NCBI GenBank assembly: GCA_020831885.1 | Contig: JAFIFU010000025.1 | Span: forward strand, 1 to 46,066 | From: Ectothiorhodospiraceae bacterium | GTDB lineage: Bacteria; Pseudomonadota; Gammaproteobacteria; Nitrococcales; Aquisalimonadaceae | DNA: 46,066 nucleotides | Direction: 5' to 3' | Part shown: positions 1 to 46,066 of the stretch, in pieces | Layout of the letters: the number at the start of each line of letters is the position of its first letter | Position numbering within the stretch: the stretch's first letter is position 1 | Notes under the pieces: model-generated | The model's input: only the letters and a program-made list of their open reading frames with translations | What the model was told of the DNA's origin: nothing | The model's database searches: none | Translations under genes and position numbers: made by a program

Positions 1-355
1 GGACGCGTTCCTCCGCCGTCTCCAGTTCCGCGGTGACCTCCACCATATCGCCGGCAAGGATTTCGTAGCGCCGCTCCACACGTTCCGCTTCCCGCGTGGC
101 CGCGGCCAATTGAGCTTCCCGTTCCCTCACGCGTTCCTCCAGAGCTTCCAGTTCGGCGATGCGCTCCAGCAGTTCCGCCTCACGCCGGGAAAGCGTCTGG
201 ACGCGTTCCTCCGCCGTCTCCAGTTCCGCGGTGACCTCCACCATATCGCCGGCGAGGATGTCGTAGCGCTGCTCCACCTGCTCCGTTTCCCGCGTGGCCG
301 TGGCCAATCGGGCTTCCCGTTCCCTCAGGCGTTCTTCCAGGGATTCCAACTGCTC
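1..355. repeat. 198-bp in-frame tandem repeat in the coiled-coil gene
   Basis: Positions 1-157 and 199-355 are near-identical at an offset of 198 bp, which is exactly 66 codons. The first 50 or so bases of each copy differ at essentially no position. Similarity fades near the ends of the copies. The left edge of the window cuts the array, so more copies may lie outside. Confidence 0.85.
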
Positions 356-817
356 GGCTGATGCTTCAATGGCCAGCTCCAGCTCCCCCAGCGTCCGTTC
401 CGCGTCCGCCTGCGCCGCCACCGTCTGCTGCAACTGTGCCAGCCGGGATTCCAGCTCCGTCATACGGCCGGCCAGCACCTCCCGCTCCACGTTCAAGCGC
501 TGATTTTCCTGTTGCAGCGCATCCACGGTCTCCTGCAGTCGGTCTTCACCCGTGGACAGGCTGTCGATCCGCGCCTGCAGTTCCCGGTTCTCCGTTTCCA
601 GCTCCCGGTTCTCCTCGGAAACCGCCTGCAGGCGCTGGCTGAGGCTCTCGATCTCCGCCGCGAGCTCCTGGCGCTCCCGCTCCCAGCTCTCCCGCAACTG
701 CTCGCGATCGTTGTACAGATACGCGCAACCACTGACACCAACCACCGCGACGACGGCGAGCACGATCAGCACCACTGCTGTCGTACGGGAATGCGGAACC
801 GCTAGGTGTTCGCCCAT
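1..817 (-). CDS. Membrane-anchored coiled-coil protein (3' end cut by window edge)
   Basis: The frame is open from an ATG at 817 to the left edge, so at least 272 codons are present and the C-terminus is missing. The start is supported by a GGAGG about 4 bases upstream. Residues 1-12 are polar. Residues about 13-34 form one hydrophobic helix ending in VSGCAY, which could be a signal anchor or, less likely, a lipoprotein signal. Everything after about residue 40 is Glu/Arg/Gln/Leu-rich heptad sequence typical of a long coiled coil. No catalytic domain is visible. A 66-residue block is duplicated almost perfectly (see the repeat entry). The likely role is a structural or scaffolding protein of the inner membrane or periplasm. 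The family is not recognised. Confidence 0.75.
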   Translation of the reverse strand, partial: MGEHLAVPHSRTTAVVLIVLAVVAVVGVSGCAYLYNDREQLRESWERERQELAAEIESLSQRLQAVSEENRELETENRELQARIDSLSTGEDRLQETVDALQQENQRLNVEREVLAGRMTELESRLAQLQQTVAAQADAERTLGELELAIEASAEQLESLEERLREREARLATATRETEQVEQRYDILAGDMVEVTAELETAEERVQTLSRREAELLERIAELEALEERVREREAQLAAATREAERVERRYEILAGDMVEVTAELETAEERV

Positions 818-936
818 GGGACCTCCGGCGCTATCCGTTCTGGATGGACAACGAACAGTGTAGCCTGTCGGCGACAGTATGCCCGGAGGCGGCGCAGGGC
901 CGGATCAGACACGCTCGTCGTGGGCTCTCTGAGCCT

Positions 937-1332
937 TCAGACGGAATTCTCCGTGCGCCACCGGAAGATGGCGTAGTTACCGTTGGCCTGGGCGATGAGT
1001 TTGCCGTCACGGTAGACGCGGGAGTCCAGATTGGCGATGGTACGCCCCTTGTTGACCACCTCGGTGGTGCACACCAGATCGCCGTCAAACACCGGCCGGA
1101 AATAGCTCATTTTGATTTCGATGGTGGCGCAACTGAGCCCTTCGTCCAGCATGGGCAACAGGGCGGCCCCCATTCCGGTGTCGGCCATGGCGTAGAGCAC
1201 GGCACCGTGCACCACGCCGTTGGGGTTCATGTGGATATCCTGTTCCACGGTCAACCAGCAACGGCTGAAGCCAGCCCGCGCTTCATCAAAATGCAGGCCA
1301 ATGCGCTTGGCAAACGGGTTGCCACGGGACAT
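937..1332 (-). CDS. PaaI-type hotdog-fold thioesterase
   Basis: A 131-residue protein of the length expected for a single hotdog domain. The reading frame is open further upstream, but the ATG at 1332 is preceded by a clear GGAGG 4 bases away and the upstream extension looks non-coding, so this start was chosen. The central NPNGVVHGAVLYAMADTG segment matches the PaaI/YbgC-like motif in which the conserved HG (here HGA) begins the long hotdog helix. Family members hydrolyse acyl-CoA or aryl-CoA thioesters in the cytoplasm. The substrate cannot be told from sequence. The gene stands alone between the coiled-coil gene and the large oxidoreductase. Confidence 0.85.
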   Translation of the reverse strand: MSRGNPFAKRIGLHFDEARAGFSRCWLTVEQDIHMNPNGVVHGAVLYAMADTGMGAALLPMLDEGLSCATIEIKMSYFRPVFDGDLVCTTEVVNKGRTIANLDSRVYRDGKLIAQANGNYAIFRWRTENSV

Positions 1333-1484
1333 ACATCCTCCTTGGTTGTTGTTCGCTCCGCCGTTGGCCAGCACCCGGCAGGACAGGGCTAAAGCACGTC
1401 GACCCGGGGCACTTGCCGGCACCCGGCCACAGCCCGCTTCCACGCACTGCGCACGATGACGACAACCGCCGCGCCGTTACCCCC

Positions 1485-4400
1485 CTACAGCAAGACCTTC
1501 TCCACGCCCCGTTCACGGGCGTCTTTGATGAACTGCTCCTGCCAACTGTCGCCGAGCAGGTGCTTCACCATCTCGATGACGATGTAGTCGGCCTCCACAC
1601 CGGTATCGGCCTCGTAGCGGCTCAACCCCTGCAGGCAGGCGGGGCAGGAGGTGAGCATTTTCACCTTGCCCGTCTCCGCGGTGGGGGCACCGGTGAGCGC
1701 TTCCACACCCCTGTTGATCTCCTCTTCCTTGCGGAAGCGGACCTGGGTGGCGATATCCGGGCGGCTGACCGCAAAGGTGCCCGCCTCGCCGCAGCAGCGG
1801 TCGTTCAAAGGCACATCCTTGCCCATCAGTGCGCTGGCCACCTTCTGCGGGTTGTGGGTCTTCATGGGCGTGTGGCAGGGGTCATGGTACATGTACTGCA
1901 CGCCCTCCACGCCATCCAGCTTGTAACCCTTCTCCAGCAGATACTCGTGGATGTCCAGCAGGCGGCATCCGGGGAAGATCTGCTCGAACTCGTACTTCAG
2001 CAATTGATCCATGCAGGTGCCGCAGGACACCACCACCGTCTTGATATCCATGTAGTTCAAGGTGTTGGCCACACGGTGGAACAGCACCCGGTTCTCCGTG
2101 CTGATCGCCTGGCCCTTCTCGATATCGCCGTTGGAGGTCTGTGGGTAGCCGCAGCACAGGTAGCCCGGCGGCAGCACGGTCTGGGCGCCCGCGTGGTAGA
2201 GCATGGCCATGGTGGCCATGCCGATCTGGCTGAACAACCGCTCCGAGCCGCAGCCGGGAAAATAGAACACCGCATCAGAGTCGTCGTTCACCTTGGCCGG
2301 ATCCCGCAGGATCGGTACGTACTTGTCGTCTTCAACGTCCAGCAGGGCCCGCACGGTCTTGCTGGGGAGATTGCCCGGCATGGGTTTGCGCACGAAATGC
2401 ACCACCTGCGCCGGAATGGAGGAGCGGTCCGTCGTATTGGCGGGGCGTGCCGAGGGTTTCGCATCCGGCGCGGTTCTCTCCGGCACGATCCTGAGCTTGC
2501 GGGCAATGCTGGACGCCAGGCGCTGGCTGCCATAGCCCCATTCGATCATGCCCTTGCGCATGGCCTTGATGGCGCGCGGATCCTTGGCGTTGAGGAAGGC
2601 CATGGAAGCGATAGTGGCCGGTTTGACCTTGCGCTTGCCCTGCTCCTTGAGGATGCCGCGCATCTTGATGGTGACATCGCCGAAATCGATGTTCACCGGG
2701 CAGGGAGTGACGCAACGATGGCAGACCGTGCAATGATCGGCCACGTCATTCATCGCCTCCCAGTGCTTCAGGGAAATGCCCCGCCGGGTCTGCTCCTCGT
2801 ACAGTACCGCCTCTATCATCAGCCCGGTGCCCAGGATCTTGTTGCGCGGCGAGTACAGCAGGTTGGCCCGGGGAACATGGGTGGTGCATACCGGCTTGCA
2901 CTTACCGCAGCGCAGGCAATCCTTGATGTCCTGATTCAACTCACCCAGGTCGTTGTGCTCCAGGATCAGCGCCTCCTGCTGCACCAGACGAAGGGAAGGC
3001 GTGTAGGCGTTGGCCAAACCGGAGCCACGCACCAGCTTGCCCCAGTTGAACCAGGCCTGGGGGTCCACCTGTTCCTTGTATGTCTGGAAGGTGTCGACGG
3101 TCTCCTGATCCAGGTACTGCATCTTGGTGATGCCGATGCCGTGCTCGCCGGAGATCACACCGTTCAGGCGCCGCGCCAATGCCATGACCTGGTCGACGAT
3201 GCGGTCGGCCTCCTGCATCATCTCGTAGTCGTTGGAGTTCACCGGGATATTGGTGTGCACATTGCCGTCGCCGGCGTGCATGTGCAGGGCCACGAACAGC
3301 CGGCTGGACAGCACGTCGTGGTGGATGGCCTCGATGCGCTTGCGCACTGGCTCCAGGTCACGCCCATCGAAGATCTCCTTCAACGGTCGCTCCACCTCGG
3401 CCCGGTGGGAGATGCGCAGGCTACGGCGCAGCAGCAGGTTGATCAGGCGATCACCCTCACGGCGGTCGGCACGGGACGGTTCATCCAGCCAGCGGTCGAA
3501 CGCCACGGCGTCCCCTTCGAGATTGTCCAGTATGCTCTGCCAGCGCCGGATCACGTCCTCCAGGTGCTGTACCGCATGACGCTGCTTGCGGCCAAGGATC
3601 GAGCCCCCCTCTTCCGAGGCCTCCAGGTCCTCCCGATCCAGGTAATCCGGCCGGTGCTTGAGTTCCGGCAGATCGCCCTGAAAATAGTCGCGCAACGCAT
3701 GGGCCAGCCGGATCTTGTTTTTCATGGACTGGACGATGTTGATCCGCTCGATGCCTTCGCTGTACTCGGCCAGCTTGTCCAGCGGGATCACCACATCCTC
3801 GTTGATCTTGAACGCATTGGTGTGGGCGGCGATGGCGGCAGTGCGCGAGCGGTCGGCCCAGAAGGTTTTGCGTGCCTCCGGGCTCACGGCGATGAAGCCA
3901 TCGGCATCCCGCTTGCGGGCCATGGCCACCGTGCGCTCGGCGGCGGCGGCACAGGCGTCCTCATCATCCGAGGCGAGATCGGCCAGGAGCACCATCTTGG
4001 GCCGTTCGCCGCGCTCACCCTTGGGGCTGTAACCCACGGCGCGCACATAGCGTTCGTCCAGATGTTCCAGACCGGAAAGCTTCACCCTGGGGTCGGCCTG
4101 CAGGTCGTCAACGATCTCCACGATGGCCGGCACGGCCTTCTGGAGGTCCAGCCCGTAGAACTCCAGGCACACTGTGCGCATGTGCTTCGGCATCACGTGC
4201 AGAACAAAGGTGGCCGAAGTGATCAGCCCGTCGCAGCCCTCCTTCTGCACGCCGGGGAGTCCACCCAGGAACTTGTTGGTGACATCCTTGCCCAGCCCCA
4301 CCTTGCGGAAGCTCGCCCCCGGAAAGGTCAGCACCTCCGGCTCGCCCTTGCGGGTCTTGCCGTCGGCCTGGTAGCGCGTGACGCGGAACTGCACGGTTTC

Positions 4401-5375
4401 CTGGTCATGGATCTTGCCCAGGTTGTGGTTCAGCCGCTCCACATCCAGCCACCCGGCATCCGGGGTGACCATGCGCCAGGAGGCCAGGTTGTCCAGCGCC
4501 GTACCCCACAGCACCGCCTTCTTGCCACCGGCGTTCATGGCCACGTTGCCGCCGATGGTGGAAGCGTCCTGGCTGGTGGGGTCCACAGCGAACACGAAGC
4601 CGTGCATGGCCGCGATATCCGATACCCGCCGTGTCACCACCCCGGCCTCGGCGCGCACGGTGGGCACCTTGCCCTCCACCCCGGGTAGTTCCTTCAACTC
4701 CACCTTGCCCAGGCCTTCCAGTTTCTCGGTGTTCAACACCGCGCAGTCTTCATGGAGTGGCACGGCACCGCCCGTGTAACCGGTGCCGCCTCCGCGGGGA
4801 ATGATCACCAGGCCCAATTCAATGCAGGTTTTCACCAGGCCCGCCATTTCGGCTTCGCTGTCCGGCGTCAGGACGACGAAGGGCACTTCCACACGCCAGT
4901 CGGTGGCGTCGGTCTGGTGGGACACCCGGGCCAGACCGTCGAAGCGGATGTTGTCCTTGCGGGTATGCTGACTGAAGGCCTTGCGAGCCCGTTCACGCCG
5001 CTCCAGCGTGGCCGGGAACCAGGCCTCGAAATCTCTTACCGCGCGCCGGGCCTGCTCGGCCAGTGTCAGCGCCTGGGCGTTGCCCTCGGCCCGAGCCACG
5101 ATCTGATCCAGTCGGTGATCCATGGCCTCGATCAGGGCCTTGCGACGCTTCTCGTTATTGAGCAGATCGTCCTGGATGTAAGGGTTGCGGCGCACCACCC
5201 ATAAATCGCCCAGCACCTCGAAAAGCATCCGGGCGGAGATGCCGGTACGACGTTCTTCCCGCAGTACGTTCAGCGTATTCCAGGCGTCCTCGCCCAGATA
5301 ACGCAACACGATCTCCCGGTCGGAGAACGAGGTGTAGTTGTAGGGAATTTCGCGGATACGCGCAGTGCTGGTCAT
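1485..5375 (-). CDS. FAD-linked oxidase / 4Fe-4S / CCG-domain fusion oxidoreductase (DUF3683 type)
   Basis: A 1296-residue single polypeptide that joins the parts of a D-2-hydroxyacid (lactate/glycolate) dehydrogenase. The N-terminal 100 or so residues resemble DUF3683. An FAD-binding PCMH domain follows, with [12 protein letters not shown] near residue 190 and [12 protein letters not shown] near 270, then an FAD-oxidase C-terminal domain around 400-780. Two 4Fe-4S motifs come next, [11 protein letters not shown] near 818 and [12 protein letters not shown] near 883. The C-terminal third holds two cysteine-rich CCG modules (FPGCGSE and CCGYPQ near 1038-1075; DPCHTP and CCGEAG near 1165-1193). 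By family analogy it oxidises a 2-hydroxyacid and passes electrons to the respiratory chain, probably at the inner face of the membrane. The substrate is inferred only. The SD before the ATG at 5375 is weak. There are no operon partners. Confidence 0.9.
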
Positions 5376-5488
5376 CTTGAATCGGCAACCCGGCGTTGGT
5401 GTGGAAAAGAAGACCGGAGATGATACCAGCGCCGCCGGCGCATCTGTAGTGGCCGGACCGGGGGCGTGGGCACGGTCAGCCGCTGAGC

Positions 5489-5836
5489 TCAGCGATCGTT
5501 GCGCCGGTAAAGGGTGAGGAAATCCAGCAGGGCAACAACCTGGTCGAAGCTGGCGCGGACGGCGGCCACAAGCAGCGCGATTCCGAGCAGCCCCAGGATC
5601 GGCATGGCAAGCCAGGTCACCAGTGAGCCGCCCGTTGCATGGTTGGCGTCCCCCGGCTCACCCACGAGGCCACTGATCAGGCTCCAGGCCAGGGCAAGCA
5701 TCAGCACCCCGGCCAGGCCCACCAGTCGGCGGGGCAATCGCTGACCCCGTCCCACCAGCATGATCAGACGGTAGCGGCGGTAGTAGATACCCATGCCGAT
5801 CAGCGTCGCGATTATCAGTGCCTGGGTCAGCAACAT
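5489..5836 (-). CDS. Small three-helix membrane protein downstream of dapB
   Basis: A 115-residue protein with three predicted membrane helices (about residues 3-22, 42-62 and 76-98), a basic loop after helix 1 (YYRRYRLI) and a basic C-terminus (LYRRNDR). It starts at the ATG at 5836, 8 bases after the dapB stop codon, so the two are probably co-transcribed. The SD is poor, which suits translational coupling. A perfect 14-bp palindrome (5481-5494) overlaps the stop codon. The family is not recognised and no function is proposed. Confidence 0.65.
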
Positions 5837-5844
5837 GGCGGTGA

Positions 5845-6720
<876 letters not shown>

Positions 6721-6908
6721 TCACTCTTCAGGAAGCCTGATCGATTCCTCAAGGAAGTGAACCGGATCTTTCTGAACAACCACCACGCGATCGGAATAAC
6801 CCGGGCCTGCCGTGGACCAGCGTGCAAACGGCGTGTATTGTGCAAGGCTTCCATACCGCCTGCTCCAAGCGGGGGCTCAAACCTGCAGAGCATGACCGAT
6901 TCCTTGCC

Positions 6909-7496
6909 ATGGTCGACCATACCGCTCGTCACGAACTGGTGCTGTCACTTCTGGTCCTGATTGCGCTGGCGCTACCTGCATTCATCCTCGCCCTTTTCGG
7001 CAATGAGGCCGTGGAAACGCTCCGCTATGAGCGGTCAGCCATGACTGAAGGCAACTGGTGGCGCGGCCTCACCTGCCACTGGGTTCATCTGGGCACGGCG
7101 CACCTGGCACTCAATCTGGCGGGCCTTGCTGTCGCCGTGCTGATTGCAGGCCAATGGCTGGGCGGCGGCGGGCTCCTGCTGGCAACCCTCCTGGGCGCGG
7201 CAATGGTTCCCGCCGGCCTTTACGTGCTGGACTCGCATCTGGACTGGTATGTGGGGCTGTCAGGCCTGATTCACGCGATCTGGGCCGCCGGGGCATTGCG
7301 CGGGGTGCTCGCGTACCGCTCACTGGCGGCCTGGGCGTTTCTCGGGCTGCTGGCCGTGAAGACCATTGCGGAGATCCAGGCCGGGGCACACCCGGCACTG
7401 GCGGAATTGATCGGCGGCGCGGTGATCGTGCAGGCACACTGGTACGGAGCAGCCGGTGGCGTGCTGGCCGCCGTCCTGCTGCCCCGCAGCCACTGA
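6909..7496 (+). CDS. rrtA: Rhombosortase (rhomboid-family intramembrane protease)
   Basis: A 195-residue polytopic protein. The frame is open from a GTG at 6822, but the ATG at 6909 places the start directly before the first membrane helix and gives the usual family length; neither start has a good SD. Rhombosortase signatures are WRGLTCHWVHLGTAHLALNL (residues 51-70), the nucleophile motif GLSG with Ser118, and a second catalytic His177 in QAHWYGAAGG. Rhombosortases are inner-membrane serine proteases that process proteins with a C-terminal GlyGly-CTERM tail on their way to the cell surface, often type II secretion substrates. No GlyGly-CTERM substrate is seen in this window. Confidence 0.85.
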   Translation: MVDHTARHELVLSLLVLIALALPAFILALFGNEAVETLRYERSAMTEGNWWRGLTCHWVHLGTAHLALNLAGLAVAVLIAGQWLGGGGLLLATLLGAAMVPAGLYVLDSHLDWYVGLSGLIHAIWAAGALRGVLAYRSLAAWAFLGLLAVKTIAEIQAGAHPALAELIGGAVIVQAHWYGAAGGVLAAVLLPRSH

Positions 7497-7520
7497 CGGC
7501 CCGCCGCCGCGGCCGGGGGA

Positions 7521-8381
7521 TCAGTAGAGCAGTTGAAACAACTTCTGCCGATAACCCCGGGCCAGGGGGTCATCCGGGCCCAGCAGGTCGAACATCTCCA
7601 ACAGCGTGGTCCGGGCCTGACCGTCGTTCCAGGCCCGGTAGCGGCGGAACAGGTCCAGTAACAGGTCCATGGCCGGTTGGTACTCCCCCCGGGCCGCCTG
7701 ATACATGGCGAGCCCGAAAAGCGCCTCCGGGTCATCTCCCGCTTCGGCCCGCTGGCGCAGCTCCGCCTCCGGCGGAAGTTGCTGCACGCGCTCGGCAAAA
7801 CCGCGCTGGGCGTTCATGGCCTTGACGCGGTCGTCATGCCGCACGCTGTCCGGCAGCGCTGCCAGCAACTGATCCGCATCCTCCAGATTGCCGGTGTTGA
7901 ACAGGGCACGGACCAGGTCCAGCGCCAGATCCTCATCGGAGGGGTCGGCATTGTACGCCGCCTTGAGCAGCGGCAGCGCCGCCTGGAAATCACCCTGCGC
8001 CATCAGTTCCCGGGCCTGCTCCTGGGGGCCGGCCTGATCCGTCTGAACATGCCGTTCCAGCAGTTTACGCACTTCGCTTTCCGGCACCGCCCCCATGAAC
8101 TGGTCCACCACCTGGCCGTCCTTGATGAGGATGACCGTGGGCAGACTGCGCACGCCGATCTGTCCGGCCAGTGCCTGTTCCTCGTCACAGTTCACCTTGG
8201 CCAGCAGAAAGGCTCCGTTATACTCGCGGGCCAGTTTCTCCAGGATCGGCATCAACTGTTTGCAGGGGGCGCACCAGTCCGCCCAGAAATCCACCAGCAC
8301 CGGCACTTGGCGGGAAGCATCCACGACTTCCTGCTGAAAGGTCTGGGCGGTGACATGCTTGATATAAGGCGAATCGCTCAT
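7521..8381 (-). CDS. cnoX: CnoX-type thioredoxin/TPR chaperone-redoxin
   Basis: A 286-residue protein with an N-terminal thioredoxin fold (about 1-110) followed by TPR-like helical repeats (about 115-286). The active site reads DFWADWCAPCKQL with Cys37 and Cys40 and is followed by the cis-proline segment SLPTVILIKDG. CnoX/YbbN proteins protect substrates from over-oxidation and hand them to GroEL or DnaK. The E. coli protein lacks the full CXXC, whereas this one keeps it, so disulfide reductase activity is likely. The ATG at 8381 has a GGAG about 9 bases upstream. It is convergent with the rhombosortase gene and followed upstream by a GGCT-like gene. Confidence 0.9.
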   Translation of the reverse strand: MSDSPYIKHVTAQTFQQEVVDASRQVPVLVDFWADWCAPCKQLMPILEKLAREYNGAFLLAKVNCDEEQALAGQIGVRSLPTVILIKDGQVVDQFMGAVPESEVRKLLERHVQTDQAGPQEQARELMAQGDFQAALPLLKAAYNADPSDEDLALDLVRALFNTGNLEDADQLLAALPDSVRHDDRVKAMNAQRGFAERVQQLPPEAELRQRAEAGDDPEALFGLAMYQAARGEYQPAMDLLLDLFRRYRAWNDGQARTTLLEMFDLLGPDDPLARGYRQKLFQLLY

Positions 8382-8425
8382 CGAAACCAGCTCCGCTGTC
8401 GAATGGTTCGGGTGTGGAACGGATT

Positions 8426-8815
8426 CTACCCCGGCCGCCGCCGGCGCGAACCCCCGGCTCGGGACCGATAGCGCATCCAGTCACCGCCCGGGACCAGCGG
8501 TGCCGGCACCATCGACGACCGGTAGATGTAGATCCAGGATACGCCCCAAGGGCTGTCCATCCGCTCTCTGCGATAAAGCCTGGGGACATCCTCCAGGCGG
8601 TCCAGCTCCCGCAGCATTGACGGGGATACCCGATAGACCTCACCCACGATGGCCTGCTCACCCGGCATCACCACACCCGGGAATGGACCGAGATCGAGCA
8701 TTTGATAGGCGGGAGCGGTGACACACTCCCCCAGAAGTGGCGCGTGTCGGATCAGGGCGTGATTGCTACCGCCGCGCCGCAAGGTTCCGTAGACGAATAC
8801 GCGTTCCCGCATCAT
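8426..8815 (-). CDS. Gamma-glutamylcyclotransferase-like (AIG2) family protein
   Basis: About 129 residues. It carries the family substrate loop VYGTLRRGGSNH near the N-terminus and the conserved EVYRVSPSMLRELDRLE segment that includes the acidic residue region of the fold. Family members cyclise gamma-glutamyl amines or peptides to release 5-oxoproline; the exact substrate is unknown. Two adjacent ATG codons (8815 and 8812) precede the first strand and were preferred over an ATG at 8842, because the family begins just before VYGTL. The C-terminus is Arg-rich. It lies between cnoX and the left edge of the genomic island. Confidence 0.8.
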   Translation of the reverse strand: MMRERVFVYGTLRRGGSNHALIRHAPLLGECVTAPAYQMLDLGPFPGVVMPGEQAIVGEVYRVSPSMLRELDRLEDVPRLYRRERMDSPWGVSWIYIYRSSMVPAPLVPGGDWMRYRSRAGGSRRRRPG

Positions 8816-8909
8816 CCGGCTTTCGTGACCACCTCGTCGCATATTCCGGCATCATGCACCCGTCAAGGTGTCAGCCCGCATTGAAACACGAGATGAAACG
8901 CCAGACACG

Positions 8910-8940
8910 AAAAAACCGCCGGACCACACACCCGACGGTT
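8910..8940 (-). terminator. Rho-independent terminator, formerly that of tRNA-Glu
   Basis: Read on the minus strand this is a 9-bp stem (arms 8932-8940 and 8914-8922, one mismatch) followed by six T residues. It lies about 10 bases beyond the copy of the tRNA-Glu 3' end at 8951-8971, where a tRNA terminator belongs. The island now separates it from the intact tRNA gene by 17.5 kb. Confidence 0.75.
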
Positions 8941-8950
8941 CCCTGGAAAA

Positions 8951-8971
8951 TGGCGTCCCCTAGGGGATTCG
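8951..8971. repeat. Left attachment site (att) core copy
   Basis: This is the 21-bp copy of the last bases of tRNA-Glu (CCA, discriminator, acceptor strand and part of the T arm). Identity with the right copy starts exactly at the CCA end and stops at base 8971. The rest of the tRNA is absent here, so this is the remnant of the original chromosomal 3' end after integration. Confidence 0.9.
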
Positions 8972-9029
8972 CGTTTCGGAGGGGCAACCCCAACAAAATC
9001 AACAACTTGAAAGCCCATGAATGCTTTTA

Positions 9030-9052
9030 CTGTACCACCTTCCTGTACCACC
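9030..9052 (+). promoter_or_regulatory. Paired direct repeats inside the left end (probable integrase arm sites)
   Basis: The 10-mer CTGTACCACC occurs at 9030-9039 and again at 9043-9052, 13 bp apart, 59 bp inside the left att core. The same word with the same 13-bp spacing occurs inside the right end (26361-26381). This symmetric placement is what is expected of arm-type integrase binding sites. The binding itself is inferred. Confidence 0.65.
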
Positions 9053-9160
9053 GACAAGAGCAAACTAACGACAAAGAATCACGCTCAATCTCGGCTTCCG
9101 AAAAAGTGACCCATCGTTTCCTCGTAAGGATGTCCTCAGGGCGATCGGAAAGCCTGTCCC

Positions 9161-11410
9161 CTATGAACCGAAGCGCTTCTTGATGAAGTCCTGGGTCTCG
9201 CTTGCTGTCAGCTCGGTTGTGGCCGCCCCGGTACGAATGAAAAAACGCTCCACGCTGCCGTCCTTCACAAACACTGGCGACTTTGCAGGAGAGCATTCCA
9301 CCACCAGCACTCTCGCGCCATCGAAGTCATCGAAGCGCGGATGGATATACATCATATGGCTCGCGCCCATTCGAGCTTTGATGATGTTTCCCAGATGCAG
9401 GTCCATTTTGTCCTCACTGGGAAACTTGTCTGCTTCGATACCTACAGGGTTGCCATCATCTGCAACACCGATCACGAGCGTACCGCCCGAGGTATTCACA
9501 AAGGCGGCAATGGTCTTGAGCACCGATAATTCCATGCGCGGATCCTTCTCGCCGGTGTGCAGATTGATTCGCAGCGTGGATTTGAACTCAGTGGCGGTGC
9601 TTTCCCCCTGCCCAACGATCAGGTCCACCGGGACGGATTCAGCCGCTTCTTCTCCACCATTCGCAAGCTTGTGATACGCATCTCGGATAACCTGCGCCAT
9701 CAGCTCACGACGTCGGTGCAGGAAGTCGCGGTAATTCATCTCCGGCCAGCCATCCGGAAGGGCGTGCCAGTAGTACATGCGTTCCAACGTCTTACTATCG
9801 AAGCGCTTGCTAAGCTCGGGCACATACTCTGCCGGGGACCGGTCCGCCATCTTTATGTTGTCGCCCCACTCCACCACGGTGAAGTTGGCAATCTGGTTTA
9901 TCTCCCTGGTATCCGTAACCCCTAGCTCAGCCAAGTGCCCCTTGGGAAACAAGTGATGGCGCTCAAGTGAGGCTCGATGGGCCTGAGTCGAAGGATCCAT
10001 CAGTTCCGGTACTTTGTGGTCCGAGAATAGAACCCGCGCGTCGTGCAAATTCAGCGCGGCGAAGTAGGCGAACATCGAGGGACTGCGGGCGGCTGAGGTT
10101 GCCAATTCCGTGGGCAGCGTGATTTCCCAGAAATCATTGGTCACCGTTGAGTTGCAGATGGCTCGCAGGGTATGCACGAATCCTTCCGCATCTTCTACGC
10201 CTCGAAGGCGGGCCAGATCGAACTCCATGGTGGACTCCGGCGAACTGGTGTAACGCCCTGTCAGCGCGGACATGAAAAACCACTGCGCGGTCAGGCGACG
10301 CAGGGTGTACTCCTCTACACCGTATTCCGTACGGCCCAGCAGATAAAGGATGTAGGCGAATAGCAGGTTAGTTTGAGAGCTGATCAGTCGCCCGCTACGA
10401 AAGCCAGCGAGCATCACGGCCTTGAGAAAGTCATGCCAATACTGAAGGTTGAGCACACGCGACTGGGCCCGCTTCAGAACTTCGAACTGAGCCTCCCGAT
10501 ACTCTGGCTTAGGAACATCAGTCTCAACATCCTTACCGCGCAGCACAGAATAGACAGCCTTAAGCCGAGCGCGGCGAAAGCCCACGCCTACACTCACCCG
10601 AAGGAGTTGATCGGGGCTCGGTTCGATGAAGTAGTTGAATGGTGAAGGCTCGCCTGGGCTCGGCTTTCGAGCCCGACGACAGAAATCCTCAAGCTGCGAG
10701 CGGCCCTCGTCCCAGAAGACTGACATCAAGGTCAGGATGAAGTCTGCCTGATTTAGCTTCTTGCCTTCGCTATTTATGCGAACGAATACCTCCGAGACCT
10801 GCTCCTCGTCGATGTGCGCCGCCAGAGCCAGGGTAGTGAACGGAAAGCTCAGCAGATTCTGTAGCCGCGTAAAGGCCTTCTTGATCCGCCTATTCTCCTC
10901 CTGGCTGATCTCTCGGCTGGCCCCAAGCTCTTCTAGATAGGTATCCACCAGCTCGAAAAGATCTGTCTCTTTGTCCCACACCACGGAAATATTGGGGATG
11001 TAACTCTTGTCACGGCGGATCGCAGCATCGGCCACCTCAAATCTCTCCGCGAGCGGGTTGAACGCGATCTCAATCCGCTCCGTGTCATAGTTTTCCCGTA
11101 CCACCGGCACCCCCTTAACAACTGCATACAGGGAGGTCAGCCTCTGCTGCCCGTCCACGATCAGCAAATTGGGCACTTTCTGTTTTTCTCCGGTACCGAT
11201 GGTCCGGGAGTCCTCCACGTTGCTATTCTCCCAGAACAGCAGGTAACCGACCGGGTAACCCCGGTACATCGAATCGAACAGGTTGCGAACCTTGGCGTTC
11301 TTCCACACGAAGGGGCGCTGGATGTCCGGCAAACCGATAGTGCCCATGCCGATTGCATCTACTAGTGAGCCAAGGGTGTAGTCCACCTTCGTGAACACCG
11401 TTTCACTCAT
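9161..11410 (-). CDS. DUF262 (GmrS-like) / HNH / AlbA_2 fusion, probable defence protein
   Basis: A 749-residue protein. The start at 11410 is supported by GGAG 8 bases upstream; a longer frame exists but has no SD. The N-terminal DUF262 domain shows LPDIQRPFVW (about 27-36) and the NTP-site motif DGQQRLTSL (86-94), as in GmrS/DndB-like proteins. A nuclease-like segment follows near residues 481-520 with ERHHLFPK (His485, His486) and Asn509/Asn518, resembling the DUF1524/HNH half of GmrSD. The C-terminus (about 600-735) is an AlbA_2/Schlafen-type domain (ESTATEFKST, then NTSGGTLVIGVADDG). By family it may degrade modified phage DNA; the AlbA_2 part suggests nucleic-acid binding. It lies at the left end of the island, alone. 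Confidence 0.8.
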   Translation of the reverse strand: MSETVFTKVDYTLGSLVDAIGMGTIGLPDIQRPFVWKNAKVRNLFDSMYRGYPVGYLLFWENSNVEDSRTIGTGEKQKVPNLLIVDGQQRLTSLYAVVKGVPVVRENYDTERIEIAFNPLAERFEVADAAIRRDKSYIPNISVVWDKETDLFELVDTYLEELGASREISQEENRRIKKAFTRLQNLLSFPFTTLALAAHIDEEQVSEVFVRINSEGKKLNQADFILTLMSVFWDEGRSQLEDFCRRARKPSPGEPSPFNYFIEPSPDQLLRVSVGVGFRRARLKAVYSVLRGKDVETDVPKPEYREAQFEVLKRAQSRVLNLQYWHDFLKAVMLAGFRSGRLISSQTNLLFAYILYLLGRTEYGVEEYTLRRLTAQWFFMSALTGRYTSSPESTMEFDLARLRGVEDAEGFVHTLRAICNSTVTNDFWEITLPTELATSAARSPSMFAYFAALNLHDARVLFSDHKVPELMDPSTQAHRASLERHHLFPKGHLAELGVTDTREINQIANFTVVEWGDNIKMADRSPAEYVPELSKRFDSKTLERMYYWHALPDGWPEMNYRDFLHRRRELMAQVIRDAYHKLANGGEEAAESVPVDLIVGQGESTATEFKSTLRINLHTGEKDPRMELSVLKTIAAFVNTSGGTLVIGVADDGNPVGIEADKFPSEDKMDLHLGNIIKARMGASHMMYIHPRFDDFDGARVLVVECSPAKSPVFVKDGSVERFFIRTGAATTELTASETQDFIKKRFGS

Positions 11411-11511
11411 GGGGTTCGCTCCTTTTTCTTTGTCTTGGAACGCCAAGGACCGAAGTTCTTGCGCTCTTCGTGCTCTCAAGCGCCTGTGCTTGCAGGGAGC
11501 CCGGAGGGCAC

Positions 11512-11527
11512 AGCATTCTGGAATGCT
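11512..11527. promoter_or_regulatory. Palindrome upstream of the DUF262 gene (possible operator)
   Basis: Perfect 7-bp arms AGCATTC/GAATGCT with a 2-bp centre, about 100 bp upstream of the start at 11410. Position and symmetry suit a repressor site. No cognate regulator is encoded nearby. Confidence 0.35.
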
Positions 11528-11818
11528 CTACTTTCTGTCTGGACACTAGTCTCGTTGCTCTGTGCAGAAGGCACAAGACCGAGGGATAACGGAGTCAAAC
11601 AGGTTAGCTCCGTGAACCGCACCACGTTTCCCTTAGGCCGGTTTTTTCAATCATGCTGTTCATCCTTGTGGACGTAGAGTTCTGCCCCTGACGTTTGTCG
11701 AACCAGCATCGCTGCTCATACTGTGGCTCACCGTATGGTCACACGCGCTGATGGCCGGCGGTGGGATCGTGGTTTTCCTCTGGGACATCACCTGAAACCA
11801 AAGCCGGCGTGTTACTGG

Positions 11819-12060
11819 TCCCCCTATAAGGGGAGCTGGAAGATATCCCTACTATATCCCCCATTAGACCCCTGAAGATTTCCTATGGATGTTCTTCAGG
11901 TAGATCTGCAGATATGACCATAGGGCCTGTTCAGCCCCCTGAAAGACCACCGAAAGGCAGGGGGGTTAATTGCTGCTATTAACCCCCCATCCAGTAGATG
12001 AAGCAAAGGCAGTACCCCTGGAGAAGACCAGGAGTATCCAACAGCCTCCTCCAGAGGAGG
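11819..12060. other. Dense hairpin/pseudoknot-capable segment (candidate structured RNA or replication origin)
   Basis: Within about 240 bp there are a 5-bp hairpin (11821-11833); 8-bp arms 11871-11878/11893-11900; 7-bp arms 11882-11888/11918-11924, the left arm lying in the previous loop so that an H-type pseudoknot is possible; a 10-bp palindrome at 11904-11913; a perfect 11-bp stem with 7-base loop at 11960-11988; a 9-bp stem with one mismatch at 12013-12036; and a 6-bp stem with 4-base loop at 12045-12060. It directly follows the stop of the polymerase-like gene. Strand is undecided. Ordinary coding or spacer sequence would not give this density. Confidence 0.5.
11960..11988. repeat. Perfect 11-bp inverted repeat, strongest hairpin of the segment
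   Basis: Arms GGGGGGTTAAT (11960-11970) and ATTAACCCCCC (11978-11988) with loop TGCTGCT. The six-C run at 11983-11988 and the five-C run at 11935-11939 compete for the same G run, so two exclusive folds are possible. Confidence 0.8.
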
Positions 12061-12082
12061 ACCTTTGGGCCTCCATGATGGC

Positions 12083-13501
12083 CTACTCTTCGGTGACTAT
12101 CCCGGGTAGCCCTGTATGACGAAGGAAGACCTCCTCCATCACCTGCTTTGCGGTCTCCGCGATCGAGGCCTTTACCACCACCGCGTCATGCACCGGGAGG
12201 GCTACGTGCCCCAGCCCCCGTAGTCGGCGCAAAATCTCGATCAGAATCTCGCTTTCCTTGAACTGAAGATGATGCCCTACCCCGGTGAAAAAATGCGCTG
12301 AAATCGGCTTATGGGCGGCCTGGATGGCCTTTGCAACGTCACTGACCCGTGTCCCTTTCGGGAACTTGTCAGCGAGTCCTTTGGGCATCCTGGTCATGGG
12401 CTGCGACGCGAACAACATCGCGTTGAACAGTCGCTTCACTCCCTCCCGATGCCTCTCGAACCCGGGCACCTGGTAGGCATCCTCCTGGGCAGGAACCACG
12501 CCAACCTCCCCGTAGAGCATCCGAGGGGCCATCTGGGAGTAATCTAGAGAAACGACCCCCTCCCCTTCGATCTCGATCCGGTGCCGACGCTCATACTTAT
12601 GCAGTCGTTGCCAGAAGCCACCGAAGAGCCTCCCACCACAATCGAACCGCCCCATGGTGAAGTATCTGCGGAGCACCAGATCCGTGGGATCTGCCCGACG
12701 CGCAACGTCTGTCTGGCACGGATCAAAGTGGATGTCAGCGGCACTGATCCAGGAGTTGATCTCCCTGAGTTCCTCTCGGTATCGGCGTGTTACCTCCGTG
12801 TCGTCGTAGGGAATCATCTCCCCTTCATCCAAAGGCCCCTTCTTTGGGCGCTTAAGGATGATGGTCTCCTGGTCCAGGGACCGACCCACGTCATGAATGG
12901 CCAGGTCATACTTACGGATCAACCGCAGCGTGGCTTCACCTGGGAACATGACGGACACCTTGGAAAAACCAAAGTGCTGCTGCTTCCCCAGTTCGTGCGT
13001 CAGAAACCGGAGGCGCGATGAGGCCAGCCGTTCCACGATTTTCGGGAGCGTCTTGTTGATTGCAACCGGAACATACCTGCCGGATTTCCCCAGTTCGCGA
13101 TGCGAGCGATGGTAGGCGATGCCCTGCCCGTCCTCCGCAATCAATGCGTGGTAGACGAGATTGCAGATCAAAGCTGACACGGTTATTTCAAAAACCTTCT
13201 GATCGCTAGGACGACGACCGCGCTTTCGCCACCCGAGCTTCATCTCGTAGTGCGTCAACCGGTCGACGACCTTCTGGACTGCCTCCCGCATCTTCTCGGT
13301 TTTGGGAGCTAGCACGGGCTGAAACCATCGGTCCTTTCGCTCGTCAGGGGACTCAGTCCCTGTGGTTGTCGCCCCCGCGTGGAAGACGTGCTTCCTGGAG
13401 GTCCTCATGGATACTTCCTGAGGCATCTGCGGGGTACGGTACCTGCCATGGTGCTTCCAGTTGGTGCGAGTTGTTGGCAACGAAGATCGAGCCATTCCCA
13501 T
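12083..13501 (-). CDS. Minimal family-A DNA-polymerase palm protein (uncharacterised, mobile-element type)
   Basis: A 472-residue protein. The C-terminal half matches the palm/fingers core of family-A polymerases. Motif A is SLDYSQMAPRMLY with Asp320. Motif B is R352-x3-K356 then FNAMLF, aligning with the Arg754/Lys758 and Tyr766 positions of E. coli Pol I (Tyr is Phe here). Motif C is LPVHDAVVV with His438-Asp439, where the usual following Glu is Ala. Both metal-binding Asp residues are thus present. No 3'-5' exonuclease motif is recognisable in the N-terminal 300 residues. The start at 13501 overlaps the stop of the upstream zinc-ribbon gene (TAATG), so the two are translationally coupled. 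The role may be replication or repair of the element, or defence. The family assignment is my motif reading; the function is unknown. Confidence 0.7.
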   Translation of the reverse strand: MGMARSSLPTTRTNWKHHGRYRTPQMPQEVSMRTSRKHVFHAGATTTGTESPDERKDRWFQPVLAPKTEKMREAVQKVVDRLTHYEMKLGWRKRGRRPSDQKVFEITVSALICNLVYHALIAEDGQGIAYHRSHRELGKSGRYVPVAINKTLPKIVERLASSRLRFLTHELGKQQHFGFSKVSVMFPGEATLRLIRKYDLAIHDVGRSLDQETIILKRPKKGPLDEGEMIPYDDTEVTRRYREELREINSWISAADIHFDPCQTDVARRADPTDLVLRRYFTMGRFDCGGRLFGGFWQRLHKYERRHRIEIEGEGVVSLDYSQMAPRMLYGEVGVVPAQEDAYQVPGFERHREGVKRLFNAMLFASQPMTRMPKGLADKFPKGTRVSDVAKAIQAAHKPISAHFFTGVGHHLQFKESEILIEILRRLRGLGHVALPVHDAVVVKASIAETAKQVMEEVFLRHTGLPGIVTEE

Positions 13502-14160
13502 TACCTGAGCTCCTTCAAGGCTTGCTGAATCGCCGAACGCCTTTCCTGCTGCTGGCGCTCCCTCTCACGGTCCATGCCGTGAATCCAAAGGCCGAGCCCA
13601 CCGAAGGCCTCGGTTAGCCACTGGCCAACCAACAAGGCAACCCGGGGCGGAATGTCCCTGTAAACCCGTTTCAGACGTCCTGCGCGGTGGTCGTAGGTGG
13701 TGCCCACGTTTACGTCCGTCAGGGCACGCACTCGGCGAGCGACCTGATGGATAAAGGCCCGATCAGAAAGGAAGCGGCGTGGATCCCACTGGCGCATGAG
13801 CACCAGGGCTCCAACGACGTCGATAATTTCAACCGGGGCAACGTGGTCGTTGAGAGAGATGATTTCCTGGGAGGCTGCCACCTGGTGTCGACTGGCGGTT
13901 CGTCCTGACAGGTATCCGGCGAGGTAGGTGTGGCAGGACTCCACGAGATCTGCCCAGCGCTCCTCCAGTAGAGTCCATACGGGATTCCTGAGGTTCTTCT
14001 CCCTGGTTGTCACCACGCGGTCCAGGAAAGGGCGTAGCTCCAGCTTGGTGACACCGGTTTGGCATGGATGGCCATGGCGACGATGGCGAGTCTTGTGGGC
14101 CGGGCAATATCGGCTCCACCCGGAGGTGCGTCGACCGCACAGGGGAACACTGCACAACAT
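13501..14160 (-). CDS. N-terminal zinc-ribbon protein coupled to the polymerase-like gene
   Basis: A 219-residue protein. The first 32 residues carry CSVPLCGRRTSGWSRYCPAH followed by KTRHRRHGHP: Cys3, Cys8, Cys18 and His21 form a likely zinc site in a basic context that suits DNA or RNA binding. The rest is helical and ends in a highly charged tail (RERERQQQERRS). The ATG at 14160 has GAGG 8 bases upstream. Its TAA overlaps the ATG of the polymerase-like gene by one base, which makes the two a unit. A template-binding or primer-recruiting subunit is a reasonable guess but is only inference. Confidence 0.6.
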   Translation of the reverse strand: MLCSVPLCGRRTSGWSRYCPAHKTRHRRHGHPCQTGVTKLELRPFLDRVVTTREKNLRNPVWTLLEERWADLVESCHTYLAGYLSGRTASRHQVAASQEIISLNDHVAPVEIIDVVGALVLMRQWDPRRFLSDRAFIHQVARRVRALTDVNVGTTYDHRAGRLKRVYRDIPPRVALLVGQWLTEAFGGLGLWIHGMDRERERQQQERRSAIQQALKELR

Positions 14161-14513
14161 GGACTTATCCTCAGACAGGCAAACAGAAATTGCGCCCGTC
14201 CTTCAATGGACAGGCACGAATTTGGATTCAATGTCACAAATTGAGACCACCGTTCCTTCTGTAGAGCCAAAGAATTAGGTGGGACCGGTAAGGCGTCAGA
14301 AATTGGCAATCACCACCCCGCACGAGGCAAGCGGAGATACAGGCGTGATTCGGCAGGATGCCGGAAGGCGAAGCCTGTGGGTGGCCAGATCAGAAATACA
14401 CAGAATCGCGGAGATGAGACCTACAGCAGCCAACGCTCGGCCCCGTGATCACCGAGCATTATCATCAGGTGTCCACTTAGCCCCTAGTGGACACCTTTAC
14501 TGTTTGTTTGCCC
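14161..14513. other. 353-bp gene-free spacer
   Basis: This lies between the zinc-ribbon gene start and the serine-recombinase stop. It must hold the promoter of the zinc-ribbon/polymerase unit, but no strong -35/-10 pair is obvious. The only clear structure is the inverted repeat at 14467-14496. Confidence 0.6.
14467..14496. repeat. Perfect 11-bp inverted repeat after the serine recombinase
   Basis: Arms AGGTGTCCACT (14467-14477) and AGTGGACACCT (14486-14496) with an 8-base loop, 18 bp beyond the recombinase stop. It is not followed by a T run in the recombinase's direction. It could therefore be a recombination site or a weak terminator. Confidence 0.6.
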
Positions 14514-15080
14514 TTACGCTGCATCTCGCAGGATCCGGTACACGGACGCCCTTCCGATGCCCAAGCGTCGAGCAATCTCTGTAGGCCCCACGCCCTGAGC
14601 ATGGAGTTCCAGCACGTCCTTGCTCTTCGCACGAGCGGTGGGCTTCCTTCCCTTGTACTTACCTGCGGCCTTGGCCTTCGCTATCCCTTCGCGTTGCCGC
14701 TCCAGCATGATCTCCCGTTCAAACTCCGCGATTCCCCCCAAGACGGTCAGCAAAAGCTTCCCCGTCGCCGTTCCTGTGTCGATCCCGAGATCCAGGATTC
14801 GTAGGGCAACACCCCGTTCGGCAAGGTAGTGCGTGATTTCCAGCAGGTGAGCGACAGAGCGGGCCAGGCGGTCGAGCTTGGTAACGACCAAGGCATCACC
14901 CTCCCGGACGAAATCGAGTGCCTGAGAGAGCTGCTCCCGCCGCCTGACGTCCACCGACGAAACTTGCTCCTGGAAGATCTTCTCGCACCCTGCCGCCCGG
15001 AGATCACGGACTTGCGCCTCAATACTGGCCTTCTGATCAAGAGTGGAGGTTCTGGCGTAGCCGATCAGCATGGTTTGCAT
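14514..15080 (-). CDS. Serine recombinase (resolvase/invertase family)
   Basis: A 188-residue protein, the standard length for small resolvases/invertases. The catalytic domain begins MLIGYARTSTLDQ with nucleophile Ser12 (Ser9 if translation starts at the second ATG, 15071). It carries the conserved LVVTKLDRLARSVAHL and GGIAEFEREIMLERQREGIAKAK segments, then the GRKPT hinge and a C-terminal helix-turn-helix (GPTEIARRLGIGRASVYRIL). The first ATG has GAGGG almost touching it and the second has the same GAGGG about 10 bases away, so 15071 is a real alternative. It resolves or inverts DNA at short symmetric sites. Palindromes lie on both sides of the gene. Confidence 0.92.
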   Translation of the reverse strand: MQTMLIGYARTSTLDQKASIEAQVRDLRAAGCEKIFQEQVSSVDVRRREQLSQALDFVREGDALVVTKLDRLARSVAHLLEITHYLAERGVALRILDLGIDTGTATGKLLLTVLGGIAEFEREIMLERQREGIAKAKAAGKYKGRKPTARAKSKDVLELHAQGVGPTEIARRLGIGRASVYRILRDAA

Positions 15081-15086
15081 GCCCTC

Positions 15087-15103
15087 ATCGTGTCATACAC
15101 GAT
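15087..15103. promoter_or_regulatory. Palindrome directly upstream of the serine recombinase (possible res subsite/operator)
   Basis: Perfect 7-bp arms ATCGTGT/ACACGAT around a 3-bp centre, 7 bp upstream of the recombinase start. Resolvases commonly bind and repress at sites in this position. Confidence 0.45.
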
Positions 15104-15322
15104 TTAGACTTTATGATACATCTGTCCCAAATATCAACTTCCAACTTCCGTGAGACGCCAGAAGAAGGCTGGATCAGAGTCTCAATAGGGCATGGTCATG
15201 TGAGATTCCTAGATTTCCTAATCCGTCCACTTGGTCCTGCGGTGATGGCCATGTAAGCTCTCGCCTCGTGCTGCCCGTCAGAGAGGGGCCAGTTTCAGTT
15301 TGCTTTGCCGCTTGGGGGTAGG

Positions 15323-15826
15323 ATGACAGGGATATTTACCATCGGCTACGAAGGAGCATCCGCCGAGGACTTCGTAGAGACACTAAAGCTCATGGACATT
15401 CATGTCCTTCTCGATATCCGTGAGTTCCCTATATCCAGGCGCAAAGGTTTCGCCAAGAATGCCCTGCGGCAATCTATGGAATCGTATGGAATCGTGTACC
15501 ACCATGAAGCTCGCCTTGGTTCACCGAAACCTATTCGGGACAAACTAAAGAAAGACAAGGACTACTCCGCGTTCTTCAATTCCTACGATGCCTACCTCGA
15601 AAGTCAAATGGGGCTTCTGCATAGCCTCTGGAAGGAACTGCGTGGTAACATCGCTTTAATGTGCTACGAGCGGGATCACCGGGAGTGTCATCGATCCTCG
15701 GTTGCACGGGAACTTGCCAAGATCACGGGCATTCAGCCTCGGCATATCGGAGTTCAAGGACATGAACAACGGGAAGCCTATAAAGCAGCGGGTTCGAATT
15801 CTTGTAAAGGCGTATCCACAGCCTAG
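15323..15826 (+). CDS. DUF488 family protein
   Basis: A 167-residue protein. The ATG at 15323 was preferred over an upstream TTG because it directly precedes the conserved strand IFTIGYEG and has a G-rich SD. DUF488 hallmarks are TIGYEG, LLDIREFPISRRKGFAK (the conserved DxR..P..R stretch), and the C-terminal motif CYERDHRECHRSSVA with Cys and His-Arg. The biochemical function of DUF488 is not established; the Cys/CHR arrangement resembles a phosphate-type active site, which is inference. It overlaps the next gene by 65 bases in another frame. The base composition is visibly AT-richer than the flanks. Confidence 0.85.
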   Translation: MTGIFTIGYEGASAEDFVETLKLMDIHVLLDIREFPISRRKGFAKNALRQSMESYGIVYHHEARLGSPKPIRDKLKKDKDYSAFFNSYDAYLESQMGLLHSLWKELRGNIALMCYERDHRECHRSSVARELAKITGIQPRHIGVQGHEQREAYKAAGSNSCKGVSTA

Positions 15827-16577
15827 CGCCAAGTACGGTGAAACCGTTTGCTGTGCGGGAATAACCGAAGACGGGAGCCAATTCCTTCGCCTGTACCCGA
15901 TCATGTATCGGCAGCTTCCTCCTGAATCGAAGTTCGGCCGATACGATCTCGTGGAGATGGAGACACTTCCAGCAACGAATGACTCACGACCAGAAACCCG
16001 CCGAGTCGTTCCTGATACTATTCGAAAAATTCCCACTAGAGGACTTTCAGATTCAGAGAAAGTCCGGTTGTGGGCACCCTTTGTTGCTCCTTCCCTCATG
16101 TCTCTCCGCGAAGAAAATGAACGCCTTGGAAAAAGTCTCGGAATCATTCGCCCGGACCCGGGCTCTCTGGAGTTTCTCGTCGAGAAGGTCGCGGAGATTT
16201 CGATGGAGGATCGGGAGTTAACAAGGACAACAATGCTTAGCCAGCAGGGGTTATTTGACGAAGTCCCGCTCACCCCCTTGGAACAGCCCGAACTCGCCTT
16301 CTCCTATCGATTTACCTCTGGGGGCCAACGTCACAAGATGGTGATTCACGACTGGGAGGTCCAAACCGCTTGGTTCAACTTCAAACGCCGCTACAAAACA
16401 AAGTCGCTGGCCTTGGAGATGCTGCAGAAGGAATATGGAAGAGAGATCCCAAAGCGTCATCCACACTTCCTGATGGGAACAGTTGGCTCTAGGCCAAAAC
16501 AGTTCATAATGATTGGCATTCTACGCTCCGGAGTCAGCCCGGAAGATGCCACTCGGCAGGGCGAGTTGATATTCTAA
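15762..16577 (+). CDS. Uncharacterised partner of DUF488
   Basis: A 271-residue soluble protein. The frame opens at 15702 inside DUF488, but the ATG at 15762 (AAGGA just upstream) gives a sensible N-terminus, KQRVRILVKAYPQPSAKYGETVCCAGI. Conserved-looking features are this N-terminal strand with Cys-Cys, the segment FLRLYPIMYRQLP, and a C-terminal half with HKMVIHDWE and HPHFLMGTVGSRPKQFIMIGIL. There is no recognisable catalytic motif, signal peptide or membrane helix. The 65-base overlap with DUF488 implies coordinated expression, so I read the two as one module. Function unknown. Confidence 0.7.
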   Translation: MNNGKPIKQRVRILVKAYPQPSAKYGETVCCAGITEDGSQFLRLYPIMYRQLPPESKFGRYDLVEMETLPATNDSRPETRRVVPDTIRKIPTRGLSDSEKVRLWAPFVAPSLMSLREENERLGKSLGIIRPDPGSLEFLVEKVAEISMEDRELTRTTMLSQQGLFDEVPLTPLEQPELAFSYRFTSGGQRHKMVIHDWEVQTAWFNFKRRYKTKSLALEMLQKEYGREIPKRHPHFLMGTVGSRPKQFIMIGILRSGVSPEDATRQGELIF

Positions 16578-16613
16578 CATTCAGCCATAATCACTGATTG
16601 TTGCCTCCAGATT

Positions 16614-16633
16614 GCGGCCTAGGCTTTGGCCGC
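16614..16633. terminator. Short GC hairpin between convergent genes
   Basis: 6-bp arms GCGGCC/GGCCGC with an 8-base loop, in the 135-bp gap between the DUF488 partner and the convergent membrane-protein gene. No T run follows on either strand, so terminator function is weakly supported. Confidence 0.3.
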
Positions 16634-16712
16634 GGTGGCACACGGTGACCTTTCTTAATTGGCTGCCCTTTTGGGGGTCGTTTAGGCTGTGGTTTAATTC
16701 TTCCTTTTTCAC

Positions 16713-17111
16713 TCATATTTGCATCACATTAAGGAAAATAAATACAAAGGTAGATCCAACACCCAGAACAAAAAGAATTCCCGCAAGGACGTTCATTAAG
16801 TCGGTCGCTCTGTCCAAGAACCCACGCGAAGCCTCTTCCTTACCCTCATCCAGATTTTCTATTGCTTCACGCATGGCGAAGACACTACTGAGGTAAGAAA
16901 ATAGCGTAAAAGCAATTGCGAGCGTCCAACTCACCCAAGCTCCAAGCAACAAGGCGACAAACTTAGCCTCAGCCAAAGGAACCAAATCACCAACGAAAGC
17001 AAATGAAATACCAAGTGCCCCACCGGAGAGCGAGAGAATCGCCTTGTCGTAACCTTCCTGTGCCTTTTGTTCCGTTTCGATCAGGAGATTTCGATAATGA
17101 TCGTCCCTCAT
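16713..17111 (-). CDS. Small membrane protein downstream of hsdR
   Basis: A 132-residue protein from the ATG at 17111 (GAGGGG just upstream); the longer open frame to 17216 is Cys/Arg-rich and probably untranslated. An amphipathic N-terminus (RDDHYRNLLIETEQKAQEGYDKAIL) precedes hydrophobic segments at about 25-43, 50-77 and 106-130, with an acidic loop (ENLDEGKEEASRG) between the last two. It lies 123 bp after the hsdR stop on the same strand and may be co-transcribed with the restriction operon. It is AT-richer than its neighbours. The family is not recognised; a membrane effector is one possibility among others. Confidence 0.6.
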   Translation of the reverse strand: MRDDHYRNLLIETEQKAQEGYDKAILSLSGGALGISFAFVGDLVPLAEAKFVALLLGAWVSWTLAIAFTLFSYLSSVFAMREAIENLDEGKEEASRGFLDRATDLMNVLAGILFVLGVGSTFVFIFLNVMQI

Positions 17112-17234
17112 ACGCCCCTCAAACTCAAAGAGAGCCGGCGCCCACCTATGCGTAGCGGGGGGAGCCTGAAGTTCGCGGCACCGACAGTGCGCTCTGAAAA
17201 ATGTGTAGTAAAACATTTGGAGATTGGAGACATC

Positions 17235-20200
17235 TCATACGATGGAGGCATAGACACTCGCCCCACCCCCTGAATAGCTCTCATACACATGCCGAAAGGC
17301 GGCCTCGCATTTGGCCTCGTAGATCGTCTCGTCGTAGACCTCTGGCAAGCCCTGGTCCAGGACCACCTCGATGGTCTGCTTGACCGCGCCACGGGCCCTT
17401 GGCTTGTTGCGCCAGTCGAGGACCAGCTTCTCGGTCTTCAGGACCTCCAGGAGACTCTTGCAGACCTTCTTCACCTCGGCCTTTTGCTTGTCGCTCAGCT
17501 CCGGCTCAGGCTTAGTCAGGATGTCGAACAGCGCCAGCTCCTCTTCCGAGAGCCCCTCGCGGATCGTCCGGCGTTCCTCCTCCTGGAGCGCCTGGGTGAA
17601 TGCCATCAGCTCGCGGAAGAAGGCCTCGATGTTCATGCTACCCGCGTTGTACTTCTCGATGAGCTGCTGGAACCGCTCCATGAAGTCCACCCGGGTGGGG
17701 TTGGTGGCGACCATGGACTCCAGTTTCTGGTTCAGCAGGGCCCGGAGCTTTTCCGCCTCGGTGCGCTTGCGGCCCTGATTGAACCTCGCCTGTAGCTTCT
17801 CGAAGTCAATCTGGCTCAGGTCGAACAGCGGCTCCTCATCGTCATCGGTGATGATGTAGGGCACCGGGGCCACTGACTGATCCAGCAGGTCATCCACATC
17901 CTTCATCACCTGAGAGATATCCACTTCCGGCTGCAGCGCCTTGATCCGCTGGGCCAGCACGGAGATCAGTACGGCATCCGGAGCGAGATCCTGCGCTACG
18001 GGGTCCGGCAGAACCGCCCGATAGACGCGGGACGTCACCCGGGCAAGGTTCATGAAGTCCTTCTTTGTCTGATCCGTCTCGAGAAGTTGGTCCACGGCAT
18101 CCTTCACCGCTGCTTGCTTCTGGAACCCATCCGCCGCCTTGATCTTCTCCGGATCGATGCCCCGTTCCACCAGGAATGCCTTGCACCGGGCCAGCAGGTA
18201 TTTCAGGTGCTCAACCAGTTCCGCCTTCTGTTGGATGGGGGTATCACGGCCAACCTTGGCCGCACTGTATCCAGCAGCAGGTTCGCGGACCTCGCTGGAC
18301 GCCCCTCCGTAGATGGCCAAGGCTTCCTGCAGCTTTCGGAACACTCCCACATAGTCGACGATCAGCCCCGCTTCCTTACCCGGATACTTCCGGTTCGCCC
18401 TGGCGATAGTCTGCATGAGAGTGTGGTTCTTCATGGGCTTGTCGAGGTAGATGGTGGAGCAGGACGGCACGTCGAAGCCGGTAATCCACATGGCACACAC
18501 GAAGACCAACCGCAGGGGGTTCGCCGGGTCCTTGAACTTCTCGTCCAGGCTCTCCTCCACCATCCGCTTGCGGTGCGGGAGAATGTCCAACCCCTTGTCA
18601 GCCAGCTCCTTCACCTCGTTCTGGCTCTGAGAGACCACCACAACCATGTCGGTCTCGGACATCACCTGGATCTTGTGTTGCAGCTCCGGCTGACGCTCCG
18701 CTGGAGCGGTTTCCAGTTCGGCCTTGAGACGGGCAAGGTAGGTCTTCCAGTGAGCCTGAACCTTGTCATACATCCTCACCGCGGTGGCCTTGTCGATGCA
18801 GACCATCATGGCCTTGCCCTGGTGGCCACGCCCCACGAAGTGCTGAACCAGGTCTTCAGCTATGGCCTCCAGCCGGTCGTCGCGGGTGATGAGGTGGTAC
18901 TCCCGGGCAAAGACCTTCTCAACCTTCCGTTCCTGATCTTCGTCCAGCTCCGCGTCTTCCAGCAGACGGGTCAGGTCTTCATTCAGGTTTTCGTTGATGA
19001 GTTGCAGTTCGGGGATCCGGTTCTCGTAGTACAGCGGGACCGTTGCTCCGTCCTCGATGGACTGCCCGAAGTTGTAAACGGAGATGTAATCCCCGAAGAC
19101 CTCACGGGTCCTCTCCTCCCCGGCCATCAGCGGGGTCCCGGTAAAGCCCAGGAACGCTGCATGGGGAAGCGCCGCCCGCATGTTCATCGCCAGCGTGTCG
19201 TACTGGGAACGGTGCGCCTCATCGGTGATGACGATGATGTCCTGCCGGTCAGACAGCTGGGGGTAGGCCTCACCCTGCCTGGTGCCGAATTTTTGGATGA
19301 GCGTGAAGACGTACCGGTGATCCTCCGTCAGGAGCTGTTTCAGGTGCTCACCGCTGGTGGCGTGGGCCTCGCTTTCCGTCACCGCACCGGTAGCCGCGAA
19401 GGTCTTGTAGATCTGCTCATCCAGCTCCTTGCGGTCCGTGACGATCACGAACGTCCAGTTGCCTGGAACGGTGCGGAGGATCTTCTGCGTGAAGAACACC
19501 ATCGACAGTGACTTGCCGGACCCCTGCGTGTGCCAGAAGACGCCCAGCCGCCCCGCCTCCTCCGCTGGCCGATCCTTGATCCGCTGGAGCTCAGCGATAG
19601 CCTTGTTGACCCCTAGGTACTGGTGATTCTTCGCGATCTTCTTGATGAGGCCGCCCGGTGCCTCCTCGAACACCGTGAAGTTCTCCACGATATCCAGCAA
19701 CCGACTGGGTTCCGCCAGGCCCCGAATCGCTGTGTCCAGGGACACCACGCCCCTCTCGTTCTCGTCGTTGATCCGCTTCCACTCGAAGAAGTGCTCCCAG
19801 GGGGCAAACGAGCTGCCCACGACTGTCTCGGAGCCGTTGGAAAGCATCACGGCAGCGTTGTAGGTGAACAGCTGGGGGATGACCGAGCGGTAATCGGTCA
19901 GATTGCCGTCATAGGCCGTCTTGAGCGCCTTGTGAACCGCCTTCAGCTCCACGAAGAGCAGTGGAATACCGTTCACAAATCCGACCAGATCGGGACGCCG
20001 CGTATGGAGATCGCCCTTAACCCAAAACTGAGAGGCGAGGAAGAAGTCGTTGCCCGCCGGGTCTTTCCAATCGATCACCCGGGCGGTTTCCATCATGTTC
20101 CGCCCGCGCTCATCCGTGACCTCGACCTTCACCCCATCCTTGAGCAGCCTGTAGACCTCCAGATTGGCGTTCACCGGAAGGAGCTTGGAGCGATCCCGGG

Positions 20201-20450
20201 TGATCTCCTCAATGGCCCGCTCCAGGGCGTCCCCAGGGAGTTTCGGGTTAAGCCTGGCCAAGGCGTCCCTGAGCCTGGGCACCAGCACCACGTCCTGCTG
20301 GCTTCGCCTTCCGACGCTGGAACTGCCCCCCGCCCACTCATCAAGGAGTTTCCCGATGGACCAGCCCAGCGCGTGGAAGAGTTCCATCGCGGGCTGCTCA
20401 ACCAGAGCCTCCTCGGAGTAATCGGATGTGGGGGACTGCGGAGGCGTCAC
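17235..20450 (-). CDS. hsdR: Type I restriction enzyme, R (nuclease/translocase) subunit
   Basis: A 1071-residue protein, full family length. The N-terminal nuclease shows the PD-(D/E)xK pattern: Asp154 in RRPDLVGF, then Glu168-x-Lys170 in FVELKA. The superfamily-2 motor follows, with Walker A TQGSGKS (308-314), DEAH box ITDEAHRSQYDTL (408-420), and GFTGTPL. In the complex with HsdM and HsdS it translocates unmodified DNA and cleaves it at a distance. The GTG start at 20450 overlaps the hsdS stop (GTGA). No frameshift is visible, so it should be active. Confidence 0.97.
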   Translation of the reverse strand: MTPPQSPTSDYSEEALVEQPAMELFHALGWSIGKLLDEWAGGSSSVGRRSQQDVVLVPRLRDALARLNPKLPGDALERAIEEITRDRSKLLPVNANLEVYRLLKDGVKVEVTDERGRNMMETARVIDWKDPAGNDFFLASQFWVKGDLHTRRPDLVGFVNGIPLLFVELKAVHKALKTAYDGNLTDYRSVIPQLFTYNAAVMLSNGSETVVGSSFAPWEHFFEWKRINDENERGVVSLDTAIRGLAEPSRLLDIVENFTVFEEAPGGLIKKIAKNHQYLGVNKAIAELQRIKDRPAEEAGRLGVFWHTQGSGKSLSMVFFTQKILRTVPGNWTFVIVTDRKELDEQIYKTFAATGAVTESEAHATSGEHLKQLLTEDHRYVFTLIQKFGTRQGEAYPQLSDRQDIIVITDEAHRSQYDTLAMNMRAALPHAAFLGFTGTPLMAGEERTREVFGDYISVYNFGQSIEDGATVPLYYENRIPELQLINENLNEDLTRLLEDAELDEDQERKVEKVFAREYHLITRDDRLEAIAEDLVQHFVGRGHQGKAMMVCIDKATAVRMYDKVQAHWKTYLARLKAELETAPAERQPELQHKIQVMSETDMVVVVSQSQNEVKELADKGLDILPHRKRMVEESLDEKFKDPANPLRLVFVCAMWITGFDVPSCSTIYLDKPMKNHTLMQTIARANRKYPGKEAGLIVDYVGVFRKLQEALAIYGGASSEVREPAAGYSAAKVGRDTPIQQKAELVEHLKYLLARCKAFLVERGIDPEKIKAADGFQKQAAVKDAVDQLLETDQTKKDFMNLARVTSRVYRAVLPDPVAQDLAPDAVLISVLAQRIKALQPEVDISQVMKDVDDLLDQSVAPVPYIITDDDEEPLFDLSQIDFEKLQARFNQGRKRTEAEKLRALLNQKLESMVATNPTRVDFMERFQQLIEKYNAGSMNIEAFFRELMAFTQALQEEERRTIREGLSEEELALFDILTKPEPELSDKQKAEVKKVCKSLLEVLKTEKLVLDWRNKPRARGAVKQTIEVVLDQGLPEVYDETIYEAKCEAAFRHVYESYSGGGASVYASIV

Positions 20451-21717
20451 GCGGCTTCGACCTCCTTGTCGTCAGGCAAGGGAATGTGGGACACGTCGAT
20501 CTCGCCGGACACCAGTTTGGGGAGAAGCAGGTCGCGTTGGGCGCGGAGATTGGAATTTTTCTTCTGGAGACTTAGAACCAAATCAAATATCGGTCTAACC
20601 TTATCTTCGAAAATGTGCGCAACTTCAAGATCAGGAATTATGACTGAAATCTGTCTAAACGTGTCAACTATAATGGTGTCAAAAACAGCACCGTGACTAC
20701 GGTTTTTCAAATCGCATACAGCTTCCCTAATTGCCAAAAATAGAAAAAACTGACCAAAGCCATTCTTCGCTCTCAAGGCATAACATGACTGATTCATGGC
20801 CATATCACACGGAGCCAACGCCGTCTTTCCTACCGTACCTCTTGCCGTAATAAAGACAGTATCTTTTGGATATAGCTTGCTGTTACATTTAGCAAGACCC
20901 ATATCTGTTATCGTGCTTGCTGTCTCCGATACATAATAGGCCGAGGGCGCATCCCTTGGTGTAAAAAATGGTATACTTCCCCCCCAAAATCGCTCTTCAG
21001 ATTTTTTGGGTGTTCCTCCGCTCAGGACATCTGCCAGTGCGGTGAAGGGCATGCACTCCCACCCCTCAGGAATCCTCCCAAGCTCACTCTCCTTGAATCT
21101 CACCTCCTCATGCCCAGGGAAGCGGAAGTGGACGAACCACTCCTCGTACAACCGCCGGGCCATCTCCTCAAGGATCTCGATGCGGCGCGTGTTGTTTTCG
21201 ATGAGGTCGTCGTAGGCGGAAAGGATGGAGGCAATACGGAGCTGGGTGCGGAGCGGTGGTAGCAAGACGCGAAGGCGTTTGGCATCCGGCACTCGCATAT
21301 GCTCAACAGTGGCACCGGAACCCAGCGCCCTAATCTGGGACTGCAAGTATTCCCCCTGAAACGCGTAAAGCAGAAATCTGTTATCCAGCCTTTCTGGGTC
21401 CGCTCGGTACGAGACAAGCCTTTGCCCCAAGAATACGGAGTCGCTCTTCCTGAGCATACCAACCTCCCCCAAAGGGGCTTCGCGGGTCAGTATGACGTCA
21501 CCTTTCTGAGGAACTTGGCGTCTAGTCCATTTTTCGTAGATAGGTTTTTCAACGTACTTGACGCTAGCAAGATCAATCCACCCGTTGCGGACGTTTGTTG
21601 TTCGAATCATTTTGTAGGGAGTGACGTAATCCACTGTCGGCGCGGTCTTGTTCACGCAATCAATAATGGATTCGCAAATGTCATCGATACAAGTATCTTT
21701 CCACCCCCTTTTCAGGC

Positions 21718-21721
<4 letters not shown>
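20447..21721 (-). CDS. hsdS: Type I restriction enzyme, S (specificity) subunit
   Basis: A 424-residue protein with the usual two half-repeats. TRD1 (about 1-160) ends in [42 protein letters not shown], the first conserved coiled spacer. TRD2 (about 215-385) ends in [29 protein letters not shown], the second. It sets the DNA target of both modification and cleavage. The GTG start overlaps the hsdM stop by GTGA, and the stop overlaps hsdR in the same way. The DNA encoding TRD2 (about 20555-21010) is strikingly AT-rich compared with the spacers, which suggests a swapped-in domain. The recognised sequence cannot be predicted by eye. Confidence 0.95.
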
Positions 21722-23319
<1,598 letters not shown>

Positions 23320-23460
23320 TTTTATCCCCTTTGTGCCTCAGCGGAAATACTACACACCAAGGATTGGAACGTCATGCCATCAGGCCAACGACGCGGCGAC
23401 GCCTATGGGTTCGTGAGCCGGCGTCACTTTCCTGCTTCAGGCAACCACTGCACCCGACGC

Positions 23461-24492
23461 TCAGGAGCGGTTTACAGGATGACGTTCCAGGACCGGAACC
23501 CCTCGCAAGAGATCGGTAGGCGAGAGATGGGCGTATCGCATGGTCATCTGAATGGACTTATGCCCCATCCATTTCTGGATTACCCCCAACGGCACACCAC
23601 CCTTCACAAGTCTGGAGGCACACGTATGCCGGCATACGTAGGGCACGAACTGAGGGTCGTCCATTAAGCCCTTCACCGAACGGGCACGATCCCAATGCCG
23701 CCGCAGCCATTCTTTGTCATACGGGAATAACACATCTCGCGGCTGCTTCTGTGCAACTCGGCGAGCCATAATTGCAGTCACCCGGCTTGTCATTGGAATC
23801 GAGCGAGGCTCATAGTTTTTTGTCTCCCAGACCCTGACAAAGCCACCCTCGAAATCTACATCCCGAACCATGACCCTCCGCAGCTCACTGGGACGCATAC
23901 CCGTATCTATTAGCACCTCGACACAGTCAGCCTGGTCATGGAGCTCCCATTGCCTCAGCAACTGAAGCAGCACGGCCTCTTCCAGGTCATCCAGCCACCG
24001 AATGCGGCCCACCATCTCTCGTTGCCGCCGGATTCGGGGCTTCTTTGGGATTTTCCCTTTGATCTCAGCCTCAGTAAGGATCTTCGACAGACACGCCAAC
24101 TTCCTGTTGATCGTGCCGTTACTGTTACCCGCAGAACGCAGGTAGGCGATGAATGCGTCAACATCCTCGGTGTCGATTCTGGAGACCAGAGTTTTCTCGC
24201 CGAAGTAGCGATAAAGGGCGCGAATGATCTGCAGATAATGAACCCCGTTCGGGGTTCCTTCCCAATGAATCTTGTAGGTTTCTTCGGCGGCCACCTTTAA
24301 CGTCCACCGAACGCGCTTTCGCCCCGCAGCTGCACGGGGCCAATACGGAGCTTGTCCATTGCGCAGTGCCAGCTTGGTCCGAGCCTCCCAGGCCAGAGCG
24401 TCTTCCTTCGTCTTGAACGAGCGCCGATACCTGGTTCGGTCAGGACCACGAACATCTGCTTGCCAGGTGGACCCTCTCGCTCTCACGGCCAT
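23461..24492 (-). CDS. Tyrosine recombinase (second of two)
   Basis: A 343-residue protein starting at the ATG at 24492 (GGGGA 7 bases upstream); an ATG at 24513 is possible but lacks an SD. An N-terminal arm-binding-like segment (RGSTWQADVRGPDRTRYRRSFKTKEDA) is followed by a core-binding domain and a catalytic domain with Arg200 (TGMRPSELRRV), Lys225, Arg288 in YVCRHTCASR (the usual box-II His is Tyr), His311 (MGHKS) and nucleophile Tyr320 (MRYAHLS). It is phage-integrase-like. It lies between hsdM and the tRNA-proximal integrase, on the same strand. It may be accessory, or a remnant of an earlier integration. Confidence 0.9.
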   Translation of the reverse strand: MAVRARGSTWQADVRGPDRTRYRRSFKTKEDALAWEARTKLALRNGQAPYWPRAAAGRKRVRWTLKVAAEETYKIHWEGTPNGVHYLQIIRALYRYFGEKTLVSRIDTEDVDAFIAYLRSAGNSNGTINRKLACLSKILTEAEIKGKIPKKPRIRRQREMVGRIRWLDDLEEAVLLQLLRQWELHDQADCVEVLIDTGMRPSELRRVMVRDVDFEGGFVRVWETKNYEPRSIPMTSRVTAIMARRVAQKQPRDVLFPYDKEWLRRHWDRARSVKGLMDDPQFVPYVCRHTCASRLVKGGVPLGVIQKWMGHKSIQMTMRYAHLSPTDLLRGVPVLERHPVNRS

Positions 24493-24624
24493 GGGTATTC
24501 CCCCACACACCATCCACCTCGGTTTGGCTGGGTGACCCTGACCCTCCTCAGTGCGGGCGACTCGGCTCCAGCCCTTGGTACGGGACAGGCTACGGGAGGA
24601 ATACCCAGTCCACTTTCAGGAAGA

Positions 24625-26358
24625 CTACGCGGCCTTCATCGGCGGCTGCGGGTCACCCGAGTCATCAGGCCCTCGCCCCGTGATATCCACTAGGTCCAAA
24701 CCTAGGTACGAAATCTTCGCGATAGCCGGACCCGTCACACTGAGCGGGTATCCACGTTCACCGTAGCGTTCACCAACACCACCACTAGAATGCCCGGTCA
24801 CACTGTCATGCAGCTCCTGCGGGATGCCAGCCCGTCGACACGCAGTCTTGAAAGTGTGGCGGAAGGAATGGAATACCTTCCTCGAGTCCTGAATCCCGTG
24901 CTGGCGGGCGTATCTGCCCCACCACTTGGACCAGTTCCCCGTCACGGTGCCAAGCCGATCGGGCCTCAGATCAGGGAACAGCCGCGTGACCTGTTTCCTT
25001 CGGCATTCCTCAACATAGCCCAAGAACCCAAGGCGTAGAACCTCCGGATGCAAGGGCACCTTCCGGATTGAGGACTCCGTCTTCACGCGCTTCCCTTCAT
25101 GGAGCGTGTTGATGTGAATGTAATGGATGCCGCCCTCACACCCCACGTCCTCAACCAAGAGCTGACCAAGCTCCTCCACGCGAGCCCCGGTATAGAGAGC
25201 CAGCACGGGCAACCAGAAGGCTGCCTCCCCCGCACCGCCTTTCGGTCGCTCTCCAAGGGTAAACACGGGCGAGTTGAAGATCTTCTGGAGATCTTCCAGC
25301 TCATACCCAAGCCGGCGGTCCGTCTGCTTCATTCGGCGCTTTACCGTCATCCCGATACAGGGGTTCACCCAGCCCTGATCGTCTCCGCAGTAACCGTTCT
25401 CATTGCCAAAGGTCAGCAGCGCTGAGATGGCCGCAAGGTGCTTGTTGATTGACGCAGGTGAAAGCCGCCTGATATCGGGTTTGTCCTTGGTGACCCGGAT
25501 CAGCTCGGGCAGCGTCGCCTGTCGCAAGTCACCACTCAGGACCGCAGGGCATTCCAGCAGCGCCTCCTTAAACTGCCGCACCATGGCTTTGTCGATTTCG
25601 CCAGGAGCGACATCTCCATGCAATTCAGTGAACCGTCGAACAGCTCGCTCAAACTCGACGGCAGTCTTCGCCTCAGGCTGCTTCTCCTTCCGCCATGCCT
25701 CGAACAATGAAACAATTCGCGTAGAGTTCCCGGTTACGTTTGCTGTTTTCGCTTTGCCTTCCCTTCTGAGCGCAGCAATACTCACCTCGGCGTACTGCTG
25801 CAGAAACTTCGGCTCACGCCAATCTCCCATCCATCGCCGCTGTACAGTCTGAACAAATCGAACCTTGGCCCGGAACATTTCCTCGCAAAGCTGGCGATAC
25901 TCATCGCTTTCCGGATCAAGGTGGAGCCCGTGCTTGCGGGCAACTGAGCTGACCTCCTCGTGGACTACGCGGGGGAAGTCGTTCGTTTCCTCAGCGGCCT
26001 CCAAAGCATCGAGCACCGTTTCATAGGGGCTGTCCACCCACCAGTCGCCGATCTCCAGCTCTGGGGGGCCTTGGTCCCGCTGACGGGCGTCCTCATCCAG
26101 CGCGTCCCGCAACCAGTCTCCTGCGAGGGCTTGGATCTGTTTCGGGCTCAGCGAGACTCCCCGGCGGAGGCACTCCATTTCCTGCTCGAACTTCTCAAGC
26201 TCGGCAACAAATCGGCGCTTGGCTTCGCGGAGATCTTTGGTCTGAAGGGAGACTTTGCGGATCTGCGCCCCGACCCTTTCTTGAAGGTCGTTCGGGATCC
26301 ATTTGCGGAAGTAGTAGGTGCCGTTCGGATGCTTCCAGGGTCTTGCCATCGCGACCAT
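24625..26358 (-). CDS. int: Island integrase (tyrosine recombinase with DUF6538-like N-terminus)
   Basis: Up to 577 residues. The N-terminus reads RPWKHPNGTYYFRKWIPNDLQ, the small DNA-binding module of this integrase class. The catalytic domain shows Arg in YTGARVEELGQLL (about 390), box II HSFRHTFKTACR (about 500) with the HxxR His present, and VTGHSSGGVGERYGERGY (about 525-540) with the likely nucleophile Tyr. It is the gene nearest to the tRNA-Glu att site and so the likely enzyme for its integration and excision. Starts at 26358 or 26349 are possible; the probable arm sites at 26361-26381 overlap the leader, suggesting that Int binding represses its own synthesis. Confidence 0.93.
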   Translation of the reverse strand: MVAMARPWKHPNGTYYFRKWIPNDLQERVGAQIRKVSLQTKDLREAKRRFVAELEKFEQEMECLRRGVSLSPKQIQALAGDWLRDALDEDARQRDQGPPELEIGDWWVDSPYETVLDALEAAEETNDFPRVVHEEVSSVARKHGLHLDPESDEYRQLCEEMFRAKVRFVQTVQRRWMGDWREPKFLQQYAEVSIAALRREGKAKTANVTGNSTRIVSLFEAWRKEKQPEAKTAVEFERAVRRFTELHGDVAPGEIDKAMVRQFKEALLECPAVLSGDLRQATLPELIRVTKDKPDIRRLSPASINKHLAAISALLTFGNENGYCGDDQGWVNPCIGMTVKRRMKQTDRRLGYELEDLQKIFNSPVFTLGERPKGGAGEAAFWLPVLALYTGARVEELGQLLVEDVGCEGGIHYIHINTLHEGKRVKTESSIRKVPLHPEVLRLGFLGYVEECRRKQVTRLFPDLRPDRLGTVTGNWSKWWGRYARQHGIQDSRKVFHSFRHTFKTACRRAGIPQELHDSVTGHSSGGVGERYGERGYPLSVTGPAIAKISYLGLDLVDITGRGPDDSGDPQPPMKAA

Positions 26359-26360
26359 CT

Positions 26361-26381
26361 CTGTACCACCCCTCTGTACCA
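26361..26381 (+). promoter_or_regulatory. Paired direct repeats inside the right end (probable integrase arm sites)
   Basis: CTGTACCACC at 26361-26370 and CTGTACCA at 26374-26381, again 13 bp apart, 64 bp inside the right att core and directly upstream of the int start. The same pair occurs inside the left end. Confidence 0.65.
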
Positions 26382-26415
26382 GAGAGGCTTCACAAGTCGC
26401 TGATTCTAAGGGAGC

Positions 26416-26433
26416 CCCCGCCGTTAGGCGGGG
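26416..26433. terminator. GC hairpin 12 bp beyond the tRNA-Glu 3' end, inside the island
   Basis: Perfect 7-bp arms CCCCGCC/GGCGGGG with a 4-base loop. It sits just downstream of the tRNA on the minus strand, in the place of the displaced terminator. The T run lies on the plus-strand side only (TTT), so on the tRNA strand it would be a hairpin without a U tract. Confidence 0.4.
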
Positions 26434-26444
26434 TTTCCGAATAC

Positions 26445-26465
26445 TGGCGTCCCCTAGGGGATTCG
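26445..26465. repeat. Right attachment site (att) core copy, within tRNA-Glu
   Basis: This is the 21-bp copy that forms the 3' end of the intact tRNA-Glu gene. It is identical to 8951-8971 and in the same orientation. Confidence 0.9.
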
Positions 26466-26520
26466 AACCCCTGTCGCCGCCGTGAAAGGGCGGTGTCCTA
26501 GGCCTCTAGACGAAGGGGAC
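26445..26520 (-). tRNA. tRNA-Glu (anticodon TTC)
   Basis: A 76-base gene with encoded CCA. The 7-bp acceptor stem pairs GTCCCCT with AGGGGAC and the discriminator is G. The anticodon stem CCGCC/GGCGG holds the loop CTTTCAC, giving anticodon TTC (plus-strand 26484-26486). The T arm is GGGG-TTCGAAT-CCCC. It is the integration target of the island, and the element restores its 3' end. A strong promoter lies upstream. Confidence 0.97.
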
Positions 26521-26548
26521 GCTGACCTGGCTGGGCCAAGTGCGGCGC

Positions 26549-26577
26549 ATAATACGGAGCGCCCCTGAGGCTGTCAA
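26549..26577 (-). promoter_or_regulatory. Sigma-70 promoter of tRNA-Glu
   Basis: On the minus strand, -35 TTGACA (26572-26577), a 17-bp spacer and -10 TATTAT (26549-26554). The discriminator after the -10 is GC-rich (GCGCCGC), the pattern linked to stringent control of stable RNA. The -35 lies only 15 bp from the stop codon of the upstream dctP gene. Confidence 0.9.
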
Positions 26578-26592
26578 GGACGCTCCGGACGG

Positions 26593-27633
26593 TCATTCGA
26601 TGTGGCCCAGATCGCGCAACATCGCCTCCAGCATATCCATCACCTCAGCGGCCCGGTCGCCCTTGGCGCGTTCCCGATCCCAGGTTGTCGAGGCTGCCTC
26701 GTTCATGGCGGCAAGGACATCGTCCGGAAGGTGATTCAACTGGACCCCATGCTCCTGCATCGCCCGGGCCAGAGCCACTTCCTCCTTGTACTGATATTCA
26801 ATGGTGCGAACGTAGATCTGCTCCCGCAGTGTCTGCTTGACGATGTCGCGGATATCGTCGGGGAGACTCTCCATGGCTTCAGCATTGATCCAGAACGCGT
26901 CCACGCCACTGTAGTTGAGCGCCGGCCGGACATGGTATCCCGCAGTCTCATAAAGCCCCATGCTGAGTGCACCCTGAACGGCACCCCAATGCGCGCCGTC
27001 AACCACACCGGTGGCCAGCGCCTGGTACAGTTCCTCACCAGGAATCATGGAGGCCGCTGCACCGGCATCCGTGAGAAAACGCTGCAGGGTACCCGAGGAG
27101 CGGATGTTCATACCGCGGAACTGATCCAGACTCTCGATCGGCTCCTTAACCACCATCTCAGTCGCAATGATCTTGTCGGTATACCAGTAGACACCCTGCT
27201 CCAGGAACTCCTCGTGCAGCATGTCTTCGAAACCCAGGTTCTTGAAGAAATACAGGGCTTCCCAGACATCGCGGAATGCCGCCGGAGGACCGAAAGCGAT
27301 CCCGGCAAGCTCCGAGCGATCCAAGACGTAACCCGGTGACCCGGTGCCCATTTCGACGACGCCTCGACGAACTGCACTGAAGATTTCAGAGGTCGGCACG
27401 AGCGAGCCGGCCTCGAAGAGCTGGAGCTTCAAACGGCCATCGGTGCGCTCTTCCAACCGGTCGGCCAGAAACTTCAGGCTGTCCGTATAGGAAGTACTTG
27501 CACTGGGCCAATGCGCCTGCACGCGCCAAGTGGTCGTATCGGCAGAGGCCGGCACGGCCGCGACAAGGCCGAATATCAGCGCGGAGATGGCGACAACCAT
27601 CACCCGGAAAAACGAACGTGGAACGGCTTTCAT
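26593..27633 (-). CDS. dctP: TRAP transporter substrate-binding protein, second copy
   Basis: A 346-residue periplasmic binding protein of the DctP family. The signal peptide is clear: basic start, hydrophobic core and cleavage after PASA near residue 31. The ATG at 27633 has GGAGGAG 5 bases upstream. The mature protein shows the family pattern, including NIRSSGTLQRFLTDAG with the conserved substrate-carboxylate Arg region, and GVVDGAHWG. It is clearly homologous along its whole length to the dctP at 29829-30872 (roughly two thirds of residues identical by eye), so a duplication. It is the last gene of the P-Q-M-P operon. The substrate is unknown; the family takes up C4-dicarboxylates and other organic acids. 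Confidence 0.93.
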   Translation of the reverse strand: MKAVPRSFFRVMVVAISALIFGLVAAVPASADTTTWRVQAHWPSASTSYTDSLKFLADRLEERTDGRLKLQLFEAGSLVPTSEIFSAVRRGVVEMGTGSPGYVLDRSELAGIAFGPPAAFRDVWEALYFFKNLGFEDMLHEEFLEQGVYWYTDKIIATEMVVKEPIESLDQFRGMNIRSSGTLQRFLTDAGAAASMIPGEELYQALATGVVDGAHWGAVQGALSMGLYETAGYHVRPALNYSGVDAFWINAEAMESLPDDIRDIVKQTLREQIYVRTIEYQYKEEVALARAMQEHGVQLNHLPDDVLAAMNEAASTTWDRERAKGDRAAEVMDMLEAMLRDLGHIE

Positions 27634-27650
27634 GGGTTCTCCTCCTGGGT

Positions 27651-27668
27651 AGCGGGCTTGAGCCCGCT
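27651..27668. repeat. Perfect hairpin directly before the SD of the second dctP
   Basis: 8-bp arms AGCGGGCT/AGCCCGCT with a 2-base loop, 18 bp upstream of the start codon. On the transcribed (minus) strand it sits at the 5' edge of the ribosome site and is not followed by a U run. A role in mRNA 5' stabilisation or processing is likelier than termination. Confidence 0.6.
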
Positions 27669-27818
27669 TTTCGGATAAATCAATGGATGGCCCGGCCCGG
27701 ATCTGGGGACGATGCCATCACCTCAACAATCTACGCGAAGTTTTTTGCTAGCGCCAAGCAAATATAGAATCAACAGTCCGATGAGCTCGGATTGAGGCAC
27801 CGGATACTGGAAACGGCC

Positions 27819-27847
27819 CCGGGGGACGACACAGTGTCGCCCCCCGG
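27819..27847 (-). terminator. 13-bp hairpin just after dctM
   Basis: Arms 27819-27831 and 27835-27847 pair over 13 positions with one mismatch and a 3-base loop, 5 bp beyond the dctM stop. Only a weak T stretch follows on the minus strand, so partial termination or 3'-end protection between dctM and the second dctP is likely. Confidence 0.5.
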
Positions 27848-27852
27848 TATTG

Positions 27853-29160
27853 CTACAGCATGCCCGGCAGCCAGAGGGCAATCGCCGGGAAGATGATGAT
27901 CAGAACCAGTCCGGTGAGTTCCACCAGCGTGTACGGGATCACGGAACGGTAGATATCCCCCATGGTGACGCTGGGTGGTGCCACCCCCTTCAAATAGAAC
28001 AGGTTGAAGCCGAAGGGAGGCGTCATGTAGCCGATTTCCATCATCACGATGAACAGGATACCGAACCAGATCGGATCGAAGCCCAGCGAGGTAACGATGG
28101 GCACGAATACCGGCAGGGTGATCAGCATGATGCCCAGCGGGTCCAGCACCATGGCCATCAGGAAGATGATCACCATCATGGCCAGCAGGATGCCGTAGGG
28201 GCCACCCGGTATGTAGGTCATCAGGTCCGAGATCATGGCCTGGGCGCCCATGGCGTTATAGGCCGAACTGAAGGCATGCGCCGCGAACAGGATCCACATG
28301 ATCATGCCGGTCAGGCGGAACGTGCGCAGGGAGGACTCCCGTAGCAACCGCCAACTGAGCCGGCGGTAGACGATCGCCGAGATCAACGCGCCCAGCACGC
28401 CCATGGCCGCTGCCTCGGTGGGCGTGGTCACGCCGGTGAAGATGGAGCCCAGCACCATCACCACAATGAGGATCGGCAGGAGCACCGCACGAAGTGAGAC
28501 CAGGCGTTCCCGCACGCCGCCCCGCTCCTCCTTCGGCAGTGCCGGAGCGAGATGAGGCTGGAAATACGCGCGGATCCCGATATACAGCGACACCAGCACC
28601 ATCAGCATCAGCCCCGGCACCACACCCGCCGCGAAAAGCTTGCCGATGGAGACACCCGTGATCAGCGCGTAGAGGATCATGATGATGCTCGGCGGAATCA
28701 GGATACCCCATCCACCCCCGGCGTTGATCGCCCCCAGCGCCAACTCCTTGTCGTACCCGCGCTCCAGCATGTTCGGCAGGGCGATGGTGCCCATGCTGAC
28801 CACGGCGGCACCGCTGATTCCGCACATGGCACCGAAAATGGCGCAGATGACCACGGTGCCGATGGCAAGCCCGCCCCGCACGCCGGCCCACCACACATGC
28901 ATCATGTGGTAAAGGTCTCTGGCCACCCCTGCCCTCTCCAACAGCATGGCCATGTAGATGAACAGGGGAATGGCCACCAGGGAGAAGCTGTTCATGCTGC
29001 CCCACATGCGCGAGGCAACGATATAGAAGGCGTGAGGGCCCCAGGTGAAATAGAGGAAAATCACCGAGACGCCGCCCAGCACAAAGGCCAACGGCAGCCC
29101 CAGGAACAGGAAGAACAGCAGGGAGCCGAAAAACAGGATCGTCAGGATTTCGATGCTCAC
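27853..29160 (-). CDS. dctM: TRAP transporter large permease subunit
   Basis: A 435-residue protein with about 12 hydrophobic segments, the family norm. It is the ion-coupled translocation subunit of the TRAP system in the inner membrane. Family segments are GAMCGISGAAVVSMGTIALPNML, GAINAGGGWGILIPPSI and IGYMTPPFGFNLFYLKG. The GTG start at 29160 overlaps the dctQ stop (GTGA), so translation is coupled. Confidence 0.95.
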   Translation of the reverse strand: MSIEILTILFFGSLLFFLFLGLPLAFVLGGVSVIFLYFTWGPHAFYIVASRMWGSMNSFSLVAIPLFIYMAMLLERAGVARDLYHMMHVWWAGVRGGLAIGTVVICAIFGAMCGISGAAVVSMGTIALPNMLERGYDKELALGAINAGGGWGILIPPSIIMILYALITGVSIGKLFAAGVVPGLMLMVLVSLYIGIRAYFQPHLAPALPKEERGGVRERLVSLRAVLLPILIVVMVLGSIFTGVTTPTEAAAMGVLGALISAIVYRRLSWRLLRESSLRTFRLTGMIMWILFAAHAFSSAYNAMGAQAMISDLMTYIPGGPYGILLAMMVIIFLMAMVLDPLGIMLITLPVFVPIVTSLGFDPIWFGILFIVMMEIGYMTPPFGFNLFYLKGVAPPSVTMGDIYRSVIPYTLVELTGLVLIIIFPAIALWLPGML

Positions 29161-29708
29161 AGCGCGTCCTCCGCTGACGGGCCACCGTTACGCTGGGGCT
29201 TCGGATCCTCGATGCCGAGGGCGATGAAGATATCGTTCAGCAGTTTGACCACGCCTTGCAGGAACAGCAGCCCCGCACCCAGCGGAATCATCAGCTTGAT
29301 CGGATACACCGGCACATCCCAGGCCGATTGTGAGGTTTCCAGCCGCTCCAGCGACTCCCACGCGAGCTGGCCGCCGAAGTTAAGCAGGACGAGCAGGAAC
29401 AGAAAGAAGAGTACGGAGGTGAAGATATCCACGGCCGCCCGCACACGCGGCGGAAAACGGGAGTAGAAGATATCCACATTCACGTGCGCTCCGTGGGCCA
29501 GCAGGTAGCCGCCGGAAAGCACCGCATAGGCGCCGAATAGCATCTGCGTCAGTTCCACCGTCCATACGGTGGGAGAGCGCAGCACGTAGCGCATGAAGAC
29601 TTCCAGGAGCAGGAAGACGAACATGAAAAACACCAGGTAGGACACCAGGTGCCCTACACGGTCATTCACCCAGGTGACCGCTCGCATGAATGCCAGCAAG
29701 GCGCGCAT
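29157..29708 (-). CDS. dctQ: TRAP transporter small permease subunit
   Basis: A 183-residue protein with four membrane helices (about 20-42, 55-75, 95-118 and 135-158). It carries the family segment VFMRYVLRSPTVWTVELTQMLF and HVNVDIFYSRFPPRVR. It partners DctM in the membrane. The ATG at 29708 has GGAGG 5 bases upstream. It lies 120 bp after the first dctP, with a hairpin in between. Confidence 0.93.
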   Translation of the reverse strand: MRALLAFMRAVTWVNDRVGHLVSYLVFFMFVFLLLEVFMRYVLRSPTVWTVELTQMLFGAYAVLSGGYLLAHGAHVNVDIFYSRFPPRVRAAVDIFTSVLFFLFLLVLLNFGGQLAWESLERLETSQSAWDVPVYPIKLMIPLGAGLLFLQGVVKLLNDIFIALGIEDPKPQRNGGPSAEDAL

Positions 29709-29783
29709 GGAACCTCCGTGGAATAGGACGCGCGGTCGGCCTGTTCACTGCCACCGGGCGCACGCGTCGTCCGTAGACGAACA

Positions 29784-29815
29784 GCCCCGCCCGGCCTTCA
29801 TCGGCCGGACGGGGC
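29784..29815 (-). terminator. 13-bp hairpin between first dctP and dctQ
   Basis: Arms 29784-29796 and 29803-29815 pair at all 13 positions (one G-U on the transcribed strand) around a 6-base loop. No long U run follows. In binding-protein operons such a hairpin often stabilises the dctP part of the message and lowers expression of the permease genes. Confidence 0.55.
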
Positions 29816-29828
29816 CCCGCATCATCGA

Positions 29829-30872
29829 TCAGTCGATGTAGCCCAGCTCCCGCAGGAAGCCTTCCAGGCGGTCCATGGCTTCTGCGGCCAGTTCGCCCTT
29901 GTTGCGCTCATTGTCCCAGATCTTGGCGGCAGCTTCGTTCATGGCCGCCAGCACATCATCCGGTAGCATCGTCACTTCCACACCCAGTTCCTGCTGGGCC
30001 CGTGCCAGGGTGATTTCTTCCTTGTACTGATACTCAATGGAACGGTAGTAGAACTGTTCCTTCAGTGTCTGCACCAGGATTTCACGCACATCGTCCGGCA
30101 GATTGTCCATGGCATCCTGGTTGATGATGAACACATCGATGCCGCCGAGGTTCAGCGGCGGGCGCACGTGGTACTTCGCAATCTCGTACAGACTCATGCT
30201 GTAGGCGCCCTGCGCCGCACCCCAGTGGGCACCGTCAACCACACCGGTGGACAGCGCCTGGTACAGTTCTTCCCCCGGAATCATCGAGGCCGCCGCACCG
30301 GCATCGGTCAGGAAGCGCTGCAGCGTGCCGGAGGACCGGATATTGAGGGCCTCAAAGTCACGCAGACTCTCGATCGGTTCCTTGACCACCATCTCGGTGG
30401 CGTACACCTTGTCCGTGGACCAGTAGACGCCGTAACGGGCGAAATCCTCCCGCAGCATGTCCTCGAAGCCCAGGATCTGCCAGAAGTAGATGGCTTCCCA
30501 GACATCACGGAAAGCGTTCGGCAGGCCGAAGGCAATGCCGGCCAGCTCGGAACGGTCCAGCACATAGGCGGGCGAGATGGTCCCCATCTGCACCACGCCA
30601 CGCCGGGTGGCGTCGAAGATGTCTGAAGTCGGCACCAGCGAACCCGCTTCATACAGCTCCAGTATCAGGCGCCCATCGGTGCGCTCCTCCAGGCGTTCCT
30701 TCAGGAAAACCAGGCTGTCATTGTAGGAACTACTGGCTTGCGGCCAGTGGGTCTGGACGCGCCAGCGGGTGACATCGCTGGCAGACGCGCCGAGGGGAAT
30801 CAGGGCGAAAACCATGGCCACGGCCACGGCTGCCACGGAAACGCAGGAAAGCAGCTTACGTATCGGTTTCAT
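29829..30872 (-). CDS. dctP: TRAP transporter substrate-binding protein, first copy
   Basis: A 347-residue DctP-family protein, first gene of the operon. Signal peptide with cleavage after GASA near residue 32. The ATG at 30872 is preceded by GGAGGAG. The mature part shows NIRSSGTLQRFLTDAG and GVVDGAHWG as in its paralogue at 26593-27633. Differences cluster in segments such as FWQILGFEDMLREDFARYGVYWSTDK versus the other copy, so ligand range or affinity may have diverged. It captures the substrate in the periplasm for DctQM. Confidence 0.93.
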   Translation of the reverse strand: MKPIRKLLSCVSVAAVAVAMVFALIPLGASASDVTRWRVQTHWPQASSSYNDSLVFLKERLEERTDGRLILELYEAGSLVPTSDIFDATRRGVVQMGTISPAYVLDRSELAGIAFGLPNAFRDVWEAIYFWQILGFEDMLREDFARYGVYWSTDKVYATEMVVKEPIESLRDFEALNIRSSGTLQRFLTDAGAAASMIPGEELYQALSTGVVDGAHWGAAQGAYSMSLYEIAKYHVRPPLNLGGIDVFIINQDAMDNLPDDVREILVQTLKEQFYYRSIEYQYKEEITLARAQQELGVEVTMLPDDVLAAMNEAAAKIWDNERNKGELAAEAMDRLEGFLRELGYID

Positions 30873-31429
30873 CGCTTCTCCTCCAGGGGGATGTCAGCCA
30901 TCGGAATGACTTCTTCTTTTCAACAAAAAGGCGACGCACACGCGGCAGATGCCGATTCGTGGGTCGCCTCCTTGCAGGACTTTCGCCGAATCCTGTATGC
31001 GTCTCTCTTAAACCGGGCCAGCAGCGCCCGAGAGCCGCGACACGTGCCGGCAGCAATCGCGAATCGCTTGACCGTTTCGGCGCCAGCACGTATCGAATAC
31101 CTGTCACCTGAGACTATGCAGCCCGATTCGGCGTGTCAATAAATAAAACGGTGTTCCGCTAGACGAAACATCAGCCTGAATGACTGGCGATTTCCATCCA
31201 CCTCTGGCGTGACTTCCGTGCCTCCTCCCCGTGACGAGACTGCCGGGTCAGCCTGCTGTGGCCGTCATGGCAGTCGCAGCGGGCGCTTCCGGAAGGGCTC
31301 GCCACCGCCCCAAGGGCAATATCACACGCCTTTTGGGCAGATCGCAGGAAGGCGCAGGAACATGGCGACACCTCCGTAAAGCTTAGTACACTGGGCCAGG
31401 CTCAACCTCACGGCTCGGAAACTCAAACC
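30873..31429. other. 557-bp divergent intergenic region
   Basis: Between the TRAP operon (minus) and the AAA/SPOR gene (plus). It must hold both promoters. I could not identify a convincing sigma-70 or sigma-54 pair. The only frame of note is a 66-codon minus-strand ORF at 31171-31371, Cys- and Ser-rich, without a good SD, which I do not call. Confidence 0.5.
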
Positions 31430-33028
31430 ATGCAACTGGACAACGCACGTCTGGCGGAACTCGGACTTCGGCGGCAGCCGTTTCCGGAGAACGAAACCCT
31501 GGACGACACCGGGCAGGATGCGCACGTCGCCGAGATCGTGCAGTTGCTGCGGAACAGCGGCGACACGGTCCTCCTCACCGGCCCCGTGGGCGTCGGCGTC
31601 AGCCGCCTGCTGCTGCAGGTGGAGGACGCGTGCGATGGCGGTCTGCGGCCACTGGTCATCGACGGCGAGTCGAGACCCACACCCGACGATGTCTGCCACA
31701 TGTGCCTGGAGGCGTTCGATCTGCCACCCGCGCCGGCCACCTCCGGCCCCAAACTGCTGGACTACGTGGCGGACTGGCTGGATAGCCTGGCGCAGGCCAG
31801 TGACCGGCCGGTGCTGCTGGTGGACAACGCCCACCTGCTCGGTGAGCAGACCCTGGACGCCCTGCTGAGCATGCAGGAGGGGGAGGAAGAGGATTACATC
31901 GGGCCCGCCCTGCTCCTGGCGGGCACACCGGACCTGGAAGACCGGGTGGCACGGTTGGGGGAACTCCTGGAAGACGAGCATTTCCACGTCGTCCGCCTGG
32001 AACCCTGGACCGTGGACCAGGTGGCCGCCTATATCCGGAAAGGCCTGGAGCAGGCCGGCGGCGCAGGAACTCCGGCGGCGGAGCTGTTGGACCCGGAGGA
32101 GGTTCACCTGCGTTCCGGCGGCTATCCTGCCCAGGTCCGGGCCGCCTGCCTGCAGATGCTGAATGGTCCGGTGGAACCGGACGACGGCTTCCTGGACCGT
32201 CTGCCGCTGCCTTCGATAACGCCCCTGGCCAGAATCCCGGCCAATCTGCGCAGCCGCCACGGCGCCACCATTCTGATCACCGCAGTGCTGTTCCTGTTGG
32301 TGGTGCTGTTCACTCTCCTCCGTCCAGGCAGTGACGAGCCGGCACTCCCGGAACAGGAACTGGTACTGCAGCCACGGCCGGTGCCTGCGCAACCAGCCGG
32401 CCCTGCCGATGAACAACGGCCCGATGAAGCGCCGGCAATGGGGGATCCCGACCAGGGCCGGGAACTGCTGCCCGCAATCCCGGGTGAGGCCGCGCCTCCG
32501 ACACCGGAGCCTGATCCGGAGACGCTGGAGGAGGCGCCCCCACCCACCATCGCAGCACCCGGCGCTTCCGAAGAACAGGATCCGGCGGTCCCGGACGTGG
32601 CCCAGCCAGCGGAGCCGGAAACCGGGCGCCCCGAGCCCGGCGAGACCGCTGCTGTCCCGGAGGCGGAGCCGGAAGCTCCAGCCGCGGAGGCCACCCCTGA
32701 GCCCGAAACCCCGGCCGACACGGCGGAAAGTGCCCCCGTTCAGGACGGCGCCACATGGCTGGCGGCACGCGTGCCCGATCATTTCACGATCCAGATCGTG
32801 GCCGCCGCAAACCGCGATACCCTGGAAGCGTTCGTCCGGGACCAGACCAACGCCAGCGCGCTGCGCATCGTCCCGACCATGCGCGACGGACAACCCTGGT
32901 TCGTGGTTATTGCCGGTGACTACCAGGACCGGGAAGCGGCCCGCTCAGCACTGGAAAGCCTGCCGCCGGGACAACGGGAACACGGGGCATGGGTGCGCAG
33001 TTTCGAGTCCCTGCAAACAGCGGACTGA
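31430..33028 (+). CDS. AAA-ATPase-like / SPOR-domain membrane protein (DamX type)
   Basis: A 532-residue protein. An AAA/ExeA-like domain occupies about 1-260, a single membrane helix about 279-297, a long Pro/Glu/Ala-rich periplasmic linker about 300-440, and a SPOR domain about 448-530 (FTIQIVAAANRDTLEAFV ... PWFVVIAGDYQDREAARSALESLP). SPOR domains bind denuded peptidoglycan at the division septum, so a role in cell division or envelope remodelling is likely. The Walker A reads GPVGVGVS: the catalytic Lys is Val. Walker B reads LLVDNAH. The nucleotide site is therefore probably inactive. Usual damX neighbours (aroKB, dam) are absent. Confidence 0.85.
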   Translation: MQLDNARLAELGLRRQPFPENETLDDTGQDAHVAEIVQLLRNSGDTVLLTGPVGVGVSRLLLQVEDACDGGLRPLVIDGESRPTPDDVCHMCLEAFDLPPAPATSGPKLLDYVADWLDSLAQASDRPVLLVDNAHLLGEQTLDALLSMQEGEEEDYIGPALLLAGTPDLEDRVARLGELLEDEHFHVVRLEPWTVDQVAAYIRKGLEQAGGAGTPAAELLDPEEVHLRSGGYPAQVRAACLQMLNGPVEPDDGFLDRLPLPSITPLARIPANLRSRHGATILITAVLFLLVVLFTLLRPGSDEPALPEQELVLQPRPVPAQPAGPADEQRPDEAPAMGDPDQGRELLPAIPGEAAPPTPEPDPETLEEAPPPTIAAPGASEEQDPAVPDVAQPAEPETGRPEPGETAAVPEAEPEAPAAEATPEPETPADTAESAPVQDGATWLAARVPDHFTIQIVAAANRDTLEAFVRDQTNASALRIVPTMRDGQPWFVVIAGDYQDREAARSALESLPPGQREHGAWVRSFESLQTAD

Positions 33029-33030
33029 AC

Positions 33031-33062
33031 AAAAAAAACCCGGCCGCACGGATGGGCCGGGT
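33031..33062 (-). terminator. Strong Rho-independent terminator on the minus strand
   Basis: 8-bp GC-rich arms (33038-33045 and 33055-33062) with a 9-base loop. Read on the minus strand it is followed by eight T residues. It ends a minus-strand transcript just behind the convergent AAA/SPOR gene. It could serve the candidate small RNA or the ridA gene. Confidence 0.85.
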
Positions 33063-33156
33063 GGCGCGTACTCGGGGATAGGATGCGCCAATGCGAGAAG
33101 ATGACACAGAACCGGAATTCGGATAACGCGAGCTACCGCTTACTGCCGGCAACTTG
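33031..33156 (-). ncRNA. Candidate small RNA of about 120 nt
   Basis: A minus-strand promoter (33163-33191) and the strong terminator at 33031-33062 enclose about 120 bases with no ORF. The promoter lies between the ridA stop (33274) and the terminator, so this is a transcription unit of its own and not just the ridA 3' end. The terminal hairpin followed by eight U is the form preferred by Hfq-binding RNAs. The family is unknown and the transcription start is estimated. Confidence 0.5.
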
Positions 33157-33162
33157 TGTCAA

Positions 33163-33191
33163 AAAATAGTATATATTTTGTATAACGTCAA
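33163..33191 (-). promoter_or_regulatory. AT-rich minus-strand promoter for the candidate small RNA
   Basis: -35 TTGACG (plus 33186-33191), 17-bp spacer, -10 TATTTT (plus 33163-33168), in a 25-bp AT-only island in otherwise GC-rich sequence. Alternative -10 registers (for example TATACT) exist with poor spacing. Confidence 0.55.
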
Positions 33192-33273
33192 CCCGACTCC
33201 CACGGGATGCTTTCCACACATCACGGATGATGGGAACCAGGCGTAACCGGGCATCCCCACTCCTTGGGCGCTG

Positions 33274-33633
33274 CTACTGTGGGGAACCGGCGACCGCAGC
33301 CACCACGATGATTTCCACCTTCAGTTCCGGCAAGGCCAGGCGCGCCTCACCGCAGGCTCGGGCGGGAGCGCAACCCTCGGGTACCCAGGCATCCCAAACC
33401 TTGTTCATGGCCTCGAAGTCGGCCATGTCCGCCAGCCAGATGGTCGCCTGGAGCAGGTGCCGGGGTGACGAACCGGCGCGCTCCAGCAGGCCTTCGATTC
33501 GGCGCAGCACCTCCCTGGTCTGCTCGGCGACATCGTCGTGGCGGTTACCGACCTGGCCGGCCAGATAGATGGTGTCGCCGTGCCGGACAATCTGACTCAT
33601 GCGCTGCCCGGTGTCCTGTCGCTCTATCGTCAT
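33274..33633 (-). CDS. RidA/YjgF family protein
   Basis: A 119-residue protein. RidA-family enamine/imine deaminases remove reactive 2-aminoacrylate-type intermediates as homotrimers. The family pattern is visible: [51 protein letters not shown] and the C-terminal [19 protein letters not shown], with Arg in the ARACGEARL stretch where the catalytic Arg is expected. The ATG at 33633 has GGAGAG 8 bases upstream. It is one of the divergent RidA subgroups, so deaminase activity is not certain. Confidence 0.88.
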
Positions 33634-33874
33634 GGTTCCAGCTCTCCTTGGGAAGCACTGAAGTATTCGCGGTGTCGCGGTCGTCCCCGCGTCGTTGCTG
33701 CGAGCCCTTCCCTGGAAACTGTAGCCGCTGACGCGGTGGCTGTGGCAAAGGACGTCATAGGAAAACCGGCGATGACTTCCAAGGTCATTGCCCGACCGCG
33801 CTCCTCACCCAAGACTTGGGGTGATATTCACATCACACCGACTAAGCTTTCGAAGGATTTCAGAGGAGTAGGCC

Positions 33875-34282
33875 ATGACCATCGTCGCGTCGATCCAGCA
33901 ACGGCTTGATCCGCTGTTCCCGGGACTCATGGGGATGAAGTTGACCGAGGCCACACCTGAGCGCGTGATCGCGACCTTGACGGTCCGTGAGAACCTGTGC
34001 ACCTCCGGCGGCGTGATGCATGGGGGCGCCTACATGGCGTTCGCCGACACCCTGGGCGGGGTGGGTACGGTGCTCAACATGCCTGAAGGCAAACGCACGA
34101 CCACCACCGACTCCAGCACCAAGTTCATGGCCGCCGCACCGGTGAACTCCACGGTCACCGCGGAGTGTGTCCCTTTGCACCGGGGGCGGACGACCATGGT
34201 CTGGCAGACTGCGATCCGTTCGGAGACGGGACGACTCTGCGCGGTGGTCACCCAGACGCAACTCGTCCTGGACGCTTCCTGA
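33875..34282 (+). CDS. PaaI-family hotdog thioesterase (second in window)
   Basis: A 135-residue protein. The hotdog motif is clear: NLCTSGGVMHGGAYMAFADTLGGVGT, with the HGG at the start of the central helix and Asp in ADTLGG as probable catalytic base, followed by TTTDSSTKFMAAAP. It probably hydrolyses a small acyl- or aryl-CoA. The ATG at 33875 has AGGAG 5 bases upstream. It differs clearly from the other thioesterase (937-1332). Its 3' end overlaps the convergent membrane-protein gene by 35 bases. Confidence 0.88.
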   Translation: MTIVASIQQRLDPLFPGLMGMKLTEATPERVIATLTVRENLCTSGGVMHGGAYMAFADTLGGVGTVLNMPEGKRTTTTDSSTKFMAAAPVNSTVTAECVPLHRGRTTMVWQTAIRSETGRLCAVVTQTQLVLDAS

Positions 34283-34676
34283 GGCTCCTGCCCAGCGCCG
34301 GGTGGCCGCCGACAAACTCCAGAACCGCGAACGCCGCAACGGCCAGAGCCTGCGCGCCGATGAACGCGTATCCCCAGGCAGTCGGGGATATCGGGCCGCC
34401 GAACATGAGCCAGAGGCTGCCGGCCACCCAAAGCGTGTTTCCGGCAACGACCAGCATTACCAACCGCTTGTCCGTCTTCCTGCTGGCGACCCAGGCGATG
34501 AAGGCGGCAATCGGGAACAGGGCGAGACCGACGGCGTAGAGCAATGCGGCCGGAATTCCGGTCAGTGTGTGGAGGAATCCTGCAATGAGGAGCAACACCA
34601 GGCCCATGGCCACACAGGCGCCTGCGTCCAGCAATAGCACGGGGCGCAGCCAATCCGACGAATGCTTGTTTTCCAT
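34248..34676 (-). CDS. Four-helix inner-membrane protein
   Basis: A 142-residue protein from the ATG at 34676, with GGAGAAG upstream; the frame is open further, but without an SD. Four hydrophobic segments (about 12-35, 41-64, 72-92 and 99-120) are separated by short loops. The first ones include LLLDAGACVAMGLVLLLIAG and TGIPAALLYAVGLALFP. The C-terminus is basic. It is divergent from the MmyB-type regulator, which makes it the regulator's likely target. The family is not recognised with certainty. Confidence 0.75.
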   Translation of the reverse strand: MENKHSSDWLRPVLLLDAGACVAMGLVLLLIAGFLHTLTGIPAALLYAVGLALFPIAAFIAWVASRKTDKRLVMLVVAGNTLWVAGSLWLMFGGPISPTAWGYAFIGAQALAVAAFAVLEFVGGHPALGRSLRKRPGRVASG

Positions 34677-34755
34677 GACGCTTCTCCGGGTTCTCGGGCC
34701 GGAAGGTAGACCGGCCTTTCCACCACCATGGTCGAGCAAGAGACACAGCGTTGCG

Positions 34756-34772
34756 ATTACCCGGGAAGTAAT
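34756..34772. promoter_or_regulatory. Inverted repeat in the divergent membrane-protein/regulator gap
   Basis: Perfect arms ATTAC/GTAAT with a 7-bp centre, 35 bp before the regulator start and 80 bp before the membrane-protein start. This is a natural site for autoregulation and divergent control by the XRE-type regulator. Confidence 0.4.
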
Positions 34773-34806
34773 GGTACGGCGTGGGCCAGCGCGTTAGTCT
34801 CGTGAC

Positions 34807-35670
34807 ATGAACGGTAACGAAAAATCCATCGGCCACCTGCTGCAGTTGTGGCGCCATCGCCGGCGTCTGAGCCAACTCGCCTTGGCCACCGAGGCCCGGA
34901 TTTCCCAACGGCATCTGAGCTTTGTCGAATCCGGACGGGCCAGCCCGAGCCGCGGGATGATACTGCACCTGGCGGAGGTGCTGGATATCCCGCTTCGGGA
35001 GCGGAACACGCTGTTGCTGGCGGCTGGATTCGCGCCGGTTTACCCGCGACGGGCGCTTGACGATCCGGGATTCGAGGCCGCCCGCGCGGTTGTGGAGAGG
35101 CTGCTCGAGGCGCACGCACCGTACCCGGCCCTGGCAATCGACCGACACTGGACCCTACTGATCGCCAATGCACCGGCACGGCGTTTCTTCGCGAGCGTGG
35201 AGCCGGACCTGCTGCAGCCACCGGTAAACGTGCTACGCCTGAGTCTGCATCCCCGCGGCCTGGCACCACGGATCGTCAACTTCCGTCAATGGCGTGCCTA
35301 TGTGCTGGCACGGCTCACCCGGCAGGTGGCCCAATCAGCGGATCCGGTGCTGGCCTCGCTGATCGGCGAACTGAAGACCTATCCGATACCGATTGGCGCC
35401 CGGGCCGCAGGCCCAGCCGGCCCCGATGCGTGTTCTGATCTGGCCGTACCGCTGGAGCTGACCACCGATCTCGGGACGCTTTCTTTCCTCAGTACCACGA
35501 CGGTGTTCGGTACGCCGGTCGACATCAGCCTGGAGGAGTTGGCGATTGAGTCATTCTTCCCCGCTGACGCCCAAACGGCGACCATACTGCAGACAATGGC
35601 CGATTCCGCGCGTGAATCCGGCGCATATGATGGTGGTGTGGAGCAGCCTACCGGCGCTCCGGACGCTTAA
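34807..35670 (+). CDS. XRE-family regulator with MmyB-like ligand-binding domain
   Basis: A 287-residue protein. An N-terminal helix-turn-helix (about 8-65: LLQLWRHRRRLSQLALATEARISQRHLSFVESGRASPSR) is followed by the MmyB-like PAS-type sensor (about 90-270: YPALAIDRHWTLLIANAPARRFF ... LGTLSFLSTTTVFGTPVDISLEELAIESFFPAD). Members of this group bind small hydrophobic ligands and commonly control a divergent gene, here the four-helix membrane protein. The SD is weak. The 3' end overlaps the convergent small membrane gene by 23 bases. Confidence 0.9.
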   Translation: MNGNEKSIGHLLQLWRHRRRLSQLALATEARISQRHLSFVESGRASPSRGMILHLAEVLDIPLRERNTLLLAAGFAPVYPRRALDDPGFEAARAVVERLLEAHAPYPALAIDRHWTLLIANAPARRFFASVEPDLLQPPVNVLRLSLHPRGLAPRIVNFRQWRAYVLARLTRQVAQSADPVLASLIGELKTYPIPIGARAAGPAGPDACSDLAVPLELTTDLGTLSFLSTTTVFGTPVDISLEELAIESFFPADAQTATILQTMADSARESGAYDGGVEQPTGAPDA

Positions 35671-35875
35671 ACCGGCGCCAGGCGCCGACGATCAGTATCA
35701 GGATCATGGCCCAGAACAGGGCGGAGATGACGGTAGACCAGAGCAGGTAGGATTCCACGGTAAAGCCGAAGCCGTGACGGATCACCAGGGCAGGATGATT
35801 CCTGGCCAGCCAGTCCATGAAACTCATGCCGGGCCACAGAAAGAAAGCCTGCCACCAACTCAGCGGTAAACGCAC
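35648..35875 (-). CDS. Small single-helix membrane protein
   Basis: A 75-residue protein with a GTG start at 35875 and GAGG 6-7 bases upstream. It is Trp/Phe-rich with one strong helix (about 42-66: YLLWSTVISALFWAMILILIVGAWRR) and a basic tail. It follows the sigma-54 activator gene by 36 bp on the same strand and may belong to that unit. No family is recognised. Confidence 0.55.
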   Translation of the reverse strand: MRLPLSWWQAFFLWPGMSFMDWLARNHPALVIRHGFGFTVESYLLWSTVISALFWAMILILIVGAWRRFKRPERR

Positions 35876-35911
35876 GGTCGATCCTCATCAAGCGCCCGCC
35901 GGCGCGGGGCA

Positions 35912-36883
35912 TCAGGCAATCGCGTACTTCTTCATCCGGTACAGCAGCGTATCCCGGGTAAGCCCAAGAAGCCGGGCCGCACGGGAGCGGTTACCGTCGG
36001 TACGCTGCAGTGCCTGAACGATAAGCTCCGCCTCCACGGTCTCCAGGCGTACCCCTTCCGGGGGGAGTTGCCACGGGGCATCCCGGGTACCGGGCCGCGG
36101 GGCGTCCAGCCAGTCCGTCGGAAACTCCTGTGGCCCAATGGACCGGCCATGGAGAAGGACCACACAGCGTTCCGCCAGGTTCCGCAACTCCCGCACATTC
36201 CCCGGCCAGCAGTGACCCGCGAGCTGTCGCCGCAAGGCGGGATCGAACACCGGCGGCTCCACCCCGTGCCGATGGGCAAGTGCACGGGTAAAACGATCCA
36301 GCAGCAGCAGGACATCGTCTTCCCGCTCCCTCAGTGGGGGGAGTTCAAGCGGTATCACATGCAAGCGGTAGAACAGATCCGCCCGGAAAGCGCCGGCCTC
36401 CACCCGGGCACGGAGATCCTGATGGGTCGCCGCCACCACCCGCACATCCACGTGTTCGACCCGCGTTGAACCCAGGGACTGGCACTCGCCGTATTCAAGA
36501 AAACGGAGCAACTTGCCCTGGGCCGCCAGCGGCAGCTCGGCAATCTCATCCAGAAACAGCGTCCCGCGGTGGGCCTCCCGGATACGGCCCGGATGATCCC
36601 CCTGGGCGCCCGTGAAGGCGCCGCGCCGATAGCCGAACAGCTCGGACTCCACAAGATCCGCCGGCAGTGCCGCGCAGTTCACCGTTACCCATGGTCCGCG
36701 CGCACGGCGGCTCTCCCGATGGATCATCCTCGCCAGAAGTTCCTTGCCGGTACCGCTCTCACCCAGGATCAGCGTGGTCACATCAGTTCCCGCCACCAGG
36801 CGGGCGGAGCGCAGCACCGCTTGAAACGCCGGCGACTCCCCGACCAGATCCGCGTTGCCGTCTCCCTCAAAAGATGTGTTCAC
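35912..36883 (-). CDS. Sigma-54-dependent activator lacking a sensor domain (PspF-like architecture)
   Basis: A 323-residue protein. The GTG at 36883 is preferred to the TTG at 36895: it overlaps the upstream stop as GTGA and has GGGGG 6 bases upstream. It holds only an AAA+ domain and a Fis-type HTH. Numbered from the GTG, Walker A GESGTGKE is at 41-48, the sigma-54 loop GAFTGA at 88-93, Walker B TLFLDEIAELP with Asp112-Glu113, and an Arg-finger region at ADLFYRLHV. The HTH is at about 298-321 (NRSRAARLLGLTRDTLLYRMKK). With no N-terminal regulatory domain, its activity must be set by expression or by a partner protein. A consensus sigma-54 promoter precedes the nearby copper-receptor gene, its probable target. 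Confidence 0.92.
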   Translation of the reverse strand: MNTSFEGDGNADLVGESPAFQAVLRSARLVAGTDVTTLILGESGTGKELLARMIHRESRRARGPWVTVNCAALPADLVESELFGYRRGAFTGAQGDHPGRIREAHRGTLFLDEIAELPLAAQGKLLRFLEYGECQSLGSTRVEHVDVRVVAATHQDLRARVEAGAFRADLFYRLHVIPLELPPLREREDDVLLLLDRFTRALAHRHGVEPPVFDPALRRQLAGHCWPGNVRELRNLAERCVVLLHGRSIGPQEFPTDWLDAPRPGTRDAPWQLPPEGVRLETVEAELIVQALQRTDGNRSRAARLLGLTRDTLLYRMKKYAIA

Positions 36884-37563
36884 TGATGCCCCCAATAGCT
36901 AACGAGCAGCGGGAGTGGCGCCAGCAGAATGACGCATAGCCCTGCGGCCCTGCGCACGCCCGGCCGCCGCAGCACGGCGGCCACGCCGCTGGCCATAACC
37001 CCCACGGTCAGCAGCATGGGCAGGGTGCCGAGCCCGAAAAATCCCATGAACAGCGCTCCGCGGAGCGCCTGTTCGGTGCTCAGACTGTAGATCAAGGCCG
37101 AATACACCAGGCCGCACGGCAGCCAGCCCCACACCAGTCCGAACCCGAAGGCCTGGGGTAGCCGTTGCACCGGCAACAGCCGCCGCCCCAGTGGTTCCAG
37201 CCGACGCCAGAGCGGCCGCCCCAGGGATTCCACCCGCGCAAAGCGAGGGAACCAGCCCCCGATATGGAGCCCAACGGCCACCAGGAACGTGGCGCCGATC
37301 ACTTGCATCGCCAGGCGGTTATGGGCCCCGGCCAGCCCGGTGAGCATCCCGGTGCCCGCCGCAATGATGGCGCCGGCCGCCATGTACGAACTCACCCGGC
37401 CCAGGTTGTAGGCCAGGTTGAACACCATGAACCGGCCCGGTTGCTGCCGTAGCCGGGGGTTCAGGCTGTAGGTCAGGGCGCCGGCGATGCCGCCACACAT
37501 GCCCAGGCAATGGGTGCTGCTGACGAGCCCCAGAACGAAAGCCACCGCCCATTCAGCAGGCAC
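36880..37563 (-). CDS. DsbD_2/TauE-like membrane protein, probable copper or thiol handling
   Basis: A 227-residue protein, about six membrane helices, GTG start at 37563 with GAGGG 8 bases upstream. The N-terminal helix carries STHCLGMCGGIAGAL and a later one GWLPCGLVYSAL, the Cys motifs of the PF13386-type family found beside cbb3-oxidase and metal genes. Cys pairs within the membrane suggest metal or electron relay. It is divergent from a copper receptor and coupled (GTGA) to the sigma-54 activator, so a role in copper handling, or as the activator's membrane sensor partner, is plausible inference. Confidence 0.8.
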   Translation of the reverse strand: MPAEWAVAFVLGLVSSTHCLGMCGGIAGALTYSLNPRLRQQPGRFMVFNLAYNLGRVSSYMAAGAIIAAGTGMLTGLAGAHNRLAMQVIGATFLVAVGLHIGGWFPRFARVESLGRPLWRRLEPLGRRLLPVQRLPQAFGFGLVWGWLPCGLVYSALIYSLSTEQALRGALFMGFFGLGTLPMLLTVGVMASGVAAVLRRPGVRRAAGLCVILLAPLPLLVSYWGHQ

Positions 37564-37584
37564 GGTATCGACCCTCAGCAGTCA

Positions 37585-37608
37585 TGTCGTTATTAGACAA
37601 CCATGTCT
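37585..37608. promoter_or_regulatory. Overlapping inverted repeats upstream of the copper receptor (candidate activator sites)
   Basis: TGTC (37585-37588) pairs with GACA (37596-37599) across 7 bp, and AGACA (37595-37599) pairs with TGTCT (37604-37608) across 4 bp. A related CATGACA lies at 37703-37709. The first two sites are about 120-140 bp upstream of the sigma-54 promoter, the usual enhancer distance. Confidence 0.45.
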
Positions 37609-37722
37609 CCTGCCGCAGCAACTGCGTGATATGCCACACGGATCCTCCCAGGTGACCCGCCATGCGTCGACCTGCGCCCCGGAAAGACAGTGATTTCAGT
37701 TACATGACAACCTCTACGCGGC

Positions 37723-37738
37723 TGGCCGCTTTCTTGCT
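37723..37738 (+). promoter_or_regulatory. Sigma-54 (-24/-12) promoter of the copper receptor gene
   Basis: TGGCCGC-TTTC-TTGCT matches the consensus TGGCACG-N4-TTGCW in nearly every position, with GG (37724-37725) and GC (37736-37737) exactly 10 bp apart. The transcript would start near 37749, about 28 bases before the ATG. Confidence 0.8.
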
Positions 37739-37776
37739 ACCCCGGGGCCGCCAATTCACAAAACAGGAACCGGAGC

Positions 37777-39753
37777 ATGATACAGAACCAGAAAGGCATC
37801 AGCACCGCACTGGCGGTGGCCGGAGCGCTGGTACTTGCCCAGAGCAGTGCGCTGGCCGAGGAATCACGCACCAGACTATCGCCGCTGGTGATCACAGCGC
37901 CGCTGATGGCCGATCCATACTCCGTGGTCACTGACACCCGCCAACCCCGGCTACCCCTGCCCGCCCACGACGGCGGCTCCTATCTGAAATCCATTCCCGG
38001 CTTCTCGGTGAGCCGCAAGGGGGGTACAAGCGGCGATCCGGAACTCCGCGGGCTCGGCGGTTCGCGCTTGAACATCCTGCTGGACGACACCCACATCCTG
38101 GGCGGTTGCGGGGGCCGCATGGATCCGCCCACCGCCTATGTGTTTCCACAGGCCTACGACCGCATCCAGGTGATCAAGGGTCCCCAGAGCGTGCGTTATG
38201 GGGCAGCGCCGGCGGGCATCGTCCGTTTCGAACGGGACAGCCCGGTACTGACCCAGTCCACCGTTCAGGGTTTCGCCAGCATGACCGCGGGACGATTCGA
38301 TCGCATCGACGCCATGACTGACATCACCGCGGGTGACCGGCGGGGCTACGTACGCGTGATCGGTACCCTGTCCGACCAGGATGATTACAAGGACGGTGAC
38401 GGAGAGCGGGTGCATTCCAGCCACGACCGCTGGAGCGCCACCGGAATCCTGGGCTGGACACCGGACCAGGACACGCGGGTGGAATTCACCTACGACCGCA
38501 GCGACGGCCGCGCCGCCTACGATGACCGCGGCATGGACGGCACCGCCTTTGACCGAACCGGCTATCAGCTTTCCCTGACCCGGCAGAACCTGGCCCCCTG
38601 GCTGGACCAAGTGGAGGCCATCGCGTACTACAACTATGTGGATCACGTGATGGATAACTACACGCTGCGGCAGCCGCCCAACATGCCCATGGTCAGCTAT
38701 CCGGACCGTCGCACCGTGGGCGGACGCCTGACCGCGGACATCAATCCGCTGCCCGGCACCTGGATCACCGCGGGCGTCGACTACGCGGAAAACGCACATC
38801 GGGCGAATCGTCTCATGGGCATGGACGCCTTCGACTGGCGTAATGTCTCCCGGGTGGATACCGCCAGTTTCACCGACGCCGGTGTATTCGCCGAGGTGGA
38901 GCAGGAACTGAGCCGACAGAGCTGGGTCACCGTCGGTTTGCGCATGGATTACAGCAAGGCTGAGGCGGAAGCCCCCATCGGCTTCGGCGGCGCGGTGGCC
39001 GGGGATACCGAAAGCTCCACCCTGTGGAGCGGCTTCGCCCGGTACGAGTACGCGCTGGACCGCCTGCCGGTGAACCTGTTTGCGGGCGTGGGCCGTGCGG
39101 AACGTGCCGCAGACTTCTGGGAGCGCCGGCGCGTCTTTGACCTGGACAACGAGACGCTCACCCAGGTGGACCTGGGGGCAACCTGGTCGTCCCGGCGGCT
39201 GAGCGGCAGTGTTTCACTGTTCTACGGCTGGATGGACGACTACATCCTGATCGTGCAGCCGGGGCTGGAGGATACCGAGGCGCGCAGCATCGATGCGGTT
39301 ACCGTGGGCGCCGAGGCGGATCTGACCGTGGCCCTGACTGATGCCTGGAGCGTGACCGGCACGCTGGCCTACGTGCGCAGCAAGAACGACACCGATAACG
39401 TGCCGCTGGCCCAGACCCCGCCCCTGGAGGGGACCCTGAGTCTGGACTACACCCAGGGCCGGTATTTTGCCGGTACCCAGTTCCGCGCGGTGGCGCGACA
39501 GCACCGCATCCATTCCGGCTACGGCACCATCTACAGTCTGGATACCGGGGAGACGCCGGGCTTCGCCACGGTGTCCGCCTACGCCGGCAGCGAGTTGTTC
39601 CGTAACACCCGCCTGACGCTGGGGGTGGACAATCTGTTTGACCGCACCTATGCGGAACACATCCAGCGGGGTGCCGCGGATCTGGGTGCGTCGGAGACAC
39701 CCATCAATGAACCCGGCCGTATCCTCTGGGCAAACGTGACCACCCGCTTCTGA
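37777..39753 (+). CDS. oprC: TonB-dependent copper receptor (OprC/NosA family)
   Basis: A 658-residue outer-membrane protein. Signal peptide with cleavage after ALA near residue 27. The plug domain contains GGCGGRMDPPTAYVFPQAYDRIQVIKGPQSVRYG (split here as GGCGGRMDPPT at 109-119 and the following plug strand), the hallmark of TonB-dependent copper receptors. The C-terminus ends in the beta-barrel sequence LWANVTTRF with terminal Phe. It imports copper across the outer membrane with TonB energy. The SD GGAG is 1-5 bases before the ATG. A consensus sigma-54 promoter lies upstream. Confidence 0.93.
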   Translation: MIQNQKGISTALAVAGALVLAQSSALAEESRTRLSPLVITAPLMADPYSVVTDTRQPRLPLPAHDGGSYLKSIPGFSVSRKGGTSGDPELRGLGGSRLNILLDDTHILGGCGGRMDPPTAYVFPQAYDRIQVIKGPQSVRYGAAPAGIVRFERDSPVLTQSTVQGFASMTAGRFDRIDAMTDITAGDRRGYVRVIGTLSDQDDYKDGDGERVHSSHDRWSATGILGWTPDQDTRVEFTYDRSDGRAAYDDRGMDGTAFDRTGYQLSLTRQNLAPWLDQVEAIAYYNYVDHVMDNYTLRQPPNMPMVSYPDRRTVGGRLTADINPLPGTWITAGVDYAENAHRANRLMGMDAFDWRNVSRVDTASFTDAGVFAEVEQELSRQSWVTVGLRMDYSKAEAEAPIGFGGAVAGDTESSTLWSGFARYEYALDRLPVNLFAGVGRAERAADFWERRRVFDLDNETLTQVDLGATWSSRRLSGSVSLFYGWMDDYILIVQPGLEDTEARSIDAVTVGAEADLTVALTDAWSVTGTLAYVRSKNDTDNVPLAQTPPLEGTLSLDYTQGRYFAGTQFRAVARQHRIHSGYGTIYSLDTGETPGFATVSAYAGSELFRNTRLTLGVDNLFDRTYAEHIQRGAADLGASETPINEPGRILWANVTTRF

Positions 39754-39763
39754 GGAGGAAGAA

Positions 39764-39800
39764 AACCGGCGAGGCCTGGCAGACAGGCCTCCGGCCGGTT
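39764..39800 (+). terminator. Long hairpin after the copper receptor
   Basis: A 7-bp outer stem (39764-39770 with 39794-39800) and an 8-bp inner stem (39771-39778 with 39784-39791), separated by a 2-base bulge, 11 bp after the stop codon. No T run follows, so Rho-independent action is uncertain. Confidence 0.5.
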
Positions 39801-40001
39801 GCACGGTGTTCGAGATATCCAGGGAAGCGCTGATCGATCCCCTCGTACTGCCCATCACAACAAGGTGCATCACCGAGGCACCCGTTGCCTCGTCAAAACC
39901 CAGCTCCGGGTCAATAATGACGCACAGAGGTGACATGAATCGCAGACCGTCTCCCGCAAGCAGAAGATGCGTCTTCCAACTCCGGCGTGGGGAGTTTCAT
40001 C

Positions 40002-40664
40002 ATGTTTCAAGACAGGCTGGATGCCGCGCGGAAGCTCGCGGAGCAACTGGATGAACTGGACCTGGAACGGCCCTTGGTGCTGGCGATACCGCGCGGGGCC
40101 GTACCCATGGCAAAAGTCATCGCCGACGCGTTGGGGGGCGACTTGGACGTGGTACTGGTGCGCAAGCTCGGAGCACCGGGGAATCCGGAATTCGCCATCG
40201 GTGCGATCAGTGAGCACGGTGATGTGTCGCTGAGCCAGCAGTCCGTCATGGTCTACGGTCAGAACTACATCGATTCCGAAACAGCCGCACAGCTCGAGAC
40301 ACTGCGACAACGACGGCGCAGCTACACGCCGATTCGAACCCCGATCGACCCGGGGGGGCGGAACGTGGTGGTTGTGGACGATGGCAGTGCCACCGGGGCC
40401 ACCATGGAAACCGCATTGAACGCTGTACGCAGCCGCGGACCCGGGCGCCTGGTTGCCGCCCTGGGCGTGGCGCCCCCGGACGTGGTCCGGCGGCTGGAAG
40501 GGCTGGCCGACGACGTGGTCTGCCTGCACGCTCCCACCCACTTCTATGCGGTGGGTCAATTCTTCAGTGATTTTTCCCAGGTCACCGACGAGGAGGTTAT
40601 CCGGCTACTGCGGGAGCACGCCCAGACGGGTCGTGCAGACGGCCGGGGGCACGACGGCGAATGA
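40002..40664 (+). CDS. Phosphoribosyltransferase-fold protein
   Basis: A 220-residue protein starting at the ATG at 40002 (GGAG 7 bases upstream). The type-I PRTase PRPP loop is VVVVDDGSATGATM (about 122-135) with Asp126-Asp127. An upstream segment, IPRGAVPMAKVIADAL and VRKLGAPGNPEFAIGAIS, is typical of the COG1926 group of predicted phosphoribosyltransferases. The base or acceptor is unknown. It overlaps the next gene by ATGA, and a PRPP synthase gene lies 1 kb away, which supplies its likely substrate. Confidence 0.9.
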   Translation: MFQDRLDAARKLAEQLDELDLERPLVLAIPRGAVPMAKVIADALGGDLDVVLVRKLGAPGNPEFAIGAISEHGDVSLSQQSVMVYGQNYIDSETAAQLETLRQRRRSYTPIRTPIDPGGRNVVVVDDGSATGATMETALNAVRSRGPGRLVAALGVAPPDVVRRLEGLADDVVCLHAPTHFYAVGQFFSDFSQVTDEEVIRLLREHAQTGRADGRGHDGE

Positions 40665-41653
40665 CGCCCGCCACCCGACCGCCACAGGATCTGCCCGAAG
40701 TCGTACGTTTCCTACAACGCCCGTCGAGCTATCCCGAACCAACGGCCCGGGTGGATCTGGTGGAGACGCACTTCTCCTTCGTGTTCCTCACGGACCATCA
40801 TGTCTACAAGTTGAAGAAGCGGGAACGATACCCGTTTCTGGACCTGTCGGAATTGTCCGCCCGGCACGCCAACTGCCAGGAGGAATACCGCCTCAACCGT
40901 ATGCTGTCGCCGGACATCTACCTGGGCGTTGCCACCCTGTGCCGGGATGCCCAGGGCCGCCTCAACCTGCACCAGGAGGGCGAGGTGGTGGACTATCTGG
41001 TACACATGGTTCGGCTGGATGACCGAACAAACCTGGAGCACCAGCTCAGGTACGGCCGCCCGCGGCCCCAGGCCGTCACGGCGGCAGCGGATCTGCTCAC
41101 CGATTTCTATCAGCGCACCAACACCCGGGAAGCAACCGATGTTACGGCCCGCCGCCGCCAGGTGCACAGCCAGGCGGAGGAACTGCTCGGGCTGATTGAC
41201 GACCCCCATGTGAGCCGGTTGCGGGACGGATTGCTCCGCTGGATCGGTCGGCACGAGGACACGCTCCAGGGCCGGCAAAGGGTGGACGCTCATGGCGACC
41301 TGCGGCCTCAACACATTTACCTGGGGGACCCTCCGCACATCATCGACCGGCTGGAGTTCGACGCGCGCCTGCGCCGCATGGACCCGGTGGAGGAACTGGC
41401 CTTTCTTGCCCTGGAATGCGAGCGACTGGGGCAACCCTGGGTGGGGAACCGCTTCCTGGAACGCTACGTCCAGGTCAGCGGCGACCGTGCCCCGGCGACG
41501 CTGGAGCCCTTCTACCAGGCCAGCCGCGCCCTGCTCTGGGCACTGCTGAGCGCGCGCCACCTGGTCACCGGGCACAACGGCCGTGAGCACTGGCTGACGC
41601 GCTCGCGGCTGTACCTGGAACTGGGCATGCGGAACCTGCGATCAGCCGTTTAG
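40661..41653 (+). CDS. APH-type phosphotransferase (COG2187-like)
   Basis: A 330-residue kinase-fold protein. N-terminal HHVYKLKKRE supplies the ATP-lobe Lys. The catalytic loop is DAHGDLRPQHIYL (Asp213; the usual Asn of the HGD(x)4N motif is His218). The metal-binding segment is HIIDRLEFDARLR (Asp229). The COOH-terminal region is helical. Family members phosphorylate small molecules such as aminoglycosides or choline; this subgroup has no proven substrate. It is coupled by ATGA to the phosphoribosyltransferase and convergent with the PRPP synthase gene (12-base overlap). Confidence 0.85.
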   Translation: MTPATRPPQDLPEVVRFLQRPSSYPEPTARVDLVETHFSFVFLTDHHVYKLKKRERYPFLDLSELSARHANCQEEYRLNRMLSPDIYLGVATLCRDAQGRLNLHQEGEVVDYLVHMVRLDDRTNLEHQLRYGRPRPQAVTAAADLLTDFYQRTNTREATDVTARRRQVHSQAEELLGLIDDPHVSRLRDGLLRWIGRHEDTLQGRQRVDAHGDLRPQHIYLGDPPHIIDRLEFDARLRRMDPVEELAFLALECERLGQPWVGNRFLERYVQVSGDRAPATLEPFYQASRALLWALLSARHLVTGHNGREHWLTRSRLYLELGMRNLRSAV

Positions 41654-42625
41654 CGGCGGGTCGGGCTCATCCACGGTGCGGCCGGCCAGAGCCAGAACGG
41701 TTCGAGCGAGCTGTGGCTCCACCGGCAGCACATCCACATTGGGCCAGGATTCAGGCACGGCCACTGTGTTCATGACCAGCAGCCGGTGCAGGCCCGGATG
41801 TTCGATCAACTGCCGGGAGCCCTCGGCGAACAGGGCGTGGGTGGCACAGGCCACCACACGGGCGGCGCCGGCCCGTTGGCATGCATCCACGGCCCGGCGC
41901 ATGGTGGTTCCGCTGGCAATGAGATCATCCACGATCAGCACGAAGCGGTCCCGCAGATCCCCCACCACCGCATCACCCCTCACCATGCCCTCACTGCGAT
42001 GCTTCTCCAGGAAGGCGAGCCCCGCATCCCGGCCGCTGAACTCCTGCAGCCCCTCCCGCAGCCGTTCCGCCCGCTTCACGCCGCCGGTATCCGGCGACAG
42101 CACCACCAGCGGCAGATCGTCCGCCAGCGCCAGGGCCGCGGTGGCCAGCGTGTGGCGCGCCTCCAGGTGAATCAGCTCGCAACGAAAGGCGTTCTCGACA
42201 GCAGCCTGGTTGTGGGCGTCCACGGTCACCAGCCGATCCAGCCCCATGGCCTCGAACAGTTGTGCCAGATAGCGCAGGTTCACCGGATCCCGCGGTTTGG
42301 TACGGCGATCCTTGCGGGCATACGGCAGGTACGGCACCACGGCCGTGATTCGCGCGGCGCCGAGATCCCGTACCGTGGCGATGAAGAACAGCAACCGCAG
42401 CAGGCCGTCATTGGTACTCAATCCCGGGCTACCGGCCAGACGGTGCACCAGATACACGTCGCGACCACGCACGCTCACCTGCGGTCGCAGCTTGTGCTCG
42501 CCGTCCTCAAACGCCCGAAGCTCCAGCGGCGCCAGATCCAGAGCCAGGGCATGCTGCAGCCCGTTGCCGAAGGCCGCCTCATGGTCCAGCACGAAAATCA
42601 GCGGATCGCTGTTCAATGCGCTCAC
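41642..42625 (-). CDS. prs: Divergent ribose-phosphate pyrophosphokinase (PRPP synthase)
   Basis: A 327-residue protein with a GTG start at 42625 that overlaps the marC stop (GTGA). It makes PRPP from ribose-5-phosphate and ATP. Seen are the flexible-loop/ATP segment YLPYARKDRRTKPRDPVNLRY, the TVDAHNQAAVENAF strand with His138, and the PRPP loop LIVDDLIASGTTM (Asp233-Asp234). These differ from the housekeeping enzyme (for example DAHNQ in place of DLHAEQ), so it is probably a specialised paralogue. The nearby phosphoribosyltransferase is a natural consumer of its product. Confidence 0.88.
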   Translation of the reverse strand: MSALNSDPLIFVLDHEAAFGNGLQHALALDLAPLELRAFEDGEHKLRPQVSVRGRDVYLVHRLAGSPGLSTNDGLLRLLFFIATVRDLGAARITAVVPYLPYARKDRRTKPRDPVNLRYLAQLFEAMGLDRLVTVDAHNQAAVENAFRCELIHLEARHTLATAALALADDLPLVVLSPDTGGVKRAERLREGLQEFSGRDAGLAFLEKHRSEGMVRGDAVVGDLRDRFVLIVDDLIASGTTMRRAVDACQRAGAARVVACATHALFAEGSRQLIEHPGLHRLLVMNTVAVPESWPNVDVLPVEPQLARTVLALAGRTVDEPDPPLNG

Positions 42626-43281
42626 GTGTGGCCCCCCGCCATGGACTCCCCCTGCATCATCAACCCGCTTTCGGCGATCCCGTCAAACACGAACTGGACA
42701 GCCAGCGCGCAGAGCAGCACCCCCAGAACGCGGGTCAGCACATGGGAGCCCGTGGTCCCCAGGAATCGCTGAATCTGCACGGCCAGCAGCAAGCAGACCA
42801 GGGTCAGCATGAGCACCAGCAGCAGGGTCCCCAACACCACCGCCTGACCCAGCCAGTCCTGCCCTGCACGGGTCATCATCAGGATAGCCGCTCCCATGGC
42901 CCCGGGCCCGGCGATCAGGGGTGTCGCCAGGGGAAACACCGAGATGTCGGCGCGGCCTCGCGCCTCCCGGGCTTCCTCCTCGGTGGTGGAAACACCGCCG
43001 GAACTCCGCGCGAACACCATGTCGATGCCGATCAGCAGCAGCAGGATGCCCCCCGCGGTACGCAGCGCAGGCAGTGAGATGCCCAGCCAGCTCAACGCCG
43101 CTTCACCCAGCAGGGCGAAGGGCAGCAGGATCAGGGTGGCGATCACCGTGCCCCGCAGCGCCATCATCCGCCGCTGGCGCGCGCTGGCCCCCACGGTGAG
43201 CACGGCAAACATGAAGGCGACGTCCACCGGACCGATGGTGATGAAAAACGTCGTGAAAGCAATGATCGCCAGTTCGAGCAT
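42622..43281 (-). CDS. MarC family integral membrane protein
   Basis: A 219-residue protein from the ATG at 43281 (GGGG upstream) with six hydrophobic segments. The family signature is FFITIGPVDVAFMFAVLT near the N-terminus and PLATPLIAGPGAMGAAILMM in the middle. Despite the name no drug-resistance role is proven for MarC; a transport function is assumed. It is translationally coupled to the PRPP synthase gene. Confidence 0.9.
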   Translation of the reverse strand: MLELAIIAFTTFFITIGPVDVAFMFAVLTVGASARQRRMMALRGTVIATLILLPFALLGEAALSWLGISLPALRTAGGILLLLIGIDMVFARSSGGVSTTEEEAREARGRADISVFPLATPLIAGPGAMGAAILMMTRAGQDWLGQAVVLGTLLLVLMLTLVCLLLAVQIQRFLGTTGSHVLTRVLGVLLCALAVQFVFDGIAESGLMMQGESMAGGHT

Positions 43282-43494
43282 CGTGCCCCATCCGTGCGTA
43301 ACCCGGACCATTATGGGTCAGGCGTCCACGGGATACACCCTCGCCCGCATATCACCATGCGCACCGGTCGGACACAGCCCATACTTCAAGCACCCCGGAT
43401 GGATTTCACGCCGCAACGGGCGGGCACGGGGTGAACGGCGGCACGTTTCGGCAGGCGCCGCCTGGCGGGCACTCGAGCACCGGGAGGAGACCGC

Positions 43495-44823
43495 ATGCAA
43501 CAGCGCAACATCTTCGTCGTTGGCATCGACGACTTCCACCTGGCCCAGTTCCAGTTCCTTCCGGATGCGCGTCACTACCGATTCCATCCTCTTTTCACCC
43601 GGGAGGAGCTGAAATCAGGCGACCGGTTTCCCGTCGCCCGCCTGCTGCATGACGGGCGGGAGCAACTCCACCGGTTTCAGGGGCACATCGACGCCATCGT
43701 CGGCTACTGGGATTTCCCGGTCAGTACGGTGTTGCCCATCCTGCGTCAGCCGTTCGGCCTGCCCGGTCCGACGCTGGAGAGCGTGCTGCGATGCGAGCAC
43801 AAGTACTGGAGCCGCCTGGAGCAGGCGCGGACAGTGCCTGAACACATCCCGCCGTTCTGTGCTGTGAATCCGTTCCACGCGGACCCTTTATCAACGCTGA
43901 CCGTGGATTTTCCTTTCTGGATCAAGCCTGTGAAAGCGGTTCTGTCGTGCCTGGGGTTCCGGGTCCGGGACAAGCTGGAGTTCCAGCACGCCATCGAACA
44001 GATTCGCCGCGGGATCCGCCGTTTCGGCGATCCCTTCAACCTGATCCTGGCCATGGCCGATCTCCCGCCGGAGGTGGCAGCCGTGGACGGCAATCACTGC
44101 ATCGCCGAGAGCCTGATTTCCGCGGGCCACCAGTGCACACTCGAGGGCTACGTCTATCAGGGCAAGGTGACGGTCTATGGGGTGGTGGATTCGCTGCGCG
44201 AAGGTCCGGCCCAGTCGTCGTTTTCCCGGTACCAGTATCCAACCAGGCTTCCACCGCCGGTGCAGGCACGGATGAGCAACATCGCGGATCGCGTGATGCG
44301 GCAAGTCGGCTACGACTGCGCCCCGTTCAACATGGAACTGTACTGGGAAGAGAACAGCGATCGCATCTGGCTGCTGGAGATCAACACACGGATTTCCAGA
44401 TCCCACGCACCACTGTTCCGGATGGTGGACGACTGCTATCACCATCAGGTGATGATCGACCTGGGGCTTGGGCGCGAGCCGGTGATGCCCTGGCGCGAAG
44501 GGCCTTACGCCTGTGCGGCCAAGTTCATGGTACGCCGCCACGAGGATGCCACCGTGCAGCGGGTGCCCACCCCCCGGGAAATACAGGCCATCGAGGCCGA
44601 CATACCCGGCGTCATCATCAAGCTGGAGGTGGATCAGGGCATGCAGCTCTCGAACTTGCAGGACCAGGACAGCTACACCTACGAAGTGGCCACGTTGTTT
44701 GTGGGGGCCCGGGACAACACGGAACTGGAAGCGAAGTACGCGCAGGTGCTCCGCTGTCTGCCACTGGAATTCACCGCGCCGGAGCAACCGGTGCCGCCCC
44801 CTGCAACGGCCGCCGCACGATGA
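43495..44823 (+). CDS. ATP-grasp ligase-like protein, coupled to a CocE hydrolase
   Basis: A 442-residue protein with GGGAGGAG 5 bases before the ATG. An N-terminal Rossmann-like part (IFVVGIDDFHLAQFQFLPDA) is followed by an ATP-grasp domain: the Lys strand FPFWIKPVKAVLSC (about 138-151), the strand EGYVYQGKVTVYGVVDS (about 218-234) and the metal site NMELYWEENSDRIWLLEINTRIS (about 280-302, with Glu and Asn). ATP-grasp enzymes join a carboxylate and an amine or thiol through an acyl-phosphate. The substrate is unknown. The C-terminus overlaps the hydrolase gene by ATGA. Confidence 0.85.
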   Translation: MQQRNIFVVGIDDFHLAQFQFLPDARHYRFHPLFTREELKSGDRFPVARLLHDGREQLHRFQGHIDAIVGYWDFPVSTVLPILRQPFGLPGPTLESVLRCEHKYWSRLEQARTVPEHIPPFCAVNPFHADPLSTLTVDFPFWIKPVKAVLSCLGFRVRDKLEFQHAIEQIRRGIRRFGDPFNLILAMADLPPEVAAVDGNHCIAESLISAGHQCTLEGYVYQGKVTVYGVVDSLREGPAQSSFSRYQYPTRLPPPVQARMSNIADRVMRQVGYDCAPFNMELYWEENSDRIWLLEINTRISRSHAPLFRMVDDCYHHQVMIDLGLGREPVMPWREGPYACAAKFMVRRHEDATVQRVPTPREIQAIEADIPGVIIKLEVDQGMQLSNLQDQDSYTYEVATLFVGARDNTELEAKYAQVLRCLPLEFTAPEQPVPPPATAAAR

Positions 44824-46066
44824 GCACCCGGACGGTCACCCGTTTTCCGCACGCGGTTCAGACCGTGGAGCACTGCTGGATACCGCTCGGTGACGGCACC
44901 CGACTGGCCGCCCGTCTCTGGCTTCCGGCGCACGCGCTGGACGCGCCCGTACCCGCAATCCTGGAGTACATCCCCTACCGCAAACGCGACGCCAGCCGCC
45001 TCCGCGACGATGTCATGCACCACTATTTTGCCGGGCATGGCTATGCCTGCGTGCGGGTGGACCTGCGCGGCAGCGGCGATTCCGAAGGCGTTCTGGAAGA
45101 CGAGTACCTCCAGCAGGAACTGGACGATGGCGCCGAGGTCATTGACTGGATCAGCCAACAGCCCTGGTGCAGCGGTGCCGTGGGGATGATCGGCATCTCC
45201 TGGGGCGGGTTCAACGGACTGCAGATCGCCGCCATGCAACCACCGGCTCTGAAGGCCGTGGTCAGCGTCTGTTCCACCGACGACCGCTACGCCGACGACA
45301 TCCACCACATGGGCGGCTGTCTGCTCGGCGACAACCTCTCCTGGGCCTCCACCATGTTCGCCTACAACGCCCTGCCGCCGGACCCCGCACTGGTGGGTGA
45401 CGTCTGGCGTGGCATGTGGTTCCAGAGGCTGGAAGGCAGTGGCCTCTGGCTGGACACGTGGCTCCGTCACCAGCGCCGGGACGACTATTGGAAACACGGC
45501 TCCATCTGCGAGGACTGGCCCGCCGTGCAGTGCCCCGTCATGGCTGTCAGCGGCTGGGCGGACGGCTATTCCAACGCCGTCTTCCGGCTGCTGGCCAATC
45601 TCCGCGTTCCACGGTTGGGGTTGGTGGGGCCCTGGAGCCACAAGTATCCCCACCAGGGCGTGCCGGGTCCGGCTATCGGCTTCCTGCAGGAATGTCTGCG
45701 CTGGTGGGACCACTGGCTGAAACACCAGCAAACGGGAATCATGGACGAGCCCATGTTGCGGGCCTGGATGCAGGACAGCGTTCCCCCGACCACTTACTAC
45801 GCTCAGCGACCGGGCCGCTGGGTGGGAGAGCCGTCCTGGCCATCACCAAACGTGCTGCGACAAACCCTGACGCTGGCCTGGCCGGGCACGCTGACCTCAC
45901 CGGCCAGCAAGGTTCCCGAGCAGGAGATGAGCATCCAGTCGCCATTGAGCGTGGGACTGTTCGCCGGGAAATGGTGCTCCTACGCCGCAACCCCTGACCT
46001 GCCCCACGATCAACGGCAGGAAGATGGCGGGGGGGGGGGGGGGGGCAGAGCCCCCCGCCCCGCACC
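44820..46066 (+). CDS. CocE/NonD (S15-type) alpha/beta hydrolase, 3' part missing
   Basis: At least 415 residues, open to the window end. The alpha/beta-hydrolase nucleophile elbow GISWGG gives Ser127; Asp248 (SGWADGY) and His274 (GPWSHKYPHQG) complete the likely triad. The oxyanion region IPYRKRD and DLRGSGDSEG matches the X-Pro dipeptidyl-peptidase/cocaine esterase family, which hydrolyses peptides, esters or amides. Translation is coupled to the ATP-grasp gene (ATGA). The reading frame turns into a Gly run and Pro/Arg-rich sequence after residue about 402, right where the poly-G tract begins, so the last residues are doubtful. Confidence 0.88.
   Translation, partial: MSTRTVTRFPHAVQTVEHCWIPLGDGTRLAARLWLPAHALDAPVPAILEYIPYRKRDASRLRDDVMHHYFAGHGYACVRVDLRGSGDSEGVLEDEYLQQELDDGAEVIDWISQQPWCSGAVGMIGISWGGFNGLQIAAMQPPALKAVVSVCSTDDRYADDIHHMGGCLLGDNLSWASTMFAYNALPPDPALVGDVWRGMWFQRLEGSGLWLDTWLRHQRRDDYWKHGSICEDWPAVQCPVMAVSGWADGYSNAVFRLLANLRVPRLGLVGPWSHKYPHQGVPGPAIGFLQECLRWWDHWLKHQQTGIMDEPMLRAWMQDSVPPTTYYAQRPGRWVGEPSWPSPNVLRQTLTLAWPGTLTSPASKVPEQEMSIQSPLSVGLFAGKWCSYAATPDLPHDQRQEDGGGGGGGRAPRPA
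46029..46045. repeat. 17-G homopolymer run near the right window edge
   Basis: Seventeen consecutive G at 46029-46045, inside the hydrolase reading frame and 21 bp from the window edge. A run this long is improbable in coding DNA and often marks an assembly or base-calling error at a contig end. Confidence 0.7.

Follow-up and report, generated by a model that had tools for sequence, protein, structure and literature searches.

A minimal family-A polymerase and its helical zinc-knuckle partner on an integrative island of an Ectothiorhodospiraceae bacterium

Introduction

TV-Pols were predicted in 2008 to be prim-pols of mobile elements, and a stand-alone neighboring gene for an all-helical protein was noted there (PMC2579912); this helical neighbor was previously without a known fold. 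In 2020, according to the accessible part of their article, the authors of a study on the staphylococcal enzyme CCPol knew of no other biochemically characterized TV-Pol; in the same part, CCPol-MP of SCCmec is reported to produce DNA primers solely with its partner and CCPol to retain the motif A glutamate of Pol I (PMC7581432). The available portion of another study likens its OB-fold partners to the N-terminal domain of T7 RNA polymerase (RNAP), as an analogy (PMC10061031). Furthermore, the authors who described divPolA2 weighed an RNA polymerase identity and, as far as their article was accessible, found its N-terminal region unlike RNAP N-terminal domains (PMC11348598). No enzyme assay of the TV-Pol subset considered here was found in a search of the partly accessible literature.

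This article concerns two adjacent genes in a 46,066-nucleotide stretch of an Ectothiorhodospiraceae bacterium genome (contig JAFIFU010000025.1), referred to as the window, in which a preliminary description had proposed a candidate new module. A two-protein, island-borne family-A module is borne out by the structural model, by how the coupling is conserved, and by the anatomy of the island, whereas its novelty did not stand in view of phrog_4756/divPolA2 and TV-Pol; the module is real, widespread, and little studied, and was previously described in outline. What is new here is the identity proposed for the partner, together with a survey of the coupling.

The Island and Its Two-Gene Module

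The minimal family-A polymerase (12083–13501, 472 amino acids) and the partner (13501–14160, 219 amino acids) are encoded on the minus strand by two open reading frames that meet in a TAATG junction, where the preliminary description had placed them. The polymerase comprises thumb, palm, and fingers according to its AlphaFold2 model and matches phrog_4756; the partner comprises a zinc knuckle (C3-C8-C19-H22), a helical bundle, a β-hairpin (residues 151–167), and a long C-terminal helix. The zinc motif described earlier is thus present, although its spacing is C3-x4-C8-x10-C19-x2-H22, with x10 in place of x9. The assigned start of the polymerase is supported by the recurrence of an upstream partner with a 4-base overlap at six further loci, yet residues 10–50 are predicted to be disordered. 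Neither protein was matched by any Pfam, NCBIfam, or PADLOC model, and the reported absence of an exonuclease in the polymerase agrees with the lack of a Pfam or NCBIfam match.

The module lies on an integrative island of 17,515 bp, repeat to repeat (8951–26465), which was delimited by exact 21-bp direct repeats, GC content, and comparison with a genome of the same genus. One copy of the att repeat is located at the far end (8951–8971, TGGCGTCCCCTAGGGGATTCG) and the other (26445–26465) forms the 3′ end of a tRNA-Glu(ttc) gene (26445–26520, minus strand). GC content is 0.54–0.61 in the 2-kb bins of 8001–26000 versus 0.60–0.66 outside. In the same-genus genome, the left-flank gene, tRNA-Glu, and the TRAP genes lie together in a stretch that has one copy of the repeat and no match to the island; a perfect empty site was not obtained there, as approximately 6.6 kb of other genes occupy the place between the left flank and tRNA-Glu. 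Three recombinase genes are located on the minus strand of the island: a tyrosine integrase of 577 amino acids adjoining tRNA-Glu (24625–26358; DUF6538 and Phage_integrase), a second tyrosine recombinase (23461–24513; Phage_integrase, E 1.4e-26), and a serine recombinase of the resolvase/invertase type upstream of the partner and on the same strand (14514–15080; Pfam Resolvase, E 5.6e-43). The host genome has a single place matching phrog_4756 and, in addition, a PolA-type gene whose open frame spans 905 codons, so that the island polymerase is not a replacement of the host PolA.

The cargo includes type I restriction-modification genes on the minus strand (17235–23319; R 17235–20450, S 20447–21721, M 21718–23319), a DUF488 protein with a 291-amino-acid companion on the plus strand (15305–16577) that match the PADLOC candidate PDC-M19A/B, and, at the far end on the minus strand (9161–11479), one 772-amino-acid protein with domain matches to GmrSD_N (residues 39–249) and Schlafen/AlbA_2 (residues 626–757), the best PADLOC matches of which are HEC-05 and PDC-M55C. 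A 167-amino-acid protein beside the type I genes (16713–17216) has no convincing family and shows hydrophobic stretches by eye. A near-perfect inverted repeat of 14 bp (11960–11988, GGGGGGTTAATTGC/GCTATTAACCCCCC) lies in the 0.6 kb of non-coding DNA that follow the polymerase gene; as a candidate origin it was rejected, perfect 11-bp arms being present in 1 of 15 relatives and with a different sequence. Outside the island, two TRAP solute-binding genes beside the tRNA (26593–27633 and 29829–30872) are 71% identical, with one such gene at that place in the same-genus genome, and the contig start has two 150-nt direct repeats (1–150 and 199–348) that are 91% alike.

Sequence and Predicted Structure of the Polymerase

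The only PHROG matching the window polymerase is phrog_4756 (E 2.6e-34, residues 71–460), and the published divPolA2 AUR84708 matches both phrog_4756 (E 1.8e-91) and a profile of 100 members of the family (E 1.2e-34). On sequence grounds, the polymerase belongs to phrog_4756, the family that includes the phage divPolA2 (2024). These 100 distinct full-length members, the window polymerase included, remained after proteins of fewer than 381 residues were dropped, and were used for residue counts and for the tree. The motifs D320YSQ, R352-x3-K356, and VH438-D439-A440 had been correctly located in the preliminary description, and a DxxGR-type motif (D287-C-G-G-R291) precedes motif A on its N-terminal side. 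R291, D320, and K356 are each kept in 100/100 members, H438 and D439 each in 99/100, R352 in 99/100 with one gap, and D341 in 97/100; both palm aspartates are retained, as had been claimed. Replacement of the motif C glutamate by alanine was likewise correctly read in the window and is one form of a family trait, glutamate being absent from 99/100 members: the residue following D439 is A in 58, S in 20, G in 16, C in 5, and E in 1.

These positions bear on an alternative that we regard as unlikely, namely that the pair is a split single-subunit RNA polymerase, in which the polymerase corresponds to the catalytic C-terminal part and the partner to the promoter-binding N-terminal part, the two transcribing island genes from their own promoters, like RNAPII (gp15 and gp16) of phage N4. 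Consistent with this alternative, motif C is HD[A/S/G] and not HDE in 94/100 members, and the glutamate of Pol I and other DNA polymerases at motif A+5 is found in 0/100 (Ala325 in the window). Two features of motif B oppose it: position K+8, which we take to be the place of T7 Tyr639, is Phe364 in the window and F in 53, N in 28, and Y in 1 of the 100 members, and the 83 residues from K356 to D439 are short for a T7-like specificity loop. In T7, the spacing from motif B to motif C is longer. Positions motif A+5 and motif B K+8 suggest that the polymerase may have a relaxed sugar choice, and the choice may differ from that of CCPol because the motif A+5 glutamate common to CCPol and Pol I is absent from 100/100 members.

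At the level of sequence profiles, the family looks mixed, with an apparently RNAP-like motif C and a weakly PolA-like GR/motif A region. In favor of an RNA polymerase, the 100-polymerase profile aligns over 49 columns with phage RNAPs around their motif C (IHDSFGT, E 2e-4), whereas the stretch of GR and motif A aligns weakly with PolA (TGRLSS...DYSQIELRI, E 0.035); the two comparisons, each one-against-one, are not evenly matched because the PolA alignment is less diverse (Neff 2.7 versus 3.9 for RNAP). The same profile had no match at E ≤ 10 to 11 T7-like RNAPs, 20 PolAs, gp15, and gp16, and a family profile (A4) found nothing at E ≤ 0.1 in the entire record of Ma-LMM01, a cyanophage TV-Pol member. 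The polymerase profile had no match among PDB sequences, and Pfam searches over 75 members of the polymerase alignment gave scattered single matches, with no family-A polymerase among 25 of 30 families shown.

The fold prediction had been set beforehand as a test of the family-A assignment, and the AlphaFold2 model, based on a 75-sequence alignment (pLDDT 88.3, pTM 0.85), has a confidently predicted palm. Foldseek against the PDB gave 103 matches at E ≤ 0.001 (best E 2.1e-6), and the 50 matches listed are all family-A DNA polymerases, which speaks against an RNA polymerase. By VIA-align, the best match is the yeast mitochondrial RNA polymerase (Z 14.0, rmsd 3.2, 243 residues), which speaks for one, but the apicoplast polymerase, T7 RNAP, and Taq are all within one Z unit of it, so that RNA and DNA polymerases are tied. 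The DxxGR, A, B, and C motifs that a single-subunit RNA polymerase requires are present in the palm fold; they are not specific to RNA polymerases because family-A DNA polymerases have them in common.

Conservation and Predicted Fold of the Partner

Among 42 members of the partner family, Cys19 is invariant, and Cys3, Cys8, His22, Arg28, and His29 are conserved in at least 90%. The partner model (mean pLDDT 95.1, pTM 0.87) consists of the zinc knuckle, six helices, the β-hairpin at residues 151–167, and a 47-residue helix. In a VIA-align search covering 985 of the 1000 best Foldseek chains, the first 15 entries are exclusively N-terminal promoter domains of single-subunit RNA polymerases with Z scores of 4.6–8.9, although values below 13 may reflect a common arrangement of helical bundles; entries after rank 15 are unrelated proteins at Z 3.7 and lower. 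The matched enzymes are the yeast mitochondrial RNAP (Z 8.9, rmsd 4.5, 126 residues, region 432–660), T7 RNAP (up to Z 7.4, region 60–267), human POLRMT (Z 7.2), and the N4 virion RNAP (Z 4.8 and 4.6). This ranking counts in favor of the split RNA polymerase introduced above.

As judged from the model, the partner likely has the fold of an RNAP N-terminal promoter domain. A true fold link is favored because the top of the ranking is taken up by four distantly related members of a single enzyme family and by nothing else, and because the adjacent gene encodes a protein related to the catalytic half of the same enzyme. The link is likely and not proven because Foldseek and profile–profile comparisons do not confirm it, and it is weakened by three results: Foldseek against the PDB gave nothing at E ≤ 0.001, with T7 RNAP at rank 8; viral predicted structures gave no match at E ≤ 0.001; and hhalign against RNAP, PolA, and N4 profiles gave no support, with a probability of 0.07 for RNAP. 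The partner profile had six matches among PDB sequences, all at E 0.88 or worse, and Pfam searches over 42 members of the partner alignment gave scattered single matches, with no family-A polymerase in the 18/18 families shown. N4 gp15 and gp16 were considered as sequence relatives of the polymerase or the partner and rejected, as they have no profile similarity. In a literature search that covered few subscription papers and saw its sources in part, no published statement was found that gives the TV-Pol neighbor the RNAP N-terminal fold.

Distribution and Coupling

Matches to phrog_4756 were found in 1/14 genomes of the taxonomic family and 5/274 of the class, and a five-sequence profile (A1) detected the polymerase in 24/398 genomes of the phylum; its distribution is sporadic. 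Scanning species genomes yielded 123 confirmed polymerase places, and fractions among the loci are not population frequencies because the best 80 of 123 were chosen by polymerase patterns. The places kept are mainly from Pseudomonadota and also from Thermodesulfobacteriota, Nitrospirota, Planctomycetota, and one record named Mycobacterium.

The partner search, seeded with neighbor clusters and the window gene, recovered the partner at 49/117 loci, upstream or downstream of the polymerase but always on its strand, at a distance of at most 251 bp save at two loci, where it is 414 and 712 bp. Removal of duplicates in eight groups left 109 of the 117 loci, and 106 were used for partner and recombinase counts, from which L003–L005 were also left out. 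The survey of homologous neighborhoods that had been proposed as a check thus found that the coupling recurs, with the partner at 46/106 loci; the remaining 60/106 have no recognised partner, so that it is not universal. On a quick tree of the 100 polymerases, the partner/none label needs 15 changes and the upstream/downstream/none label 16, and well-supported branches alone force at least five changes each for the upstream and downstream labels. Because adjacency survives these swaps of gene order, a joint function of polymerase and partner is argued.

The two proteins also co-occur across genomes. The partner is found in 10/398 genomes of the phylum, and 7 of those 10 are among the 24 polymerase-bearing genomes; when the genome of the window is left out, the figure is 6/9 (hypergeometric P 1.4e-6), the polymerase and partner draws of 398 genomes being taken as the same genomes by their shared handles. 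One partner-positive genome (G366) has an intact partner (L188, 5956–6693) with a resolvase and an integrase nearby and no polymerase within 12.6 kb, and the remaining two without a polymerase have fragments or weak matches. A cysteine-pattern scan of partnerless loci flagged five. Nearby proteins with a similar C-x-C-x-C/H pattern at L073 (UP, 267 amino acids) and L133 (UP, 205 amino acids) are possible divergent partners.

Relatives of the polymerase are also present in phage genomes. Two phage stretches (L004 and L005) have no partner, and three of four IMG/VR contigs (L139, L140, and L142) have one. Vibrio phage qdvp001 (L005, KT932418.1) has two members of the polymerase family (82059–82757 and 6084–7157), and matches to one of these occur in 171 phage records, including 144 with Vibrio in the name; the polymerase relative in qdvp001 adjoins an annotated helicase.

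Mobile-Element Context

Site-specific recombinases are the commonest neighbors of the polymerase, being found at 90/106 loci (serine at 59, tyrosine at 71); the tyrosine recombinases of the window itself fall beyond the distance used in this count. With the same models, recombinases were detected in 24/28 polymerase regions versus 0/20 control regions of 17 kb, placed at round coordinates elsewhere in 11 polymerase-bearing genomes, a contrast that is somewhat favored because the models were trained on polymerase neighbors. In Rhodobacteraceae bacterium HTCC2083 (L100 and L102), two places on one scaffold are 99.9% identical over 5,228 bp, and this duplication is recent. The duplicated stretch carries the polymerase, a tyrosine integrase, and a gene read as insertion-sequence-like, and has no partner gene. 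No helicase family is prominent among the neighbor clusters.

The preliminary description had raised, as an alternative, a defence polymerase similar in logic to defence reverse transcriptases, which we consider very improbable. Nothing favors it except co-residence on the island with GmrSD, type I restriction-modification, and the candidate PDC-M19 pair; no PADLOC model matches the polymerase or the partner, and type I restriction genes vary by locus, the largest type I cluster being found at 9/109 loci, whereas recombinases recur at 90/106. The occurrence of polymerase relatives in phages also opposes a defence role, as does the HTCC2083 duplicate, which has the polymerase and an integrase but no recognisable defence gene among its larger open reading frames.

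Proposed Function

We lean toward the view that the pair serves an integrative element as a two-subunit primase-polymerase, which copies the excised island. Briefly, the integrases would excise the island as a circle, or the island would arrive as single-stranded DNA; the partner would bind and orient the template strand, gripping it like the T7 promoter domain, and would enable the polymerase to begin a strand without a primer; the polymerase would then elongate the started strand, and the serine resolvase could resolve multimers from such copying. It is inferred that the two proteins form a complex, that strands start de novo, that the partner grips the template, and that the excised form is replicated. 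T7-type RNA polymerases are themselves family-A enzymes and start de novo with an N-terminal domain.

The primase-polymerase reading is drawn from the kept catalytic residues, the palm model, the conserved same-strand adjacency despite order swaps, the recombinase context, the near-identical HTCC2083 copies, the presence of a host PolA, the CCPol-MP precedent, and the likeness of the partner to an RNAP initiation domain. Several observations count against it: 60/106 loci are partnerless and G366 has a partner with no polymerase within 12.6 kb; no helicase family is prominent among the neighbor clusters, unlike CCPol-MP and D5-linked TV-Pols, though a helicase is annotated beside the qdvp001 relative; the CCPol-MP partner has an OB fold, other than that of this partner; and, with the motif A glutamate absent from 100/100 members, sugar choice may differ. 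An alternative is a polymerase that repairs or fills gaps when the element integrates or transposes, the partner serving as a DNA-binding processivity factor, with no de novo initiation. Such an enzyme could be minimal, lack a recognised exonuclease, and stand beside recombinases, as here, the partner bears a zinc knuckle, and many relatives have no partner; however, the partner resembles an initiation domain and the host already has PolA, and we think this explanation improbable.

Beyond the primase-polymerase reading, we tentatively propose, at somewhat less than even confidence, that the promoter domain at the N-terminus of T7, N4, and mitochondrial RNAPs has a free-standing relative in the partner. 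On this view, the ancestral enzyme would have given rise to those RNAPs by fusion and would survive here in two genes, as a family-A polymerase that initiates de novo, has a relaxed sugar choice, and belongs to bacterial integrative elements. The likeness to a promoter domain may explain strand initiation by minimal polymerases. If true, the way in which a family-A polymerase gains primer-independent initiation and the source of the mitochondrial RNA polymerase N-terminal domain would become testable with the same two small proteins, and a replication mechanism would be suggested for a class of islands that is widespread in proteobacteria and includes several with restriction genes.

Comparison With Known Systems

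The polymerase fits TV-Pol by anatomy and neighborhood. Both are minimal family-A enzymes without a nuclease, TV-Pols having 400–600 residues, and both have the β-hairpin arginine, the two palm aspartates, and the fingers aspartate with RxxxK (R291, D341, and R352–K356 here); an adjacent all-helical protein, a resolvase, a lambda-type integrase, restriction-modification islands, and many alphaproteobacteria are likewise common to TV-Pol and this module (PMC2579912). The TV-PolN of that study may be the same as this partner, and the accessible part of the 2008 article does not state what the helical neighbor resembles. By sequence, the window polymerase is of the same protein family as divPolA2/phrog_4756 of tailed phages (PMC11348598). 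The CCPol-MP/PolA-SSB primases, as far as their descriptions are accessible, share with this module a minimal family-A polymerase with a small partner, integrative elements, and a two-gene logic (PMC7581432, PMC10061031), whereas their partner is an SSB with an OB fold and the genes are followed by one for a helicase; the partner here combines a zinc knuckle with a helical bundle, and its model is helical with one hairpin in place of an OB fold.

N4 RNAPII (gp15 and gp16), according to the accessible part of its description, is a T7-type polymerase split over two adjacent genes, a two-gene arrangement as found here, but its split point differs: gp15 has the N-terminus, thumb, and DxxGR, whereas DxxGR is here in the catalytic protein (PMC4496689). 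Finally, the N-terminal domains of T7, mitochondrial, and N4 virion RNAPs resemble the partner model, with no sequence-profile support for the partner against T7-type RNAPs, and their C-terminal part resembles the polymerase model; this pair has 691 residues in two chains versus 799–883 in one chain for 11 phage RNAPs.
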